In this document: positions 1 through 64,000 of the stretch, piece by piece
Layout: each line of letters begins with the position of its first letter
Position numbering within the stretch: the first letter of the stretch is position 1
Source of the DNA: Nitrospirillum viridazoti CBAmc
GTDB taxonomy: Bacteria; Pseudomonadota; Alphaproteobacteria; Azospirillales; Azospirillaceae
Assembly (NCBI RefSeq): GCF_000730165.1
Contig: NZ_CP022111.1
Location: 1,922,001-1,986,000, forward strand
Length of the DNA: 64,000 nt
Reading direction: 5' to 3'
Notes under the pieces: model-generated
Database searches by the model: none
Told to the model about the DNA's origin: nothing
What the model saw: only the letters and a program-made list of their open reading frames with translations
Program-made: the position numbers and the translations under genes

Positions 1-3000
1 GCCAGCACGGACCGGTAGATCGCCTCCGCCGCTGCCAGGTCGCCGGCGCGATGGGCGGCCATGCCCGCCTCCACCGTGGCTGGGTCATCCATCGGCGGGG
101 CGGCCGCCGCCGCCCTCAGGCGCAGCAGGGCCTGGCGCATGGCCGGGACGACCACCTCCGGTGGACCCCAGCCGGAAAACCATTGGCGCTGTGCCGGGAA
201 CCAGGGCCGCGCGCCGGTGCCCAGGGACGCCCAGGCAGGCATGTGCTGGAACCGCCAGGTGGGCACGCCCAGGGCCGCCGACAGCTCCCCCACCGCCGTG
301 CCGGCCGACACCACCAGGTCCAGCCCCGCCATCAGCGCCGCGACCCCTTCCTGGTCGTCGCGCAGGTCCAGGTCATCCCACAGATGCAGGGTCACGCCGG
401 TGGCGGCGGGGACCTCGGCCATCTCCGCCGCAGCGTCGCCGGCGCGAGCGTCGTACTGCAACACCACGAAACGGACATCCGGCACGGTCAGCAGCGGCAC
501 CATCTGCATCAGGGTCAGGTACAGGTTCTGCCGCCCCAGGCCGCGCAGGCCGCTGCGCCAGCACAAGCCGACCTTGAGACCGGGACCGAGGGCGTCGAGG
601 CGGCCGCGCCAGAACGCCGCCCGCTGCGGATCGGGACGCAGCCAGGGCGGCGGCTCCGCCGGAAAGTCCCCGAGGGAGCGGCGCAGCAGGGCCGGCAGGC
701 CGCCCATGGGCACATGCATGTCGGCGTCGCGCGGTGTGTCGGTGCGGCCGCGCACCACCAGGTCCAGGCCCGCCGGCACCTGAGGCTCCAGCGCCCGGGA
801 CAGCAGGCCGGCCAGCCGGGCGTCCACCTCCACCACCAGGCGGCGGCAGCCCCGCGCGCCCAGCCAGCGCAGCAGGCCGGGCAGGCAGCTGGCGAACAGG
901 ATTTCATCGCCCAGACCCTGTTCGCCCCATACCAGCAAGGCACGGTTCCGCACGTCGCCACCGGTCCAGGCCGGCAGCACCAGGTCCCGCCGGGCCGTAC
1001 TGTCGGGCACGGCGAAGCGGGCGGGATAATCGTGCCAGCCGGCCTCCAGGTCGCCCAGCTCCAGCGCCAGCATGGACAGGTTCACCCGGGCCTTGGCCCA
1101 GCCGGGCCGTAGCGCCAGCGCGCGGCGGTAATGGTCGCGCGCCTCCTCCACCAGGCGCAGGTCGATCAGGGCCCGGCCCAGGTTGAGATGGGTGTCGGCG
1201 TCATCGGGCTGCTGCGTCAGCACGGCGCGCAGATGGGCGGCAGCGGTTTCCGGTTGGCCCAGCAGCAGGCGCAGGTTGGCCAGGCCGCTCAGCGCCGCCG
1301 CCGACGCCGGCTCGATCGCCAATGCCCGGTGAAAGGCCTCAAGCGCCGCGTCCGGCTGGTTCAGCCGGGTCAGGGCGACACCGAGGTTGACCCAGCCGCC
1401 GACCCAGCCGGGATCGGCCTCCGTCGCCCGGCGCTGGGCCTCGGCCGCCGCCTCGTCATTCCCCAGCGCCGTCAACGTCAGGCCACGGTTGGCGTGCAGG
1501 GCGGCGCGATCCGGCGCCAGCTGCACGGCCCGGTCGTGGCAGCGCAGGGCGTCCGGCCCCTGGCCCAAGCCCTGCAGGGCCAGGCCCAGGCCGGACAGCG
1601 CCTCGGCATTGTCGGCGCGCAGGCGCAGCAGTTGGCGGTAACGGTCCGCCGCCGCCGCCCAGCGTTCCTCCCGCCGCAGCAGGCCGGCCAGCGCCGCCAG
1701 GGCGCCGGCATGGCCGGCGTCCGCCGCCTGGCCCAACCGCTCCACAGCCAGGTCCACCCGGCCCGCGTCGCGCGCCGCCAGGCCGTCGGCGTACAGTGTG
1801 TCGGGTGACGGTGCCGCGGGCGACGACACGGGATCCTCGGCGGCAGCGGTACGGGCCAGGCCGGCCAGCCGCCAGGCGAGGTGCGGCAGCACCATGCCGA
1901 TGACCTCGCCCTCGGGCGGGAAGAAGGGTTGTTGCGCGGGGAACCAGGGCCGCGCCCCGCTGCCCAGCCGGGTCCATTCGAAGGTGGCGCCCAGTCGCCA
2001 ACACGGCACCCCCAGGGCGCCGGCCAGTTCCGACACGGCGGTGCCGGCCGTCACCACCAGATCCAGGCCGCTGATCAGGGCCGCGACACCGTCCAAATCA
2101 TCGCGCAAATCCAGGTCGGGCCAGCGGTGGATGCGGATGCCCAGGCGCGCCTCGGCCGCCACCAGCTCGGGCTCCGCCGCCGCGCCGTCATACTGCAGGC
2201 TGACAAAGTGCACATGCGGCAGCCGCAGCAGCGGGTCCCACTCATCCAGCTGCGGGTACAGCAACCGGCCGCGTTCCTCGGTCCGCAGGCCGCTGCGCCA
2301 GCACAAACCCACCTTGAGGCCCCGGCCCAACGCCGCCAGACGGGTGGCCCACAGTGCCGCCAGCGCGGGGTCGGCCGTGAGGTAGGCCGTCGGGGCCCCG
2401 GCGAAGCTGGCCAGGTCCGGCCGCAGCAGGGCCGGCAGGTCCCCTGCCGATAGGGCGGCGTCGGGGGCCGGGGCGCCGCCACCGTCCAGCACGCGGCCCG
2501 CCGGCGCGATGACGGCGCCGGGAAAGGCGCGGGCGAACAGCGTGGCCAGACGCGGGTCGCAATCGATGGCCAGCCGGCCCACCTGTTCCGCCAGATCGCG
2601 GTAGAGGCTGGGGAACAGCAATTCATCCCCCAGGCCCTGTTCGCGCCGCACCAGCAGGGTGCGTCCCGCCAAATCCTGCCCCCGCCACGGCGGCGCCGGC
2701 AGCGGACCCGCCGCACCGCCCAGGTCGCGGCGGGCATAGCCCTGCCAGCCCGCCGCCAGGTCCCCTTGCGCCAGGCGGGCCAAGCCCAGGTTGAATTGGA
2801 TCAGCGGATCAGCGGCGTCCAGCGCCCCGGCCGCGGCCAGGTGGCGCGTTCCGTCCACCAGGCGGCCTTGCGCCACCAGGGCGGTACCCAGGTTGCCGTG
2901 CGCATGCGCCATCCCCGGCGCCAGGGCCACCGCCCGGCGGGCCAGGGATTCCGCCTGCCACGGGGCCCCCAGCGCCGTCATCGTGCCCGCCAGGTTGACC

Positions 3001-5138
3001 AGCGTTTCCGCCCGGTCGGGCGCCAGCCGCAGGGCGTGCAGCAGCACCGCCTCCGCCCCCGCCAAGTCGCCCCGGTCCCGCAGCAGCGCCCCCAGGTTGG
3101 ACGCCGCCGCCGCCAGGGCCGGGTCCTGCGCCAACGCCCGCCGGTAGGCGGCCTCCGCCTCGGCCAGGCGGCCCAGCTGGCGCAGGACGTTGCCCAGGTT
3201 GTTGGCCGGCATGGCCGATTGCTCTGGCGGCAGCAGGGCCAGGGCCTGGACGATGGCCGGCACCGCCCCGGCGGCGTCGCCCGCATGGAAGCGCGCCAGT
3301 CCCAGCAGGTGCAGCGCCTGCCCCCGGGCGGCCGGCGCCAATTCGCCCCATGCGATCAGCGCGTCCAGGGCGGCCACCGCCTCCGTCGCGCGGCCGGCCG
3401 TCAGCAGATCATAGGCCTGGGCCAGGGTCGGCAAGTCGGGGGGGCGGGACATTGCCCGGGGCGCTGGCCCACGGTCATTTGTTTCGATATCGAAATCAGC
3501 AAGCCCCAGCAGGGCTGTACGCACCTGGTCCAGGGCATCGGCCACCGTCTCGGCCGGGAAGATGCGCATGGCCGGGTACCAGGGCCGCACCCGGGTCCCG
3601 AGCATGGACCAGTCGCCCGGCAATTCCATGCGCCAGATGGGTACGCCCAGGGCACCCGCCAGCTCACCCACCGAGGTGGGGGCGGTGATCACCATGTCGA
3701 GAGCGGAGATCAGGGCGGCCACACCCTCGATATCATTGCGCTGGTCCAGGTCGGTGAAGCGATGCGGCAGGCGTAGCCCCTGTTCCGCCGCCGTCCGCCG
3801 CTCCGCCGTGACGTCGCTGTATTGCAGATCCACCCAGGTGATGCCCGGCAGGGACAGCAGCGGCGCCCACCGCGTCAGCCCGAGGTAATTGGGATCGCGG
3901 TGCGGTGCCTTGATGCCGGAGGTCCAGCACATGCCAATTTTCACCCCCGGGCCCAGGTCGGCCAGGCGTTGGCGCCAGTGCGCCACCGCCTGGGGGTCGG
4001 CCGCCAGCCAGCCGCCGCCCCGCCCTGCATAATCGCGCAGGCGGGCACCGAACAGGGCGGGCAAGCCGCCGGCGGGCAGGTGCACGTCGAAATCGTTGCC
4101 GCCCAGCGGCTCGGGCCGCAGTTCCACCCGACCGGCCAGATCCGGCACCTCGCGCCGCAGGTAGCGCGACATGAGGCCGATCAGCCTGGGCTCCGTCAGG
4201 ATGACGACACTGCCGCCGGCAGCCCCCCCTAGCGCCGCGCGCAGGGCCGGGACATAGAGGGGTGAGAACATGAACTCATCGCCCAGCCCCTGTTCCCGCC
4301 ATATCATGAGACGGCGCCCGTCCAAGGGACCACCCGCCCACTGGGGACGGTCGGCATACCGCCACGGCTGGATATTTCCGGTAGCGAAACGACTGCCATA
4401 ATCGGCCCAGCCACCCGACAGCTGGCCCATCGCCAGCCGCACATAGGAGCGGTTGTAGCGCAGCGCCGGATCCTGGGGGTCCAGGGCCAGCGCCCGGGTG
4501 AAGGCGGCCTCCGCCCCCGGCAGGTCACCCAGGACCTGAAGCGCGTTGGCCAGCGACATCAGGCCCCGGGGGTTGGCCGGCTCCAGCGCCAGCAGGCGCC
4601 GGGCCATGATCGCCGCGCCCTCGCCATCATAGAGCTGGCGCATCAGATCGCCCAGGTTCAGCAGGGCGGGGACATGGGTGGGGGCGATATCCAGCAGGCT
4701 GTGATAGGCGGCCATGGCCGCCGGATAGTCCTTCAGCTCTGAATAGGCCAAGCCCAGGGACATCCAGGCGGAAACGCTGCGGGGAAACAGGCGCAGGGTG
4801 TGCCGCAGCAGGGGCACCGCCGCCGCCGCGTCCCCCTGTTGCACCTGCAGCAGGCCCAGGTTTTCCAGCGAGCCTTGGTCATCGGGCCGCACGGCCAGCG
4901 CCCGTTCCAGCAAGGCGCGCCCCTCGGCCGAGCGCCCCTGCTGATGGCAGGCCACGCCGCAGAGGTTCAGCGCATCGGCCTGGGCCGGATCCAGTGCCAG
5001 GATACTGCGGTACAGCGTCTCCGCCCCCGCGAGATCGCCCGCGCGGTGCCGGTCCATGGCCTGGGCCAGCAAGCCGGCGATCTGCCCGCCAGCCTGCCGG
5101 TCGCCCTTCGCCCCCGTGCCGGCGCCGCCATGGACCAT
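1..5138 (-). CDS. Giant modular TPR-glycosyltransferase protein, C-terminus beyond window
   Basis: One frame stays open from ATG 5138 (directly preceded by an in-frame TGA) to the window edge, at least 1712 residues. It repeats one module: a TPR array followed by a GT-B-like domain that resembles the heptosyltransferase (GT9) fold, carrying 'EQGLGDE' after the TPRs and 'GLCWxSG' further on, and ending in a 'GxLGVPxWR' segment and 'RPWYPA' or 'RPWFPA'. Module A covers about residues 1-540, B about 563-1093 and C about 1113-1677. A fourth TPR array begins at the edge. Proteins with one such module are common near alphaproteobacterial flagellin genes, so a role in protein or flagellin glycosylation is likely. 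Donor and acceptor are unknown. Module B opens at an internal ATG (3452) that could be an old gene start, but no stop separates it from module A. It is divergent from pseB. Confidence 0.85.
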   Translation of the reverse strand, partial: MVHGGAGTGAKGDRQAGGQIAGLLAQAMDRHRAGDLAGAETLYRSILALDPAQADALNLCGVACHQQGRSAEGRALLERALAVRPDDQGSLENLGLLQVQQGDAAAAVPLLRHTLRLFPRSVSAWMSLGLAYSELKDYPAAMAAYHSLLDIAPTHVPALLNLGDLMRQLYDGEGAAIMARRLLALEPANPRGLMSLANALQVLGDLPGAEAAFTRALALDPQDPALRYNRSYVRLAMGQLSGGWADYGSRFATGNIQPWRYADRPQWAGGPLDGRRLMIWREQGLGDEFMFSPLYVPALRAALGGAAGGSVVILTEPRLIGLMSRYLRREVPDLAGRVELRPEPLGGNDFDVHLPAGGLPALFGARLRDYAGRGGGWLAADPQAVAHWRQRLADLGPGVKIGMCWTSGIKAPHRDPNYLGLTRWAPLLSLPGITWVDLQYSDVTAERRTAAEQGLRLPHRFTDLDQRNDIEGVAALISALDMVITAPTSVGELAGALGVPIWRMELPGDWSMLGTRVRPWYPAMRIFPAETVADALDQVRTALLGLADFDIETNDRGPAPRAMSRPPDLPTLAQAYDLLTAGRATEAVAALDALIAWGELAPAARGQALHLLGLARFHAGDAAGAVPAIVQALALLPPEQSAMPANNLGNVLRQLGRLAEAEAAYRRALAQDPALAAAASNLGALLRDRGDLAGAEAVLLHALRLAPDRAETLVNLAGTMTALGAPWQAESLARRAVALAPGMAHAHGNLGTALVAQGRLVDGTRHLAAAGALDAADPLIQFNLGLARLAQGDLAAGWQGYARRDLGGAAGPLPAPPWRGQDLAGRTLLVRREQGLGDELLFPSLYRDLAEQVGRLAIDCDPRLATLFARAFPGAVIAPAGRVLDGGGAPAPDAALSAGDLPALLRPDLASFAGAPTAYLTADPALAALWATRLAALGRGLKVGLCWRSGLRTEERGRLLYPQLDEWDPLLRLPHVHFVSLQYDGAAAEPELVAAEARLGIRIHRWPDLDLRDDLDGVAALISGLDLVVTAGTAVSELAGALGVPCWRLGATFEWTRLGSGARPWFPAQQPFFPPEGEVIGMVLPHLAWRLAGLARTAAAEDPVSSPAAPSPDTLYADGLAARDAGRVDLAVERLGQAADAGHAGALAALAGLLRREERWAAAADRYRQLLRLRADNAEALSGLGLALQGLGQGPDALRCHDRAVQLAPDRAALHANRGLTLTALGNDEAAAEAQRRATEADPGWVGGWVNLGVALTRLNQPDAALEAFHRALAIEPASAAALSGLANLRLLLGQPETAAAHLRAVLTQQPDDADTHLNLGRALIDLRLVEEARDHYRRALALRPGWAKARVNLSMLALELGDLEAGWHDYPARFAVPDSTARRDLVLPAWTGGDVRNRALLVWGEQGLGDEILFASCLPGLLRWLGARGCRRLVVEVDARLAGLLSRALEPQVPAGLDLVVRGRTDTPRDADMHVPMGGLPALLRRSLGDFPAEPPPWLRPDPQRAAFWRGRLDALGPGLKVGLCWRSGLRGLGRQNLYLTLMQMVPLLTVPDVRFVVLQYDARAGDAAAEMAEVPAATGVTLHLWDDLDLRDDQEGVAALMAGLDLVVSAGTAVGELSAALGVPTWRFQHMPAWASLGTGARPWFPAQRQWFSGWGPPEVVVPAMRQALLRLRAAAAAPPMDDPATVEAGMAAHRAGDLAAAEAIYRSVL

Positions 5139-5264
5139 TCATCACCTGTCAGGAACATTGTTCGGAGGTTCAACCACCGTTTCGCCGCCAACGGAAGGCC
5201 CACCCCGTGTAACCACCCCGTTAGGATAGCAGTTGTATGGTGATTACATAAACCACACAGATTG

Positions 5265-5295
5265 TTGATACTTGCCCTGATGTTGGCGCTATACT
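5265..5295 (+). promoter_or_regulatory. Possible sigma70-type promoter of pseBC
   Basis: TTGATA at 5265-5270 and TATACT at 5290-5295 are separated by 19 bases, slightly longer than ideal. They lie in the only AT-rich part of the 247-base gap between the divergent giant gene and pseB. The remaining gap holds nothing else I can name. Confidence 0.4.
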
Positions 5296-5385
5296 CCCCC
5301 TGACCATCCGGCGACCGTCCTCTCCGGGCGATCTCCGCGATCTTTCAGGCCCGGGGGGACGGTTCCACCGGCGGCGGGGGCAGAC

Positions 5386-6408
5386 ATGACGTCGAAGTTC
5401 CTTAAATCGGCCCTGGCCGATTTCAACGGCGCATCCATCCTGATCACCGGCGGGACCGGATCCTTCGGCCGCCAGTTCGTGCGCTATCTGCTGGAACACG
5501 CCAAGCCGCGGCGGATCATCATCTTCTCCCGCGATGAGTTCAAACAGTATGAAATGCAGCAGCAGCTGGGCGTGACCCACGAGGGCGTGCTGCGTTTCTT
5601 CATCGGCGACGTGCGCGACCGGTCCCGCCTGGAAATGGCGATGCGCGAGGTCGAGTACTGCATCCACGCCGCCGCCCTGAAGCATGTGCCGACGGCGGAG
5701 TACAACCCCATCGAATGCATCCGCACCAACGTTTATGGGGCGGAGAATGTGGTGCACGCGGCCCTGGCGGCGGGGGTGCGCAAGGTCATCGCCCTGTCCA
5801 CCGACAAGGCCGCCAGCCCCATCAACCTGTATGGCGCCAGCAAGCTGGCGTCCGACAAGATTTTCGTGGCGTCGAACAACCTGTCGGGATCGGTGGGCAC
5901 CCGCTTCGCGGTCGTGCGCTATGGCAACGTCGTGGGGTCGCGCGGCAGCGTCATCCCGCTGTTCCGCCGCCTGATCGCCGAGGGCGCGGGCGAGCTGCCC
6001 ATCACGGATGAGCGCATGACGCGCTTTTGGATCACCCTGCAGCATGGGGTGGAGTTCGTGGCGTCCTGCTTCGGCATGATGCAGGGCGGCGAAATCTACG
6101 TGCCCAAGATTCCCAGCATGCGGGTGGGCGACCTGGCCCGCTGCATGGCGCCGGACCTGCCGCACAAGGTCATCGGCATCCGTCCCGGCGAAAAGCTGCA
6201 CGAGGTCATGATCACCGAGGACGACAGCCGTCAGACCTTCGAGATGGAGGACCGCTACGTCATCGAGCCGGCCTTCAACTGGTGGACGCGCCAGGCCTAC
6301 GTCAAGCTGGGGGCCAAGCCGGTACCCGATGGTTTCAGCTATCGCAGCGACAGCAACACGGACTGGCTGACCCCCGAACGCTTGGCCGTCCTGCTGCAGA
6401 GGCCGTAA
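5386..6408 (+). CDS. pseB: UDP-N-acetylglucosamine 4,6-dehydratase (inverting)
   Basis: This cytoplasmic enzyme makes UDP-2-acetamido-2,6-dideoxy-beta-L-arabino-hexos-4-ulose from UDP-GlcNAc, the first step of pseudaminic acid synthesis. It is a 340-residue extended SDR. The nucleotide-binding GGTGSFG is at residues 22-28, STDK at 138-141, and the catalytic Tyr149-xxx-Lys153 follows in 'YGASK'. Length and motifs fit PseB/FlmA rather than membrane-bound PglF-type dehydratases. The stop codon overlaps the pseC start (TAATG), so the two are co-transcribed. The divergent neighbour is the giant TPR-glycosyltransferase, which fits a flagellin-glycosylation role. The main alternative is a retaining dehydratase for another 4-amino sugar, but the presence of the other Pse enzymes argues for PseB. 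Confidence 0.9.
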   Translation: MTSKFLKSALADFNGASILITGGTGSFGRQFVRYLLEHAKPRRIIIFSRDEFKQYEMQQQLGVTHEGVLRFFIGDVRDRSRLEMAMREVEYCIHAAALKHVPTAEYNPIECIRTNVYGAENVVHAALAAGVRKVIALSTDKAASPINLYGASKLASDKIFVASNNLSGSVGTRFAVVRYGNVVGSRGSVIPLFRRLIAEGAGELPITDERMTRFWITLQHGVEFVASCFGMMQGGEIYVPKIPSMRVGDLARCMAPDLPHKVIGIRPGEKLHEVMITEDDSRQTFEMEDRYVIEPAFNWWTRQAYVKLGAKPVPDGFSYRSDSNTDWLTPERLAVLLQRP

Positions 6409-7652
6409 TGGCTGCCGACACCCCGTCTTCGCCTCCCTATCTGCCCTATGGCCGGCAGGCCATCGATGAGGACGATATCGCCGCCGTCACCGCCGTGCTG
6501 CGCGGCGACTGGCTGACGCAAGGCCCCACCGTCACCCGGTTCGAGCAGGCCTTCGCCCAAGCCGTGGGCGCCCGCCACGCCGTCGCTTGCGCCAATGGGA
6601 CCGCGGCGTTGCACCTGGCGTGCATGGCGTTGGACCTGCAACCCGGTGACGCCGTGGTGGTGCCTGCCGTCACCTTCCTCGCCACCGCCAACGCCGCCCA
6701 CTATTGCGGGGCGGAGGTGGCCTTCGCCGATGTCGATCCCGAAACCGGCCTGATGCGCCGGGCGGACGCCGAGGCCGCCATCGCCCGGGCGCAGGCCGCC
6801 GGCTGGCGGGTGCGCGCCCTGGCGCCGGTGCACTTCGCCGGCCAGGCGGCGGACTTGGACGCCCTGGGCGACCTGGCCGAGGCGAGCGGCCTAGCCATCA
6901 TCGAGGACGCCTGCCACGCCGTGGGCAGCCGCCGCGCCAGCCGGGCCGGGGCCACCGGAGATGGGGAAACCGTGGCCATCGGCGCCTGCGACCGCTCCGC
7001 CATGGCCTGCTTCTCCTTCCATCCGGTCAAGACCATCGCCGCCGGCGAGGGCGGCATGGTCACCACCAATGACGACGCCCTGGCGCGCAGCCTGCGGCGC
7101 GATGTCAGCCACGGCATGGTGCGTGACCCCGGCAGTTTCCAGGACAGGAAGGCGGCCTTTGGCGCCACCGGTGCCGCCAACCCCTGGTATTACGAAATGC
7201 CGGCGCCCGGGTACAATTACCGCCTGACCGACATCCACGCCGCCTTGGGCCTGAGCCAGTTGGGCAAGCTGCACCGCTTCGCCCGCCGGCGGGCGGAGAT
7301 GGTGGCGCGCTACGATGAACGCCTCGCGCCTCTGGCCCACCTCATTCGGCACGCGGGGCGCAGCGGTGGAGAGCCCGCCTGGCACCTTTACGTCGTCCTG
7401 ATCGACTTCATGGCCCTGGGCCGGGACCGCGCCGCCGTCATGGCGGATCTCAAGGCCCAAGGCGTGGGCAGCCAGGTGCACTACATCCCGGTGCACCACC
7501 AGCCCTATTACCGGGAGCGCTACGGCAGCCTGGACCTGCCTGGCGCCGACGGCTGGTACCAGGCGTGCCTGTCCCTGCCGCTGTTCCCCGCCATGACCGA
7601 CGGCGATGTCGACCGCGTGGTGGCGGCCCTGGAACACCTGGTCAAGGCGTGA
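6408..7652 (+). CDS. pseC: UDP-4-amino-4,6-dideoxy-N-acetyl-beta-L-altrosamine aminotransferase
   Basis: This PLP-dependent aminotransferase of the DegT/DnrJ/EryC1 family gives the 4-amino sugar from the PseB product, with glutamate as the usual donor. It has 414 residues. The N-terminal 'YLPYGRQAIDEDDI' segment and the 'GDWLTQGP' motif are typical of PseC. The PLP lysine is Lys208 in 'FHPVKTIAAGEGG', with an upstream 'EDACHAVGS' that contacts the cofactor. The start ATG at 6408 shares one base with the pseB stop. A longer upstream extension in the same frame lies inside pseB and is not used. The next gene is convergent, so the transcription unit on this side is just pseB-pseC. Confidence 0.9.
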   Translation: MAADTPSSPPYLPYGRQAIDEDDIAAVTAVLRGDWLTQGPTVTRFEQAFAQAVGARHAVACANGTAALHLACMALDLQPGDAVVVPAVTFLATANAAHYCGAEVAFADVDPETGLMRRADAEAAIARAQAAGWRVRALAPVHFAGQAADLDALGDLAEASGLAIIEDACHAVGSRRASRAGATGDGETVAIGACDRSAMACFSFHPVKTIAAGEGGMVTTNDDALARSLRRDVSHGMVRDPGSFQDRKAAFGATGAANPWYYEMPAPGYNYRLTDIHAALGLSQLGKLHRFARRRAEMVARYDERLAPLAHLIRHAGRSGGEPAWHLYVVLIDFMALGRDRAAVMADLKAQGVGSQVHYIPVHHQPYYRERYGSLDLPGADGWYQACLSLPLFPAMTDGDVDRVVAALEHLVKA

Positions 7653-7680
7653 CCGGCATCAACCTGATCAACCGCCTTCA

Positions 7681-8922
7681 TCAACCCGCCTTCTGGGCCA
7701 GCTTGGCCACGCGGTCCTGGTAGGCGGCCGGGTAAAGGGCCAACTGACGGTGCATCAGCGCCCCACCTTCCGCGTCGGCCTCGCGATAGGCGGCCACCGC
7801 CTCGGCCCCCTGCCCGGCACCGTCCAGCACCATGGCCAGCAGCAGCTTGGCCAGCGGCTGGTTGGGCGCCTGGGCGCTGGCCTGCTTCAGGCTGGCGACG
7901 GCCTCGGCCAAGGCACCCGCCTCAAACTCCACCAGGCCGCGGCACTGGTTGGCAAAATAGTTGCGCGGCTCGCGGGCGCAGCCCGCCTGGGCGTGGGCCG
8001 CCGCCTGGGCCGCGTCACCCCGGCGCAGCGCCACGAGGGCGCGGTGGCTTTCCGGCAGGGCCCAGCCGGTGTCAACCTGGGCGCAGCGGCTGAAATGCTC
8101 CTCCGCCGCCGCCAGGTCGCCGGCCGCCAGGTCACGCATGCCCCATTGCAGCAGCAGGTTCTTGTCATCCGCGGCGGCCGCGCCCACCAGGGCGACGTAA
8201 CCTTCGATCTCGGGCACCGCCTCCTGTGGCCGCACCAGGCGCACCAGGCATCGGATGATCTGAAAGCGCAAATCCGGACGGGTCGGCACCAGCCGGCTGG
8301 CGACCCGCGCGGCCGCCAGCGCCAACTCCGTCCGCCGCACCTGGTCGTCCCGCCACTGGGCGAAAAGGGTGTTGGAGATATCGGCCAGGGCGCTCGCCAA
8401 GTCGTCGGCTGAACTGGCCGGGATGTCGCTCGCCACCGTCAGCGCGTGCGCCCAGGCGGCCAGCGCATCGGGGACGCGTCCTTCGACGTGGGCTGCCAGG
8501 CCGGCCAGCGCCGACACGCGGATGTCGGTGGCGGGCGCCAGCTCCACGAAGCGGCGGGCCCATGCCACGCCTTCCGCCTTGCCGTCCTTCAGCAGGCGAG
8601 CGGACAGGTTGGCACAACCGTCCAGCCACAAGGCCGGCGCGCGTGCCTGCAGGTCCGCCTGCCGCTGCCGCGCGGCCTCGGCTTGGCCCAGCCGCTCTTC
8701 CGTCCAGGCCAGCAGGGGATACAGGATGGCCAGGTCCGGCTGGATCTCCACGGCCCGCTGCAGGGCGCCGTGGGCCGCCTGGGCGTCGCCGCCCATCAGC
8801 AGGGCGATGCCCATCTCGAAATGATAATTGGCGAAGGTGGTCTGGCGTATGCGATCCCGCCAACGGCCGATCGCCGCCTCATCCAGCGCGGTTGCCGCCT
8901 GGTCCCCTGCCGTCACGCTCAT
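7681..8922 (-). CDS. TPR-repeat protein, function unknown
   Basis: The 413-residue protein is alanine-rich and almost entirely helical pairs of TPR/Sel1 character, for example a pair near residues 35-80 ('HFEMGIALLMGGDAQAAHGALQRA' region) and several more toward the C-terminus. No catalytic domain, signal peptide or membrane segment is visible. ATG 8922 has AGGAG directly against it. GTG 8916, six bases further in, has better spacing and is a good alternative start. It faces pseC convergently with a 28-base gap. It lies downstream of a receiver and a hybrid kinase on the same strand, so it could be read with them. It may be a scaffold for signalling or glycosylation, but nothing in the sequence decides this. 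Confidence 0.7.
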   Translation of the reverse strand: MSVTAGDQAATALDEAAIGRWRDRIRQTTFANYHFEMGIALLMGGDAQAAHGALQRAVEIQPDLAILYPLLAWTEERLGQAEAARQRQADLQARAPALWLDGCANLSARLLKDGKAEGVAWARRFVELAPATDIRVSALAGLAAHVEGRVPDALAAWAHALTVASDIPASSADDLASALADISNTLFAQWRDDQVRRTELALAAARVASRLVPTRPDLRFQIIRCLVRLVRPQEAVPEIEGYVALVGAAAADDKNLLLQWGMRDLAAGDLAAAEEHFSRCAQVDTGWALPESHRALVALRRGDAAQAAAHAQAGCAREPRNYFANQCRGLVEFEAGALAEAVASLKQASAQAPNQPLAKLLLAMVLDGAGQGAEAVAAYREADAEGGALMHRQLALYPAAYQDRVAKLAQKAG

Positions 8923-8989
8923 CTCCTGCCTTTCATGATCGCCGACGCGTCGGCGACACTGTACCAATCCGGGACGGCCAAGCCACGGT

Positions 8990-9376
8990 CTATCGCCGCC
9001 CGCGCGCCTGGGCGATGCAGCGTTCCATGCGGGGAATGAATTCCTCGGCCTTGAAGGGCTTCAGGATCACGCCGGCGGCCCCGTTGCGCAGGGCCTCCTG
9101 CAGCACCTCGGCCTCGGCATGGCTGGTGACCATGATGACCGGCACCATGGACAGGGCGTGGCTGCCCCGCACTGCCTTCAACGTCTGCAAACCATCCAGC
9201 GTGGGCATGGTGATGTCCAGCAGCAGGGCGCGCGGCTGCACCTGGCTCAGCATCCGAAGGCATTGGGCACCGTCGGACACGGGCACCGGGGTGTAGCCAC
9301 CGGCCTTCAGCAAGGCGCCGATCATGGCCCGCAGGCCGGGTTCATCCTCCGCGAATACGATCGCGCCCTTGCTCAT
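8990..9376 (-). CDS. Single-domain response regulator (CheY-like receiver)
   Basis: A 128-residue stand-alone receiver domain. The acidic pocket is Glu10-Asp11, the phospho-acceptor is Asp54 in 'LLLDITMP', the switch residue is Thr84 in 'IMVTSHAEAE', and Lys106 in 'ILKPFK' completes the site. There is no output domain, so it should act by protein contact, as in phosphorelays or chemotaxis-like control. It sits 26 bases downstream of the large hybrid kinase on the same strand and is probably its partner. 'Pilus/flagellar motor regulator' is possible but unsupported. Confidence 0.88.
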   Translation of the reverse strand: MSKGAIVFAEDEPGLRAMIGALLKAGGYTPVPVSDGAQCLRMLSQVQPRALLLDITMPTLDGLQTLKAVRGSHALSMVPVIMVTSHAEAEVLQEALRNGAAGVILKPFKAEEFIPRMERCIAQARGRR

Positions 9377-9402
9377 GCTGTCCTGCCGGCATTCTCTGGG
9401 GG

Positions 9403-12400
9403 CTAGTTGCCCGCCGTCTCCACCGCCTTACCGATAAACCGTTCGCCCAGCGCCGTCCAGGCGCCGGGGCCGACACGGCCGACGCGGACAGCCAGGGCCC
9501 GCACAGTGCCCATATCCCCGTCGGCGCAGGCCTCGTGCATCTGGCGGCCCAGCGCCTGCAGGCCTACCAGGCCGACATTGCCGGCGGTGGAGATCAGGTC
9601 GTGCGCCTCCGCCCGCAAGGGCGTCAGGTCCGATGCCTCCGCCAGGGCCTGGATGCGCCGCACCCGGGCCAGACCGTGCTCGATGAAATTCTCCACCAGC
9701 ACCTGAAAGTCGGCCGGCGGCACGATGGCCTGCAACCCGGCCAGCACGGCGGGGTCCAGCCGCGCCAGGGTAGCGTCGTCCTCGGCCATCGGGTCCGCCG
9801 GAGGCGTGGCTTCCGCATCAGCCTGGGGGCTGGCGGCATGGTCGGCGCCACTGGCGACCCAGCGCGCCACCGTGTCCAGGAACTGCTGCTGGTCGAAAGG
9901 CTTGGAGACGTAGTCGTCCATGCCGGCGGCCAGGTATTCCTCGCGCATGCCCACCATGGCGTTGGCGGTCATGGCCAGGATGGGCAGATGGCGCAGGCCC
10001 AGGTCACGGCGCAGCACCTGGGTGGCGGTCACGCCGTCCATCACCGGCATCTGCACGTCCATCAGCACCAGGTCATAGGCCGTGGTCTGGCAGGCGGCCA
10101 CCGCCGCCTGGCCATCCTCCGCCATGTCGACGGTATAGCCGTCGCGTTCCAGCATGATGCGCGCGACGGACCGGTTGACCATGTTGTCATCCACCAGCAG
10201 CAGGCGGCGGCCCAGCCCGCGGGCGCCCTGGTCGCGCGCCAGCGGCCCGTCCACCTCGGCCTCCACCACGTCGCCGCCGCCGAACAGGCGCAGGAGCAGG
10301 GCGCGCAGCGCCGGGGCCCGCGCCGGCTGGGTCAGCACGCCGTCCACCGCCGTGTCGGCTTCGGCCACCTGTGGCCGGCCGGTCGCCACCACCATCTTGG
10401 CCGCCGCCGCCCGGGGCAGGGTCCGCAGCCGGGCAGCCAGGGTGGGACCGTCCGCGCCAACGGCGGCGTCGGAGGGGGGCTCGGCGATGACCACGATGTC
10501 GAAGGCCCAGGCCTCCTCCGCCGCCACCTCGGCCACGGCGGCGTCCGCGTCCGCCACGGACGTCACCATGAGATCCAGGCGCTCCAGCGCCTTCACCAGA
10601 CCGCTGGCCCCGACCACCAGGGCCCGCAGGCCGCTGAGCGCCGCCACGGCCGCGGCGCGGCGGGCCACCTGCACGCTGGACGGCTTCAGCGGGATGGTGA
10701 AGGCGAAGGTGGAGCCGGCGCCGGGCGCGCTGTCCAGGGTGATGCCGCCGCCCATGAGGCGCACCAGCTCGCGCGAGATAACCAGGCCCAGGCCGGTGCC
10801 GCCATAGCGCCGGTTGATGGACGTGTCGGCCTGGGTGAATTTCTCGAACAGGCGGGCCTGCTGCTCCGCGCCCATGCCCACGCCCGTATCGACGACGGTG
10901 AAGCGCAGGCGTCGGCGGTCGTCCGCCCGATCTCCGCCGTTTTCAGCGGGTGCCGCCGTGATGGCCAGGCTGACGCGACCCTCGGCCGTGAACTTCACGG
11001 CATTGCCCATCAGGTTCAGCAGCACTTGGCGCAGGCGGGTGGGGTCGCCGCGATAGGCGCCGGCAACTTCAGGCGCCACGGAAACGTCCAGATCCAGCCC
11101 CTTTTCGCGCGCCTGGGGCGTCAGCAGGGCCATCACGCCCTCAACCACCTCATCCAGGACGAAGTCCACCATCTCCAGCTCGACCTTGCCGGCCTCCAGC
11201 TTGGAGATGTCCAGGATGTTGTTGATGATGTTCAGCAGGGCCTGGGCGCTGTCGTGGATGGCCTCGGCATAGGCGCGCTGCTCGGTCGCCAGCGCGGTGC
11301 CAAGCAGGATCTGGGTCATGCCCATGATGCCGTTCATGGGCGTGCGGATCTCATGGCTCATATTGGCCAGGAAATCGGACTTGGCGCGGTTGGCCGCCTC
11401 CGCCGCCTGCTTGGCGCCGGCCAGGTCATCGGCCAGGGCGGCCAGGTCGCCCTCGCGCTTTTTCTCCCGCGTGATATCGGACAGGGTCACCACCAGGCCG
11501 CGCCCCCAGGGCACGGCGGTGATGCGGAACCAGCGCCCGTCCTCGTCCCGGTGATATTCGAAGGTGGCGGCGCGGCCCGTGTCCACCACCTGGACATAGC
11601 GGTCGAACAGGCCACCGGCCGCAAGATCGGGGAACAGCTCCTTCAGGCCCCGGCCCACCAAGTCGTGGGCGGAGTAGCCGGCCATCTTCTCGGCGGTGAC
11701 GTTGACCAGCTCGAAGCGGAAGTCGCTGACGTCGAAGTTTTCGTCCCGGATGGTGTCATAGGCAAAGACCCCGTCCAGCGAGGCGTTCAGCACGTTGTCC
11801 AGCAGGGTGCGCTGCGCCTGCAGGGTGGCGCGCGCCGCCTCCAGTTCCGTCACCTGGGCGTTCAGGTGCAGGGTCGCCGCCACCTGGTCCGACACGTCGC
11901 GCAGCAAGGCGACGTAATGGGTGACGCGGGCGCCCACACGGGCCGGAAAGATGGCCAGATCCACCCAGAAGGGACGACGGTCGCGGGTATAGTTCAGCAG
12001 GCGCTGGCGCACCGGTTCCCCCGCCACCAGCGCCTGACGGATACGCTCCAGCGCCGCCCTGTCGGTCAGCGGCCCCTGGAGGAAGCGGGGGGAACGGCCC
12101 ACCGCCTCGTCCCAGGAGAATCCGGTGACGGTGGTGAAGGCCTCGTTCACGAAGATGATGCGGGGGCCCGGCTCGTCCAGGGCGTCGGCCTCGGTGATCA
12201 TGATGCCATCGGTGGCGTGCACCGCCACCGATTGCAGCAGGCGCAGGCGCTCTTCCGCCGCCACTTGGTGGGTACGGTCGCGCCCCGACCCGCGAAAGCC
12301 CTGGAACACGCCGGCTTCATCGAAGAAGGGCTTGCCACTGACCACCACGTGACGCAGCGCCCCGTCCTCGCCGTACAGGCTGTAGGTCAGGTTGCGGAAC

Positions 12401-13683
12401 GGCTGGGGCGCCGCCAGTCGCTCCTCGTAAGCCAACAGGTCGGGATTGTCGGGATCGAGGGCGAAGTCGCGGCGGGTTCGGCCCAGGAAATGCCCCGCCG
12501 GGATGCCCAGGCTGCTGACGCCCTGGGACATCTGGGTGAAGCGCCCTTCCGGATCGGTTTCCCAGAACCAGTCGCTGGACACCTCCGTCAGGTCGCGGAA
12601 CTGGACCTCGCGCTGGGCGATCTCACGCTCGTGCCGGTCCAGCGCCGCCGCCATGTCGTTGAAGGATCGGGCCAGCTCCGCGAACTCCGCCGTGCCTGGC
12701 GCGATGGCGGCGCGCACGCCCCTGTCACCGGCGGCCAAGCGGGAGACGGCATGGCGCAGGGCCAGCACGCCGCGCAGCACCGTCGCCTCCACCCCCACCC
12801 AGCCCAGAAGCAAGGCGCAGAGGGCGGCCACACCGCCAAAGGCCAGGGTGCGCCGCTGATCGGCCAGGATGGGGGCCAGGACGGCGGCGCGATCCGCGCC
12901 CACCACGACGTGCGCTCCGCTGCTGGGCAGGGCGGCGATGCCCACCAGCCGGTCCACCCCGTCCAGGGTGACGAATTCCCCCCGGTCCGTCGGCCCGTTC
13001 AGCACCGCCTGAATGAAGGGATTGTCCTTGAAATTATGTCCCACCAGATCGCGCCGTTCAGGGATGCGGGCCAGCACCGTGCCGGTGCGGTCCACCAGCA
13101 GGAACAGGGACCCGTCGTGGCTGAAGCGGGCGCCCGTCTTCTCGATCCAATCCATGCTGAGCCCGGCCAGCACCAAGGCGTCCGGCTTGCCCGAATCCGC
13201 CGGCCCATCCGGCCGGTACACCGGCTGGGCGGTGCCCAGGATCACACGGTTGCTGGGCCGCCCGAACACATAGTCGCTGGTGCTGGCCCGGCCGGTCTCA
13301 AAGGCCTGGCGCACGTATTCGCGGTCGCTGTAGTTGGACCAAGGCTGGTCCGCCGACGAGCAGATGACCGAGCCATCGGGCTTGACCACGTGGATGTTGG
13401 AAACCCAGGGCTGGGACGCCTTCAGGATGCGGGCGTCGTCGACACACTGGTCCGTGGGCAGCAGGGCGGAATGCTGGGCGAAGCCCAGGCTGAGCCGCCG
13501 CACCTGGTCCAGCAGGCGTTCCTGTTCGTCCGCCGCCATGCGGGCCAGTTCCACCGCCTGGGCCTCGGCGGCGGCGACGGCCTCGTCCCGCCGGGCCCGG
13601 CTTTCGCCCAGCAGCAACAGGAAGAAAGGCACGGTCGTACCGATCAGCAGCAGCAACAGGCGCCGCCGCAAGCCCAAGGCCAT
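9403..13683 (-). CDS. Hybrid sensor histidine kinase with dCache, HAMP, three PAS, receivers and HPt
   Basis: A 1426-residue inner-membrane sensor that carries a whole phosphorelay. In order: TM helix (about 8-25); periplasmic dCache-like sensor (about 35-270); second TM (about 283-303); HAMP; three PAS domains (about 365-750); HisKA with phospho-acceptor His777 in '[12 protein letters not shown]'; HATPase with the usual N and G boxes; a degenerate receiver that lacks the LxxD acceptor; a canonical receiver with Asp1209 in 'LVLMDVQMP'; and a C-terminal HPt with His1361 in '[10 protein letters not shown]'. The lone receiver just downstream may take phosphate from the HPt. The ligand is unknown, but the periplasmic Cache fold suggests a small soluble molecule. 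A long open frame on the opposite strand across this gene is a GC artefact. Confidence 0.92.
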
Positions 13684-13818
13684 TCCTCATCCCCCAACAG
13701 GCCGGGGGCATGGAGGCCCCGGCTGTTCCCGCCAGGGGACCTTTGTCGCATCCGGATGCCGCATCGTCCAGGGCGCGGACGGAGAGGCTACATAGATAGG
13801 ATTTTCGCGGAACGATGC

Positions 13819-15984
13819 CTAGTCGGCGGCCCCCGCCACCACTTGGCCGCCGACGGAACGCTCGGCATGCCGCGGCATGAGGCGGGACGCGAAGTAGGCC
13901 AGTTCCAGGGCGGGGCCCCGGGCGCGGGCAGCGTCATCCAGGCCCCGAGTGCCGTGGCCGCCCTCGTCGCTTTCATAGAACAGCACGGGCTTGCCCAGCG
14001 CCTCCATGCGGGCGGCGAACTTGCGGGCATGGCCGGGGCCCACGCGGTCGTCGTGGGTGGCCGTCATGATCAGGGTTTCCGGGTAGGTGCGCGTGGGATC
14101 CAGCCGCTGGTAGGGAGAAATGCTGGCCAGGAAGGCCCGTTCCTCCGGCACCGAGACGCTGCCGTATTCCGCCACCCAGGACGAGCCGGCGGCGATGGCC
14201 TCATAGCGCAGCATATCCAGCAGCGGCACCTTGATGGCCACCGCCCCCCACAGGTCGGGATGCTGGGTCAATGCCACGCCCATCAGCAGGCCGCCGTTGG
14301 AGCCGCCGCTGATGCCCAGACGTGCCGGCCGGGTGACCTGGCGTTGAATCAGGTCGCGCGCCACGGCGGTAAAGTCGTCGAAGGACTTCTGCCGGTGGGT
14401 CTTCAGCGCCGCCTCGTGCCAGGCGGGGCCGAACTCGCCCCCGCCCCGGATGTTGGCCACGACATAGACGCCGCCCCGGTCCAGCCACAGCTTGCCGATG
14501 GTGGCGGAATATGTCGGCAGGCGCGACAGGTTGAAGCCGCCGTAGGCCGTCAGCAGGGTGGGGTTGTCGCCGCTGAGCACCATGTCCTTGCGGTGGACGA
14601 TGAAGTAGGGGATGGCGGTGCCGTCGGTGGACACGGCCTGCCACTGGTCCACGGTGTAGGGACTGGCGTCGAAGCCAGGGCTGCCGGCCTTGACCAGGGT
14701 GGCGGCGGCACTGTCCAAATCCACGCTCCACACCGCCTGGGGCGTCAGGAAGCCGGCCACTGTCACGGTCAGCTTGTCCTTGTCCTCACTGCTGGACTTG
14801 ATGCTGACGGCCGACATGTCGGGCAGGTCGACACGGGTCGTCTTCCAGCCGCCGTCGACGCGGGTCAACACCGTCAGGCGGCCGCGCACATTCTCGTCAC
14901 TGGTGACCACCAGGTGTGACCTGGCCTTCACCAGGTTGGTCACAGCCTCGCGCGGGCCGGGCAGATAGACGGGGGCCGCCTTCAGCTTGGCCGGGTCGTG
15001 ACGGGCAGCATCCAGATCCACCGAGACATAGGAGCCGGCGGGAAAGGTGCGGCCGCTGGCCGTCTGCCAGTCCTGCCCCAGCTTGACCACCATTTGCCCA
15101 TTGGCCAGCACCGCCAGCTCGGCCAGCGGCGGCAGGCCCAGCTTCAGGGTGTGGCGGCCTTCGACCAGATAATGTTCCGTGGTGAAATAGCTGGGCCGCC
15201 GCACCAGCACGATGGCGCGGTGGCCCTGGCGGTCGCGGAAGATGGCCGGGCTGACGGAGGTGTCGGTGACACGGCCCTGGAAAATCTCATGCGCCTGGTC
15301 CAGCGGCTGGCCACGCTGCACCACCTTGACCACGTAGGGATAGCCGGAGCGGGTCAGCGCGGTGTCGCTGGAATCCCAGCCACGGGCCACCAGCAAGGTG
15401 TCATGGTCCAGCCACACCACCGTCTGCTTGGCGTAGGGCAGGTGGAAGCCGCCGGGCACGTAGGCCTTGGCCACGGGGTCGTATTCCCGCACCTCCACCG
15501 CGTCCTCGCCCGTGCGCGACAGCGACACCAGGCAGGTGCGCCCCATGACCACCGGGTCCGCCCCCGGGGCGGGGGACGGCGCGTCGGGATCGACCGTGCC
15601 GTAGCAATTGGAACCGGCATAGACATGGCGCACGCCGTCGATGGTGGTGACGGCCGGATCCTTGCCGTCCACCGCCCCGCCCGAGGGCAGCGCGCCGCTG
15701 CCACCCTCTTCCGACGCCTCATGCGCCAGCAGGGTGGCGGTGGAGATGAAATCGGACAGGGGCGCGTCCTGCGTCAGTTCCGCCAGCGTGCGCTGGTTCT
15801 GCCGCGCCACCCAGGCCAGCGCATCCGGCGAGTCGGGCGTTTCCAGCCAGGCGTAGGGATCGGTGTAGGTGGAGGACAGGCCGGACAGCGGGGCCGCCGG
15901 CTCGACAGCCGGATCTTGCGCGCATGCCGCCAGCGACAGCGCCAAAAGCAAAGCCGGAAGGACACGGGAACAAACGGACGGCAT
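13819..15984 (-). CDS. Prolyl oligopeptidase family (S9) serine peptidase, exported lipoprotein
   Basis: A 721-residue S9A-type peptidase, expected to cleave short proline-containing peptides in the periplasm. The N-terminus from ATG 15984 is a lipoprotein signal ending 'LSLAACAQ' (lipobox LAAC). A beta-propeller gate fills about residues 50-440. The alpha/beta-hydrolase domain has the nucleophile Ser562 in 'GGSNGGLL', the acid in 'THDDRVGPGHA' and the catalytic His in 'EGGHG'. An in-frame ATG 11 codons upstream would spoil the signal peptide. A close paralog lies directly upstream on the same strand. Together they look like a peptide-scavenging pair, although this copy is lipid-anchored and the other has a cleavable signal. 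Confidence 0.9.
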   Translation of the reverse strand: MPSVCSRVLPALLLALSLAACAQDPAVEPAAPLSGLSSTYTDPYAWLETPDSPDALAWVARQNQRTLAELTQDAPLSDFISTATLLAHEASEEGGSGALPSGGAVDGKDPAVTTIDGVRHVYAGSNCYGTVDPDAPSPAPGADPVVMGRTCLVSLSRTGEDAVEVREYDPVAKAYVPGGFHLPYAKQTVVWLDHDTLLVARGWDSSDTALTRSGYPYVVKVVQRGQPLDQAHEIFQGRVTDTSVSPAIFRDRQGHRAIVLVRRPSYFTTEHYLVEGRHTLKLGLPPLAELAVLANGQMVVKLGQDWQTASGRTFPAGSYVSVDLDAARHDPAKLKAAPVYLPGPREAVTNLVKARSHLVVTSDENVRGRLTVLTRVDGGWKTTRVDLPDMSAVSIKSSSEDKDKLTVTVAGFLTPQAVWSVDLDSAAATLVKAGSPGFDASPYTVDQWQAVSTDGTAIPYFIVHRKDMVLSGDNPTLLTAYGGFNLSRLPTYSATIGKLWLDRGGVYVVANIRGGGEFGPAWHEAALKTHRQKSFDDFTAVARDLIQRQVTRPARLGISGGSNGGLLMGVALTQHPDLWGAVAIKVPLLDMLRYEAIAAGSSWVAEYGSVSVPEERAFLASISPYQRLDPTRTYPETLIMTATHDDRVGPGHARKFAARMEALGKPVLFYESDEGGHGTRGLDDAARARGPALELAYFASRLMPRHAERSVGGQVVAGAAD

Positions 15985-16100
15985 GGGACGCGACAGCCTC
16001 GGCGGATCGGGATCCATCCCCCTGGCGACAGCGACGGCCGGGGTCAGGGGGACGGCGGAACGGAGGCAGGGAACTTCTGCCCCCGTTCCAGGATTGATCC

Positions 16101-18230
16101 CTAATCCTTGAGTTTCCGTAAAAGGTAGGTGAACTCCAGCGCCTGCCGCCGGGCGGTTTCCTTCAGGTTGGCGCTGGCCGCGTGACCGCCCTCGGTGTTC
16201 TCGTAATAGAGGTAGGGCAGGCCCATCTCCTTCATCTTGGCCGCCATTTTGCGGGCGTGCCCGGGATTGACCCGGTCATCCTTGGCCGAGGTGACGAACA
16301 AGGGTTCCGGATAGGTCACCCCTGCCTTGAGATTATGGTAGGGCGAGATGCCGGCCAGGAAGGCCCGCTCTTCCGGCACCGCCGGGTCCCCGTATTCCCC
16401 CATCCAGGAGGCGCCGGCGCCGATGACGGGGAAGCGCAGCATGTCCAGCAGCGGCACCTGGATGACGACCGCGCGCCACAGTTCCGGATGCTGGGTGAAC
16501 TGCACGCCCATCAGCAGGCCGCCGTTGGAGCCGCCCTCGATGCCCAGCCGGCGGGTGCTGGTCAGCTTGGTGGCGACCAGGTCGCGGGCCACGGCGACGA
16601 AGTCGTCGTAAATGGCCTGGCGCTTGGTCTTCAGGCCAGCCTCGTGCCAGGCGGGGCCGAACTCCCCACCGCCCCGGATGTTGGCCAGCACATAGGCGCC
16701 GCCGCGTTCCAGCCACATCTTGCCGGTGGCGCCCAGGTAGCGGGGCAGCATCGGCACCTCGAACCCGCCATAGGCGTACAGCAGGGTGGGGGTGGATCCG
16801 TCGAAGGGCACGTCGCGCGGCCGCACGACAAAGTAGGGCACATGGGTCCCGTCGCTGGACACCGCCTCGCGCTGTTCCACCACCGCCTTGGACGCGTCGA
16901 ACTGCGGCGGCGTGGACTTCAGCCTTTCGACCGCCCCGGTGTTGGTATCGACCAGCGACAGGGTCAGCGGCTCCAGGAAGCCGGCCACGGTGACGAAGGC
17001 GCGGTCATGATCGCGGTCGGTGCCGGTGACGGTGATGTTGGCGTTGTCCGGCAGCTGCAGCTGCGCGCGGCGCCAGCTGCCGTCGGCGTTGCGGTCGGCC
17101 ACATAGACGCGGCCCTTCACATTGTCCGTCAGGCTGATCAACAGGTGGTGCCTGGTGAAGTCCAGGCCGTTCAGGCCTTCGCGCGAGGTCGGCGTGTAGA
17201 CCGGCACCGGGTGCAAATGGTCCGGATCGGCCGTGGCCGCCGCCAGATCCAGCGCCACGACGGCCCCCTGGGGCACGGCGGTGCCGCCCGCGGTCCAATC
17301 CTGCTTCACCTCCACGATCAGTTGGCCCTCGTGGATGCCGTGCACGCGGGACTTCAGCGGCAGGGCCAGACGCTTCGGCTGCCCGCCCGCCAGCAGATAG
17401 GTCTCCACCTCGAAGAAGCTGAGGTTGCGGGTGATCAGCGTGGCCTGGTGGCCCTGGGCGTCACGCATGGTTTCGGCGCCGACCGACATGTCCGACGGCT
17501 GGCCCCGGAACACCTCCTGCGCCTGGTCCAGCGGCTGGCCGCGCTTCAGCGTCTTGATGACCAGGGGGTAGCCGGCGCCGCTCATGGTGCCGGGGCCCCA
17601 GTCGCGGGCCACCAGCAGGGTTTCGGTGTCCGCCCAGGCGACATTCTGCTTGCCGCGCGGCAGGGTGAAGCCGCCGGGCACGAAGGCCCGGCTCTTCATG
17701 TCGAACTCGCGGATCGTGACCGCGTCCTCACCCCCGTTGGACAGGTGGACGACGCAGTGGCGGCGGGTTTCCTCGTCGCAGTCGGTGCCCTTGAACACCC
17801 ACTTCACGCCCTCGGCCTTGGCCAGGGCGTCAACGTCCAGCACGGTCTGCCAGTCGGGCTTGTCCCTGCGGAAGCTGGCCAGGGTGGTGGTGCGCCACAG
17901 GCCCTGGACGTGGTCGGCGTCCTGCCAGAAATTATAGACGGCGTCGCCGCGGAAGCTGACGCCCGGCACGCGGTCCTTGCTTTCGGCGATGGCCGTCGCC
18001 TCCGCCAGCAGGGCGGGATAGCGCGGGTCGGCCTGCAGCACGGCGGTGGAGCGGTCCGTTTCCGCCTTGGCCCAGGCCAGGGCGTCTGCGTTGTTCATAT
18101 CCTCCATCCACGCCCGGCTGTCCTCGGGGATGCCGGTGGGCGGCGTGGCGGGTGTGGAATCGGCGAAGGCGGCGGTCGCCCCCAGCATCAGGCCGGGCGA
18201 CAGCAGAAGTGCGCTGATCGTGTTTTTCAT
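16101..18230 (-). CDS. Prolyl oligopeptidase family (S9) serine peptidase, secreted
   Basis: This is a 709-residue paralog of the next S9 peptidase. It begins with a signal peptide whose hydrophobic stretch ends near 'GATAAFADS'; a Sec signal with AxA cleavage is likely. A propeller domain follows, then the hydrolase domain with Ser568 in 'GGSNGGLLMG', the acid in 'SAKDDRVNPGHA' and His in 'TEGGHA'. ATG 18230 has GGGG upstream at usable spacing; ATG 18239, three codons earlier, is the alternative. An 116-base gap separates it from the downstream paralog, so each may have its own promoter. The substrate, proline-containing peptides, is from family knowledge only. Confidence 0.9.
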   Translation of the reverse strand: MKNTISALLLSPGLMLGATAAFADSTPATPPTGIPEDSRAWMEDMNNADALAWAKAETDRSTAVLQADPRYPALLAEATAIAESKDRVPGVSFRGDAVYNFWQDADHVQGLWRTTTLASFRRDKPDWQTVLDVDALAKAEGVKWVFKGTDCDEETRRHCVVHLSNGGEDAVTIREFDMKSRAFVPGGFTLPRGKQNVAWADTETLLVARDWGPGTMSGAGYPLVIKTLKRGQPLDQAQEVFRGQPSDMSVGAETMRDAQGHQATLITRNLSFFEVETYLLAGGQPKRLALPLKSRVHGIHEGQLIVEVKQDWTAGGTAVPQGAVVALDLAAATADPDHLHPVPVYTPTSREGLNGLDFTRHHLLISLTDNVKGRVYVADRNADGSWRRAQLQLPDNANITVTGTDRDHDRAFVTVAGFLEPLTLSLVDTNTGAVERLKSTPPQFDASKAVVEQREAVSSDGTHVPYFVVRPRDVPFDGSTPTLLYAYGGFEVPMLPRYLGATGKMWLERGGAYVLANIRGGGEFGPAWHEAGLKTKRQAIYDDFVAVARDLVATKLTSTRRLGIEGGSNGGLLMGVQFTQHPELWRAVVIQVPLLDMLRFPVIGAGASWMGEYGDPAVPEERAFLAGISPYHNLKAGVTYPEPLFVTSAKDDRVNPGHARKMAAKMKEMGLPYLYYENTEGGHAASANLKETARRQALEFTYLLRKLKD

Positions 18231-18366
18231 GAACCCCATCCGTAGGGGCGGCCGACCGCTGCCACGGATCGCCCCAGCCCCTGTCTGTTGCCTTTAGTAG
18301 TGGGTCAGGACGAGGCCGGATGCAATACGCTGCTTAGGACAAATGGGGGTGATCCGGAAGGAGATC

Positions 18367-18981
18367 TCAGGCGTCGGCCTCGCCGGCCTCGATGACGCCG
18401 TCGGCCGACTTGCGGAAGATGGACGGTGTGCCGACGTACAGCAGCACCACGTCCCGGTCCGAGGCGTTGCGGGCGCTGTGCGGCTGCAGGCTGTCGAAAT
18501 GCAGGCTGTCGCCGGCACCCAGCTTGGCCTTGGTCTTGCCCACCGTTCCCGTCATCTCCCCCTCCACGACGTAGAGGAAATCCTCGCCATTGCGCTGGTC
18601 GGTGGGGAAGGCATGGCCGGGCGGCACCCGCATCAGGATGATGTCCAGCTTGCGGTCCGCCAGGTTGCTGGCCAGATCGATGTAATCCACCGGGCTGTCG
18701 ACCTCGATGCGCCGGGGCTTGGCCGCACGGTGAACGATGGTGCCGCTGTCCGGCACCTCCATGAAATAGGTGAGGTCCACGGTCAGGGCGTCGGCCAGGG
18801 CCAACAGCGAGACCAGCGAGGGCACGCTCAAATCCCGTTCCGCCTGGCTGATGAAGGGGGCGGACAGGCCGGAGCGCTCGGCCACCTGCTGCAGGGTCAG
18901 GCCCAGCGCCTTGCGCCGCGCGCGGATGCGGTCGCCCATGGGCATTTGCCGCCGGCGGTCGGTGGTGCTGACGATCTGCAT
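18367..18981 (-). CDS. XRE-family transcriptional regulator with C-terminal cupin domain
   Basis: A 204-residue DNA-binding protein. The N-terminal helix-turn-helix (about 17-75) shows the XRE signature 'LTLQQVAERSGLSAPFISQAE'-type helices. The C-terminal half (about 115-190) is a small cupin with 'GEDFLYVVEGEM' and 'GDSLHFDSLQPHSARN' motifs. This architecture (MerR-unrelated, PuuR/SutR-like) usually senses a small metabolite such as an amino acid or polyamine in the cupin pocket. Its position next to two exported peptidases, on the same strand but downstream of the chemoreceptor, makes peptide or amino-acid sensing plausible, but this is inference. I see no clear operator in the 136-base gap to the peptidase gene. 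Confidence 0.88.
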   Translation of the reverse strand: MQIVSTTDRRRQMPMGDRIRARRKALGLTLQQVAERSGLSAPFISQAERDLSVPSLVSLLALADALTVDLTYFMEVPDSGTIVHRAAKPRRIEVDSPVDYIDLASNLADRKLDIILMRVPPGHAFPTDQRNGEDFLYVVEGEMTGTVGKTKAKLGAGDSLHFDSLQPHSARNASDRDVVLLYVGTPSIFRKSADGVIEAGEADA

Positions 18982-19241
18982 GGCTTATGCCCCCCCTTCA
19001 ACCCAGGCCCATCCCGAGGCCCCCCGGCCCCGGCCCGCCTTCACCCCGGTTGGCCCGGGGATGGTGATGGCGGCTTAACGTTTGTCCCTCCCTGGTAATG
19101 CGCTCCCGCGCGCAGGTAAAGCCGCCAACCCCCGCCGCCGCCGCATAGCGGCGACGCCCGGCGCGGGACGGTTCAAATTTGTGGGTGCGTCAAAAATTTT
19201 ACACAGGGCGCCTAATGACCGCACCTGGCGGTTGGGGAACG
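18982..19241. other. Intergenic, no gene seen
   Basis: The 260 bases lie between the regulator start and the 3' end of the chemoreceptor. They contain GC-rich short repeats of CCG units and a CGCCGC...GCGGCG hairpin near 19128-19152, then an AT-rich patch at 19172-19202. No open frame with a ribosome site is visible. The hairpin might be part of a terminator for the chemoreceptor, but there is no convincing T-run. Confidence 0.5.
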
Positions 19242-21770
19242 CTATTCGTCCTTGAACGCCACGCGGACATTGCCCCAGATGCGGCCGCGCACCCGGATGG
19301 GGGCGTCCACCTCCTTCAGGCGGACGATGACCCCGCCGCCCATGTCGCGCGAATAGGACTGCACCAGGAAATCGCCGGTGTTGCGGCCGGCGGCCAGGCC
19401 GGCGCGGTCGTTGAACAGGCGGCGGTTGCGGCTGTGCGCCATGTTCCAGGTGTAGTCGCCCGGCCGCTGCGGCTGCGACACCCGCTTCATGTGGGTGGGC
19501 AGGTAGCCCGAGGGCACAACGGCGGCGCAGAACTGGATGCGCGGGTCGCCCGCCGCCACCGGTTCCTGGATGTCGGGGAACAGGCGGTCGGTGATGGGGG
19601 TATAGGCCGCCATGTACTGCTGCGGGTCGGTGCCGGAAATGGGGTCGAGGTCGTGCGAGAACAGCGCCGTCTCGGTGATCTCGCCCGCCTGCAGGGCCCC
19701 TTCCAGCGCTTGGCCCATGCGGCCGGCGGCGCCCAGCGCCAGGTCGATGAAGCCGCGGTGCCGTTCCAGCGCCCGGTCCAGCGTCGCCTTCAGCCGGCCT
19801 TGGGTCGCGGCGTCGACATGGATGAAGCACAGATGCAGGCCCAGCTCGCTGGTGCCCGCCACCACCGCCGCCACCGTGCCCACGCCGTCCACGGCCAGCG
19901 CCACCTCTTGCTGGTCGGCCAGCGCGGGCAGGCCGTCCGCCGTCACCAGGGCGCCGCGCGCCGACAAATCCTGCAGCCGGCCGGCGTAGGGACGGCCGCT
20001 CACCTGCACCGTCGCCGGCATGTCGCATGGCACGCGGTCGGCGGCGCGTCGGTCACCGGCCAGCGACTGGCGCAAGGCGATGGTCATGCGCCGCTTCAGA
20101 TCCACCACCGCGGTCTGCGTCTCGCTGACCCGCAGGTCCAGGTCGGCGGCGATGGTGGCGATCTCATCGGACTGCCCCCGGATGCTGCCCACGCTGTGCG
20201 ACACCTGCCGGGCGGCGCCGGCGGATTCCGACGCGCTGCGCCCGATCTCGGCATTGGCGGCGGATTGTTGTTCCACGGCCGCTGCCGTGGCGGACGAGGC
20301 CTCGTTGATCTCGCCGATCACGGTGATGACGGCACGGATGGCGTCCACGCTGGCCGACACGGCGCCGCGCAAGCCCGCCACCTGGGTCCCGATGTCGTCC
20401 GTGGCCTTCTGCGTCTGGCCGGACAGCGACTTCACCTCATGCGCCACCACGGCGAAGCCCTTGCCGGCGTCACCCGCCCGCGCCGCCTCAATGGTGGCGT
20501 TCAGGGCCAGCAGGTTGGTCTGGCCGGCGATATCGGCGATGAGGTCCGTGACGGTGCCGATCTGGCGCGTCGCCTCCTCCATGCGTTCGATGGCGCCGGC
20601 GGCCAGGCGGGCGCTGTCCACGGCGCGGCGGGCCACGTCGCTGGAGCGGGCGGCCTGGCGGGCGATCTCATCCCCGGCGGCGCCCAGTTCCTCCGTCGCG
20701 GCGGCGACGTTGCCGGCGTTGCCGCTGGCCTGCTCCGCCGCGGCCGACACGGCCACCGTGTTCTCCCGCACCACGGTCACGGCCTGCTTCAGATGCTCCA
20801 CCCCGTCCACCGCCCGGTGGCTGCCCCGCTCCACCCCCATCCAGGTGGCCGTCAGGTCGGCCTCGATGGCGCGGCAGGTTTCCAGCAGCGCCAGGCGGGC
20901 CTCCTCGCGCGTGCGCTCCATCAGCTCCACCCGTTCGTCCGTGCTGAAGGCCAGGCGCGCCCGCAGGGCCCGCAGCGTCGCGGTCATGGCCTGGAACTCC
21001 GCCACCGGATCCGCTGGCATGGCGTGGTCGAATTTCCCCGCCGCCACGGCGGCGAAGTGCCCCTCCACCCGGCCCAGGGCTTGGCGCAGGGTGCGCAGGA
21101 TCAGGCTGCCGCCCAGCACGGACACGGCCAGCGACACCAGGATGATGGCGGCGTTGGCGCCCAGCCACAGGGTGCTGTCGGCGCCCGCGTCCCCCAGCTT
21201 TTCGCCAAAGGGCCCGAGGAAACGCAGGCCGCCCGCCACCAGGGTGCAGGCGATCATGGTGCCCATGGTCAGGATCATGCGGCCGCGCACACTGCCGGCG
21301 TAGTGGCGCAGGCGGGGGCCCAGGCCCGTGGCGGCGGCGGCGCCGTCCTTCAGAGCTCCCCGGCCGGCGCGAAGCTCGGCATAAAGCGCCTCGGCCGCGC
21401 GCACCTCATCCCGGCCGGGCTTGCTGCGAATGGAGATGAAGCCCGCGACCGTACCGCCCTCCATCACCGGCGTGACGTTGGCGCGCACCCAATAATGATC
21501 GCCGCCCTTGGTGCGGTTCTTGACCAGCCCGTCCCAGGGCCGGCCGGCGCGGATGGTGGCCCAGAGGTCGGCGAAGGCTGCCTTGGGCATGTCGGGATGG
21601 CGCACCAGGTTGTGCGGCGCGCCGATCAATTCCTCATGGCTGAATCCGCTGACGCGGATGAAGGCGCGGTTGGCATAGGTGATGCGGCCCAACGGGTCGG
21701 TACGGGAGACCAGCAGTTCCCCCTCGCGCAACTCCACCTCACGGTTGGTCACGGGCCCCGTGTCGCGCAT
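19242..21770 (-). CDS. Methyl-accepting chemotaxis protein with PAS, PilZ and extra C-terminal domain
   Basis: An 842-residue Aer-like receptor. Residues about 20-125 are a PAS domain ('[16 protein letters not shown]', '[17 protein letters not shown]') of the type that binds FAD or heme in aerotaxis receptors. Two membrane helices follow at about 163-185 and 203-225, then a HAMP-like linker. The signalling domain hairpin tip is '[23 protein letters not shown]'. After it come a PilZ domain (about 610-690; '[13 protein letters not shown]'), expected to bind cyclic-di-GMP, and a final domain of about 130 residues with '[21 protein letters not shown]', a conserved extension of some PAS receptors. 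It probably couples energy or redox sensing and c-di-GMP to motility. The start is the first ATG. Confidence 0.9.
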
Positions 21771-21936
21771 CGCATTCCTCCCCCCGAGTACCTGTCCCAG
21801 GCCGTTCCTTTCGCCCTCGATACGGGCCCTGGCCTGGCGTCCAGCCTCGCGCCGGAAAGGTTAACCCGGCGTAAAGGCTTTAACCGCCTGACCAAAAGTA
21901 GTGAATCATCCCCCTAAAAAGCCATTAATCTCTGCA

Positions 21937-21965
21937 TTGAAATTGATAATGATTCTCACTATCGT
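21937..21965 (+). promoter_or_regulatory. Fur box within a sigma70-type promoter
   Basis: GATAATGATTCTCACTATC at 21945-21963 matches the 19-base Fur consensus at 16 positions. It lies between TTGAAA (21937-21942) and TATCGT (21960-21965), which are 17 bases apart and form a plausible promoter. Binding of iron-loaded Fur would block RNA polymerase. ATG 22000 follows 36 bases after the box. Confidence 0.75.
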
Positions 21966-21999
21966 GGTCTTATCGAAAATCACAGCTGCCAGGCCCGAG

Positions 22000-22521
22000 A
22001 TGCCCGACGATCTGATGATCACCTACCGTGACAGCCTACCCCAGCCTGCCCCGCTGGAAGGCCTGAGTTCCGGGGAAAGGCTGCTGGTATGGAGCCTGCG
22101 CCACATGGCCCAGCCATATGCCAGCCCGGCCCGGCGCGGCTGTCCCCTGATCCGCCACGCCTTTCTGCAGGCCTGCGGCGAGGATGCGGACGAGGTGATG
22201 GCCACCTTCCGCGCCTTTCTGCTGCTGTACGGCCGCTCGGCCCGGCAACGGCCGCGGGTGGGATGCCCCGGTTGCCAGGACCTGACGCCGGATGAGCGCC
22301 AGTTGCTGCGCCTGCTGGCCTTGGCACAACCCTCCGCCGATCCCACCGCCGCCGCCCGGCTTTATGCCTTGGTGGAGCACCTGATGCGGCCGGGGACCAC
22401 CGACGGCCTGATGGTGGCGTCCCGCGCCATGGCCGGCGCCCTGGGCGCCCATGGCCTTTCCCTGCCGGTGCGGCCCATGGCCCTGGAACGCGTCCCCGCC
22501 CCCGGCCGCTACGACGCCTGA
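22000..22521 (+). CDS. Conserved-looking protein of unknown function, predicted iron-regulated
   Basis: I do not recognise this 173-residue protein. It is soluble, mostly helical and has no signal peptide. It holds three cysteines in spaced positions ('RRGCPLIRHAFLQACGED' near residues 46-63 and 'RVGCPGCQDLTPDE' near 88-101), including a CPGC pair that could bind metal or a cofactor. The frame is open further upstream to 21901, but that part would run through the promoter and Fur box, so ATG 22000 is preferred. The Fur box makes iron limitation the likely inducing signal. It stands alone and is convergent with the diguanylate cyclase. The CxxC pair and iron control suggest a role in iron or redox handling, which is inference. 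Confidence 0.65.
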   Translation: MPDDLMITYRDSLPQPAPLEGLSSGERLLVWSLRHMAQPYASPARRGCPLIRHAFLQACGEDADEVMATFRAFLLLYGRSARQRPRVGCPGCQDLTPDERQLLRLLALAQPSADPTAAARLYALVEHLMRPGTTDGLMVASRAMAGALGAHGLSLPVRPMALERVPAPGRYDA

Positions 22522-22558
22522 TGCGGCGCGACCTTGCCGAGGTCCCGGGAGGCGGCGA

Positions 22559-23779
22559 TCAGGAATCCGCGCTGAGGTGCACGCGGTTGCGGCCCGCGGC
22601 CTTGGCGGCGTAGAGGGCCAGGTCGGCCCGGCGCAGGGCGTCGGCCAGACCGTCGGCCCCGCCGGACACCCGGGCGGCGCCGATGCTCACCGTCCAGGCC
22701 AGGGTGGCATGGCCGTTGATCGGCGCCGCCTCCACCGCGCGGCGCAAGGTTTCGGCCCGCGCGGCGGCGTCCACGGTATCGGCGTCGGGCAGCAGGACGG
22801 CGAATTCCTCGCCGCCGATGCGGCCCGCCACCTCGCCCGCGCGCAGCCAGCCTTGCAGCAAGCGGCCGAACTGCGACAGCACGCGATCACCCGCAGCGTG
22901 ACCGAGGGTATCGTTGATGGCCTTGAAATGATCGATGTCGATCATCAACAGGGCCTGGGGCTGGCCCGCCTCGCGCCCGCGGCGCACCTCCCGCTCCCCC
23001 ATCTCCAGGAAATGGCGGCGATTGGGCAGGCCGGTCAGCACATCGCGGGTGGCCATGTCATAGAGGCGGCCGGCATAGGTCTTCAGCCGACCGACCAGGG
23101 GACGGAAAATGAATACGGCCTCGGCCAGCAGGGTGGTCAGCAGGATGGCCAACACGCCCTGCTGCGCCCGCCGCAATCCTTCGATGCGCTCCGTCGCCTC
23201 GGTTTCGAACTGCCGGACCGCCTGGTCCAGCATGGGCATGATGACGTCGCGGGTTTGATCACGGATGTCGGCGAAGGCGCGGGCGCGGAGGTCGGCCGTT
23301 CCCCCCGGCCCTTCCGTCCCAGGCGCCTCCGTCCGAGGCCCCTCTGCCCGAGGCCCCTCTGCCCCCGCCAGGATGCGGGCGGCCAGGACCAGGTCGCGGG
23401 TCCGCCGGTCAAGATCGGCGGGCGGCGAGAAATAGAGTGTCCGGGCGGCGTCCGACAGGCTGTGGGTGATGCCCATGTCCCCGGTGCCGCCCAGCAGCGC
23501 CCTGTGCGCCCGCTCCATGGTCGCGGCCGCCTGCAGCAGGGGGACGCGCGCCGCCTCGTCATGGCCTTCGTAAAAGTCGCGGGCCAGCAGGCCGATGCGC
23601 TGCGACAGCATGCGCTGGCGGCCGGCGACATTGATGATGGTGCCGCTGTCGCGCTGTTGGGCAATGACATGGTCCAGCAGCAGGTGCACCGATCCCGACA
23701 GCAGGGCGATCAGGGACAGGGCGGCGACATAGGCCACCGTCAGGCGGCGCGTCGGAAGGCTGTCGTCGGCACGCGTCAT
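22559..23779 (-). CDS. Diguanylate cyclase with PilJ-type sensor region
   Basis: A 406-residue membrane enzyme making cyclic-di-GMP from two GTP. ATG 23779 gives a short N-terminal tail, then a TM helix (about 12-34). The periplasmic region starts with 'NVAGRQRMLSQRI', the PilJ/nitrate-sensor N-terminal signature. A second TM is near residues 208-225. The GGDEF domain carries GGEEF at 322-326 and 'DVLTGLPNRRHF' at its start. The usual RxxD inhibitory site five residues before GGEEF is not present ('AGRIGG'). The periplasmic part has an insert of repeated E/T-G-P units (see repeat). An in-frame ATG 36 codons earlier would add a tail without features. Confidence 0.9.
   Translation of the reverse strand: MTRADDSLPTRRLTVAYVAALSLIALLSGSVHLLLDHVIAQQRDSGTIINVAGRQRMLSQRIGLLARDFYEGHDEAARVPLLQAAATMERAHRALLGGTGDMGITHSLSDAARTLYFSPPADLDRRTRDLVLAARILAGAEGPRAEGPRTEAPGTEGPGGTADLRARAFADIRDQTRDVIMPMLDQAVRQFETEATERIEGLRRAQQGVLAILLTTLLAEAVFIFRPLVGRLKTYAGRLYDMATRDVLTGLPNRRHFLEMGEREVRRGREAGQPQALLMIDIDHFKAINDTLGHAAGDRVLSQFGRLLQGWLRAGEVAGRIGGEEFAVLLPDADTVDAAARAETLRRAVEAAPINGHATLAWTVSIGAARVSGGADGLADALRRADLALYAAKAAGRNRVHLSADS
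23303..23370. repeat. Short degenerate tandem repeat inside the diguanylate cyclase
   Basis: Units of about 15-18 bases resembling 'cccgaggcccctctg' occur about four times. On the minus strand they encode a run of 'EGPR/EGPG/EAPG'-like pentapeptides in the periplasmic sensor region. Near-identical adjacent copies suggest slippage and variable copy number. Confidence 0.6.
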
Positions 23780-23910
23780 GTTCTCGGGGCGGTCCTGCGA
23801 AGGGGACGGGCGTCCCCCCGCAGGGATACGGCCGCGCTTGCCAAGTGAAACCGGCCTGATCATCAACCGGACCGTTTCGTATGACAAGTGTCGGCGCCCT
23901 GATCAGAGGG

Positions 23911-24108
23911 CTAGCGCCGGTCCCCGGGGCCGGGACCGTCCCTGTCCTGTTCGGGATCTTCCGGGAAACGGGCCGCGTCACCGTCCTCGCTCCGGTGAAC
24001 GACCCGCCGGCCCAGGGCATGGGAGCGGGACAGGGCCAGCAGGCGGCCCCGGATGTCGATGGCGTTCACGTCACGGGTCCGGGGCAGGTCACGGGTACGG
24101 GTGGGCAT
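23911..24108 (-). CDS. Small hypothetical protein downstream of padR-like gene
   Basis: A 65-residue basic, arginine- and aspartate-rich frame. I include it because ATG 24108 is preceded by GGAGAGG at 6-base spacing, better than many neighbouring genes, and because it follows the PadR-type gene by 31 bases on the same strand. It has no recognised domain or membrane segment. The N-terminus repeats 'TRD' twice. It could be a chance frame in high-GC DNA. Confidence 0.35.
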   Translation of the reverse strand: MPTRTRDLPRTRDVNAIDIRGRLLALSRSHALGRRVVHRSEDGDAARFPEDPEQDRDGPGPGDRR

Positions 24109-24139
24109 GGGCGTCCTCTCCGTTCACGTGGGATGGCCG

Positions 24140-24766
24140 TCAGGCCTGTTCGATGGCTTGCGCGGCCTGGTCCAGGGCCTTGGCGATGGCGCGCGCCTGC
24201 TCTTCCGTCAGGGTCCCGCCGCGCAGGCGCAAGCGCAAGGCCATTTTCAGGTTTTCCATGGCACGGACGACGGGGGCCGGGGGCACCCAGCCGCGCACCG
24301 CGCTGATCTTGTCCAGCCGTTCCTTGATGGCGACCAGGACGTGGCGGTTTTCCTCCAGGAAGGCGGCGCCGCTCTCGGTCAGGGCGTAGAGCTTCTTGCC
24401 ACCTTCCCCCACCGAGACCTGGGTATGGCCCATTTCCTCAAGCAGGGTCAGCGTCGGGTAGACGACGCCGGGGCTGGGGCTGTAGCCGCCGCCGACCTTT
24501 TCCTCGATAGCCTTGATGATCTCATAGCCGTAGCGCGGCTTTTCCCGGATGAGGTCCAGGAACAGGAAGCGCAGGTCGCCATTCTCGAAGACGCGGGCGG
24601 CACCGCCCCGGCCACCCCGGCCGCCGAAGCCCTCACCCCGCTCGCCCCGGCCCCAGTGGTCGCCGTGGCCGCCCCAGGCGCCCCAGAAGCCCTCGCCGTC
24701 GCGGCCCCGGGCGTGGCGGCGCCCCCCCTCGGGGTGCTTGCCGCCATGATGTTTGAAAAAGTGCAT
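24140..24766 (-). CDS. PadR-family transcriptional regulator with His/Gly-rich N-terminus
   Basis: A 208-residue repressor. The PadR winged helix runs from about residue 60 ('LRFLFLDLIREKPRYGYEIIKAIEEK') through 'SPGVVYPTLTLLEEMG' and 'KKLYALTESG'. The C-terminal helices should dimerise it. The first 57 residues are unusual, low in complexity and rich in His, Gly, Arg and Trp ('MHFFKHHGGKH', 'GHGDHWGRGERGEG'), as in a few PadR proteins next to metal or redox genes. That tail could bind metal. Two related palindromes upstream are the likely operator. The divergent neighbour is the SDR-Rieske operon, whose promoter lies about 70 bases away, so cross-control is possible. Confidence 0.88.
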   Translation of the reverse strand: MHFFKHHGGKHPEGGRRHARGRDGEGFWGAWGGHGDHWGRGERGEGFGGRGGRGGAARVFENGDLRFLFLDLIREKPRYGYEIIKAIEEKVGGGYSPSPGVVYPTLTLLEEMGHTQVSVGEGGKKLYALTESGAAFLEENRHVLVAIKERLDKISAVRGWVPPAPVVRAMENLKMALRLRLRGGTLTEEQARAIAKALDQAAQAIEQA

Positions 24767-24798
24767 GATGGTCTCTCGATCCTATCTCGTATGTTATT

Positions 24799-24825
24799 CG
24801 ATATATCGTAACTCAAGATATATCT
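24799..24825. promoter_or_regulatory. Probable PadR operator: two related palindromes
   Basis: CGATATATCG (24799-24808) and AGATATATCT (24816-24825) are both perfect palindromes, share GATATATC and are spaced 17 bases centre to centre. They lie 33-59 bases upstream of the padR-like start in the only AT-rich part of the gap. Autoregulation is the usual pattern in the family. Confidence 0.6.
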
Positions 24826-24874
24826 CGATGCTTTCTTGAGTCAAGGCGTTCCCGCCGGAGTTTATCGGAGATCA

Positions 24875-24904
24875 TTGACGGGCCCGGCCCGCGGCCCGGA
24901 TAGT
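24875..24904 (+). promoter_or_regulatory. Possible sigma70-type promoter of the SDR-Rieske operon
   Basis: TTGACG (24875-24880) and GATAGT (24899-24904) with an 18-base spacer lie 25 bases before the SDR start. The -35 is good and the -10 moderate. Confidence 0.4.
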
Positions 24905-24929
24905 CGGGGCGGAAGATAAGGAAACGCCC

Positions 24930-25706
24930 ATGTCCCAGCCCAGCGACACCCTGCACAATCCCATGAGCCTGGCCGGCCGGTCCCTGCTGGTCACCGGCGC
25001 GTCGGCCGGCATCGGCCAGGCCACGGCCGTGCTGCTGTCACGCCTGGGCGCCCGCGTCACCCTGAACGGCCGGGATGAGGGGCGGCTGGCCGACACCCTG
25101 TCACGCCTCACGGGTGAAGGGCACCGCGTGGCGCCCTTCGACATGGGCGACCTGGACGCCATCCCGGCCTGGATGAAGGAGCAGGCGGCGCTGTCCGGGC
25201 CCTTCGACGGGGTGGCGCACTGCGCCGGCATCCAGACGCTGCGCCCCATCCGCATCTTCTCCCAGGAATTCTTCGACCAGGTGATGCGGGTCAACCTGGG
25301 CTCGTGCCTGGCCCTGGCCAAGGGCCTGCGGCAGAAGGGCGTGCGGGCCGAGCGCTCGGCCATGGTCTTCATCTCCTCCACCGCCGCCACCGCCGCCTCG
25401 CCCGCCAACATCGTCTACGCCGCGGCCAAGGGCGGCATCATCGCCGCCACCAAGGGCCTGTCGGCCGAGTTGCTGCCCGACGGCATCCGCGTCAACTGTG
25501 TGGTGCCCAGCATCGTGATGACCGACCTGATCGAGCGCGGGTTCGAAAAGCTGAGCCAGGAACAGATCGACCATCTGCAGCGGCTGCAGCCCCTGGGCTT
25601 CGGCCATGTCGACGACGTGGCCCACGCCATCGCCTATCTGCTGGCCGACACCGGCCGCTGGATTACCGGCACGGCCCTGACCGTCGACGGGGGGCGTACG
25701 GCGTGA
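24930..25706 (+). CDS. Short-chain dehydrogenase/reductase (FabG-like)
   Basis: A 258-residue classical SDR. The cofactor loop is 'TGASAGIG' (about residues 20-27), NAG-type 'HCAGIQ' follows, and the catalytic Ser with Tyr-xxx-Lys is in 'SSTAATAASPANIVYAAAKGG'. The C-terminal 'RWITGTALTVDGG' is typical of FabG-like 3-oxoacyl-ACP reductases. Its stop overlaps the Rieske start (GTGA). It is the first gene of a tight operon with a split Rieske oxygenase and a PseH-like acetyltransferase. With two ACPs and a KAS III elsewhere in the window, it may reduce a 3-oxoacyl-ACP to the 3-hydroxyacyl form for sugar acylation. A sugar dehydrogenase is the main alternative. A start at ATG 24963 is possible. 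Confidence 0.85.
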   Translation: MSQPSDTLHNPMSLAGRSLLVTGASAGIGQATAVLLSRLGARVTLNGRDEGRLADTLSRLTGEGHRVAPFDMGDLDAIPAWMKEQAALSGPFDGVAHCAGIQTLRPIRIFSQEFFDQVMRVNLGSCLALAKGLRQKGVRAERSAMVFISSTAATAASPANIVYAAAKGGIIAATKGLSAELLPDGIRVNCVVPSIVMTDLIERGFEKLSQEQIDHLQRLQPLGFGHVDDVAHAIAYLLADTGRWITGTALTVDGGRTA

Positions 25707-26098
25707 CGGCCCCCTGGATCAAGCTGGGCGACGCCGCCGGCGTGGCCGCCCATGGCGATTACCTGACGGGCCGGGTGCCGGACGCCGCCGGGGCCGCCAT
25801 CCCCGTGGTGGTGCAGAATTTCCAGGGTGCCTTGAAGGCCTTCCGCAACGTCTGTTCCCACCGCTACGCCCTGATCCATGATCGGCCCTGCGGGCGTGGC
25901 CTGCTGCGCTGCCCCTACCACGGCTGGGTCTATGACGCGGCCGGCGTGCCCATCGGCATCCCCTTCGACGACAGCGATTTCCACCTGGATGCGGAGGCCC
26001 GCCGCCGCCTGGCCCTGGCGCCGGTGGGCCTGGCCGTGGCCAGCGGCCAGGTGTGGGTGAACGCGGATGCCGCCGCCATCTTCACGGAGCCGGCGTGA
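25703..26098 (+). CDS. Stand-alone Rieske [2Fe-2S] protein, half of a split oxygenase
   Basis: A 131-residue protein that is just a Rieske domain. The cluster ligands are Cys51-x-His53 and Cys70-x-x-His73 in 'CSHRYALIHD' and 'CPYHGW', the spacing seen in ring-hydroxylating oxygenase alpha subunits rather than small ferredoxins. The GTG start overlaps the SDR stop, and its stop overlaps the next start (TGATG), so translation is coupled. The following gene is an oxygenase catalytic domain that lacks exactly this segment. The segment closely resembles the N-terminal part of the intact Rieske oxygenase at 51866 in the same window. It should pass electrons to the neighbouring mononuclear iron protein. 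No reductase is seen nearby. Confidence 0.9.
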   Translation: MTAPWIKLGDAAGVAAHGDYLTGRVPDAAGAAIPVVVQNFQGALKAFRNVCSHRYALIHDRPCGRGLLRCPYHGWVYDAAGVPIGIPFDDSDFHLDAEARRRLALAPVGLAVASGQVWVNADAAAIFTEPA

Positions 26099-27054
26099 TG
26101 GGGGAAATGCTGCCCGCCCGCTGGTTCGACGATCCCGATTGCCACGCCCGGGAACTGGCGGCGCTACGCCGGCAGTGGCTGTACGTCGGCACCCGGTTCG
26201 ACACACCCCTGACACGTACGGTGCTGGACACCCCCGTCACCGTGACCGCCGCCCTCACGGCCAGGGATGACCAGGGCCGCACGCTGGAGGTGGACGCCTG
26301 CGGCGCCTTCGTCTTCATGCGGCTGGAAGGCGGCGGCCCAGGCCTGGCCGACCACCTGAGACCGGTCGCGGGGCATCTCGCCCGGCTGTCGGGCCAGTGC
26401 GACCAGCCCATCGCCGAGGACCACGTGGCGTTCGCCGCCAATTGGAAGGCGCTGGTGGAAAACACCATGGACGACTTCCACGGCTCCACCGTCCACCCCA
26501 CCACCATCCACCCCGCCGTGCATGCCGACTGGCAGACGCACCTGGAAACCGCCCGCCATGGCCGCCACAGCACATCCAGCTGGCTGCTGTCCGAAGGGAC
26601 GGAGACATGGTGGCGGCGCATCGACGGCAAGATGGGCCTGCGCCGCGTGACCGACCACGCCCGCTATGATCATTGCTTCGTCTTCCCCAACCTGTACGTG
26701 GCCAGCTTTTACGGCGCCATGGTCATCACCCACACGGTGACGCCCCTGGCGGCGGACCGCAGCCGCCTGGACTGGCGCCTGTTCCTGCCGGTGACGGCCC
26801 CGGAAAAGCCGGCCGTGGCCGCCTTCCGCCGGTCACTGACCAGTGTGCTGGCCGGGTCCGCCCGCGCCGTGATCCTGGAGGACCAGCCGCTGTGCGAACG
26901 GGTGCAACAAGGGCGGGCGGCAGCTCTGGGTCCCGGTATCCTGGGCCGGCGTGAGCGCCGCATCGCCGACTTCCACCATGCCTGGGCCCGCACCCTGGGA
27001 CTGGACGCCCCGCCGCTGCCGGCGGACGCGCCCTATGAGGAGAATGCCGTATGA
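26098..27054 (+). CDS. Rieske-oxygenase catalytic subunit lacking its own Rieske domain
   Basis: A 318-residue protein with the mononuclear-iron domain of a Rieske oxygenase. 'ENTMDDFHGSTVH' (121-133) gives the bridging Asp and the ligands His128 and His133. Asp262 in 'LEDQPLCERVQQG' is the expected third ligand. The N-terminal 35 residues ('ARWFDDPDCHARELAALRRQWLYVG') look like the normal first helix of an alpha subunit, but the sequence then passes to the domain junction with no CxH/CxxH pair. The Rieske part is supplied by the overlapping upstream gene. The substrate is unknown. Context (PseH-like gene overlapping by ATGA) suggests a nucleotide sugar or its acyl chain rather than an aromatic. 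Confidence 0.88.
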   Translation: MGEMLPARWFDDPDCHARELAALRRQWLYVGTRFDTPLTRTVLDTPVTVTAALTARDDQGRTLEVDACGAFVFMRLEGGGPGLADHLRPVAGHLARLSGQCDQPIAEDHVAFAANWKALVENTMDDFHGSTVHPTTIHPAVHADWQTHLETARHGRHSTSSWLLSEGTETWWRRIDGKMGLRRVTDHARYDHCFVFPNLYVASFYGAMVITHTVTPLAADRSRLDWRLFLPVTAPEKPAVAAFRRSLTSVLAGSARAVILEDQPLCERVQQGRAAALGPGILGRRERRIADFHHAWARTLGLDAPPLPADAPYEENAV

Positions 27055-27611
27055 CCCTCAGCTATCGCCGGCCGACGGAGGAGGACGCCCGGCTGCTGCT
27101 GGACTGGCGTCTGCGGCCCGACATCTCCCGCCACCTTTTCACACAGGTGGAGGATGACATGGGGAAGCAGCGGGCCTGGCTGGCGCGCAGCAACGCGCGC
27201 GACGACTATCACCACCGCATCATGATGGTGGATGGGGTGCCGGTGGGTTACGCCTCCATCACCATCACCCACGCGGCCTGGGGCATCGCCACCCTGGGCG
27301 CCTATATGGCCGACCGGCGCGGCCGCACCGGCTCCGCCCCGCTGAACTTCGCCCACGCCCTGAACCATGTCTTCTACGCCTTGGGCCTGCGCAAGGTGGT
27401 GAACCAGGTCATGGCCGACAACGACCGTGTCCTGCGCGGCCAGACCATGCTGGGCTATCGCCATGTCGGCGTGCTGAAGGACCATGCCGTGAAGGAAGGT
27501 CAGGCATACGATGTCCATCTGTTCGAGATATCGGCGGGCGAATGGGCGGAAAAGCGCCTGAAATTCAGGGAATATGCCGATTGGGATGGCCATATGTGGC
27601 CCCCTGGCTAA
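27051..27611 (+). CDS. pseH: GNAT acyltransferase, probable PseH (UDP-4-amino-sugar N-acetyltransferase)
   Basis: A 186-residue GNAT. The N-terminus 'LSYRRPTEEDARLLLDWRLRPDISRHLF' has the 'WR..P.ir..' pattern of PseH and related amino-sugar acetyltransferases. The acyl-CoA/pantetheine loop is in the 'ADRRGRTGSAPLNFAHAL' region, where the usual Q/RxxGxG/A is loosely kept, and 'GLRKVVNQVMADND' is a normal GNAT core strand. In the Pse pathway it acylates the 4-amino group after PseC. The ATGA overlap with the Rieske catalytic gene is striking. Since ACPs and a KAS III are encoded in the window, the donor might be an acyl-ACP or an unusual acyl-CoA rather than acetyl-CoA; this is inference. Confidence 0.72.
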   Translation: MTLSYRRPTEEDARLLLDWRLRPDISRHLFTQVEDDMGKQRAWLARSNARDDYHHRIMMVDGVPVGYASITITHAAWGIATLGAYMADRRGRTGSAPLNFAHALNHVFYALGLRKVVNQVMADNDRVLRGQTMLGYRHVGVLKDHAVKEGQAYDVHLFEISAGEWAEKRLKFREYADWDGHMWPPG

Positions 27612-27692
27612 AAGGCGGATAGGCCGCAAGGTCTCTTGGTTAACGGTCGTGGAAGGGACAAGCAGTTAGTTCCCAGGGCAAGGCCCCCGACT

Positions 27693-28664
27693 ATGATCCC
27701 GACCGACCATCCCCCCGTCGTCGTCCCCCGCCGCGTGGCGCTGTTCGCCCATTTCGACCGCGACGGCCAGATCGACGACCATGTCCTCTATTACCTGCGC
27801 AGCCTGCGCGAGGTGGCGGAGCGCATCCTGTTCGTTTCCGACGGCGCCCTTATGGAAGGCCAGGGGGAGCGGCTGGCGGGCCTGGCCGAACTGGTCCACG
27901 CCGGCCGCCACGGCGCCTATGACTTCGGCAGCTGGAAGCTGGGCTTCCAGGCCCTGGGCGCCGACCTCGCCCTTTATGACGAGGTCATCGTCGCCAACGA
28001 CAGCTGCTATGGCGGCGTGTTCCCCTTCGCCCCGGTGTTCGACACGATGGCGGGGCAGGACTGCGACTTCTGGGGGCTGACCGATGGGCTGGTGGATGGC
28101 GACATCCGCTATCTGACCAGCAACTTCCTGGTCTTCCGCCCGGCGGTGACCAACCATCCGGAATTCACCCGCTTCTGGAACGAGGTGACGCGGCAGCCCG
28201 ACAAGGCGGCCGTCTGCCGCGCCTACGAATTCGGCCTCAGCCAGCGGCTGCTGGCCCTTGGTTTCCGCCCCGGCCGCTACCTGCCACGGCCCTTCGTGGC
28301 CAAGGAGCTGTACTCCGACGTCTATTTCGACGCGTGCCTGGAGACATACCGCATGCCCCTGGTGAAGGTGGCGGTGTTCAGCCAGAACCAGCAGCGCGTG
28401 GCCCGGCTGCGCGACCGGCTGGAGCGCATGGCCCGGTACTACCCCGTCAACCTGATCGAGGCGCACGTGGCCCGCCTGTGCGGTACCCCGCATCCCGTCA
28501 TCCACGACCTGCCCTGGCGGCAAGAGCGTACACGCCTGGCCCCACTGCCAGGCACGTACAGGCGCAGCAAGTACAGCCGGAGCCTGCGCTGGTGGCTGTG
28601 TTACATCCGCATCCTGGGCGTGCCGGTATTCGCCACCGCCCGGCGGGTGCGGGCGGTGGCATAG
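27693..28664 (+). CDS. Rhamnan-synthesis F (RgpF)-like glycosyltransferase-associated protein
   Basis: A 323-residue protein of the RgpF type. The signature is 'VALFAHFDRDGQIDDHVLYYLRSL' at the N-terminus, then 'DFGSWKLGF', 'DEVIVANDSCYGGVFPF' and 'DFWGLTDG'. RgpF proteins act in rhamnose-glucose polysaccharide assembly and in surface glycans generally. It has no TM segment. ATG 27693 is chosen because the homology starts within 15 residues; the frame runs 19 codons further upstream. It follows the acetyltransferase by 81 bases on the same strand, so it could be the last gene of the SDR-Rieske operon or have its own promoter. Its glycan is unknown. Confidence 0.8.
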   Translation: MIPTDHPPVVVPRRVALFAHFDRDGQIDDHVLYYLRSLREVAERILFVSDGALMEGQGERLAGLAELVHAGRHGAYDFGSWKLGFQALGADLALYDEVIVANDSCYGGVFPFAPVFDTMAGQDCDFWGLTDGLVDGDIRYLTSNFLVFRPAVTNHPEFTRFWNEVTRQPDKAAVCRAYEFGLSQRLLALGFRPGRYLPRPFVAKELYSDVYFDACLETYRMPLVKVAVFSQNQQRVARLRDRLERMARYYPVNLIEAHVARLCGTPHPVIHDLPWRQERTRLAPLPGTYRRSKYSRSLRWWLCYIRILGVPVFATARRVRAVA

Positions 28665-28684
28665 CGCCGGTCAGGCGCGCCATT

Positions 28685-29260
28685 TCAATCCCCTGCCGTG
28701 ATACGCCGCAGCCGCGCCAGCGTGCGGGTGAACACACCGGTGTCGTTCAGCGCCCGGGACAGCACCAGGGCGCCCTGGATGCCGGCCACCACCTCCTCCG
28801 CATCGGCTCGGGCCTGGTCCGGGTCGCGGCCCGCCCGAACCAGGGCCCCGGCCAGGGCCTGCACCCAGGCGGCGAAATAGCCGTGCACCTGTTGGGTGAA
28901 CAGGTCGCGGGCATCGCCCAGGGCGAAGACGCCCACGACGCACACCCGCTGGCCGGAGCGGAAATAGGCGTCGGTGGCCTGGAACATGGCCTCCACCGCC
29001 TTTAAACTACCGTCCGCCTGGCCACCGTCCGCCTGGTCGAGCGGCTCGAAGACATGGGTGCGGAACCAGCCCTCGATATGGGCCAGTACCACTTCCGCCA
29101 TCTCGGCCTTGCCGCCGGGGAAGAAATTGTAAAGGCTGCCCTTGCCCAGGCCCGTGCGGGCGGTGATGGCCGACAGGCTGGCGCCTTCAAAGCCATGATC
29201 GCGGAAGACCTCGGCCAGGACGGGGATGACGTCCTGGCGATCGGCGAGGGTGCGCGCCAT
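28685..29260 (-). CDS. TetR-family transcriptional regulator
   Basis: A 191-residue repressor. The N-terminal helix-turn-helix covers about residues 10-55 ('FEGASLSAITARTGLGKGSLYNFFPGGKAEM'). The C-terminal ligand domain is typical of the subgroup with 'FALGDARDLFTQQVHGYFAAWVQAL'. A short repeat ('QADGGQADGS') near residue 78 comes from a duplicated stretch of DNA. It starts only 3 bases after the NTF2-like gene, so it is the second gene of that operon. It probably binds the palindromes upstream of that operon and so autoregulates. Confidence 0.88.
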   Translation of the reverse strand: MARTLADRQDVIPVLAEVFRDHGFEGASLSAITARTGLGKGSLYNFFPGGKAEMAEVVLAHIEGWFRTHVFEPLDQADGGQADGSLKAVEAMFQATDAYFRSGQRVCVVGVFALGDARDLFTQQVHGYFAAWVQALAGALVRAGRDPDQARADAEEVVAGIQGALVLSRALNDTGVFTRTLARLRRITAGD

Positions 29261-29263
29261 GGC

Positions 29264-29728
29264 TCACAGGCCCAGGTCGCTGAGGCCGGGGTGGTCATCC
29301 GGACGGCGGCCCAGCGGCCAGTGGAATTTGCGGTCCGCCTCCTTGATGGGGTGTTCGTTGATGCTGGCGTGGCGCGCCCGCATCAGGCCGTCGGCGTCGA
29401 ACTCCCAATTCTCATTGCCGTAGGCGCGGAACCAGTTGCCGCTATCATCGCGATATTCGTACGCGAAGCGTACGGCGATGCGGTTTTCAGTGTATGCCCA
29501 GATTTCCTTGATCAGGCGGTAGTCCAACTCCTTGGCCCACTTCCGGGCCAGGAAGGCCTCGATCGCCGGCCGGCCGGTGACGAATTCCGCCCGGTTGCGC
29601 CAGCGGCTATCCACCGTGTAGGCCTGCGCCACCTTGGCGGGATCGCGGCTGTTCCAGCCATCCTCGGCGGCGCGCACCTTCTGGATGGCGGTCTCTTGCG
29701 TGAAAGGCGGCAGGGGCGGGCGGGACAT
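29264..29728 (-). CDS. NTF2-like (DUF1348) protein
   Basis: A 154-residue cone-shaped alpha+beta-barrel protein of the SnoaL/DUF1348 group. The pattern is '[40 protein letters not shown]', then '[52 protein letters not shown]'-type segments. Such proteins are of unknown catalytic role and are often controlled by an adjacent TetR. ATG 29728 has GGAGG at ideal spacing, so earlier in-frame ATGs are rejected. It is co-transcribed with the downstream TetR gene. A stress or xenobiotic response is a family-level guess. Confidence 0.85.
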
Positions 29729-29765
29729 CTGAACCTCCATGACGAAACTGCGAAGACAGTGACAT

Positions 29766-29796
29766 GTACCGATCGGTACGTTGTTGACCGATTGGT
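29766..29796. promoter_or_regulatory. TetR operator pair
   Basis: GTACCGATCGGTAC (29766-29779) is a perfect 14-base palindrome. ACCGATTGGT (29787-29796) is a second, imperfect copy of the same ACCGATNGGT core. They lie 38-68 bases upstream of the NTF2-like start, where they could block its promoter. The shape matches TetR-family operators. Confidence 0.7.
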
Positions 29797-29859
29797 ACAA
29801 TGAAATTCCCGCTCCGGCAAGAGGTCTTTGCGTCCCGCCCGCTTTTTTCACCTCATGGT

Positions 29860-30558
29860 TCAGGCGACGGCGCGCCACGGGGCCGCCACCGCCACCAGAT
29901 CCTCAATGCTGACCAGGGGCATGCCATGGGTTTCGGCATAGGTCACCAGGTCGGGCAGGCGGGCCATGCTGCCGTCGGGCTTCATCACCTCGCACAGCAC
30001 GCCGGCGGGGGTGCGGCCGGCGCGGCGCACGAGGTCGATGGTGGCCTCGGTATGCCCGCGGCGGGCCGCCAGCCCACCGGGATGGGCACGCAAGGGGAAG
30101 ACGTGGCCGGGGCGGGCCAGGTCTTCCGGCTGGGCGCCATCGGCGATGGCCGTGCGGATGGTGGTGACACGATCCGCGGCCGAGACACCGGTGGTGACGC
30201 CGGCCTTGGCCTCGATGCTGACGGTGAAGGCGGTGCCGTAGCGCGAGGAATTGGCGCCCACCATGGGCGGCAGGTCCAGGGCGCGGGCGCGTTCGTCGGT
30301 CAGCACCAGGCAGACGATGCCGCTGCAATCGCGGATCAGCAGCGCCATCTGTTCCACCGTCAGGCTGTCGGCGGCGTAGATGACATCGCCTTCGTTTTCA
30401 CGGTCGGCATCGTCGACGACGATCACGCCCTGGCCCGCCTGGATGGCGGCCACGGCGCGGGCCACCCGGGTTTCGGCGTCGCCGAACCGGGACAGCAAAT
30501 CGTCGTCATGGGCGGGAATTTGAGAAATCTGACTCAAGGGTCTCACTCCGTTGAACAA
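29860..30558 (-). CDS. ribB: 3,4-dihydroxy-2-butanone-4-phosphate synthase
   Basis: This cytosolic enzyme converts ribulose 5-phosphate to 3,4-dihydroxy-2-butanone 4-phosphate plus formate in riboflavin synthesis. It has 232 residues. The metal and substrate site appears as '[10 protein letters not shown]' (about 49-58), with '[14 protein letters not shown]' and 'GHTEATIDL' further on. It is RibB only: no GTP cyclohydrolase II domain follows. An FMN riboswitch lies in its 290-base leader, so FMN should turn it off. The next gene downstream on the strand belongs to the TetR operon. Confidence 0.95.
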
Positions 30559-30948
30559 TCGGGCGAGCCTGAATCAGGGCAAAAAGAGACTATGGGCGGA
30601 CGGAAATCCCCCCGAGGCAAGCCCCATGCGCGGACGCGCGCCCGAACCTGAAGCCCGGCAGGGCACCCAGGGGGAGCGCCCGCACATCGCGGGCCGGCTC
30701 ATCCTCTTTCATCCGGACTGTAACCGTCGGCCCCGGCGTTTCACCGGGTCTGCTGACCCCGTGGGCGTCACCGCCCCCGGGCGCTCGCGGGCTCCCCCTC
30801 CCTTAAGAGGGGATACCGCCGGTCGGGATTTCCACCCTGCCCTGAGAACAAGCGTGTTGCCATCCGGCGATGGCCGGATGGTCTGTCGATAGGACAATCC
30901 CGCGCCCACCCTGTCAACACGCGGACGGTTGGAATTTCCTCATGGGCC
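30559..30948 (-). other. ribB leader region
   Basis: No gene is seen in these 390 bases. They hold the FMN riboswitch (30701-30849). Between it and ribB lie GC-rich inverted repeats, among them CCCGC/GCGGG at 30679-30693 and GGGCGC-type pairs at 30661-30681, which could form the expression platform (terminator or ribosome-site sequestering hairpin). Confidence 0.6.
30701..30849 (-). ncRNA. FMN riboswitch (RFN element)
   Basis: Read on the minus strand from 30849, the conserved blocks occur in order: CTCAGGGCAGGGTG, then GACCGGCGGT, AGCCCGCGAGC, GTCAGCAGACCCGGTG, GGGCCGACGGTTACAGTC and GGATGAAAGAGGAT. All the RFN core segments are intact. The second and third arms are GC-rich and slightly variable, as expected. 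It controls ribB. Confidence 0.96.
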
Positions 30949-31869
30949 TTATGAGGAGCCGAGGCCTTGCGCCAAACGACCCAGGAAGCCAAGGGCGGGG
31001 CCGCCGGTGCGCGGCAGGCCTTTATAGCGGGCCACCGGTTCCGGCACCGTGCGCAGGATGTGGGCGAACTGCGCCGCCTCGGTCGCGGTCAGGTCGGCCA
31101 GGGCGCGCTGATAGGTGCGGATGGTGAACAGTATGGCACCGGTGGCGGGCAGCCGGCGCAAGGTCTGGCGTTCGATGCGCAGGAACAGGCGGTGCCCGGC
31201 ATTATCGGCGGTGATGGCGTTATCGGCGGCGGTGTGCGCCACCTCATCCGGCTGGAACAGGGCGGGGTCGTCGTTCAGGCCCCAGTTCATGCGCCATACC
31301 GGCCGTTCCGGCGCCAGGGTTTCCAGGAAGCGGTCCACCGGCCGCCCCAGTTTCTCGCCATATAGGGCCACCGGCGCGTGGATGCCGGCCATGGGCCGCC
31401 CCAGCTTTTCATGCAGGCGCCAGCGGTTGGGGAAGCACAGCACGGCGGCGGCCAGCACCGGCACGCCATCAGGGTCCGGCAGCAACAGGCAGAGATCCTC
31501 CGCCACCAGGCGGCCGGCGACCTCCAGCGGATTAGGGCCGGCGTCCGCCAAGTCCCAGGCCTCCCCGGTGATGTGGCAGGGGAAACGGTGCCCGTCGCGG
31601 GTGTAGGCACGCGGGAAGTGACGGGACAGATGGTCCGCCAGCAACGCCAGCAATTCCCCCTGGGCCGCCTCGCCGCCCGGCAGGAAGCCGGTCACGGCCC
31701 CGTGCCGCTGGACCAGCAACTGGCGGCGCTGCGCCAACAGGGCGGGGCAGCTGTCGTCCACCATCAGCCACCGGGCGGGGTCCAGGGCCATCAGGCCCAT
31801 GGCCATGCGCCAGTCGCCGCCGTCGAACGGCCAGCACGGCTGCTCCGGCGGCAGATCCCAGGCGTTCAC
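30949..31869 (-). CDS. DUF3445 protein, heme-dependent oxidative N-demethylase-like
   Basis: A 306-residue protein of the DUF3445 family, whose characterised member is the alpha subunit of heme-dependent oxidative N-demethylase. Visible family segments are 'MGLMALDPARWLMVDDSCPALLAQRRQLL', 'LPDPDGVPVLAAAVLCFPNRWRLHEKLGRPMAGIHAPV', 'MNWGLNDDPALF' and 'LFLRIERQTLRRLPATGAILFTIRTYQ' types. GTG 31869 starts 5 bases after the KAS III-like stop, so it is co-transcribed with that gene. The frame continues upstream within the KAS III gene; that part is not used. The other subunits of the known N-demethylase are absent. Its substrate here is unknown; an N-methylated amino sugar is one possibility given the neighbours. 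Confidence 0.8.
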   Translation of the reverse strand: MNAWDLPPEQPCWPFDGGDWRMAMGLMALDPARWLMVDDSCPALLAQRRQLLVQRHGAVTGFLPGGEAAQGELLALLADHLSRHFPRAYTRDGHRFPCHITGEAWDLADAGPNPLEVAGRLVAEDLCLLLPDPDGVPVLAAAVLCFPNRWRLHEKLGRPMAGIHAPVALYGEKLGRPVDRFLETLAPERPVWRMNWGLNDDPALFQPDEVAHTAADNAITADNAGHRLFLRIERQTLRRLPATGAILFTIRTYQRALADLTATEAAQFAHILRTVPEPVARYKGLPRTGGPALGFLGRLAQGLGSS

Positions 31870-31874
31870 GGGCG

Positions 31875-32957
31875 TCAGACTTCCAGCGGCGCGAAATCGT
31901 CCGGCAACTCCGCCAGCGTGGGCTCGGCGATGGGGCCGACCTCCGCAACCAGGGTGCCCCAGGACCACCCGACGCCGAAGCCGGCCATCAGCAGCTTCTT
32001 CGGACCTTCCGCCAGCATGGGGCCCAGGCGGTGGCAGATGGCCAGCGGGACGGAGGCGGAGCTGGTGTTGCCGAACTTCTCCATGTCGATCAGGAAGCGC
32101 TCGGGCGCCGCCCCGATCTTCTTGCGGATGTGGTCCAGCATCATGCGGTTCGCCTGGTGCGGGACGATCATATCCAAATCGTCCAGCGTCACGCCGGCAT
32201 GCTCCATCGCCTCGCGCAGCAGCGGCGGGACGGAGCGCAAGGTGAAGGTGAAGACCTCCGCCCCGTTCAGGTGCAGGCGGGCGTCGCGGTAGAGGCGCTT
32301 GTGCTCCTCCTCCGACCAGGGCTCCTCGCCCGGGATCAGGCAGTCGCGCTTGCCGCCGGCCTTCACGAAGATGTGCTTGGCCCCGCTGCCATCAGTGCCC
32401 AGGATGGCGTGGATGGGGGGCGCGTCGGCATCCACCTCCAGCGCCGTGGCGCTGCCCGCGTCGCCGAACAGGGGAAGGGTGGCGCGGTCGTCCGGGCGCA
32501 GCCAGCGGGCGGAATTGTCGCCGGCCAGCACCAGCGCGCGCCGCGCCGTGCTGCCGCCCAGGAGGCGCGCCGCCATCCAGGTGCCATAGGCGAAGCCGGA
32601 GCAGCCCAGCGGCACGTCGAAGGCCGCCGTGCTGGTGGGCAGCCCCAGGCGCCGCTGCATGACGGCGGCGGTGACGGGCAGCACGTAATCGGCATCCTGG
32701 CTGACAAAGATCAGAAGGTCGACCGAGGCCGGGTCCCAGCCCAGCTGTTGCATCAGCCCCTCGGCCGCCGCCACGCACATGTCGGACGCCATGTAGGGCC
32801 GGGGCAGCAGGCGCCGCTCCGCCACGCCGATGGTGGCGTAGAGCTTCTTCGCCTCATCTTCCGTGAACAGGGTGTGGTCTTCCAGGTAGGAATGCCGTTC
32901 CTTCGGCACCACGGCCCGGAAGCCCTTGATCCGCACGCCTTCGACGATGGCCTTCAC
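31875..32957 (-). CDS. 3-oxoacyl-ACP synthase III (KAS III/FabH-like)
   Basis: A 360-residue condensing enzyme that in FabH joins an acyl-CoA with malonyl-ACP. The catalytic triad is complete: Cys119 in 'PLGCSGF', His267 in 'PHQANR' and Asn297 in 'FGNTSS'. It is longer than housekeeping FabH (about 320) and carries an insert around residues 205-230, as in specialised KAS III proteins of natural-product and glycan clusters. It is divergent from pseG across 75 bases and co-directional with the DUF3445 gene. I infer that it makes a short 3-oxoacyl chain on one of the two ACPs for sugar acylation. Housekeeping fatty-acid initiation is unlikely because no other fab genes are nearby. Confidence 0.88.
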   Translation of the reverse strand: MKAIVEGVRIKGFRAVVPKERHSYLEDHTLFTEDEAKKLYATIGVAERRLLPRPYMASDMCVAAAEGLMQQLGWDPASVDLLIFVSQDADYVLPVTAAVMQRRLGLPTSTAAFDVPLGCSGFAYGTWMAARLLGGSTARRALVLAGDNSARWLRPDDRATLPLFGDAGSATALEVDADAPPIHAILGTDGSGAKHIFVKAGGKRDCLIPGEEPWSEEEHKRLYRDARLHLNGAEVFTFTLRSVPPLLREAMEHAGVTLDDLDMIVPHQANRMMLDHIRKKIGAAPERFLIDMEKFGNTSSASVPLAICHRLGPMLAEGPKKLLMAGFGVGWSWGTLVAEVGPIAEPTLAELPDDFAPLEV

Positions 32958-33032
32958 CGCAACCCGCCCTGAGAGAAGTGTCCTTAGCTGCTATACTATG
33001 GCCATTCCCGCCCCGATGCCAAAGGCCCTCTG

Positions 33033-34094
33033 TTGAGCACCATCCTGATCCGCGCCGACGCCACCGCGTCCATGGGCACCGGCCACGTCATGCGCTGCCT
33101 GTCGGTGGCGGAGGCCTTGCGGGAACGGGGGATATCACCCCTGTTCGGTGCCGTGGACCTGCCGCCCGCCCTGGCGCGTCGGCTGGACGCCGCCGGCTTC
33201 GGCGTCAGCCTGCTGGCGGGCCCGGCGGCAAGTGGGGCGGACCTGGCCAGCCTGGCCGGGCAGATACGCCGGCACGACGCCCGCGCCGTGATCCTGGACG
33301 GTTATCACTTCAACGATGCCTATCGTGCCGGACTGGCGGCGCTGGGCAAACCGGTCATGGCCTTCGACGACGGGCCGGGCACGCGGCCCCTGCACGCCCG
33401 GCTGATTGTGAACGCAGGCGCGGCGGTGGATGAGGCCACCTATCGCGCCGCCAATCCGGATGCCATGCTGGCGCTGGGGCCCGCCTATGCCCCCCTGCGG
33501 GTGGAGTTCCGCCGGGCGCGCGGCCAGGCCTTGCCCCCCCTTGACCGCCGTCGCCGCCTGCTGCTGACCTTCGGCGGCACCGACCCGGCGGGCCTGACGC
33601 TGCCCTGCCTGAAGCGCCTGGCCCCAGCCCTGCCGGCCGGCGCCGGCCTGGACGTGGTGGTGGGCGGCAGCAACCCCAACACCGACTGCATCCGCACCGC
33701 CGGAGACCGCTACCCCAACACGGTCGTCCATGTGGAAACGCCGCGCATGGCCGACCTGATGCGCGAAGCAGGCCTGGCCCTGTCCGCCGCCGGCGGCACC
33801 TTGGGGGAGTTGGCCTGCCTGGCGGTGCCCACGCTGCTGGTGGTGGTGGCGGATAACCAGGCCAGCAGTGCCGGCGCGGTGGCGGCATCAGGCAAGGCCC
33901 GGGTCATCGACGCGCGCGGCATGGACAAGGCCGAGGCGGCGGAGCGCATCACGGCCGACGCCCTGGCGCTATGGGCCGATGCCGACGCACGCGCGGCCCT
34001 GAGCCACCGCATCGGCGAGGGCGATGGCGGCCAGATGGTGGACGGGTTGGGCGCGGTGCGCATCGCCGACGCGTTGCTGGCCCTGCCGGCCTGA
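33033..34094 (+). CDS. pseG: UDP-2,4-diacetamido-2,4,6-trideoxy-beta-L-altropyranose hydrolase
   Basis: A 353-residue GT-B-fold hydrolase that removes UDP from the 2,4-diacylated sugar, step four of the Pse pathway. The diagnostic N-terminus is 'RADATASMGTGHVMRCLSVA' with the catalytic His in 'GTGHVMRC'. Later blocks include 'LTFGGTDPAGLTL' and 'SAAGGTLGELACLAVPTLL'. The start is a TTG with AAAGG upstream; no ATG or GTG in frame precedes the conserved motif, so the rare start is well supported. It is divergent from the KAS III-like gene and followed 19 bases later by a helicase gene, an odd neighbour for a sugar enzyme. Confidence 0.92.
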   Translation: MSTILIRADATASMGTGHVMRCLSVAEALRERGISPLFGAVDLPPALARRLDAAGFGVSLLAGPAASGADLASLAGQIRRHDARAVILDGYHFNDAYRAGLAALGKPVMAFDDGPGTRPLHARLIVNAGAAVDEATYRAANPDAMLALGPAYAPLRVEFRRARGQALPPLDRRRRLLLTFGGTDPAGLTLPCLKRLAPALPAGAGLDVVVGGSNPNTDCIRTAGDRYPNTVVHVETPRMADLMREAGLALSAAGGTLGELACLAVPTLLVVVADNQASSAGAVAASGKARVIDARGMDKAEAAERITADALALWADADARAALSHRIGEGDGGQMVDGLGAVRIADALLALPA

Positions 34095-34113
34095 TCGCCG
34101 TTATGGTCGCCGC

Positions 34114-37100
34114 ATGACCCCGCCCGATCTCGACGCGCTTTCGCCGCCCGACCGCATCCTGCTGCGCCTCATCGCCCTGATCGGATCGCTGCCGCCGGCC
34201 CGGGCGCTGCTGGATTGCCTGAACCAGGCGCGCGTCAGCCCCACCCCCTGGACCCATGAGGCGCTGATCGAGGCGCAGAACAGCCTGCGCCGCCACGGCC
34301 TGCTGAACAACAAGATGGCCTGCCCGCCCGCGCTGGCGCACGCCGTGGCCATCGCGGCGCTGGAAACGGCGGAGGGCAAGGCCCTGGCCATCGCCATCCG
34401 CACCCAGCTGCCCGGTGAATCGAAAAGCTATTGGGACCCCAAGCTGGTGGAGATCGATTTCGCGCGTGGCCTGAGGTTGGCCGCGTTGCAGAACGATGGG
34501 GCGGAGGTCCAGCGCCTGCTGGGCCTGGTCAGGCGTCCCGCCCATGCGCTGCCGGAGCTGTTCAATCGCCATTTCACGCTGGTGCCGCTGAGGGTCGACT
34601 GGCTGGCCGGACGCGCGCCGGTGATCCAGGCGACGCTGCTGGCGGCGAAGCTCGGCCATTGGATGGCCACGGCGGAAATGTCGCCGGATCTGCCGGCCCT
34701 GGTCGATCACGCCCAGGCGCACCAGATCCTGCGCCGCGATTGCTTCACCCTGATCGCCGACTTCCGGCTATTGAGCGGGCAATTGCCAGCGTTGCAAGCG
34801 TTGCTGGCGAATACGCCCATGCCGGAGGCGGCCCTGCCCTATGCCGCCGCCCACGCCCTGCTGTCGGAGGACGCGCCCCGCGCCCGCGCCCTGTTCGGCG
34901 AGGCCGTGACGCAGCACCGCCGGGCCCTGCGCAAGCGCAAGGGCGGCCTGCCTGGACACCTGGGCGTGCTGCACCTGTGCGCGCAATTGGCTGGGGGCGA
35001 CCCGGCCCAGCACGCCGCCATCCCCGCCCTGGCGCAAGACCATATCCAGGCCGGCCAGATCCCGCTGGGCTCCATGGCCATCGAGGCCCTGGCCAGCTTG
35101 TCCGCCAACAAGCCGGAAGCGGCGCTGAACAGCGTGAAATGGCTGCTGAGCGCCACCGACACCATGGCCCGGCCCTCCCCCCTGGGCTTGGGGCTGGTGG
35201 CCGTGGCGGCGGCCGTGGTGGACGCGGCGCTGGCCCGCCACCATGCCGACGCCTGGGATCAGTGGTTCCGCCATCTGGCCCCCACCATGCCCCTGGCCGC
35301 CGACCTGATGGCGGAGGTGCTGGCCCGGGTGGCCAACAATCCCACCCCCTATCAGACCCATCTGGCGCGGCCCGACAGACACGTGACGCTGCGCTTCCTG
35401 ACCCTGCTGCCCGTGAAGGAGCCGTGGGAGCGGGCGCTGGAGAGCCTGGAGGTGTTGCTGGAGCCGCCGGCGCCGGTGGAGAGGAAGACGACAGGCAAGC
35501 GCCTGGCCTGGCTGGTCGATCCCAGCAGCGGGGCGGTGGAACCGGTAGAGCAGGTGCAGCAGCGCGGCCCCACCAAAAGCCCGACCCAGGGCTGGAGCGT
35601 GGGACGGCCCATTCCGCTGAAGCGTCTCTACCAGGGTGACGCCCAGCTGACCTATCTGGATGAGTTCGACCGGCGGGTCATCGCCACCATCGCCCGCGAT
35701 TACGACGGCTGGGGCCACGGCCGCTCCCGCTACGACTATTTCCTGCCACCACGCGACACGCTGCCGGCCCTGGTGGGCCATCCCCGCGTGTTCTATCGCC
35801 GCGAGCCGGGACCGCCGGTGGAGTTGGTGCTGGCGCGGCCGGAGCTGGTGCTGGCTGGCACCCGGGGCGGCTACCGCTTGGCCCTGTCGCATCCGGCCGA
35901 AGAGGTGGACGCCATCATGGAGGTGGAGGGGCCCACCCGCTGGCGCGTGGTGGTGATCGACGACAAGGCCGTGGCGGCGGGCAAGCTGCTGGGCGCGGAC
36001 GGCATCACCGTGCCAGCCATGGCGCGCGACCGCCTGGCCGCCATCGCGCGCTCCCGCATGCCCGACCTGCCGGTGCGGGTGGAGGCCGCCGATCTGGACG
36101 AGGGCCGGACGGAGGCGGGCGACTCCGCCCCGGTGGTGCGCCTGCGCCTGCTGGACCCGGGTCTCAAGGTTACGCTGGTCGTGCGGCCGCTGGGGCCCGA
36201 CGGCCCCCATTTCGCGCCGGGACAGGGCAGCCGGCGCGTCACCGGCAACGGCCGGCGCGCCCTGCGTGACCTGGCGGCGGAGGAACGCCTGGCCCAGGCC
36301 CTGGCCGATGCCTGCCCCAGCCTGGGCGGCGAGGGCCCGGAATGGGAGTTGGAGGGCCTGAGCGCCGCGCTGGAATTCCTGAGCGAGCTGAAGGCCCTGC
36401 CCCAACCACCGACCCTGGAGTGGCCGGAGGGACAGAAGCTGACCCTGCGCGGCGGCGAGGCCGGCACCAGCCATTTCAGCACCACGGTCAAAAGCACCGA
36501 AAGCTGGTTCGCCGTGGGCGGAACCCTGAAGCTGGACGAGGGGCTGGTACTGGACCTGAAGGATTTGCTGGTCCGGCTTGAGGACGCGCCCGGCCGTTTC
36601 GTGCCCCTGGGCGACGGCCAGTTCGTGGCCCTGGACCGCCATTTCCGCCAGCAGTTGGACCGCCTGTTGCGCATGGGGGGCGTGAAGGTCCCGCGCGCGG
36701 CCGGCGCCGCCCTGCGCGGCCTGGTCGAGGAGGCGGCCTCGGCCCAGGTGGACCAGGCCTGGCGCGCCTTCATCCAGAACCTGGACGACGCCGCGGCTTG
36801 GCAGCCGCTCCTGCCCAACGGCCTGACCGCCGAACTGCGCGACTACCAGGCGGAGGGATATTTCTGGATGAGCCGCCTGGCACGCCTGGGTGCCGGCGCC
36901 CTGCTGGCCGATGACATGGGCCTGGGCAAGACTGTGCAGGCGATAGCCCTGATGGCGGCCAAGGCCGGCGACGGCCCCATGCTGGTGGTGGCCCCCACCT
37001 CCGTCGCCGGCAACTGGCAATCGGAACTGGCGCGCTTCGCCCCTGGGCTGACCGTGCACCGCCTGGCCGAAACAGGCGGGCGCCAGGAGGTGCTGCGCGC

Positions 37101-38205
37101 CCTGGGGCCCGGCGACGTGCTGGTGACCACCTACGGCCTGCTGGTACGGGAGGAGGCGCTGCTGGCGGCCGTGCCCTGGGCCGTGGCCGTGCTGGACGAG
37201 GCGCAGGCCATCAAGAACCCGGACACCCGCCGCGCCCAGGCCGCCCGCACGCTGAACGCCGGCTTCCGCCTGGCCCTGACCGGCACGCCGGTGGAAAACG
37301 ACCTGGAAGAGCTGTGGAGCCTGTTCCAGTTCACCAACCCCGGCCTGCTGGGCAGCCGCAAGACCTTCGCCCAGCGCTTCGGCACCCCCATCCAGGCGGC
37401 GCACAGCCCCGGCGCCCGCGCGGCCCTGCGCGCGGTGGTCCAACCCTTCCTGCTGCGCCGGACCAAGGCGTCCGTACTGTCCGAACTGCCCCCGCGCACG
37501 GAGCAGACCCTGCTGGTCGAGCGCGGGGCGGAGGAGATCGCCTTTTACGAAGCGTTGCGCCGCCGCGCCCTTGAAAAACTGGAGGAGATGTCGGGCGAGC
37601 GGTCCCGCATCCACATCCTGGCGGAGATCACCCGCCTGCGGCAGGCCTGCTGCCACCCCGACCTGGTGGCGGCCGACGCGCACCTGCCCTCAGCCAAGCT
37701 GGATGCCTTCCTGGAACTGGTCGACGAACTGCGCGAGGGCGGCCACCGCGCCCTGGTATTCAGCCAATTCATCGGCCACCTGGCGCGGGTGCGCACCGCC
37801 TTGGACCGCATGGGCGTCACCTATCAACTGCTGGACGGCAGCCTGACGGCGGCGGAGCGGCAGCGGCGGGTGGCGGCCTTCCAGGCGGGCGAGGGCGAGT
37901 TGTTCCTGATCAGCCTGAAGGCCGGCGGCGTGGGCCTGAACCTGACGGCGGCCGACTATGTCATCCACCTGGACCCGTGGTGGAACCCCGCCGTGGAGGA
38001 CCAGGCGTCCGATCGCGCCCACCGCATCGGCCAGCGCCGGCCGGTGACCATCTACCGCCTGATCCTGAAGGGCAGCATCGAGGAGGGCATCGTCGCCCTG
38101 CATGGCCGCAAGCGCGACCTGGCCGACGCCCTGCTGCAGGACGCTGATGCCGCCGGCCACTTGTCGGACGAGGATCTGCTGGCCTTGATCCGGGGTGTGG
38201 GCTGA
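34114..38205 (+). CDS. SNF2-family DNA-dependent ATPase/helicase-like protein
   Basis: A 1363-residue SWI2/SNF2 protein. The C-terminal third is the motor: Walker A 'DDMGLGKTVQA' with Lys939, Walker B 'DEAQAIKN' with Asp1028, 'LTGTPVENDLEELWSLFQF' (motif III region), and the second RecA lobe with 'SQFIGHLARV', 'SLKAGGVGLNLTAADYVIHLDPWWNP' and 'DRAHRIGQRRPVTIYRL'. The N-terminal 900 residues are helical and weakly conserved. No nuclease, SWIM zinc or bromo domain is visible. Bacterial relatives are thought to remodel protein-DNA complexes or RNA polymerase, and some belong to phage-defence loci. I see no defence partner genes here, so a general role is more likely. Confidence 0.9.
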   Translation: MTPPDLDALSPPDRILLRLIALIGSLPPARALLDCLNQARVSPTPWTHEALIEAQNSLRRHGLLNNKMACPPALAHAVAIAALETAEGKALAIAIRTQLPGESKSYWDPKLVEIDFARGLRLAALQNDGAEVQRLLGLVRRPAHALPELFNRHFTLVPLRVDWLAGRAPVIQATLLAAKLGHWMATAEMSPDLPALVDHAQAHQILRRDCFTLIADFRLLSGQLPALQALLANTPMPEAALPYAAAHALLSEDAPRARALFGEAVTQHRRALRKRKGGLPGHLGVLHLCAQLAGGDPAQHAAIPALAQDHIQAGQIPLGSMAIEALASLSANKPEAALNSVKWLLSATDTMARPSPLGLGLVAVAAAVVDAALARHHADAWDQWFRHLAPTMPLAADLMAEVLARVANNPTPYQTHLARPDRHVTLRFLTLLPVKEPWERALESLEVLLEPPAPVERKTTGKRLAWLVDPSSGAVEPVEQVQQRGPTKSPTQGWSVGRPIPLKRLYQGDAQLTYLDEFDRRVIATIARDYDGWGHGRSRYDYFLPPRDTLPALVGHPRVFYRREPGPPVELVLARPELVLAGTRGGYRLALSHPAEEVDAIMEVEGPTRWRVVVIDDKAVAAGKLLGADGITVPAMARDRLAAIARSRMPDLPVRVEAADLDEGRTEAGDSAPVVRLRLLDPGLKVTLVVRPLGPDGPHFAPGQGSRRVTGNGRRALRDLAAEERLAQALADACPSLGGEGPEWELEGLSAALEFLSELKALPQPPTLEWPEGQKLTLRGGEAGTSHFSTTVKSTESWFAVGGTLKLDEGLVLDLKDLLVRLEDAPGRFVPLGDGQFVALDRHFRQQLDRLLRMGGVKVPRAAGAALRGLVEEAASAQVDQAWRAFIQNLDDAAAWQPLLPNGLTAELRDYQAEGYFWMSRLARLGAGALLADDMGLGKTVQAIALMAAKAGDGPMLVVAPTSVAGNWQSELARFAPGLTVHRLAETGGRQEVLRALGPGDVLVTTYGLLVREEALLAAVPWAVAVLDEAQAIKNPDTRRAQAARTLNAGFRLALTGTPVENDLEELWSLFQFTNPGLLGSRKTFAQRFGTPIQAAHSPGARAALRAVVQPFLLRRTKASVLSELPPRTEQTLLVERGAEEIAFYEALRRRALEKLEEMSGERSRIHILAEITRLRQACCHPDLVAADAHLPSAKLDAFLELVDELREGGHRALVFSQFIGHLARVRTALDRMGVTYQLLDGSLTAAERQRRVAAFQAGEGELFLISLKAGGVGLNLTAADYVIHLDPWWNPAVEDQASDRAHRIGQRRPVTIYRLILKGSIEEGIVALHGRKRDLADALLQDADAAGHLSDEDLLALIRGVG

Positions 38206-38218
38206 GCGGCGGGCCTAT

Positions 38219-38229
38219 GGTAGGCTACC
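38219..38229. promoter_or_regulatory. Possible operator of the toxin-antitoxin operon
   Basis: GGTAG-G-CTACC is an 11-base inverted repeat ending 3 bases before the antitoxin start. Antitoxins of this class usually bind such a repeat over their own promoter. Short, so modest support. Confidence 0.3.
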
Positions 38230-38232
38230 GTC

Positions 38233-38415
38233 ATGACCCAGCCCGCTTCCATTTTCGACATCGTGGACGAGGACGCCAAGCGTCGCGCCATTGAGGCGGC
38301 GCGCGCGTCGGTTGCCGCTGGCAACGTCGTGGATCATGATGTCGTTGTGCAATGGCTTGAGCAGTTGCTGGCGGGAAAGAAAGTTCCCCCGCCCTCCTCC
38401 TCCGGGCAAACTTGA
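38233..38415 (+). CDS. Type II antitoxin, CopG/ParD-like
   Basis: A 60-residue antitoxin. The pattern 'ARASVAAGNVVDHDVVVQWLEQLLAGKK' matches the short antitoxins paired with ParE/RelE toxins, whose core is 'aD..aGrvi.Hd.v..Wl.sw'. The first 20 residues are the likely dimerising or DNA-binding end, and the Pro/Ser tail contacts the toxin. Its stop overlaps the toxin start by 4 bases (TTGA), the usual coupling for such pairs. Confidence 0.8.
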   Translation: MTQPASIFDIVDEDAKRRAIEAARASVAAGNVVDHDVVVQWLEQLLAGKKVPPPSSSGQT

Positions 38416-38687
38416 AGCGAATTCGCTGGTCCATCGATGCGCTGGGCGACGTCGATCGACACGTCGCCTATATCGCCGCTTTCAATCTTGTCGCCGCCGA
38501 ACGGGTTTTGCGGGCGCTGCTGACCACGGCGAACAGCCTGCTCACCTTCCCAAATCGGGGCCGTCGGGGCAGCGTACCTGGGACGCGGGAGTTGCTGGTC
38601 TTTCCGCCCTACGTGATCATCTACGAAGTCATGGACGATGAGATCATCATCCTGCGCGTCTGGCACGGGGCGCAGGATCGGGGCTGA
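38412..38687 (+). CDS. Type II toxin, ParE/RelE superfamily
   Basis: A 91-residue toxin. The N-terminal helix pair 'ALGDVDRHVAYIAAFNLVAAERVLRALL' and the strands 'NRGRRGSVPGTRELLVFPPYVIIYEVMDDEIIILRVWHGAQDR' fit ParE/RelE. The C-terminal 'RVWHGAQDR' is typical of ParE-like toxins. The start is TTG 38412, overlapping the antitoxin stop. ParE-type members poison gyrase and RelE-type members cut ribosome-bound mRNA; which applies here cannot be read from the sequence. Confidence 0.85.
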   Translation: MKRIRWSIDALGDVDRHVAYIAAFNLVAAERVLRALLTTANSLLTFPNRGRRGSVPGTRELLVFPPYVIIYEVMDDEIIILRVWHGAQDRG

Positions 38688-38694
38688 TCCGGCA

Positions 38695-38928
38695 CTACCA
38701 GTGCCGATCCACCCAGATCCATGCCTCGATGAAGCCACCCAGGACGGCCAGCAGGGCCACGGTCAGGCCCAGGCTGCGGGCGAATTCGCCGAACTCGCCC
38801 TGCTTATGGGCGCTGCGGGCGGTCAGCAGCAGGTAGGCCGCCACCATGGCACCGATGATCACCCAGACGGAGACGCCGTGGATCCAGCCGCTGACGGTGT
38901 CGCTGAGGTCGTAGTACCAGTCGGGCAT
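38695..38928 (-). CDS. Small membrane protein of unknown function
   Basis: A 77-residue protein with two predicted TM helices, about residues 18-38 ('VSVWVIIGAMVAAYLLLTA') and 51-70 ('LGLTVALLAVLGGFIEAWIW'), joined by a charged loop 'RSAHKQGEFGEFAR'. I do not recognise a family. It is convergent with the toxin gene, 7 bases away. The upstream gap holds the terminator of the preceding minus-strand gene, so it must have its own promoter. Confidence 0.6.
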   Translation of the reverse strand: MPDWYYDLSDTVSGWIHGVSVWVIIGAMVAAYLLLTARSAHKQGEFGEFARSLGLTVALLAVLGGFIEAWIWVDRHW

Positions 38929-38941
38929 GGGGCCGGGTCCA

Positions 38942-38980
38942 AGAGAAAAGGGCGGGGCGCCCCGCCGGAACGCCCCGCCC
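38942..38980 (-). terminator. Rho-independent terminator after the amidohydrolase operon
   Basis: GGGCGGGGCG (38950-38959) pairs with CGCCCCGCCC (38971-38980), a 10-base perfect stem with an 11-base loop. On the minus strand it is followed by CTTTTCTCTT. It lies 19 bases past the stop of the amidohydrolase-like gene ending at 38999. Confidence 0.8.
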
Positions 38981-38998
38981 CCCTTTAGACGATAATAC

Positions 38999-40318
38999 TC
39001 AGTTGCGATAGGCCGGCGGCAGAGCCGCGTCGGGCGTCTGGTAGCGATGGGCCAGATCCTGCGCCCGGCTGGTCAGGGGCGCCTCGGTCCCGCGGACGAA
39101 GACATGCTCCGCCACCGACAGGATTTCCAGGGGATCGCCCGACCACACCACCAGGTCGGCGTCGCGGCCGGGCTCAATCGTGCCCGCCCGGTCATTGAAG
39201 CCGAAGACCTTGGCCGGGGTGGCGGTGATGGCCGCCAGCGCCGCAGGCCACGGCATGCCGTGGGCGACAGCGTTGCCGGCATTGTAGCGCACCTGGCGGG
39301 CATAGTGGCCGACGTACGGCCCTTTGATCACCACGGTGGCGCCGGCCGCCTGCAGGATGGCGGCGTTTTCCAGCCGCGCGTTCAGGCTTTCGAAGTCGCG
39401 CGGCAGGTTGGCCAGGGGATCGACCACCACGGGCACGCCCGAGGCCGCGATCTCCGGCGCCATCATCCAGCCTTCCTCCACCCCATCCAGGATGAGCTTC
39501 AACTTCAGCCGCTTGCCCAGTTCCAGGGTGCGGCGGATATCGGCGACCCGGTGCACGCCCACCAGCAGGGGCATCTTGCCCTGGATGACCGGCAGCAGGG
39601 CCTCAAGGTCCTCCTTGCTCTGGCGGTAGGGGCGGTGGGTGCCATGCTCATACCCGCCCTTGTTGGCGGCGTAGCTGGCCGCTTCCTCCAGGCTGGATTC
39701 CAGCAGTTGCAGCACGCCGCCATGGCTGCCGCCCAGATGCTCCATGGCCTCGGTGCCCACGTCCACCACCAGCACGGCGCGGCGCTTGGTGATGCTGTCG
39801 GTGCCGCCAGACATGTCGACCACGGCCGCCTGGCCGGCGAACAGCTTCTCCCCCTTCTTCTCGCCCCGTCCGGACAGCTCCGGCGTGACCAGCGCCCGGG
39901 TGACACCGCCCACACGGGCCACCGGCACCAGCATGGAGGCGGGGTTGATGCCCAGCGACACGTCGAAGGACGCCGACATCTCGGCCGTCGCCCCGGCGAA
40001 ATCGTTGCTGGAGGCCTCGCCCTCCACCTCGCCGGCGCCCAGGCTCGTGTCGCTGGCCACCAGGCCCGGCGTCACGATGTGGCCCTTGGCGTCCACCCGG
40101 CGGGCGTCGGCCGGAATGGATATTGAGGCGCCCACCGCCTGGATACGGCCATCGCGGATGAGGATGGTGCCGGACGAAATCTCCCCCGCCGGTCCCATGG
40201 TCTCGATACGCGCGTTGGTGATGGCCACCGTCTCGGCGCCGGCGGCGCCGGCCAGCAGGACCAGGGATGAGGCCGCAGCCATCAGGGTATGGCCCATTAA
40301 GGTGTGACGGCGGCTCAT
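38999..40318 (-). CDS. Amidohydrolase-like exported protein lacking the HxH metal motif
   Basis: A 439-residue member of the imidazolonepropionase-like amidohydrolase group with a Sec signal ending 'LLAGAAGAE'. The fold markers are present ('VTPGLV', 'DRAGTIEPGRDADLVVWSGDP'), but the first metal motif, His-x-His in its paralog, is replaced: 'ASDTSLG' (88-94) stands where the paralog has 'DAHSHLG'. A later His ('VGVHRVAD') remains. It probably cannot bind the full metal centre and may be a non-catalytic partner. The ATG overlaps the upstream amidohydrolase stop (ATGA), which implies coupled translation and possibly a heteromeric complex. Confidence 0.85.
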   Translation of the reverse strand: MSRRHTLMGHTLMAAASSLVLLAGAAGAETVAITNARIETMGPAGEISSGTILIRDGRIQAVGASISIPADARRVDAKGHIVTPGLVASDTSLGAGEVEGEASSNDFAGATAEMSASFDVSLGINPASMLVPVARVGGVTRALVTPELSGRGEKKGEKLFAGQAAVVDMSGGTDSITKRRAVLVVDVGTEAMEHLGGSHGGVLQLLESSLEEAASYAANKGGYEHGTHRPYRQSKEDLEALLPVIQGKMPLLVGVHRVADIRRTLELGKRLKLKLILDGVEEGWMMAPEIAASGVPVVVDPLANLPRDFESLNARLENAAILQAAGATVVIKGPYVGHYARQVRYNAGNAVAHGMPWPAALAAITATPAKVFGFNDRAGTIEPGRDADLVVWSGDPLEILSVAEHVFVRGTEAPLTSRAQDLAHRYQTPDAALPPAYRN

Positions 40319-41844
40319 TGCGGCTGCTCCGTGCTGGTGGTCAAGACGGGGCGGCCGGGTCCGACACCCTGGGGCCCGGGATGGGCGGGGCCGGTCTGGC
40401 CTAGTTCGAAGTCGGACTTGGGCTGCGCCGCCGGATCGTGGCGATCGTAGACCAGGGCGCCGTCGATGAAGACCTGATCGGCCGTGGCGTAGACGCTGAA
40501 GGGATCGGCGCTCCACAGCACCACGTCACCCATCTTGCCGGCCTCCAGCGTGCCGGTCTTGTCCAGCACGCCGATGGACTTGGCGGGGTTGGCCGTCACC
40601 CACTTGATGGCCTCGGCCTCGTCGATCTGGATACCCATGCGCCGGCCGGCGGCCAGGGCGATGGTGGCCTCCTGCACCAGGTGCTGGGTCAGGATGTCGT
40701 CGTCGGAGTGGATGACGGTGCAGACGCCGGCCTTCTGCAGCAGGGCGGCGTTCTCCTCGATGCCGTCGTACGCCTCCATCTTGAAGCCCCACCATTCGCC
40801 CCAGGTGGCGACGCAGATGTCCTCCTTCTTCAGGATGTCGGCGATCTTGTAGGCCTCCGACCCATGGTGGAACATGGCGATGTGGAAGCCGAACTCGTGC
40901 GAGATGTCGATCATCTGCGCCATCTCGTCGGCGCGGTAGCAGTGATTCTGCACCAGGATGCTGCCGTCCAGCACGCCGGCCAGCGTGTCCATCTGCAGGT
41001 CGCGCTTGGGCGCGTCGGGCGCCTTGTCGCCCTTGCCGGCCTTGTAGTCGGCCAGCTTGCGGCGGTAGTCGTCCCACTTGCGGCGATATTCCTGGGCGTC
41101 GATCCAGGCCTTGCGATAGCCGAAGACGTTGCCCATGCGGGTGGCCGGCGTGCGGCCCTTGCTGCCGTAGACCCGCTTGGGGTTCTCACCGCAGGCCATC
41201 TTCAGCCCATAAGGCGCGCCGGGGAACTTCTTGTCCTGCACCGTGCGGCCCGGCACATTCTTCAGGATGACGGCGCGACCGCCGAACAGGTTGGCGGAAC
41301 CCGGCAGGATCTCCAGCGTGGTGATGCCGCCCTCCAGCGCGCGGATGAAGCCCGGATCCTGCGGCCAGACGGAATGTTCGGCCCATACCTGCGCGGTGTT
41401 GGGGTCCGTCATCTCATTGCCGTCGGAATTGGCCCAGACACTGGGCGTGGCGTAGACGCCCAGGTGGCTGTGGGCGTCGATGATGCCCGGGGTCACGTAC
41501 TTGCCATGGGCATCGATGACCTTGGCGCCGTCCGGCACCGCGATGTCCTTGCCCACCGCCGCGATCTTGCCATCCACCAGCACCACGGTGCCGCCATCGA
41601 TGCGGGCGCCCGTGCCGGTGAAGATGGTGGCCCCCACCAGGGCTGTCGCCACCGACGGCAGGGGATGGTAGGTGCTGGGGAAGGGGTTCTTGTCATCGGC
41701 CGGATCGAGGCCGGCGTAGACCGGCTTGTCCTTGCCCTTGTCAGCCGGGGATGCGGCCGGGCTGTCCTGGTGCGCGCTGGAAGCGCAGGCGCCGAGCAGC
41801 GCCAGTGCGGCCACCAGCGGGACCACGCGATGGTGTCGTTTCAT
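40315..41844 (-). CDS. Amidohydrolase, exported lipoprotein
   Basis: A 509-residue metal-dependent hydrolase. From ATG 41844 the signal 'LVAALALLGACASS' has a lipobox LGAC at residues 17-20, so it should be anchored on the periplasmic face. Metal ligands look complete: His125-x-His127 in 'DAHSHLG', His in 'QNHCYRADEM', His in 'FHHGSEAY' and Asp in 'HSDDD'. A charged helical insert ('RKWDDYRRKLADYKAGKGD') is unusual. Members of the group hydrolyse N-acyl amino acids, dipeptides or imidazolone rings; the substrate here is unknown. It overlaps the inactive-looking paralog. A longer upstream start (41943) would remove the signal. Confidence 0.9.
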   Translation of the reverse strand: MKRHHRVVPLVAALALLGACASSAHQDSPAASPADKGKDKPVYAGLDPADDKNPFPSTYHPLPSVATALVGATIFTGTGARIDGGTVVLVDGKIAAVGKDIAVPDGAKVIDAHGKYVTPGIIDAHSHLGVYATPSVWANSDGNEMTDPNTAQVWAEHSVWPQDPGFIRALEGGITTLEILPGSANLFGGRAVILKNVPGRTVQDKKFPGAPYGLKMACGENPKRVYGSKGRTPATRMGNVFGYRKAWIDAQEYRRKWDDYRRKLADYKAGKGDKAPDAPKRDLQMDTLAGVLDGSILVQNHCYRADEMAQMIDISHEFGFHIAMFHHGSEAYKIADILKKEDICVATWGEWWGFKMEAYDGIEENAALLQKAGVCTVIHSDDDILTQHLVQEATIALAAGRRMGIQIDEAEAIKWVTANPAKSIGVLDKTGTLEAGKMGDVVLWSADPFSVYATADQVFIDGALVYDRHDPAAQPKSDFELGQTGPAHPGPQGVGPGRPVLTTSTEQPQ

Positions 41845-42048
41845 GGAAGTATCGTCTTCCCGTTCTGCCGGGTGCCCAGAAAGGCGCCCGCCCCCAGGAT
41901 GGGAACGCCGCCTTCGCCCCTGTTGATTGTTGTAACGCCCCAAGGAGTTAAGGCAGGCCGTCTCAAAAAAGTGCGCTGCTTCAACCTTGTTGATAAGGCT
42001 AACAGAGGCCGGGGCGCCTGGAAACGGCGCGATACAGTTCCGTTACAA

Positions 42049-42067
42049 ATCGGATAGAATATCCGAT
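42049..42067. promoter_or_regulatory. Perfect inverted repeat upstream of the amidohydrolase pair
   Basis: ATCGGATA-GAA-TATCCGAT has 8-base arms and a 3-base centre. It lies in the AT-richer gap between the second ACP gene (ends 42100) and the amidohydrolase start (41844), both on the minus strand. It is too AT-rich and lacks a T-run to be a terminator, so an operator is more likely. Confidence 0.45.
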
Positions 42068-42099
42068 GTATTCCTGAAGCGCCGGCGGGCGCGTCGGCA

Positions 42100-42366
42100 T
42101 TACGCTTCCAAGTACAGCGCCGCCAATTCGCCGGCGGTGGTGAACTGGCGAAAGCCGGCGCGGAAGGGATCCGTGCCGGTCAGCTGTTCCAGCGCCACCA
42201 GCAGGGTGGCGAGGTCCAGGCTGTCGAAGGGCATCCCGCCGTCCAGGAAGCGTGTCTCCGGCCCGAAGGATCCGGTCCAGGCCTCGCCCTTGTCGGCCAG
42301 GACCTTCAGGACCTCATTATGGATCAGCGCGAGCATGGCGCCCTCGTTCAGTCCGATCGTGCTCAT
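42100..42366 (-). CDS. Acyl carrier protein, second copy
   Basis: An 88-residue ACP-like protein. The phosphopantetheine site is Ser49 in 'MPFDSLDLATLLVALEQ'. It is longer and more divergent than AcpP, with an atypical C-terminal half ('LTGTDPFRAGFRQFTTAGELAALYLEA'). ATG 42366 overlaps the stop of the alpha/beta hydrolase (ATGA). It is last in the pseI-pseF-ACP-hydrolase-ACP operon. Such divergent ACPs usually carry a dedicated acyl group for a specialised pathway; here sugar acylation is inferred. Confidence 0.8.
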   Translation of the reverse strand: MSTIGLNEGAMLALIHNEVLKVLADKGEAWTGSFGPETRFLDGGMPFDSLDLATLLVALEQLTGTDPFRAGFRQFTTAGELAALYLEA

Positions 42367-43199
42367 GCGTGGAACTCCGTCAGCAGGGCGTTGACCCGCG
42401 TGGCCGCCTGGGCCTGGGGCATGTGGCCAACGCCGGGCAAGCGATGCAAGATGATATGGGATGGGATGGCGCCAGCTTCCGGCGGCGGCACGATATCGTC
42501 GGCCTCGCCCCAGATCAGCTGCAGCGGCGGCAGCGGCTGGGTCCAGTCGAAGTGCCGCGGGGCGGCGTCGATGTCGGCCACCAGCCGGTCCAGCAGCCGG
42601 GTCAGCGGCCCGCGCGCCACGGGATCGGCCAGGCGGGACAGGAAGGCGCGAGCCAGCACATCGCGGTTGGGCGGGGCCCCCGCGAACAGCCGATCGATCA
42701 AGGCGCGGGCCTGGTCCAGGGTTTCCAATGTGCACAGCGCGTGCAGGAAGGCGGCATCCACCCGGCTGCCCAATCCGGCGCAGGCGATCAGGCTCATGCG
42801 GCGCAGCCGGTCCGGATGGCGTTCAGCCAGCAGCAGGCTGACCCTGCCGCCCATGGAATGGCCGATGATGTCAGCCTTGTCGACGCCGGCGGCGTCCATC
42901 AGCCGCACCACCCAGTCGGCGACACCGCCCAGGCCAGACGGCACGTCGAGGGTGGAGGCGCCATGGCCCGGCAGATCCACGGCCAGCACCCGGCGGCCGA
43001 TTGACCCCGGCGCACCCTTCACCAGCGCCTGGATGTTGAATTGCCAGGACAGCGCGTCGCCGCCGAAACCGTGGATCAGCACCAGCGGCGCGTCGCCGGT
43101 CTCCTTCGGCCCCCGGTCGACGGCGGCGCCGGGGCCGCCGGCGAAACGCAGCATCCGGCGGCCGGCCAGCAGCCGTTCCGGCTCAGTCCCTGAACTCAC
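42363..43199 (-). CDS. Alpha/beta hydrolase between two ACP genes
   Basis: A 278-residue alpha/beta hydrolase. The nucleophile is Ser115 in 'GHSMGG', the oxyanion region is 'LIHGFGGD' (41-48), the acid is Asp234/235 in 'WGEADDIVPP' and the base is His259 in 'GVGHMPQ'. No signal peptide is present, so it is cytoplasmic. It starts 3 bases after the first ACP and overlaps the second. It may be a thioesterase or acyltransferase that releases or moves an acyl chain from ACP, or a deacylase of the sugar. Acyl transfer by a GHSMGG enzyme is a hypothesis drawn from context. Confidence 0.85.
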   Translation of the reverse strand: MSSGTEPERLLAGRRMLRFAGGPGAAVDRGPKETGDAPLVLIHGFGGDALSWQFNIQALVKGAPGSIGRRVLAVDLPGHGASTLDVPSGLGGVADWVVRLMDAAGVDKADIIGHSMGGRVSLLLAERHPDRLRRMSLIACAGLGSRVDAAFLHALCTLETLDQARALIDRLFAGAPPNRDVLARAFLSRLADPVARGPLTRLLDRLVADIDAAPRHFDWTQPLPPLQLIWGEADDIVPPPEAGAIPSHIILHRLPGVGHMPQAQAATRVNALLTEFHA

Positions 43200-43202
43200 C
43201 GG

Positions 43203-43436
43203 TCAGGCCGTGACGTGGTCCGACACCAGGGCCAGCAGGTCGTCCACGGTCTTGGCCTTGGCCAGATCCTCGCCCGCCACCACGGTGTTGAACTTCTCAT
43301 CCACCAGGGCGATGAAGCTGATGACCGCCAGGCTGTCCCAGCTGTCGATCTCATCCAGCGTTTCGCCGCCCTTCAGGGTGCCGGGGTCCAGCTCCAGCAT
43401 CTCATCCAGCGCCGCCAGGAATTCGTTCCGGTTCAT
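43203..43436 (-). CDS. Acyl carrier protein, first copy
   Basis: A 77-residue ACP. Ser35 in 'DSWDSLAVISFIALVDEKF' is the phosphopantetheine attachment site. The N-terminal helix 'FLAALDEMLELDPGTLKGGETLDEI' and the C-terminal 'AKTVDDLLALVSDHV' fit stand-alone carrier proteins of natural-product or polysaccharide loci rather than AcpP, which has 'DSLDTVELVM'. ATG 43436 follows pseF by 14 bases and is preceded by AGGAAAAGAAGAG-type purines. A 30-codon upstream extension overlaps pseF and is not used. Confidence 0.9.
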   Translation of the reverse strand: MNRNEFLAALDEMLELDPGTLKGGETLDEIDSWDSLAVISFIALVDEKFNTVVAGEDLAKAKTVDDLLALVSDHVTA

Positions 43437-43450
43437 CTCTTCTTTTCCTC

Positions 43451-44215
43451 TCAAGCCAGGGGCTTCTGCACCACGTCGCGGTTCAGCAGCACCCAATCGG
43501 GGTGCCGGCGCAGCACGTCCAGACAATCCGTCCAGGTGAAGTGCGGCTTGGCCGGCAACAGGGTTTCAAGCAAACGGCGGACCAGTTGGAAGTCCTCCAC
43601 CGTGTCCACGCACCAGCGCTGCGGCCCCATCTCCACCGGCGCCGGGCCCGCTGGTGGCAGGGAGCCCAGGCGGAAACGGTCCGGCCGGCGATAGATGAAG
43701 GGCGTCACATGCTCACGTTCGAACGGTTCCCTTGCCTCTTGCCACGCCGCCTGCAAGGCCGTCATTGACATGGCTTCGGCGTCCAGGCCGCGCGGATAAT
43801 AGCCTATGTCGACGGAGGCATGGTCCAGCGGCGGGTCCGCCGCCAGGAAAAGGGTCAGCAGCCGGTCGATCAGACCAGGGTCGATCAGGGGGCAGTCGCC
43901 CGTCACCCGCACCGCCACATCGGCATGATGGGCAAGGGCGGCCCGGCAAAAACGATCCAGCACGTCATGCTCGCTGCCCCGGAAGCAGGCAACGCCCAGG
44001 ACGCGGCACAGCTCGGCGATGGCGTCGTCGGTCGGGCCATCGCTGGTGGCCACCACCACCTCGTCCACCAGGGCGGCACGGCGCAGGCGCTCCACCTGGT
44101 GGGCCAGCAGCGACTTGCCCGCCACGGTCAGCAGCACCTTGCCCGGCAGGCGGGTGGACCCCATGCGCGCCTGGGTGATGCAGACGACCCGGGGCTTTTG
44201 GGCCGGGACCGTCAC
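43451..44215 (-). CDS. pseF: CMP-nonulosonate cytidylyltransferase, SpsF/PseF-like
   Basis: A 254-residue nucleotidyltransferase (CTP_transf_3). The glycine/arginine loop is 'QARMGSTRLPGKVL' (residues 15-28), with 'VATSDGPTDDAI' and 'RVTGDCPLIDP' (metal-binding Asp) downstream. It belongs to the SpsF-type branch found in many pseudaminic acid loci and would activate pseudaminic acid with CTP to CMP-Pse. The ATGA overlap with the pseI gene supports this. The alternative, a KdsB-like enzyme for Kdo, is less likely because kdsB has 'RLPGKPL' in a different context and this gene is fused into the pseI operon. Confidence 0.82.
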   Translation of the reverse strand: MTVPAQKPRVVCITQARMGSTRLPGKVLLTVAGKSLLAHQVERLRRAALVDEVVVATSDGPTDDAIAELCRVLGVACFRGSEHDVLDRFCRAALAHHADVAVRVTGDCPLIDPGLIDRLLTLFLAADPPLDHASVDIGYYPRGLDAEAMSMTALQAAWQEAREPFEREHVTPFIYRRPDRFRLGSLPPAGPAPVEMGPQRWCVDTVEDFQLVRRLLETLLPAKPHFTWTDCLDVLRRHPDWVLLNRDVVQKPLA

Positions 44216-45264
44216 GGCTGGACCATGCCCCAGTCCAGAGGCTGGCCGGCATCGATATCACGGGCAGCGCGGGCGCCCAGCACCTGGTCCAAATGCTTGG
44301 GCGACAGCCCCAGGCCGGGGCGGACGGAGCGGACGTTGGCCGGCGTAAACACCTCCCCCGCCTTCACGGGAGCGGAGACGTAGAGCGAGCGGCGGAAGGA
44401 CCGGCCGCCGGCCTCGGACGGCTTGACGGCATAGCCGACCTGGCCCAAGGCGGCATGGGCCACGCGGCAAGCGTCGGCCATGGCCTTGAACTCCCCCGGT
44501 TCCAGGGAGAAGGAGGCGTCGACGCCGCCCTCGGCCCGCGACAGGGTCAGATGCTTCTCGATAACGATGGCGCCCAGCGCCACCGCCGCCACCGGCACGG
44601 CGATGCCATGGGTGTGGTCGGACAGGCCGGTGGGCACGCCGAAGGCCTGGGCCAGGTGAGGGATGGTGCGCAGGTCGCATTCCTCCGGCGGGGTGGGATA
44701 GCCGCTGGTGCAATGGAGCAGCACGGGGTCGGGCGTGCCCGCCGGCGCCGCCTCGCGCGCGGCCGTCACCGCGTCGTCGATCTCACCCAAGGTGGCCATG
44801 CCGGTGGAGATGATCAGCGGCTTGCCCTTGGCGGCTGCGTAACGGATCAGCGGCAGGTCCACGATTTCATAGGAGGCGATCTTGAACGCCGGCGCGCCCA
44901 GCCGGTCCAGCAGATCCACCGCCGTGGGATCGAAGGGTGAGCTGAAAATGGTGATGCCGATCATGGCGGCATGGGCGAACAGCTGGGGATGCCAGGCCCA
45001 GGGGGTGTGCGCCTCCTCATACAGCTCATGCAGGCTGCGGCCATCCCAGGGACCGCCATGGATCTGGAACTCCGGGCGGTTGGACTTCAGGGTGATGGTG
45101 TCGGCCGTGTAGGTCTGCAGCTTGACCGCGTCCGCACCCGCCGCCTTGGCGGCATCGATCAGGCGGATGGCGCGCTCGATCTCCCCCTTATGGTTGCCGG
45201 ACATCTCGGCGATGAGATACGGCACCTGGCCGGTGCGGAAGGTGAGACGGGCGGGATCGGACAT
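44212..45264 (-). CDS. pseI: Pseudaminic acid synthase
   Basis: A 350-residue NeuB-family synthase that condenses phosphoenolpyruvate with 2,4-diacetamido-2,4,6-trideoxy-L-altrose. The TIM barrel starts with 'YLIAEMSGNHKGEIERAIRLIDAAKAAGADAVKLQTY'-type segments, then 'FSSPFD', 'KIASYEI' and 'STGMATLGEI'. The C-terminal SAF domain is 'FRRSLYVSAPVKAGEVFT'. The reading 'NHKGE' and 'SFSLEPGEF' is closer to PseI than to sialic (NeuB) or legionaminic (LegI) enzymes, but the final choice needs a tree. It is the first gene of a five-gene operon with pseF, two ACPs and a hydrolase. Confidence 0.88.
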   Translation of the reverse strand: MSDPARLTFRTGQVPYLIAEMSGNHKGEIERAIRLIDAAKAAGADAVKLQTYTADTITLKSNRPEFQIHGGPWDGRSLHELYEEAHTPWAWHPQLFAHAAMIGITIFSSPFDPTAVDLLDRLGAPAFKIASYEIVDLPLIRYAAAKGKPLIISTGMATLGEIDDAVTAAREAAPAGTPDPVLLHCTSGYPTPPEECDLRTIPHLAQAFGVPTGLSDHTHGIAVPVAAVALGAIVIEKHLTLSRAEGGVDASFSLEPGEFKAMADACRVAHAALGQVGYAVKPSEAGGRSFRRSLYVSAPVKAGEVFTPANVRSVRPGLGLSPKHLDQVLGARAARDIDAGQPLDWGMVQP

Positions 45265-45300
45265 GGCGCGGACCCTTGGGCGGCGGCGGATTGCTCACAA

Positions 45301-45320
45301 TGCTGTCACCCTTGATAGCA
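45301..45320. promoter_or_regulatory. Inverted repeat upstream of pseI
   Basis: TGCTGTCA-CCCT-TGATAGCA has 8-base arms with one mismatch. It begins 36 bases upstream of the pseI start, where an operator or promoter element would sit. No other copy was noticed in the window. Confidence 0.3.
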
Positions 45321-45483
45321 CTTCGCGGGGGGCCGCTGGAATGGCGCTGCGGAGGACGGGACCGCCACCAACCGGCCCACTGTCCCGCCAGGCGTCATCG
45401 ACACCAAAGAAGTTGCTTATCGCGCAACTTGCGCTCATGCTGAGTTGTGGACGGCGGCGCAAGACATCCCATGGGGCGAGGTC

Positions 45484-46113
45484 ATGACGGCGGAGCATAC
45501 GGGTTTTGACGGCGAAAGCGCCGGCGCGCGCAACCTGATCAGCGGGAAGCCGCGCCACTGGCCCTATCGATTGGCCGGGGAGCTGCTGCGCCTTCGGGCC
45601 GAGGGTCTGCGGCGACGGTGGGCCAAGGGCACTCGCGGGCGGACGCCCGAGGGGGCGACAATGGTGGATGAGGCCCTGCTGATGGAATTGGGGACGGCGA
45701 TCCTGGCCGTGACGACCGCGATCAACACCCAGCTGGTGGCCAGTTGGCAATCGCCCGGTGATCCCTGGACACCCATGGCTATTCAGGGGGCCTGCGACGC
45801 CGTGGCCGCCGCGGCGGTGACGGCCATCGCCTGGGGCGAAAAGGTCCGGGCCCTGCCGCCGTCGCCGCTGACGGATGCGGTTCGTCCGCTGCTGCTGGAG
45901 CAGGTCGACCATTTCCTGACCGAATTCGAGGCCATTCCCCGCAAGTTCTCGGGCCTGTCCCTGGTGCTGGCCTTCGGGGGGCCACCGCGCCTGCGCATCA
46001 CCTTCACGTCGCCCCCGGGGTGGAAGCGGCGCTTCAAAGCCGCCATGCGGCGCGCGCGGTCCCTTATCGTGCAGGAGGCCCTGGCCGAGATGCGCGCGCG
46101 GCGGTCCGCTTGA
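45484..46113 (+). CDS. Protein of unknown function
   Basis: I do not recognise this 209-residue protein. It is arginine-rich at both ends and helical in the middle ('EALLMELGTAILAVTTAINTQLVA', residues about 63-86), with no signal peptide or catalytic motif. ATG 45484 has a weak GCGAGG just upstream; an in-frame ATG 13 codons earlier is possible. It is divergent from pseI and followed by a HEAT-repeat gene 125 bases later on the same strand, which could be a transcriptional partner. Confidence 0.55.
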   Translation: MTAEHTGFDGESAGARNLISGKPRHWPYRLAGELLRLRAEGLRRRWAKGTRGRTPEGATMVDEALLMELGTAILAVTTAINTQLVASWQSPGDPWTPMAIQGACDAVAAAAVTAIAWGEKVRALPPSPLTDAVRPLLLEQVDHFLTEFEAIPRKFSGLSLVLAFGGPPRLRITFTSPPGWKRRFKAAMRRARSLIVQEALAEMRARRSA

Positions 46114-46238
46114 GCGACCTCATTTCCAGACGTACAGGGTCGCCGTGCGGGCTTGCTTGCCGGCGTCCTTGATTGCACGCTGGCCTGGATGGGTTGGCCC
46201 GGATTGGGCTGGAACGACGCGTCGAGGTCGAGGCCGCA

Positions 46239-47048
46239 ATGCCGTCAACGCCCCTGGAAACCAGTCAAAGCGACCTTCCCTGCCTTGACAGCCTGATCGG
46301 AGCGGCGGTGGCGGAGATGCGGCGCGACGATGATCGTACCCCGGCTCTACTGGCCCTGCAGGGCATGGGCACGCCAGCGGGGCTGGCCCGCATCCTGGAC
46401 CTCAGCAGGTCACCCGAGCCGATCCGCCGGCGCCTGGCCGCCGTCGTTCTGGGGCATATGCATGGCCCCGGCCAGCGCGGTGATGAACGCGCCTTTCCCG
46501 AGCCGGCGTGCGACGCCCTGCTGCGTCTGCTGGAGGATGAGGACGCCGGCGTCATGGTCGAGGCCATCTTCGCCCTGGGCCACCTGGGCAACCGGCGCTG
46601 CGACCCGGCCTTGGCCGCCCGCCGCCATCATGAGGACTCGCACGTCCGCTATGCTGTCGCCTTCGCGCTGTGCGGTAGCACGACGCCGGTGGCGGTGGAG
46701 GCCCTGCTGGCGCTGATGGAGGATGCGTACGACCAGGTACGGGACTGGGCGACCACCGGGATCGGGCAGTCCACCGAATTGGACGGCCCCGAGATTCGCG
46801 CCGCCCTGCTGCGCCGGGTGGATGATGAGGATGTGTTCACCCAGGTGGAAGCCATGCACGGCTTGGCGCGGCGGCGGGACGCGCGGGTGCTGCCGCCCCT
46901 GATCCGAGCGTTGAGCCGTGAGCATCTGATGCCCCACCTGTTTGTCGACGCCGCCGTCGCCTACCTGGGCCTGGAGGAGGACGCGGACCTCACGGAGGCG
47001 GACCTGATGACCCGCCTGCGGGCGCTGCTGGAGGGCGGGATGCCTTAG
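46239..47048 (+). CDS. HEAT-repeat protein
   Basis: A 269-residue alpha-solenoid. About six HEAT-like helix pairs can be seen, for example 'AGVMVEAIFALGHLGNRRCDPAL', 'SHVRYAVAFALCGSTTPVAVEALLALM', 'DQVRDWATTGIGQ' and 'VFTQVEAMHGLARRRDARVLPPLIRAL'. These resemble PBS-lyase/HEAT proteins, which act as scaffolds or as lyases on bilins; nothing here supports a bilin role. ATG 46239 was chosen because the TTG-initiated extension upstream has no ribosome site. It overlaps the kdsD 3' end by 4 bases convergently. Confidence 0.75.
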   Translation: MPSTPLETSQSDLPCLDSLIGAAVAEMRRDDDRTPALLALQGMGTPAGLARILDLSRSPEPIRRRLAAVVLGHMHGPGQRGDERAFPEPACDALLRLLEDEDAGVMVEAIFALGHLGNRRCDPALAARRHHEDSHVRYAVAFALCGSTTPVAVEALLALMEDAYDQVRDWATTGIGQSTELDGPEIRAALLRRVDDEDVFTQVEAMHGLARRRDARVLPPLIRALSREHLMPHLFVDAAVAYLGLEEDADLTEADLMTRLRALLEGGMP

Positions 47049-48055
47049 CCGGCGGTGCGCGCCACGTCCAGGCCGGCCAGGTCATGCATACGCAAGAGGC
47101 CCAGCACCTTGTTATCCGCATCCACCACCGGCAGGACGTAGACCTGCGAGGGGCTTTCCATCTGGGCCAGCGCCGCCATGGCGGTGGTGCCGGTGCGGCA
47201 GGTGCGTGGCTTGGGCGTCATCAGGGCGCGGGTGTCGCGGTCCAGCAGATCCTTGCCCACGCGGGCCAAGCCGCGGCGGATATCGCCATCGGTGATGAGG
47301 CCCAGCAGCCGGTCGTCGGCATCCACCACCAGGGCGGCGCCGGCGGGGTGGCGGGTCATTTCCAGCAAAGTTTCCAGGATGGGCCGGTCGGGGCCCACCA
47401 GGGCCACATGATCCGGCGCCCTGGCCATCAGGTCATCGACATAGGCGCCCAGCACCACGCCCAGGGTGCCGCCGGGATGGTTGCGGCCGAAATCCTTGGC
47501 GGTGAAGCCCTTCTCCGTCGCCACCGCCACCACCAGGGCGTCGGCGAAGGCCAGCATGGCGGTGGTGCTGGCCGTCGGCAGCTTGGTGTCCGTCGCCTCG
47601 GACTCGACATGGACCTTCAGCGTCCAGTCGGCCATGCGCGACAGGGTAGAGGGCACGCGCCCCACCATGGCCGCCACCTTGACGCCGCGCGGCTGCGCCG
47701 CCTTGGCCACGTCCACCAGTTCCTGGGTCTGGCCGCTGTTGGACAGCAGGATCAGCAGATCGCCCTCGCGCAACAGGCCCAGCTCGCCATGCAGGCTGTC
47801 GATGGCGCTGTAATAGAAGGCGCGGGCGCCGATGCTGGCGAGCTTGCTGGCGAACTGGCGGGCCACTAGGCCCGACTTGCCGATGCCGGCCACCAGCGTG
47901 TTGCCGTGTTCACCGCAGATATGCTCGACGACGTTCAGGAAGTCGCCGTCCAGCGCCTCCACCTGGTGCAGGACGGCGTTGGCCTCGATGCGCAACAGAT
48001 CGGAAGCGGCGGCAAGAACGGCGGCGCGGTCGATGGTCATGGGGACGGTATCCAT
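47045..48055 (-). CDS. kdsD: Arabinose-5-phosphate isomerase (KpsF/GutQ family)
   Basis: A 336-residue cytosolic enzyme that interconverts ribulose 5-phosphate and arabinose 5-phosphate, the first step to Kdo. The SIS domain (about 35-180) shows 'GIGKSGLVARQFASKLASIG' and 'LSNSGQTQELVDVAKAA'; the active-site His is in 'NHPGGTLG'. Two CBS domains follow from about 205. No other kds gene is nearby. It is downstream of glycosyltransferase genes on the same strand but separated by 143 bases. It may serve lipopolysaccharide core or, less likely, a nonulosonate pathway. ATG 48040 is an alternative start. Confidence 0.88.
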   Translation of the reverse strand: MDTVPMTIDRAAVLAAASDLLRIEANAVLHQVEALDGDFLNVVEHICGEHGNTLVAGIGKSGLVARQFASKLASIGARAFYYSAIDSLHGELGLLREGDLLILLSNSGQTQELVDVAKAAQPRGVKVAAMVGRVPSTLSRMADWTLKVHVESEATDTKLPTASTTAMLAFADALVVAVATEKGFTAKDFGRNHPGGTLGVVLGAYVDDLMARAPDHVALVGPDRPILETLLEMTRHPAGAALVVDADDRLLGLITDGDIRRGLARVGKDLLDRDTRALMTPKPRTCRTGTTAMAALAQMESPSQVYVLPVVDADNKVLGLLRMHDLAGLDVARTAG

Positions 48056-48198
48056 TCCCTTGAGAAGGCTGGCGGCGAAGCGCCGACGAAATTGGGCACG
48101 GGTGTAACGCAAAGTACCAGGACCCACCACGCGTCAGATCACAGCGGCAGCCGTGTGTTATGGGTATGGTGGGCATCTGTCGCGTCAGGCGGAGATGC

Positions 48199-50280
48199 CT
48201 ACGCCACATCGAACCCCAGGGGCGGCAGGCGGTCCCGCGCCCGCGCCATCATGCGGGCGTATGCCCTCTCCAGCCGGCGACAGAAAGTGGTGGTGTCGAA
48301 AGGACCACCGGGCAGCGCACGCGCTTCAGCCAAACGGGCACGTACGCCGCCCAAGCGCGCCGAATCCCTGGCCAAATCCAGGGCTGCGGCCTCGTACGCT
48401 TCCAGGCTGTACGTCACCAGGTCCGGTAGTCCCAAGGCCGTCAGCAGACTGGCGGCCACCCGGGAAATGAAGGGGCCACCCGCCCGGGTCAACACCGGCA
48501 GGCCGGCATAAAGCGCGTCGGCCGCCGTGGTGTGGGCGTTCACCGGATGGGTATCCAGGAACAGGTCGGCACAGGCGTGGCGGGCCAAGTGGTCGGCCAT
48601 GCGCGCCTTGGGCAGGGCCGGCGCCACCACCAGGCGGCCGGGATCGACACTCTTGGTTGACAGCATTGCCTGCAATGCCGGCAGAGCCGGCCCTGGATCC
48701 AGCAGCCACAACACCGATCCTGGAACCTTGGTCAGCAGCCGGGCCCAGCAAGCCACGACCTCGGGCGTCAGCTTGTAGGCGGCGTTGAAGCAGGCGAAGA
48801 CAACGCCGCCGGCCGGCAGGCCCCAGTCCGCGCGTGTGGTCGGCGGGCCGATGGGCCGCGCCCCATCGTTGGCCTGGTAGCAACCGGGCAGGCGCACGAC
48901 CGCCTCATCCCAGAAGCCCGCCCGCTCCGGCGGCAGTACCACGGCGTCGGCCAGCACATAATCGATGCCGGCACCCCGGCCCAGGGTACCGGGATAACCC
49001 AGGTACTGAACCTGAACCGGGGCGGGGCGCAGTTGCGCGATGCCGGGCCGCCCGCCCTCGGTATAGCCCTTGAGATCGACCAGGATGTCCACACCGGCGG
49101 CACGGATGGCCTGCGCCGCCGCCCGGTCATCCAGGCCGCGCAGATCAACAAAGCGGTCGGCCCCGGCCCGCAGCCGCGCCCGCATGGGGCTGCCGTCGTC
49201 GGGCCCATAGGAAAAGGCCGTGACGGCCACCGCCGCACGGTCGTGTTGTTCCAATACGCCGGCTATCAGGTAGGCGGTGGGGTGCTGGTGCCAATCGGCG
49301 GAGAGGTAGCCGACGCGCAACGGTTCTCTGGCAGGTCCCAGGCTGGCCGGCGGCAAGGGCGCACCCGCCGAGCGCGCCACGGTCGCCGCGTGTAGGCTGG
49401 CCGCCCGCTGGTGCCAGGCCTCGTCCACATCCAGGCACAGCACGGCGAAGGGCGGGGCGCTGTCGTCGCCCGCCTGCAACGCGGCCAGCAGATCCGGCGT
49501 CCGCGCCGCGACGTCGTCCCAGCGGCAGAGGCGGGCGTCGATATGCACCAGATGGGCCAGGGCGCCGGCCCGCCGGCTGGTGCCCCGGTCCAGCGCCGCC
49601 TGTAGGCAAGGGCGCGCCTCCACATCGCGGTGCCGACGCTGCAGCAAGATGCCCAGGTTCAGCCAGGCATCGGCCGTGTCCGGCCGCTGAGCCGTCAGCG
49701 CCCGGTATTCCGTCTCCGCCGCGTCCAGCTGCCCCTGGTCCTCCAGGACGGAGGCCAGGTTGAAGCGGGCGATGGCCTGCGTAGGATCGGCCTCAACGGC
49801 GGCGCGCAGAACTCCCTCGGCCTCCGCCAGGCGGCCCATGCGATGCAGGGCCACGCCCAGATTGGCACGGGCGGCGCCGTGCGCCGGATCCAGCGCCGCC
49901 GCCCGCCCCAGCGGCGTCAGCGCTTCGCCCGCACGGTTCAGGTTCAGCAGCAGGGTGCCCAGGGCGAAGGCGGCGCCGGCATGGGAGTCGTCGCGTGCCA
50001 GGGCGGCGCGGAACGCGGCCTCCGCAGCCGGCATGCGGCCCAGCGCCGCGCGCAAGCGGCCCAGGTTGGTCAGGATTTCCGCATCCGGCCGCAGGGCGGC
50101 GGCGCGGGCCACCAAGCCCTCGCCCGTCGCCGGATCCCCCTGCTGGCCGCGCAGCACGCCCAGAAGGTGCAGGGCATCCGGCTGATGCGGCTCGGCCGCC
50201 AGCACCTGGGTGTAAAGGTCGGCCGCCTCGTCCAAGACGCCCGCCTGATGGCGGGCCACGGCCTGATGCAACGGCGTCAT
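48199..50280 (-). CDS. TPR protein O-linked N-acetylglucosaminyltransferase-like (GT41)
   Basis: A 693-residue SPINDLY/OGT-like protein. About nine TPRs fill residues 1-270. The GT41 catalytic half starts at 'LRVGYLSADWHQHPTAYLIAGVLEQHDR' (about 325) and includes 'DILVDLKGYTEGGRPGIAQLRPAPVQVQYLGYPGT' and 'FLDTHPVNAHTTAADALYAGLPVLT'. The 'HP' motif His-x-x-x-Tyr region is intact. Family members O-glycosylate proteins, including flagellins in some bacteria. ATG 50280 overlaps the upstream TPR-glycosyltransferase stop (ATGA). A start further upstream would overlap that gene. Confidence 0.9.
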   Translation of the reverse strand: MTPLHQAVARHQAGVLDEAADLYTQVLAAEPHQPDALHLLGVLRGQQGDPATGEGLVARAAALRPDAEILTNLGRLRAALGRMPAAEAAFRAALARDDSHAGAAFALGTLLLNLNRAGEALTPLGRAAALDPAHGAARANLGVALHRMGRLAEAEGVLRAAVEADPTQAIARFNLASVLEDQGQLDAAETEYRALTAQRPDTADAWLNLGILLQRRHRDVEARPCLQAALDRGTSRRAGALAHLVHIDARLCRWDDVAARTPDLLAALQAGDDSAPPFAVLCLDVDEAWHQRAASLHAATVARSAGAPLPPASLGPAREPLRVGYLSADWHQHPTAYLIAGVLEQHDRAAVAVTAFSYGPDDGSPMRARLRAGADRFVDLRGLDDRAAAQAIRAAGVDILVDLKGYTEGGRPGIAQLRPAPVQVQYLGYPGTLGRGAGIDYVLADAVVLPPERAGFWDEAVVRLPGCYQANDGARPIGPPTTRADWGLPAGGVVFACFNAAYKLTPEVVACWARLLTKVPGSVLWLLDPGPALPALQAMLSTKSVDPGRLVVAPALPKARMADHLARHACADLFLDTHPVNAHTTAADALYAGLPVLTRAGGPFISRVAASLLTALGLPDLVTYSLEAYEAAALDLARDSARLGGVRARLAEARALPGGPFDTTTFCRRLERAYARMMARARDRLPPLGFDVA

Positions 50281-51764
50281 GGTGCCGGAGCGGCCAGCCA
50301 GGCGCCCAGCCGGGCGGTCAGGCGGGACAGCGGCGCCCGCCAATCGCCCATCTCCTCCTGCTGCAGCTGTACCAGGCTGGGATACCAGGGGCTGTCCACC
50401 CGCCCCTTCTGCCAGCGCCAGCAACCGTCATAGCGGTTCAGCAGCCAGACGGGGCGGCCCAGCGCGCCGGCCAAGTGGGTGACCGAGGTATCGACGGTGA
50501 TCACCAGGTCCAGGTTCGCCGCCAGGGCGGCGGTGTCGGCGTAATCCGCCAGCTCCGCCGTCCAGTCGATCAACGGCGGGGCGGCCGGGGCGGCAGGGCC
50601 GCCCTTCTGCAGGCTGACGAAGGCCACCCGGTCATGGAACCGTGACAAGGGGGCCAGCAGTGCCGGATCCAGGCTGCGCCTGGCGTCGACCGGATTGCCC
50701 GGCGCCCCCGCCCAGCACAGGCCCACGGTCCGCCGGCCGGCCGCGACGTCGTTCAGGCGCGCACGGAACGTCGACGCCTGGGCCGGATCCGGCGCGAGGT
50801 AGGGCCCGGCCGTCGCCAGCTCCGCGGCGCTGGTCAGACCCAGGCGGCCTGGCAGGCTGAGCAACGGGCAGTAAACGTCATAGGCGGGCAGCGTGGGATC
50901 CGCCGTTGACACGACCTGGGCCACGCCGGGCGCCGTGGCCAGCAGGCGGACCAGTTCCGGCTGGCAGGCCAGCACGACGCGGGCACCCCGGGCGGCCAGG
51001 GGCGCGATGAAGCGGGCGAATTGCAGGCTATCGCCCCGGCCCTGTTCGCTGTGCACCAGGATGGTGCGTCCGGCGGGGTCGGCGCCATCCCATTCCAGCC
51101 CGTGCGGCCGGGCCAGAACATGGCCGGCGCGGCCCCGCCGCGCCTCGAACTGGGGCCAGCCGGCGGCGTAGTCGCCGGCCATCAGCAGGGCCAGCGCCAA
51201 ATCCCAGCGCGCCTCCCCACCCCGTTCGCCCAGGGGTTGGCCGGGGGCGGGGGCTGTCACCTCCACCGCGCGGCGCAGCAGGCCCAGGGCGCGGGGCAGC
51301 TGGCCCCGGTCCGTCAGCGCCACACCCAGGTTGATCAGGGTGACGGGATGGTCGGGCGCCAGGGGCAGCGCCCGTTCCAGGCAGGCGATGGCGGCGGCCA
51401 GCCGGCCGGTGGCGTGCAACACCCCGCCGAGGTTGGCCATGGCATCGACATGACCAGGATCAATGGCAAGCGCCTGGCGATAGGCTTCTTCTGCCAGATC
51501 GAATCGGCCCTGCGCCTTCAGCGCGGTGCCCAGGTTGCTGCGATAGGTGGGGTTGTTCGGGACGATGGCCGCCGCCAGCATCATGCTTTCGGTGGCGCCG
51601 TCCAGGTCACCCAGCTGGATGCGGGCCAGGCCCAGCAGATGCAGAGCCCCGTGGTTGCGCGGCTCGGCGTCGATGATGCGGCCATAGAGCGTCACCGCCG
51701 CGTCCAGCCGGCCGGCGACGTGATGCTCATAGGCAGCGGAGAGGGCTTCGGTCACACTGGCCAT
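50277..51764 (-). CDS. TPR protein with GT9-like glycosyltransferase domain
   Basis: A 495-residue protein with the same architecture as one module of the giant gene at 1-5138: TPRs (about 1-200), then the GT-B-like region with 'ILVHSEQGRGDSLQFARFIAPL', 'VGLCWAGAPGNPVDARRS' and 'DLVITVDTSVTHLAGALGRPVWLL'. The 'TVDTSVTHLAGALG' motif is the usual heptosyltransferase-like C-terminal signature. It is the first gene of a pair with the GT41 and divergent from the Rieske oxygenase across 101 bases. It probably glycosylates protein; its donor is unknown. Confidence 0.88.
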   Translation of the reverse strand: MASVTEALSAAYEHHVAGRLDAAVTLYGRIIDAEPRNHGALHLLGLARIQLGDLDGATESMMLAAAIVPNNPTYRSNLGTALKAQGRFDLAEEAYRQALAIDPGHVDAMANLGGVLHATGRLAAAIACLERALPLAPDHPVTLINLGVALTDRGQLPRALGLLRRAVEVTAPAPGQPLGERGGEARWDLALALLMAGDYAAGWPQFEARRGRAGHVLARPHGLEWDGADPAGRTILVHSEQGRGDSLQFARFIAPLAARGARVVLACQPELVRLLATAPGVAQVVSTADPTLPAYDVYCPLLSLPGRLGLTSAAELATAGPYLAPDPAQASTFRARLNDVAAGRRTVGLCWAGAPGNPVDARRSLDPALLAPLSRFHDRVAFVSLQKGGPAAPAAPPLIDWTAELADYADTAALAANLDLVITVDTSVTHLAGALGRPVWLLNRYDGCWRWQKGRVDSPWYPSLVQLQQEEMGDWRAPLSRLTARLGAWLAAPAP

Positions 51765-51865
51765 GGCGGCAGAATGGGGGTTCCCAGGCGGCGGGACAAG
51801 GCCTGGCTGGGCTGGGGAACCGGTTGGACTTGGGAAAAGAGATTTGGGGCAAAGGGATTCAGGGC

Positions 51866-52980
51866 ATGACGGACAGGTTGGACGCGATGCGGGCGGCGGT
51901 GGGGCCGGAGGATTATGGCGCCGCCGCCGCGACGGCGGAGACGCAGGCGCTGTTCGCCCGCCTTTGGCACTTCGTCGGCTTCGATGACGAACTGACGGCG
52001 CCCGACGGCTATCTGGTGCGCACCATCGCCGGCGTGCCGGTGGTGGTGCAGCGTTTCGATGACGACATCCGCGCCTTCCGCGACGTCTGTTCCCACCGCC
52101 ATGCCCGCCTGCACACCGCGGAGCGCGGCCACGGGCCCCTGCGCTGCCCCTATCATGGCTGGACCTACAGCCGGGAGGGCGTGCCGGTGGGCATACCGGG
52201 CAACGATCCCTGTTTCCAGCTAGACAAGGCGGACAAGGCCGCCCTGGCGCTGACCGGGTACGAGGCGGCGCGGCGCGGGCGCTTCATCTTCGTCCGCCTC
52301 ATTCCAGGCGGGCCCGATCTGGACATCTGGCTGGGTCCGCTGGGCGCCTGGCTGGACGCCGTGTCCGACGGCTTCGCCGCCCCCTTCGACCAGGCGCCGC
52401 TGGACTGGCGGGCGGATTGGAAGGTGGGCATGGAAAACGTGCTGGAGGTTTACCACGTCGACAGCGTGCATCCGGAAACCTTCCGCACGGTAACCGAGGG
52501 CGCCTGGAAGTGCGCCGAGCACGGCCCCCACAGCACCGGCACCATCGGCCTGACCGCCGAAACCCGCCGCTGGTGGGAGGGGGTGGCCAAGCGGCTGAAG
52601 CTGACGCCCCTGACCGCCTTCACCGACTATGACCACGCCATCATCTTCCCCAACCTGGCCATCGGCCTGACCGCCGGCCTGATGGCCAGCGTACAGACGT
52701 ACGAGCCGGTGTATGCGCCGGACGGCGCGGTGCGGCCCGGCCGTTGCCACCTGCGCTACCGCCTGTCATTGGCCAGGCAGCAGCCGGACGCCAGCGCCGC
52801 CGCCCGCCGGGGCGTGGAAGGGCATCTCGCCGACTTCAACCGCCGGCTGCTGGCGGAGGACCAGTCGGTGGCGGAGGCGGCCTGGGCGGGCAGCCAGCAG
52901 GCCGACCGCCCCGCCCTGCTGGGCCACAATGAGGGACGCATCCGCGCCTTCCACGCGGCTTGGCTGAAGGAGATGGGCCG

Positions 52981-52984
<4 letters not shown>
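51866..52984 (+). CDS. Rieske non-heme iron oxygenase, intact alpha-subunit type
   Basis: A 372-residue oxygenase. The Rieske domain has Cys75-x-His77 and Cys94-x-x-His97 ('CSHRHARLH', 'CPYHGWTY'). The catalytic domain has His197 and His202 in 'MENVLEVYHVDSVH' and Asp332 in 'LAEDQSVAEAAW' as the expected iron ligands. The N-terminal 'CSHR' and 'CPYHGW' region strongly resembles the split oxygenase at 25703-27054, so the two probably share ancestry. It needs an electron donor; none is encoded here. ATG 51866 replaces a poor TTG upstream. It is divergent from the TPR-glycosyltransferase and overlaps the DUF885 gene end by 4 bases. A role in modifying a glycan sugar is inferred. Confidence 0.9.
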
Positions 52985-54693
<1,709 letters not shown>

Positions 54694-54790
54694 TGTCGCC
54701 TTCCTTTCGCTTCCCGGCAGGAAAGGCGAAGGAACCGCGACGGGCAAGCCTGACGATGGGTATGGGCGAGTTTATTCGCCGGCCGGCGAT

Positions 54791-55912
54791 CTATATGGCT
54801 ACGGGCGCCTGGGCGCCGGCCAGCTGGGCGTAGAGCGCGCCCACCTTGGCCATCTGCACCTCCGGCCGAAAGCGGGTGAGATCCACGGGCTGGGCGGGCG
54901 TCCGGCCGTCCAGCGCGGCCAGCAAGGTCTCGGCCATGGCGGCTGCATCCTCGGGCGGGCAGAGGAAGGGATAGTCGAAGCCCAGGATTTCCAGCGGCCC
55001 ACCAGTGCGGGTGGCCACCAGGGTCACGCCGGCGTCGGCGTATTCCAGCAGGGTCAGGCCGAAAGGTTCGTGGCGGGAGGCGACGACGCCCAGGTCGAGG
55101 GCGGAGAGGTAACGGCGCACGTCGGGGCGGAAGCCCGCGAACACCACCCGATCGCCCAAGGCCAGCTGTGCCGCCTGCTCGCGCAGGGCGGCCATCTCCG
55201 CCCCCTGACCGAACAGCACCAAGCGGGCATCCGGCCGGTGGGCGAGCAAGCGGGCGTAGGCATCCATCAGCACATCGAAGCCCTTGCCCAGTTCCAGCCG
55301 GCCCATGCCGCCGATGACGGGCGCGCCCTGCGGCAAGCCCAGGGCCAGGCGGGCCTCCGCTCGGGTCAGCGCGCCCCTCTGCGGCAATACCCAGTTGTGC
55401 ACGGTCACGGAGCGGTCGCGGGCCGCCGCCGGCATCATGCGGGCCTGATAGTCGGCGATGCGGATGATGCCGTCGAAGCGGTCATGCAGGCCGGCGCGAA
55501 AGCCGTTGTGCAGGGTGACGACGCGGGGGCAGCCCGGCCGGCAGCGCAGCACCCGGCGGGCGGCGGTGTTGAGATGGGCGTGGACGATGTCGGGGCAAAG
55601 GGCCAACAGCTTCCAGAACAGCGCGGCGGTGCGCATGCGCGCCGGCAGCCACACCACCGATACCCGCGGGTCCAGCGATTCGGCAAGGTGCCGGGCGCCG
55701 ACGCCCCCATCCTCCCCCGGGCCCAGGATGACCATCACCTGGTGATCGTCGGCCTGGAATTCCGCCAGTTCCATCACATGCTTTTCGGCACCCCCGAAGC
55801 CATGGGGGATGATCACGTGGGCGATGCTGGTCACGGCCGCCGTCGAGGACGGGATCAGGCGCCGGGCGGCACCCCGGGCGGCCGGGCTATCTGACAGGGC
55901 GATGGAGGACAT
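54791..55912 (-). CDS. Glycosyltransferase family 4
   Basis: A 373-residue GT-B transferase. The N-terminal acceptor side has 'VIIPHGFGGAEKHVMELAEFQ' and 'DIVHAHLNTAARRVLR'. The donor side has 'GGMGRLELGKGFDVLMDAYARL' and the family-4 E-x7-E in 'EPFGLTLLE', followed by 'ATRTGGPLEIL'. No TM segment. It is probably a cell-envelope polysaccharide or lipopolysaccharide-core transferase; the sugar cannot be read. It stands alone, 97 bases past the DUF885 start on the same strand. Confidence 0.9.
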   Translation of the reverse strand: MSSIALSDSPAARGAARRLIPSSTAAVTSIAHVIIPHGFGGAEKHVMELAEFQADDHQVMVILGPGEDGGVGARHLAESLDPRVSVVWLPARMRTAALFWKLLALCPDIVHAHLNTAARRVLRCRPGCPRVVTLHNGFRAGLHDRFDGIIRIADYQARMMPAAARDRSVTVHNWVLPQRGALTRAEARLALGLPQGAPVIGGMGRLELGKGFDVLMDAYARLLAHRPDARLVLFGQGAEMAALREQAAQLALGDRVVFAGFRPDVRRYLSALDLGVVASRHEPFGLTLLEYADAGVTLVATRTGGPLEILGFDYPFLCPPEDAAAMAETLLAALDGRTPAQPVDLTRFRPEVQMAKVGALYAQLAGAQAPVAI

Positions 55913-56163
55913 GCCGGCGCACTGCTCCCCTACGGATTGGAAAGTCCTGCGATCGACGGGATGGGCGATGCGAAGCGGCGCCGCCGGCCATAACCACGAC
56001 TACCTGTTGTTGCTTCGGCGCGCCCCACCCGTCGCCCACAGAATGGCAACTGTTCCGTTATACGCCGGGGAAGGTGCTAACCTGTCGCAGGGCTGTAACA
56101 TAGAGGGCCATAAGGGGTATCCGACCCGGACACCCCCGCCGCGCCACCGCTTACACGGGACAG

Positions 56164-56802
56164 TCAGTTGTCCGCGACCACATGCCAAGCGCCGTCGGGC
56201 TGCTGGCAGGCGGTGCCATAGGCCTGTTGCGTCTGCCCGCCTATGGTCACGTTCTGCTGGAACTCCCGGCAATACTGGCCATCGGTCGTGTGGCCGTCGC
56301 GCAGGGTGGTGACGCTGCCGCTGGCCGGGCCGTCGTTCCAGACGACAGGCTGGCCCACCGGCGCCATGGTGGCACGGATCTGGGCATCCTCAAGCGCGCG
56401 TTGCTGCTGCTCCGCCAGGCTGTCCAGCAGCGTCAGGGTGATGGCCGTCAGGCCCAGCCAGCGGTAGGCTTCTTCGTCCCGGTAATAATGGCCATAGCCG
56501 GTGTAATAGACGCCGTAAGGGCGCAGCACGACCACGTCGCGATACACATGGCGGCGGTATTCCGGAACGATGACCGGCCCCCGGCCATAGATGAAGACGT
56601 CATGCTCGCGGAAATGGCCCCAATGCGGCGCCCAAGGGCCACCCCTGTGGTCGTCCCCCCTGTGGTCGTCCCAACGGCGCTCCTCCCCCCGATGATGATC
56701 ATCCCAGCGGTCCTGGGCCAAGGCCGGCACGGCGGCGGCGGTGAGGGCCACGGTGCCCGCCAGGGCAAGGGAAGTAAGAGCGCGGAACGTAAGGCGTCGC
56801 AT
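56164..56802 (-). CDS. Exported envelope protein with 17-kDa surface-antigen-like C-terminus
   Basis: A 212-residue protein. ATG 56802 has AGGA at good spacing and starts a Sec signal ending 'VPALAQDRW'. A His/Asp/Arg-rich repeat follows ('DDHHRGEERRWDDHRGDDHRGGP'), then 'HDVFIYGRGPVIVPEYRRHVYRDV' and a C-terminal domain 'CREFQQNVTIGGQTQQAYGTACQQPDGAWHV', the signature of the surface-antigen-like outer-membrane lipoprotein family. The acidic/His repeat recalls RcnB-like periplasmic proteins and might bind metal. No lipobox is present. Earlier in-frame ATGs lack a ribosome site. Confidence 0.8.
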   Translation of the reverse strand: MRRLTFRALTSLALAGTVALTAAAVPALAQDRWDDHHRGEERRWDDHRGDDHRGGPWAPHWGHFREHDVFIYGRGPVIVPEYRRHVYRDVVVLRPYGVYYTGYGHYYRDEEAYRWLGLTAITLTLLDSLAEQQQRALEDAQIRATMAPVGQPVVWNDGPASGSVTTLRDGHTTDGQYCREFQQNVTIGGQTQQAYGTACQQPDGAWHVVADN

Positions 56803-57140
56803 ACTGGAATTCCTGTTCATCGAAAACAGCATGGCCCCTGCGGGGGCCGTCACAGCCAAGCGGCCGGGCAGCTTGATAGAACACTGCCATTGCGTCCGAT
56901 TTATGGCCAGTCACGGGCTGGATCAAGCGGCAAGCCGTTGTTGGGGTGAGGTAAAGCGTCGCGCGCGGCGCCCTTTTGACCGTCCCAATAGTGTTCCAAT
57001 TATGGAACGCGGAGTGCCGACAAGCCCAACTACCGCCAAAATCGTTCCAGAAATATAGTTCAGACACCAAACACGTTAGACCCCGGCCCCGAGCCCCGCA
57101 GCACCGCCGCTAGGACCCGACGCCAGGAAAGGAGACGACG

Positions 57141-57359
57141 ATGACCACGCTTTGCCTCGCTTGCGCCGCCCGTTCGGCTCCGGCCCTGTTCAGCCGGGCT
57201 CCGGCCCGCGCCGCCGTGATGGACACCCTTGGCCGCCGCGCCCGCACCCTGCTGCCCGCCCTCCTGGCCCTGACCGGCCTGTCCTTCGACCAGATGGTCG
57301 TGCTGCGCGCCGGGCTGGATATGGTGCTGCAGAGCACCCGCAACGGCCGTTTCCACTGA
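57141..57359 (+). CDS. Small hypothetical protein
   Basis: A 72-residue frame with a strong ribosome site (AAAGGAG, 7 bases before ATG). The protein has two cysteines near the N-terminus ('LCLACAAR') and a hydrophobic stretch 'LLPALLALTGLSFDQMVVLRAGLDMVL' that is amphipathic rather than a clear TM. No family recognised. It is followed by a possible terminator about 200 bases later. Confidence 0.5.
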   Translation: MTTLCLACAARSAPALFSRAPARAAVMDTLGRRARTLLPALLALTGLSFDQMVVLRAGLDMVLQSTRNGRFH

Positions 57360-57771
57360 TCCCCCCGCGACCGGGATTCCCCCCGAGTCGCGGGTACGGT
57401 GCCGCACCGATAGGGCGGCCTGACTCATTTATCCAATATACATCGCCAACCCTAGGCGACCCGTGGCTTTCAGCCCGCTTCCCGCCCCTATTTCTGCCTA
57501 AAGAATCCGCTGTCTGCCGCCCGGTTGGGCGCTAGCCGGAAGGATAGGCCGCGACCTGACCATATGGTCAGTTTTTTCTTTGCCCGCCCCCCGGACTGTC
57601 ACACAGTGATCATCAAGATTTCCTATGACTGCACGGACGTCCAACCGGCCTGATGGGGGCTTTGGGGACGGCGTTCGCGGTCAGGGGACGGGACGGGGCT
57701 GAACCCCGCCTGGTGACATGGGGGAATGACGCGCCCAGGCCTCTCCAACCGCATCGGGAAGGGACGGAGCC
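57360..57771. other. Intergenic, terminator-like palindrome
   Basis: No gene with a ribosome site is visible in these 412 bases. An AT-rich patch at 57421-57445 could hold a promoter. A 16-base palindrome with T-run lies at 57556-57581 (listed separately). Confidence 0.6.
57556..57581 (+). terminator. Palindrome with T-run: terminator or operator
   Basis: CTGACCATATGGTCAG (57556-57571) is a perfect 16-base palindrome followed by TTTTTTCTTT. It can fold with a 6-base stem and an ATAT loop, then a U-run, which suits an intrinsic terminator. Its full palindromic symmetry would also suit a dimeric regulator upstream of the chemoreceptor. Confidence 0.45.
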
Positions 57772-59901
57772 ATGGTCGCCGTGACGACACTGCCTACGAT
57801 TATGCGGAACACCGACCAAGCCCGGGCGGGCAAGCGTCGGCTGGGCTTGGCCGCACGGCTGGGCCTGGCCTTTGGCGCGATCATCCTGGCCATGCTGGTC
57901 ATCACCGGCCAGAGCTGGCTGACCTACGCCCGCGTGGACAGCACGCTGAACGGCATCGTCGGCGAGACACTGCCCCGGCTGGACACGTTGGACGCCCTGT
58001 CCCGCGCGGCCGAGGGACTGGCCGGCACCTCCATGGACGCCTCCATCGCCACCACGCATGAGGAGGCGCAAGCCACCCGCAAGGCCCTGACCGTGGCCGA
58101 GAAGGCCTTCAACGACGCCCTGCGTCAGGCCAACGCCCGGCTGGGCCAGACGCCGCAGCTGGAGGAGCTGCGGGTGCTCGGCGGCCGCTTCTCGGCCCTG
58201 CTCCAGGTGCTGAACGGGGCGGAGGACGCCCGCTGGCGCCTGCGCCAGGCCGTGGCCACCAGTGAGAAGGCGGCGGCCGAGGCCGATGCCCGGGCGCAGG
58301 CCGCCCTGATGGCGGCGCTGGGTCGTAGTCCCAGCCCGGCGATCCTGTCCGCTTTGGCTGAGATGCGGGCCTTCAACGCGCTTCTCGGGGCGCCGGCCAC
58401 GGCGGGGGAGGACCCGGCGGCGGCCAAGGCGGCCCTGGAGAACGCCCTGCAGCATCTGCGCACGACGCAGGCGACCCTGCCCGCCGACACCCGCGCCATC
58501 GTTACCGCCAGCCTGGACATGTTGACCCGCATGGCCTTGGGCGAGGCGGTTCCCGCCACACCCGGCTTCGGTGACGTCACCGCCGGTGGATTGGCCGTAA
58601 TGAAAAGCCGCCTGGCCGACGCGCAGGACCAGAGTACCGGCCTGCTGCACCAGAGTGCCGCCATCGCCGCCCGGGTGCAGAAGCTGGGCGCCGAACTGGG
58701 CGCCCAAACCCAGGCGGAGGTGCGCACCAAGGCCAAGGCGCTGGAGGACGTGGTGTCCTTCGCCCGCGGCCTGCTGATCGCCTCCGGCCTGGCGGGTGTC
58801 GCCATCGCCGTCGGCGTGGCGGTGTTCTATGTCGGCCGCAGCATCGCGGGCCGCGTCGCCAACCTGTCGCGCAGCATGCTGGCGCTCGCCGGTGGCGACC
58901 TGGATGTCGAGATCGATACGCGCGGCAGCGATGAGATTGCGGAGATGGCGCGCACCGTCACCGTCTTCCGTGCCAATGCCGTGCAGGTGCGCGAGCATGA
59001 AGTGCAACTGGCGACCGAACGGCGTGAGTCGGCGGAGAAGCGGCAGGCCGCCATGTCGGCCATGGCCGACAGCTTCGAACAGTCGGTGGGCGGCATCATC
59101 GCCGCGCTGGTAGACGCGGCGGCGCAGATGACCGCCCTGTCGCAGAGCATGGGCCGGTCGGCCGATGCCACCGCCGAGCAGGCCAACACCGTGGCCATGT
59201 CCAGCGAAGCGGCCTCGCGCAACACCCAGACCGTGGCCGGCGCCACCGAGCAGCTGTCCCTGTCGGTGCAGGAGATCAGCGGCCAGCTGCAGCAGGCCAT
59301 CAGCATCTCGCAACGCGCCAATGAGGAAGCCGATGGCGCCGCCGACATGGTGGAGCGTCTGACCGGGGCCGCGGAGCGCATCGGCAGCGTCACCCGGCTG
59401 ATCGACGACATCGCCGGCCAGACCAATCTGCTGGCGCTGAACGCCACCATCGAGGCGGCACGGGCCGCCGCCGCCGGCAAGGGCTTCGCGGTGGTGGCGT
59501 CCGAGGTGAAAAGCCTGGCGGGCCAGACCTCCAAGGCCACGGGCGACATCGCCGGCGAAGTCGCCGCCGTGCGCAGCGCAGTGGGCGCCGTGGTGGATTC
59601 CATCCGTCAGATCGGCGGCACCATCGTGCAGCTGAGCCAGGTATCCAGCACCATCGCTGCGGCGGTGGAGGAGCAAAACGCCGCCACGGCCGAGATCAGC
59701 CGATCGATCAGCGAGGCGGCGCTGGGCGTGGAAGAGGTCAACAGCACCATAGGCCGGGTGCACACCGCCGCCCTGTCGACCGGCGAGTCGGCCGGGCAGG
59801 TGCGGACCAGCGCCCAAGGACTAGCCGACCAGGCCGCCCGGCTGGATGAGGCGGTGCGCCGCTTCCTGAGCCAGGTCCGCGCCACCGAAGCCGCCGCTTG
59901 A
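57772..59901 (+). CDS. Methyl-accepting chemotaxis protein
   Basis: A 709-residue receptor. TM helices lie at about 20-45 ('[23 protein letters not shown]') and 335-358. The periplasmic part is a four-helix-like sensor (about 48-330). HAMP follows ('[34 protein letters not shown]'), then the methylation helices and the signalling tip '[37 protein letters not shown]'. ATG 57772 has GGGACGGAG upstream. The next gene, 11 bases past its stop, encodes a periplasmic BMP-family binding protein, so ligand sensing through that protein is plausible. Confidence 0.93.
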
Positions 59902-59912
59902 GGAGAGACAGC

Positions 59913-60884
59913 ATGATCCGGATCGCCCTCGCGGCCGCACTGTTCGCTTGCACTGCCAGCATCGCCAGCGCTACCGCCTTCAAGCCCTGCGTCGTTTATA
60001 CCGAGGCCGGCAAGTTCGATAAGAGCTTCAACGAGATGGCTTATGACGGCAGCCAGACCTTCGCGCAGAAGACGGGCGTCGCCGTGGCCGAGTTCGAACC
60101 GGCGGGCGAGGACGCCTACCCCGGCGCCCTGCAATCCGCCGTCAGCGCCGGCTGCACCGATGTGGCGCTGATCGGCTTCCGGTTTCAGACCGCGCTGGCC
60201 GCCTTCGCGCCCCAACATACGGACGTACGCTTCACCCTGTTCGATGGCGTGGTGCCGGGCGCCAACGTCGCCTCCGTCCTGTTCGCGGAGAACGAGGGTT
60301 CCTATCTCGTCGGCGTGGCGGCGGCCTTGGCCAGCAAGAGCGGCACGGTCGGTTTCATCGGCGGTATGCCGGCGACGGTGATCGAGCGGTTCGAGAAAGG
60401 CTATGCACAAGGTGTCAAGGACACCCGGCCGGATGCCACGGTGATGACCGGCCTGGTGGCGGGCGATCCCAAGGGCTTTTCCGACCCCTTCGCCGCATCG
60501 GAAATCGCGCGCGACATGCTGCGCCACGGCGCGGACGTGCTGTTCCCGGCCGCCGGCGTGTCCGGCCTGGGCGCGCTGGACATCGGCCACGCCAAGGGCG
60601 CCTTGGGCGTGGGCGTGGACAGCAACCAGAACTACCTCTACCCCGGCCACATGCTGACCTCGATGGTCAAGCGCCTGGACGTGGCCATCGCCCGCGCCTT
60701 CGAGGCCGGCCGCAGCCAGACCTTCACCTCAGGCATCACGCGCCTGGGCCTGAAGGAGGGCGGGGTGGATGTGGTGGTGGACGCGGACAACCGCGCCGTC
60801 TGGACGCCCGCCATTGTCGAGGCCGTGGCCCGCGCCCGCCAAGCCATCGTCAGCGGCCAAGTGAGGGTCGCGAGCCCTAGTTAG
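59913..60884 (+). CDS. BMP-family periplasmic binding protein (PnrA-like)
   Basis: A 323-residue solute-binding protein with a Sec signal ending 'TASIASATAF'. The BMP/PnrA signature reads 'YTEAGKFDKSFNEMAYDGSQTFAQ' (about 26-49), with 'FAENEGSYLVGVAAALASKSGTVGFIGGM' and 'GVDSNQNYLYPGHMLTSMVKRLDVAI' later. No lipobox, so it is probably soluble. Known family members bind purine nucleosides. No ABC transporter genes follow, and the gene starts 11 bases after the chemoreceptor (GAGGAG ribosome site), so it may serve chemotaxis rather than uptake. Confidence 0.9.
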   Translation: MIRIALAAALFACTASIASATAFKPCVVYTEAGKFDKSFNEMAYDGSQTFAQKTGVAVAEFEPAGEDAYPGALQSAVSAGCTDVALIGFRFQTALAAFAPQHTDVRFTLFDGVVPGANVASVLFAENEGSYLVGVAAALASKSGTVGFIGGMPATVIERFEKGYAQGVKDTRPDATVMTGLVAGDPKGFSDPFAASEIARDMLRHGADVLFPAAGVSGLGALDIGHAKGALGVGVDSNQNYLYPGHMLTSMVKRLDVAIARAFEAGRSQTFTSGITRLGLKEGGVDVVVDADNRAVWTPAIVEAVARARQAIVSGQVRVASPS

Positions 60885-60892
60885 TATTCCTT

Positions 60893-60914
60893 GCGGGCGC
60901 GGGCATCCGCCCGC
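60893..60914. terminator. GC hairpin between convergent genes
   Basis: GCGGGCG (60893-60899) pairs with CGCCCGC (60908-60914) across an 8-base loop, between the convergent BMP and 2OG-oxygenase genes. There is no strong T-run on either side, so termination is only likely. Confidence 0.4.
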
Positions 60915-60973
60915 TTGCCATCCTCGTTTTGCAGTCCGCTACGCTTCCCACAAAACTCGCGGATGCCTGAGCA

Positions 60974-61710
60974 TCAAACAGCATCATGGAAGATGATGCC
61001 CAACGTGTGGCGCTCGCCGCTACGCAGGCGGCTGACGCCGTGGCGCAGGTTGACCCGGTAGGTGCCGCGTGTTCCCGAGACCGGCCGATGGTGAACGGCG
61101 AAGACGACGCCGTCGCCCTGGCGCAGGGGCACCACGTCCGCCCGCGACTGCATGCGCGGTCGCTGTTCCGTGATCACGAATTCCCCGCCCGTGAAATCGC
61201 GCCCCGGTTCCGACAGCAGGACGGCAACCTGCAAGGGGAACACCCGTTCGCCATATAGGTCCTGGTGCAGGCAGTTGTAGTCGCCCTGCCCGTAGCGCAG
61301 CAACAGGGGCGTGGGCCGCACCTGGCCGCCCTGGTGGCACAGCGCCAGGAAATCGGCGTGGCTGTCCGGATAGCGCACATTCTCCCCCAGGCGCTGATTC
61401 CACCGGTTGGCCAGCGACGCCAGCCGGGGATAGAGACCGGTGCGCAATGCCTGTACCAGGGGCGGCAGGGGGTAAGCCCAATACTTGTACTCCCCCATGC
61501 CGAAACCATGGCGCCCCATGATCACTCGGCTGCGGAAGCCCTGGTCGCGTGCGTACAGGGATGACAGATCCACACAGGCCCGCGGGGTCAGCAAACCGGG
61601 GAGTACGGCGGAGCCGTACGCGTCCAATTCCCCCGATATGGTCTGCCAATCATAGGCGTCGATGCTGGTCATGCCATCAATGCCAGCGTCCCCGGATCCT
61701 AAGTCCTCCA

Positions 61711-61711
<1 letters not shown>
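60974..61711 (-). CDS. 2-oxoglutarate/Fe(II)-dependent oxygenase next to ada
   Basis: A 245-residue dioxygenase. The iron ligands are His149-x-Asp151 in 'LHQDLYGE' and a distal His in 'LRHGVSRLRSGERHTLGIIFHDA', where the Arg ten residues on should bind 2-oxoglutarate. The fold resembles prolyl-4-hydroxylase-like oxygenases. ATG 61711 overlaps the ada stop (ATGA), so the pair is co-transcribed. Oxygenases of this type next to ada are common and are thought to help in alkylation damage, but the substrate is not certain. A frame extending further upstream runs within ada and is not used. Confidence 0.88.
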
Positions 61712-62838
<1,127 letters not shown>

Positions 62839-62963
62839 CCTGATATGGTGTCGTTCCTGCCCCTGATGTACCCCCGGTCCCCGGCCCCCGACATCCCGGG
62901 TCTTGCGGTCAAATCCCCGGCCCCGAACCGCACATCGCTCGACATTCCCATAGGTGATTTGAC

Positions 62964-62983
62964 TTGACCCCCCTGGGGGGATA
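62964..62983. promoter_or_regulatory. G/C-tract operator of CsoR-type repressor
   Basis: CCCCCC-T-GGGGGG (62968-62980) with flanking GA/AT sits 14 bases before the CsoR-family start. CsoR/RcnR repressors recognise such A-tract-flanked G/C runs, so autoregulation is likely. Confidence 0.65.
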
Positions 62984-62994
62984 GGAGTCAAGGG

Positions 62995-63261
62995 ATGACG
63001 CACACAACCACCCCCGACATCCTGAACCGCCTGAAGCGGGCGCAAGGCCATTTCGCCAAGATCGTGCAGATGGTGGAAGAAGGGCGCGACGCCCTGACCA
63101 TCGCCCAGCAGCTTCAGGCCGTGGTCAAGGCGGTGGACAAGGCCAAGATCGCCCTGGTGCTGCACCATATCGAGCATCACCTGGAGGAGGCCACCGGCCC
63201 CTTGCCCATCCAGACCCGGGCGCGGCTGTCGGAAATGGCCGAAATCATCAAATACCTCTGA
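62995..63261 (+). CDS. CsoR/RcnR-family metal-sensing repressor without cysteine
   Basis: An 88-residue all-helical repressor (DUF156 fold). The pattern 'ILNRLKRAQGHFAKIVQMVEEG' is the first helix and 'QLQAVVKAVDKAKIALVLHHIEHHLEEA' the second. The usual Cys of the metal site at about position 35 is missing ('RDALTIAQQL') and the C-terminal site Cys is a His (His62), so the protein has no cysteine at all; His57, His58, His61 and His62 remain. Family members sense Cu, Ni/Co or formaldehyde. This one may use a His-only site or a different signal. No metal transporter is adjacent in the window. Confidence 0.9.
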   Translation: MTHTTTPDILNRLKRAQGHFAKIVQMVEEGRDALTIAQQLQAVVKAVDKAKIALVLHHIEHHLEEATGPLPIQTRARLSEMAEIIKYL

Positions 63262-63372
63262 TGCCGGCTCTCCGGAGCCATGGTTCCACCAGAGAAAAGC
63301 TAATTCCTTAATAGATTGCTTTCTACCCCGTACGTGTCCAATGTTTCCGTGGATGCCGTGCGAGGGAATAAG

Positions 63373-64000
63373 ATGAGCGAAGACTGGTGGGATGTGCCCG
63401 GGAACCCCTATGCCCCGGCCCAAACCCGAGGCCCGGCCGTTCTCGAGTCCCCTTCCCCCTCCATCCTCGCGCCACAGGATGGCGACGCCCCTAGCCAGCC
63501 CTACACCGCAGCGGAGCTGCTGGCGCTGGAGGCGACCACCGCCGCCCTGGTGCGATTGGATTGTGGGCTGGCCGCCAGCAGCCGCGCCGTCGCCGCAGGC
63601 TGGATCAATCGCATGGCCATTGAGGAAGCGGCGGCCTCCGCCCGCCTTAACGGCATTCTGATCGACACGGCCGACCTGCGCCTGCTGGCCTGGGACAGCC
63701 TGGACCGCGCGCCCGATCCCGACCTGGCCCAGGCCCTGCCCCTTTATGACCTCGTACGCCGCATCGCCGCCCGCCACCCCCAGCATCTCTACACCCCCCG
63801 TCGACTGGCGGCGCTGAACCGGACGCGCCTGACCCGGAGCACCGCCTTTTCCCTATGGAATGGGGCGGCCGACGATGTGGAGGCGGAGGAGCGTTGGGCT
63901 GTGTTGCAGGCCGCCTTGGGCCCCGATGACCTGACCCGCCTCCGGGCTGCCCCCGCGCTCACCGGTGCTGCTGGTTTCTTGGCTCACTGGCATCAGGTGC
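63373..64000 (+). CDS. Partial gene, DUF1612/RHE_PE00001-like helical protein
   Basis: The frame is open from ATG 63373 to the window end, at least 209 residues. A proline-rich start ('GPAVLESPSPSILAPQDGD') is followed by helices with 'AAGWINRMAIEEAAASARLNGILIDTADLRLLAWDSLDRAPDPD'. This resembles the 'EEA..SS.IEG....' helix of Fic-adjacent or DUF1612 proteins of rhizobial replicons. The family call is tentative. It lacks its C-terminus here, so function cannot be judged. Confidence 0.6.
   Translation, partial: MSEDWWDVPGNPYAPAQTRGPAVLESPSPSILAPQDGDAPSQPYTAAELLALEATTAALVRLDCGLAASSRAVAAGWINRMAIEEAAASARLNGILIDTADLRLLAWDSLDRAPDPDLAQALPLYDLVRRIAARHPQHLYTPRRLAALNRTRLTRSTAFSLWNGAADDVEAEERWAVLQAALGPDDLTRLRAAPALTGAAGFLAHWHQV

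Follow-up and report, generated by a model that had tools for sequence, protein, structure and literature searches.

A five-module TPR-glycosyltransferase of Nitrospirillum, a putative multi-site flagellin O-glycosyltransferase encoded beside pseudaminic acid genes

The window analysed here, a stretch of 64,000 nucleotides of Nitrospirillum viridazoti CBAmc (C2:1922001-1986000, from a 7.4 Mb genome in four contigs), opens within a giant gene. An open reading frame on the minus strand (3..5138) runs over 1712 codons and leaves the window at its left edge; the stop-free frame described in an earlier note on this DNA is thus borne out, and in the whole genome it is longer still, at 2842 codons. 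Extension to the left, as that note had proposed, locates the stop 3391 bases beyond the window (remainder of the gene at C2:1918610-1922002) and brings the module count to five, giving a protein of 2842 aa and 301 kDa with no internal stops, for which hydropathy suggests no transmembrane segments. Codons 1-1712 lie within the window.

The five modules are consecutive, each of ca. 545-580 aa and each consisting of a TPR array (with Pfam TPR matches in every module) followed by a GT-B-like domain, in agreement with the at least three TPR-glycosyltransferase modules and fourth array at the edge that had been recognised from the window sequence. All are encoded on the minus strand. Module 1 (3414..5138) comprises TPR residues ~20-241 and a GT domain at residues 242-560 (window ~3459-4415); module 2 (1785..3413) carries its GT domain at residues 795-1110 (window ~1809-2756) and module 3 (69..1784) at residues 1366-1685 (window ~84-1043), in both cases behind a TPR array. 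The TPR start of module 4 occupies 1..68, and the rest of this module (GT domain at residues 1949-2260) together with all of module 5 (GT domain at residues 2530-2842) lies to the left of the window. Pairwise identity among the five GT domains is 42-49%, and a comparison of their motifs finds one set common to all five (EQGLGDE, W.S, L[QH]Y, D.D.R.D and RPW), with drift in module 4 (W.SM for W.SG) and module 5 (A-W for C-W and LHY for LQY). Conservation between the modules is greatest in the putative donor half of the GT domain (51%), lower in the acceptor half (45%) and lowest in the TPR arrays (34%).

A model of module 3, derived from 78 sequences, has a pLDDT of 96.1 and a pTM of 0.91, and shows 16 TPR helices leading into an alternating alpha/beta, GT-B-like domain. 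The closest solved structures found by Foldseek are Arabidopsis SPINDLY and, as a close second, OGT (E-values down to 3.8e-16), while a second structural alignment gives a Z-score of 21.7 for OGT that derives largely from the TPR part. In a model of modules 1 and 2 together both modules are confidently predicted, with a disordered, low-confidence linker (residues ~549-562); the pTM of 0.52 leaves the relative placement of the two modules undefined. The O-fucosyltransferase SPINDLY and OGT (GT41) likewise have a TPR superhelix followed by a GT-B domain, but comprise one module each, in comparison with the five of the giant protein. Despite the similar fold, GT41 (PF13844) is matched by neither the five GT domains nor the whole protein at the sequence level, and a sequence profile search of the PDB with the GT domains gave no match. 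The whole protein scores 28.3 bits against GT9 (PF01075; cut-off 22), with a best stretch of 32 residues, and the single GT domains are essentially unmatched. A Maf flagellin glycosyltransferase domain is absent from the Pfam and NCBIfam matches.

A close known counterpart in domain plan is FlmG of Caulobacter crescentus (596 aa), a cytoplasmic protein with an N-terminal TPR and a C-terminal GT-B-type domain that is tied to pseudaminic acid synthesis, and in which the TPR domain binds flagellin and the GT domain alone fails (PMC7591256). Judged by the Pfam TPR matches and the module 3 model, the modules of the giant protein have this FlmG-class arrangement, the likeness meant here being one of domain plan. 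FlmG has one module rather than five in a 2842-aa chain, and transfer to flagellin is proven for FlmG but would be ascribed to the giant protein by analogy. Flagellin-adjacent TPR-GTs of Phenylobacterium (L119 and L111) match the GT profile, yet form their own clade.

That separate genes have been joined by a stop missed in assembly or annotation is an exceedingly improbable explanation of the giant frame, and at the DNA level it is already refuted. No missed stop or frameshift is present at the module junctions in the source genome. The five-module frame is intact in six of seven Nitrospirillum genomes (the source and five more independent assemblies), at 2828-2878 aa. The one observation on the side of such an artefact comes from the seventh genome (G005; L025 ~8330), where the frame is divided into 2+3 modules by a single frameshift in the module 3 TPR, which may be a sequencing error or a real loss; homology is continuous across the break, and an interpretation as two genes was rejected on these grounds. 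Purifying selection is evident throughout the frame: dN/dS is 0.06-0.42 across its ten TPR and GT segments, with similar, low values for GT1-GT5 (0.13-0.33). A chance open frame is likewise ruled out by codon-position composition, which is strong in the giant frame, by conservation in a single frame and by dN/dS; the frame of the gene contains its terminal stop only, and the other five contain 10-49 stops each. Tandem Repeats Finder detects no DNA-level repeats in the gene, indicating that the modules are old and that the gene is neither a repeat array of recent origin nor the product of assembly collapse. An ATG preceded by an SD-like sequence occurs at the junction of modules 3 and 4 in four of six genomes, and internal translation starts within the frame may exist. 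PADLOC gave no sign of a defence system, returning one weak, TPR-driven match.

The modules at each position form their own clade across species with 100% support, which dates the five-module gene to at least the age of the genus; the best named match of one GT domain is in N. amazonense BR 12005 (95%). Related genes with fewer modules are found in Azospirillum, often as convergent two-module and three-module genes, and in Niveispirillum, as one gene of three or four modules whose pseB/pseC neighbourhood is in common with Nitrospirillum. In the tree, module 2 of Nitrospirillum groups with the first Niveispirillum module (95/97) and module 4, more weakly, with the third (80/86), which suggests a module order common to the two genera. 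Modules of the giant gene branch among single-module genes from their own genome as well, with some forks weakly supported, and a simple internal tandem duplication within Nitrospirillum is rejected by this intermixing with Niveispirillum modules and single-module paralogs. GT relatives occur in 68 of 299 genomes of a phylum sample, mostly as single-module frames and in some cases with two modules; the expectation that such proteins normally have one module holds across the phylum, but versions with two to four are common within the Azospirillaceae. A proteobacterial MAG contains a four-module TPR-GT (L103:1777-9243) whose modules form a clade apart, the second and third being almost identical, which likely reflects an independent origin and a recent module duplication, a reading to be taken with the caution due to a MAG. 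Beyond the Proteobacteria, in Gemmatimonadetes MAGs (L093, L099, L106 and L115), related TPR-GTs adjoin flagellin or pseB/pseC/NeuB genes.

The divergent neighbours of the giant gene, which hold this position at every Nitrospirillum and Niveispirillum locus examined, are pseB, encoding a UDP-GlcNAc 4,6-dehydratase (5386..6408, plus strand; TIGR03589 above cut-off), and the pseC aminotransferase gene (6477..7652, plus strand, start approximate; TIGR03588 above cut-off), both also supported by synteny. Further into the window are a pseG-like UDP-sugar hydrolase gene (matched part 33039..33872, plus strand, C2:1955039-1955872; TIGR03590 above cut-off), a CMP-sugar cytidylyltransferase gene (43451..44215, minus strand; PF02348) that is a candidate pseF, scoring below cut-off on the PseF model, and pseI for pseudaminic acid synthase (44212..45264, minus strand; TIGR03586 above cut-off), the sole NeuB-family gene of the genome. 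With PseB, PseC, PseG and PseI all above curated cut-offs, the host is predicted to make a nonulosonic acid donor. A TPR-only protein of 428 aa (7681-8967, minus strand) adjoins pseC and is kept in three Nitrospirillum loci. The region also contains a tandem pair of prolyl oligopeptidase (S9) genes (13819-18239, minus strand) and a 1794-aa open frame (9535-14919, plus strand) that lies antisense to a gene for a hybrid histidine kinase, the latter probably a by-product of high GC content.

Besides the giant gene, the genome encodes an unusually large set of about 21 TPR-GTs, distributed over C1-C4. The gene at 50277..51764 (minus strand), previously described as a one-module version, is indeed a single-module TPR-GT but belongs to a different subfamily, its GT domain being ~31% identical to those of the giant protein and falling in a separate clade; closer one-module relatives of the giant modules are found elsewhere (C2:1127k, 934k and 1477k). 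Adjoining it near pseI is a gene for a TPR protein whose GT domain genuinely belongs to GT41 (48199-50424, minus strand; PF13844), unlike the GT domains of the giant gene, and two different TPR-GT types thus stand side by side. Two divergent TPR-GTs (702 and 707 aa) adjoin the gene for a 661-aa flagellin at C2:20118, and a one-module TPR-GT lies ~7 kb from a short flagellin.

The link to flagellin is an indirect one of gene neighbourhood. Most multi-module genes of Azospirillum and Niveispirillum are found ~2-25 kb from a long flagellin gene (~630-670 aa) and a NeuB gene; in one draft genome (G023) the three are on different contigs. A 19 kb island of A. brasilense Sp7 (L121), with genes identified by homology, contains a flagellin gene, a three-module and a two-module gene, a NeuB gene and a cytidylyltransferase gene. 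This flagellin is of the polar type and may be either of the two polar flagellins annotated in A. brasilense. The glycosylated polar flagellin of this species has an apparent mass of ~100 kDa, and removal of the glycan lowers it to 65-70 kDa (PMC8100600). The glycan reported for it is a neutral, O-antigen-like tetrasaccharide repeat of Rha, Fuc, Gal and GlcNAc (PMC3958885) rather than pseudaminic acid, so that the donor may differ and pseudaminic acid should not simply be assumed. In Nitrospirillum the order giant gene, pseBC, pseI and long flagellin is kept but stretched over ~100 kb (in G002, giant gene at 604-613k, pseI at 653k and flagellin at 715k), and the long flagellin has its own adjoining divergent single-module TPR-GTs. 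In the source genome the long flagellin is reached from the giant gene across the contig ends, assuming that C2 is circular. The two long flagellins of this genome are ~56% identical to that of Azospirillum and contain 27% Ser+Thr.

Taken together, these observations lead us to propose, with moderate confidence, that the giant protein acts in the cytoplasm as an FlmG-like O-glycosyltransferase of five modules, modifying flagellin at several sites, probably with pseudaminic acid. Five complete enzyme units would be held in one soluble chain by short flexible linkers. Each TPR superhelix would probably hold the acceptor at a different part, and each GT-B domain would transfer a sugar to Ser/Thr hydroxyls, most likely pseudaminic acid with CMP-pseudaminate as the donor. 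The acceptor is probably the long (620-660 aa), Ser/Thr-rich flagellin before export, and joining of the units would allow several sites on one flagellin to be modified per encounter with the units fixed at 1:1 stoichiometry. We infer flagellin as the most likely acceptor and pseudaminic acid as the most likely donor, with each module most likely active and the action most likely multi-site. Since the donor half is best conserved between modules and the TPR arrays least, a single donor with several acceptor sites fits better than five donors. The suggestion in the earlier note that a tandem transferase could add several sugars to one protein accords, at the level of sequence, with the divergent TPR arms, the conserved donor half and the Ser/Thr-rich probable target; its other suggestion, processing of long substrates, gains no specific support, although the flagellins linked to the giant gene are long.

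A rival reading keeps the enzyme type but takes a surface or secreted protein other than flagellin as the acceptor, in which case the pseudaminic acid genes would supply flagella as well as other surface glycans; we regard this as unlikely. The large number of other TPR-GT genes, some directly beside flagellin genes, counts against assigning the flagellin role to the giant protein, as do the ~100 kb that separate it from the long flagellin gene in Nitrospirillum and the absence of flagellar genes among the immediate neighbours tested. Against this stands the synteny with Niveispirillum and Azospirillum, in which multi-module genes do lie near long flagellin genes.

Alternatively, a single oligosaccharide might be assembled stepwise on flagellin by the five modules, each drawing on a different donor sugar, which we regard as improbable. 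The modules are old and distinct in both identity and clade, the glycan reported for the A. brasilense polar flagellin is repetitive, and multi-domain glycosyltransferases with several functions are known: chlorovirus A111/114R, for example, carries three GT domains in one polypeptide and takes part in protein glycosylation, as proposed here (PMC7826918), although the comparison is an analogy only, its domains having different proposed sugars and forming an N-glycan. However, a protein-binding TPR array in every module is better suited to acceptors that are proteins than to sugars, the putative donor half is the part most alike between modules, the motif residues are common to all five, and the number of modules varies from two to five across the family without a known matching change in glycan. 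Comparably improbable is a protein in which only one or two modules are catalytic and the others serve as TPR scaffolds with inactive GT folds, for binding or oligomerisation. Inactive copies are often retained in polymodular enzymes, and the motif drift in modules 4 and 5 could be read in this way, but EQGLGDE and the other invariant positions persist in all five modules and the five GT domains show similarly low dN/dS.

No description of multi-module TPR-GTs was found in the open-licence papers searched; the novelty would lie in the joining of several modules in one chain rather than in the chemistry. Within the proposed role as a multi-site flagellin glycosyltransferase, a tentative extension is that in each module the TPR arm and its GT domain together serve one particular flagellin segment or site. 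The glycosylation pattern would then be encoded in how many modules there are and in what order, with the number (1-5) tuned between lineages. How cytoplasmic O-glycosyltransferases choose their sites is an open question (PMC7591256), and the natural series of one- to five-module enzymes near long, Ser/Thr-rich flagellins would make site choice testable by deletion or swapping of single modules. The giant enzyme could, in addition, serve as a ready-made tool for multi-site protein glycosylation.

Follow-up and report, generated by a model that had tools for sequence, protein, structure and literature searches.

In trimers of Rieske oxygenases (RHOs), the passage of electrons from one subunit to the next is the normal state of affairs, as is evident from CntA, where the Rieske cluster and the mononuclear iron are 44 Å apart within a subunit and 12.2 Å apart across subunits, with Glu205 bridging the two centers (PMC7948474). 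The table of a review of these enzymes, in the portion available, lists assemblies of full alpha subunits only, with or without beta subunits (PMC12445004). Enzymes that depart from this plan have been described. For instance, the caffeine N7-demethylase of Pseudomonas putida CBB5, NdmC/NdmD/NdmE, is an active multi-chain RHO (PMC4408171), and the chlorophyllide a oxygenase (CAO) of Micromonas pusilla is made of two chains, is active as a purified enzyme, and has been suggested to form a trimer of dimers (PMC9615114). Since electrons cross between RHO chains anyway, an enzyme with its cluster and its iron on separate chains can work.

An Azospirillaceae locus with overlapping genes for two such chains

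The sequence analysed here, referred to as the window, is a stretch of 64,000 nucleotides from Nitrospirillum viridazoti CBAmc (contig NZ_CP022111.1, positions 1,922,001 to 1,986,000). Within it, four overlapping plus-strand genes form a run that encodes an SDR-family oxidoreductase (24930..25706), chain A of 131 amino acids (25703..26098), chain B of 318 amino acids (26098..27054), and a PseH-like N-acyltransferase of the GNAT type (27051..27611), the latter assigned by synteny and by a match to TIGR03585 (1e-15) that is below the equivalog cut-off. The SDR gene, first of the run, is conserved beside the oxygenase in relatives, and its stop codon overlaps the GTG initiation codon of A in the arrangement GTGA. 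The TGA stop of A shares one base with the start of B (TGATG, 26096..26100), and B in turn overlaps the PseH-like gene as ATGA.

The two frames are as set out in a preliminary description of this locus. Chain A consists of a Rieske [2Fe-2S] domain on its own, with PF00355 (1.1e-10) as its only Pfam match, and the motif C51-x-H53...C70-x2-H73 (25853..25921, plus strand) provides the CxH and CxxH cluster ligands, which are invariant in 18 aligned rows. Chain B consists of an N-terminal helix and the mononuclear-iron catalytic domain, matches PF00848 (2.2e-25) and the related VanA_C family PF19112 (6.5e-9), and has no Rieske domain match in Pfam. Its 2-His-1-carboxylate triad is formed by H128 and H133, which lie with the bridging D125 at 26470..26496, and by D262 (26881..26883), assigned by the family motif; all four residues, encoded on the plus strand, are likewise invariant in 18 aligned rows. 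A single-chain RHO alpha subunit carries the Rieske and iron domains in one polypeptide, whereas here PF00355 is found in A only and PF00848 in B only, so that the cluster belongs to one chain and the iron site to the other. That most alpha subunits carry both, as previously stated, is borne out by 29 of 30 sampled loci in which a Rieske motif lies in the same frame as PF00848, the lone exception being a short broken fragment. The Rieske oxygenase at this locus is genuinely split over two proteins.

Distribution of the pair, a natural fusion, and a full-length paralog

The family to which the window belongs comprises soil- and plant-associated bacteria, and 82 Azospirillaceae genomes were used to determine how widely the pair is distributed. 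The pair is present in 30 of the 82, and neither gene is ever found alone; seven of these genomes belong to Nitrospirillum, 15 to Azospirillum, and eight to a third genus, g11. The two doubts raised in the preliminary description, that the split might be a frameshift or might be absent from relatives, are both answered by this count. The genome lies near Nitrospirillum amazonense, and its best named relatives are 94-95% identical in B. Beyond the Azospirillaceae, no B orthologs were found among 385 genomes at class level and 398 at phylum level, which returned only weaker matches to full-length RHOs, and no relatives of B were found in viral contigs. The overlap of stop and start codons is kept, as TGATG in most Nitrospirillum and as ATGA in most Azospirillum. 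The two Azospirillum genes already have separate annotations (WP_136701575.1 and WP_136701576.1), and no published description of the pair was found in the open literature searched.

In two Azospirillum genomes (L059, 6643-7962, and L080, 7086-8400), an insertion of about 1.3 kb is positioned exactly between A and B. The insertion encodes a TnpB-like protein, as judged by reading its sequence, and leaves the A and B frames intact, representing a natural separation of the two genes. The opposite arrangement is seen in one Nitrospirillum genome (G064, locus L076), where A and B make up one frame of 448 codons in unchanged order, with a clean junction at which both the stop codon of A and the start codon of B are gone. 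This natural fusion supports the notion that the two chains work as a unit. In the same genome, the gene for the full-length paralog introduced below (L142, G064:C1:543723-544806) is interrupted: its reading frame changes immediately ahead of the iron domain, through either natural decay or an assembly error.

The paralog, here termed F, belongs to the same subfamily as A and B; it is a full-length RHO alpha subunit with both PF00355 and PF00848, encoded about 25 kb downstream of A and B on the plus strand (51866..52984). At the bridging position F has Glu, not Asp. F accompanies A and B in all 30 genomes, counting the broken frame of G064, and a further 31 of the 82 have F with neither A nor B. 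In trees, A forms a clade with F to the exclusion of other RHOs when Rieske domains are compared (100/99), and B does so when catalytic domains are compared (100/99).

The constant company of F bears on what A might do. As a Rieske protein that stands alone, A could be a soluble, ferredoxin-like carrier for B or F that takes part in no fixed oxygenase complex; because F is present wherever A and B are, A could in principle serve F. However, the clade just described, from a tree without ferredoxins, places A among the Rieske domains of alpha subunits, the best matches to A among solved structures are alpha subunits and not ferredoxins, and A is never without B and is naturally fused to it in one case. 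A carrier role for A is thus considered unlikely. The explanation that we favour, and regard as probable, is that A and B together constitute one split RHO, derived from two alpha-subunit copies by reciprocal loss and acting in the oxidation of a sugar. In such an enzyme, the [2Fe-2S] cluster would come from A and the mononuclear iron from B, the two chains being the products of overlapping genes. We infer that the two chains would assemble, probably as A3B3, in a manner that would set the cluster of A beside the iron of B, with electrons crossing from one chain to the other through Asp125 of B. A meeting of cluster and iron through subunit contact, as put forward in the preliminary description, is the usual arrangement in RHO trimers.

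Origin of the two chains

Profile alignment to F provides a view of what each chain has retained. Chain A maps on F columns 38-182, a range that opens with the first Rieske strand and closes with the linker, whereas chain B covers F 17-374 except for the cluster loops, where it has a gap, such that the first Rieske strand is present in both chains. In addition, A and B can be aligned directly over 43 columns that correspond to the last Rieske strand and the linker (E 1.2e-6), with a score of 49.7 as compared to 27.9 or less in ordinary shuffles; two of the 200 column shuffles produced artefact scores, which spanned 5 and 8 columns.

The preliminary description had the Rieske segment missing from B. 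This is correct for the cluster loops, but in the approximately 50 residues that follow the N-terminal helix the Rieske-like strands remain. The structural model of B is poor overall (pLDDT 50, as compared to 67 for the model of A), and its use was restricted to the confident segment, residues 31-80, where pLDDT is 74-93. Residues 26-78 (26173..26331, plus strand) superpose on the Rieske ferredoxin 3dqy with an rmsd of 1.2 Å over 50 residues and a Z score of 6.3, a value that is weak when taken alone. Judged from alignment, model and superposition together, B appears to keep a small, vestigial Rieske beta-scaffold of its own. By sequence, Azospirillum has the longest version of this part of B and g11 the shortest. 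The A chains of Azospirillum have a C-terminal piece beyond the linker, and a decayed iron domain was considered as its source; the piece aligns with the iron domain in register but at non-significant values (E 0.33 and 0.53), and such an origin is not supported.

The operon slot between the SDR and PseH-like genes is occupied in different ways among relatives. A single full-length RHO is found there in A. brasilense-type genomes (L077, and L082 by gene order), two overlapping full-length RHOs are found in tandem in a genome of another family (L073, 5389-7634), and elsewhere the slot holds A and B or, in L076, their fusion. The tandem RHOs of L073 (genome G432), designated T1 and T2, do not group cleanly with A and B in trees, with grouping tests giving p values of 0.088 for A with T1, 0.22 for B with T2, and 0.032 for B with T1. 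No further tandem RHO pairs were found among 39 genomes of the G432 family. The L073 pair is consequently neither shown nor excluded as the direct ancestor, and the order of events suggested below is to be read accordingly.

Two accounts of the origin can be weighed against these data. According to the preliminary description, the Rieske domain was excised from the middle of one alpha-subunit gene and re-placed upstream, an account that suits the exact adjacency of the two genes and the domain order, Rieske first and then helix and iron domain, an order that is also that of the natural fusion and is new relative to an alpha subunit. Excision would not, however, give the same ancestral segment twice, as is seen for the first strand and for the last strand and linker, nor does it sit well with a scaffold in B or with the two full-length copies that occupy the slot in a relative, and we consider it improbable. 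The shared strand and linker, together with the scaffold in B, point instead to two alpha-subunit copies with reciprocal loss. An SDR-RHO-PseH operon would at first have held its full-length alpha-subunit gene in duplicate; one copy would then have lost its iron domain to become A, and the other its cluster loops to become B, with the small Rieske-like scaffold kept. A broader proposal, for which we would put the chances as evenly balanced, is that this one slot displays living states of splitting and re-fusion, that it holds the first example of a split by reciprocal cofactor loss, and that the scaffold in B has been reused for docking.

Selection on the two genes speaks to the remaining explanations. 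Both genes evolve under purifying selection, with pairwise dN/dS values of 0.15-0.38 (A) and 0.14-0.29 (B). The lack of a cluster in B might be taken to mean that B is a scaffold or regulator with no oxygenase function and that A is a remnant, but such constraint on both genes, and the invariance of all the iron ligands and of the bridging Asp, make this very unlikely. A sequencing error or a frameshifted pseudogene of one alpha-subunit gene, which only the change of frame at the A/B overlap would favour, can be dismissed, as the pair is conserved across three genera with its overlapping stop and start codons kept and is thus neither chance nor error, dN/dS is well below 1, and the A-B domain order differs from that of an alpha-subunit gene.

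Pseudaminic acid genes, possible substrate, and comparison with known oxygenases

The window contains further genes of the pseudaminic acid type. Matches to the models for PseB (5386-6408), PseG (33033-34094) and PseI (44212-45264, minus strand) are above cut-offs, matches for PseH and PseF are below cut-off, and PseC is seen only as a DegT-type aminotransferase (PseC-like; frame 6027-7652). A CMP-sugar transferase-like gene (43451-44215, minus strand) is also present. In g11, the genes form one compact cluster, in the order PseB-PseC-SDR-A-B-PseH-F, followed by SIS, PseI, PseF-like and ACP-like genes. From this neighbourhood, the A-B enzyme probably oxidises a precursor or an acyl group of a pseudaminic acid-type sugar. 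No publication was found that deals with a Rieske enzyme at a pseudaminic acid locus. There is no PF00970 reductase domain in the window, and five are encoded elsewhere in the genome.

A gene for ketoacyl-ACP synthase III (31875-32957, minus strand) is adjoined by one resembling the alpha subunit of a haem-dependent oxidative N-demethylase (30949-31968, minus strand; PF11927). A small protein (43203-43526, minus strand) is acyl carrier protein-like by eye, with no Pfam or NCBIfam match. In some relatives, ketoacyl-ACP synthase III and ACP-like genes are again found close to the oxygenase genes, an indication that the sugar may carry an unusual acyl group.

As electrons in RHOs pass between subunits, a covalent linkage of cluster and iron should be dispensable, and the A/B pair would represent a natural bacterial test of this expectation, its halves being separate proteins open to mixing, matching or titration. 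The route suggested here, in which each of two tandem duplicates loses one cofactor while the other copy makes up for it, would lead to a split without passing through an inactive intermediate. In addition, A-B and F, as two RHOs, would represent uncharacterised oxidation steps in pseudaminic acid-type sugar loci.

Split RHOs have precedents in Ndm and in Micromonas CAO, and the novelty of A/B is limited to that extent. The F subfamily groups with A/B in both trees and shares the SDR-PseH setting in A. brasilense-type genomes, but F has both cofactor domains in one chain and Glu in place of Asp at the bridging position. CntA is among the best solved-structure matches, and GbcA is the best NCBIfam model, with A and B far below its cut-off; these carnitine and glycine betaine oxygenases are single chains, unlike A/B, and in CntA the bridging residue is Glu205 where B has Asp. 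In the case of Ndm, as with A/B, the iron chain is without a Rieske cluster and the cluster comes from another polypeptide. However, the Rieske domain of Ndm is fused to the reductase NdmD, whereas A is 131 amino acids of Rieske domain only, and Ndm needs the GST-like NdmE, no counterpart of which was found beside A/B. The chains of Micromonas CAO reportedly carry the Rieske and iron motifs separately (Kunugi et al. 2013), and by description this enzyme is, like A/B, one RHO in two polypeptides, but in a eukaryotic alga and in the service of chlorophyll b synthesis.
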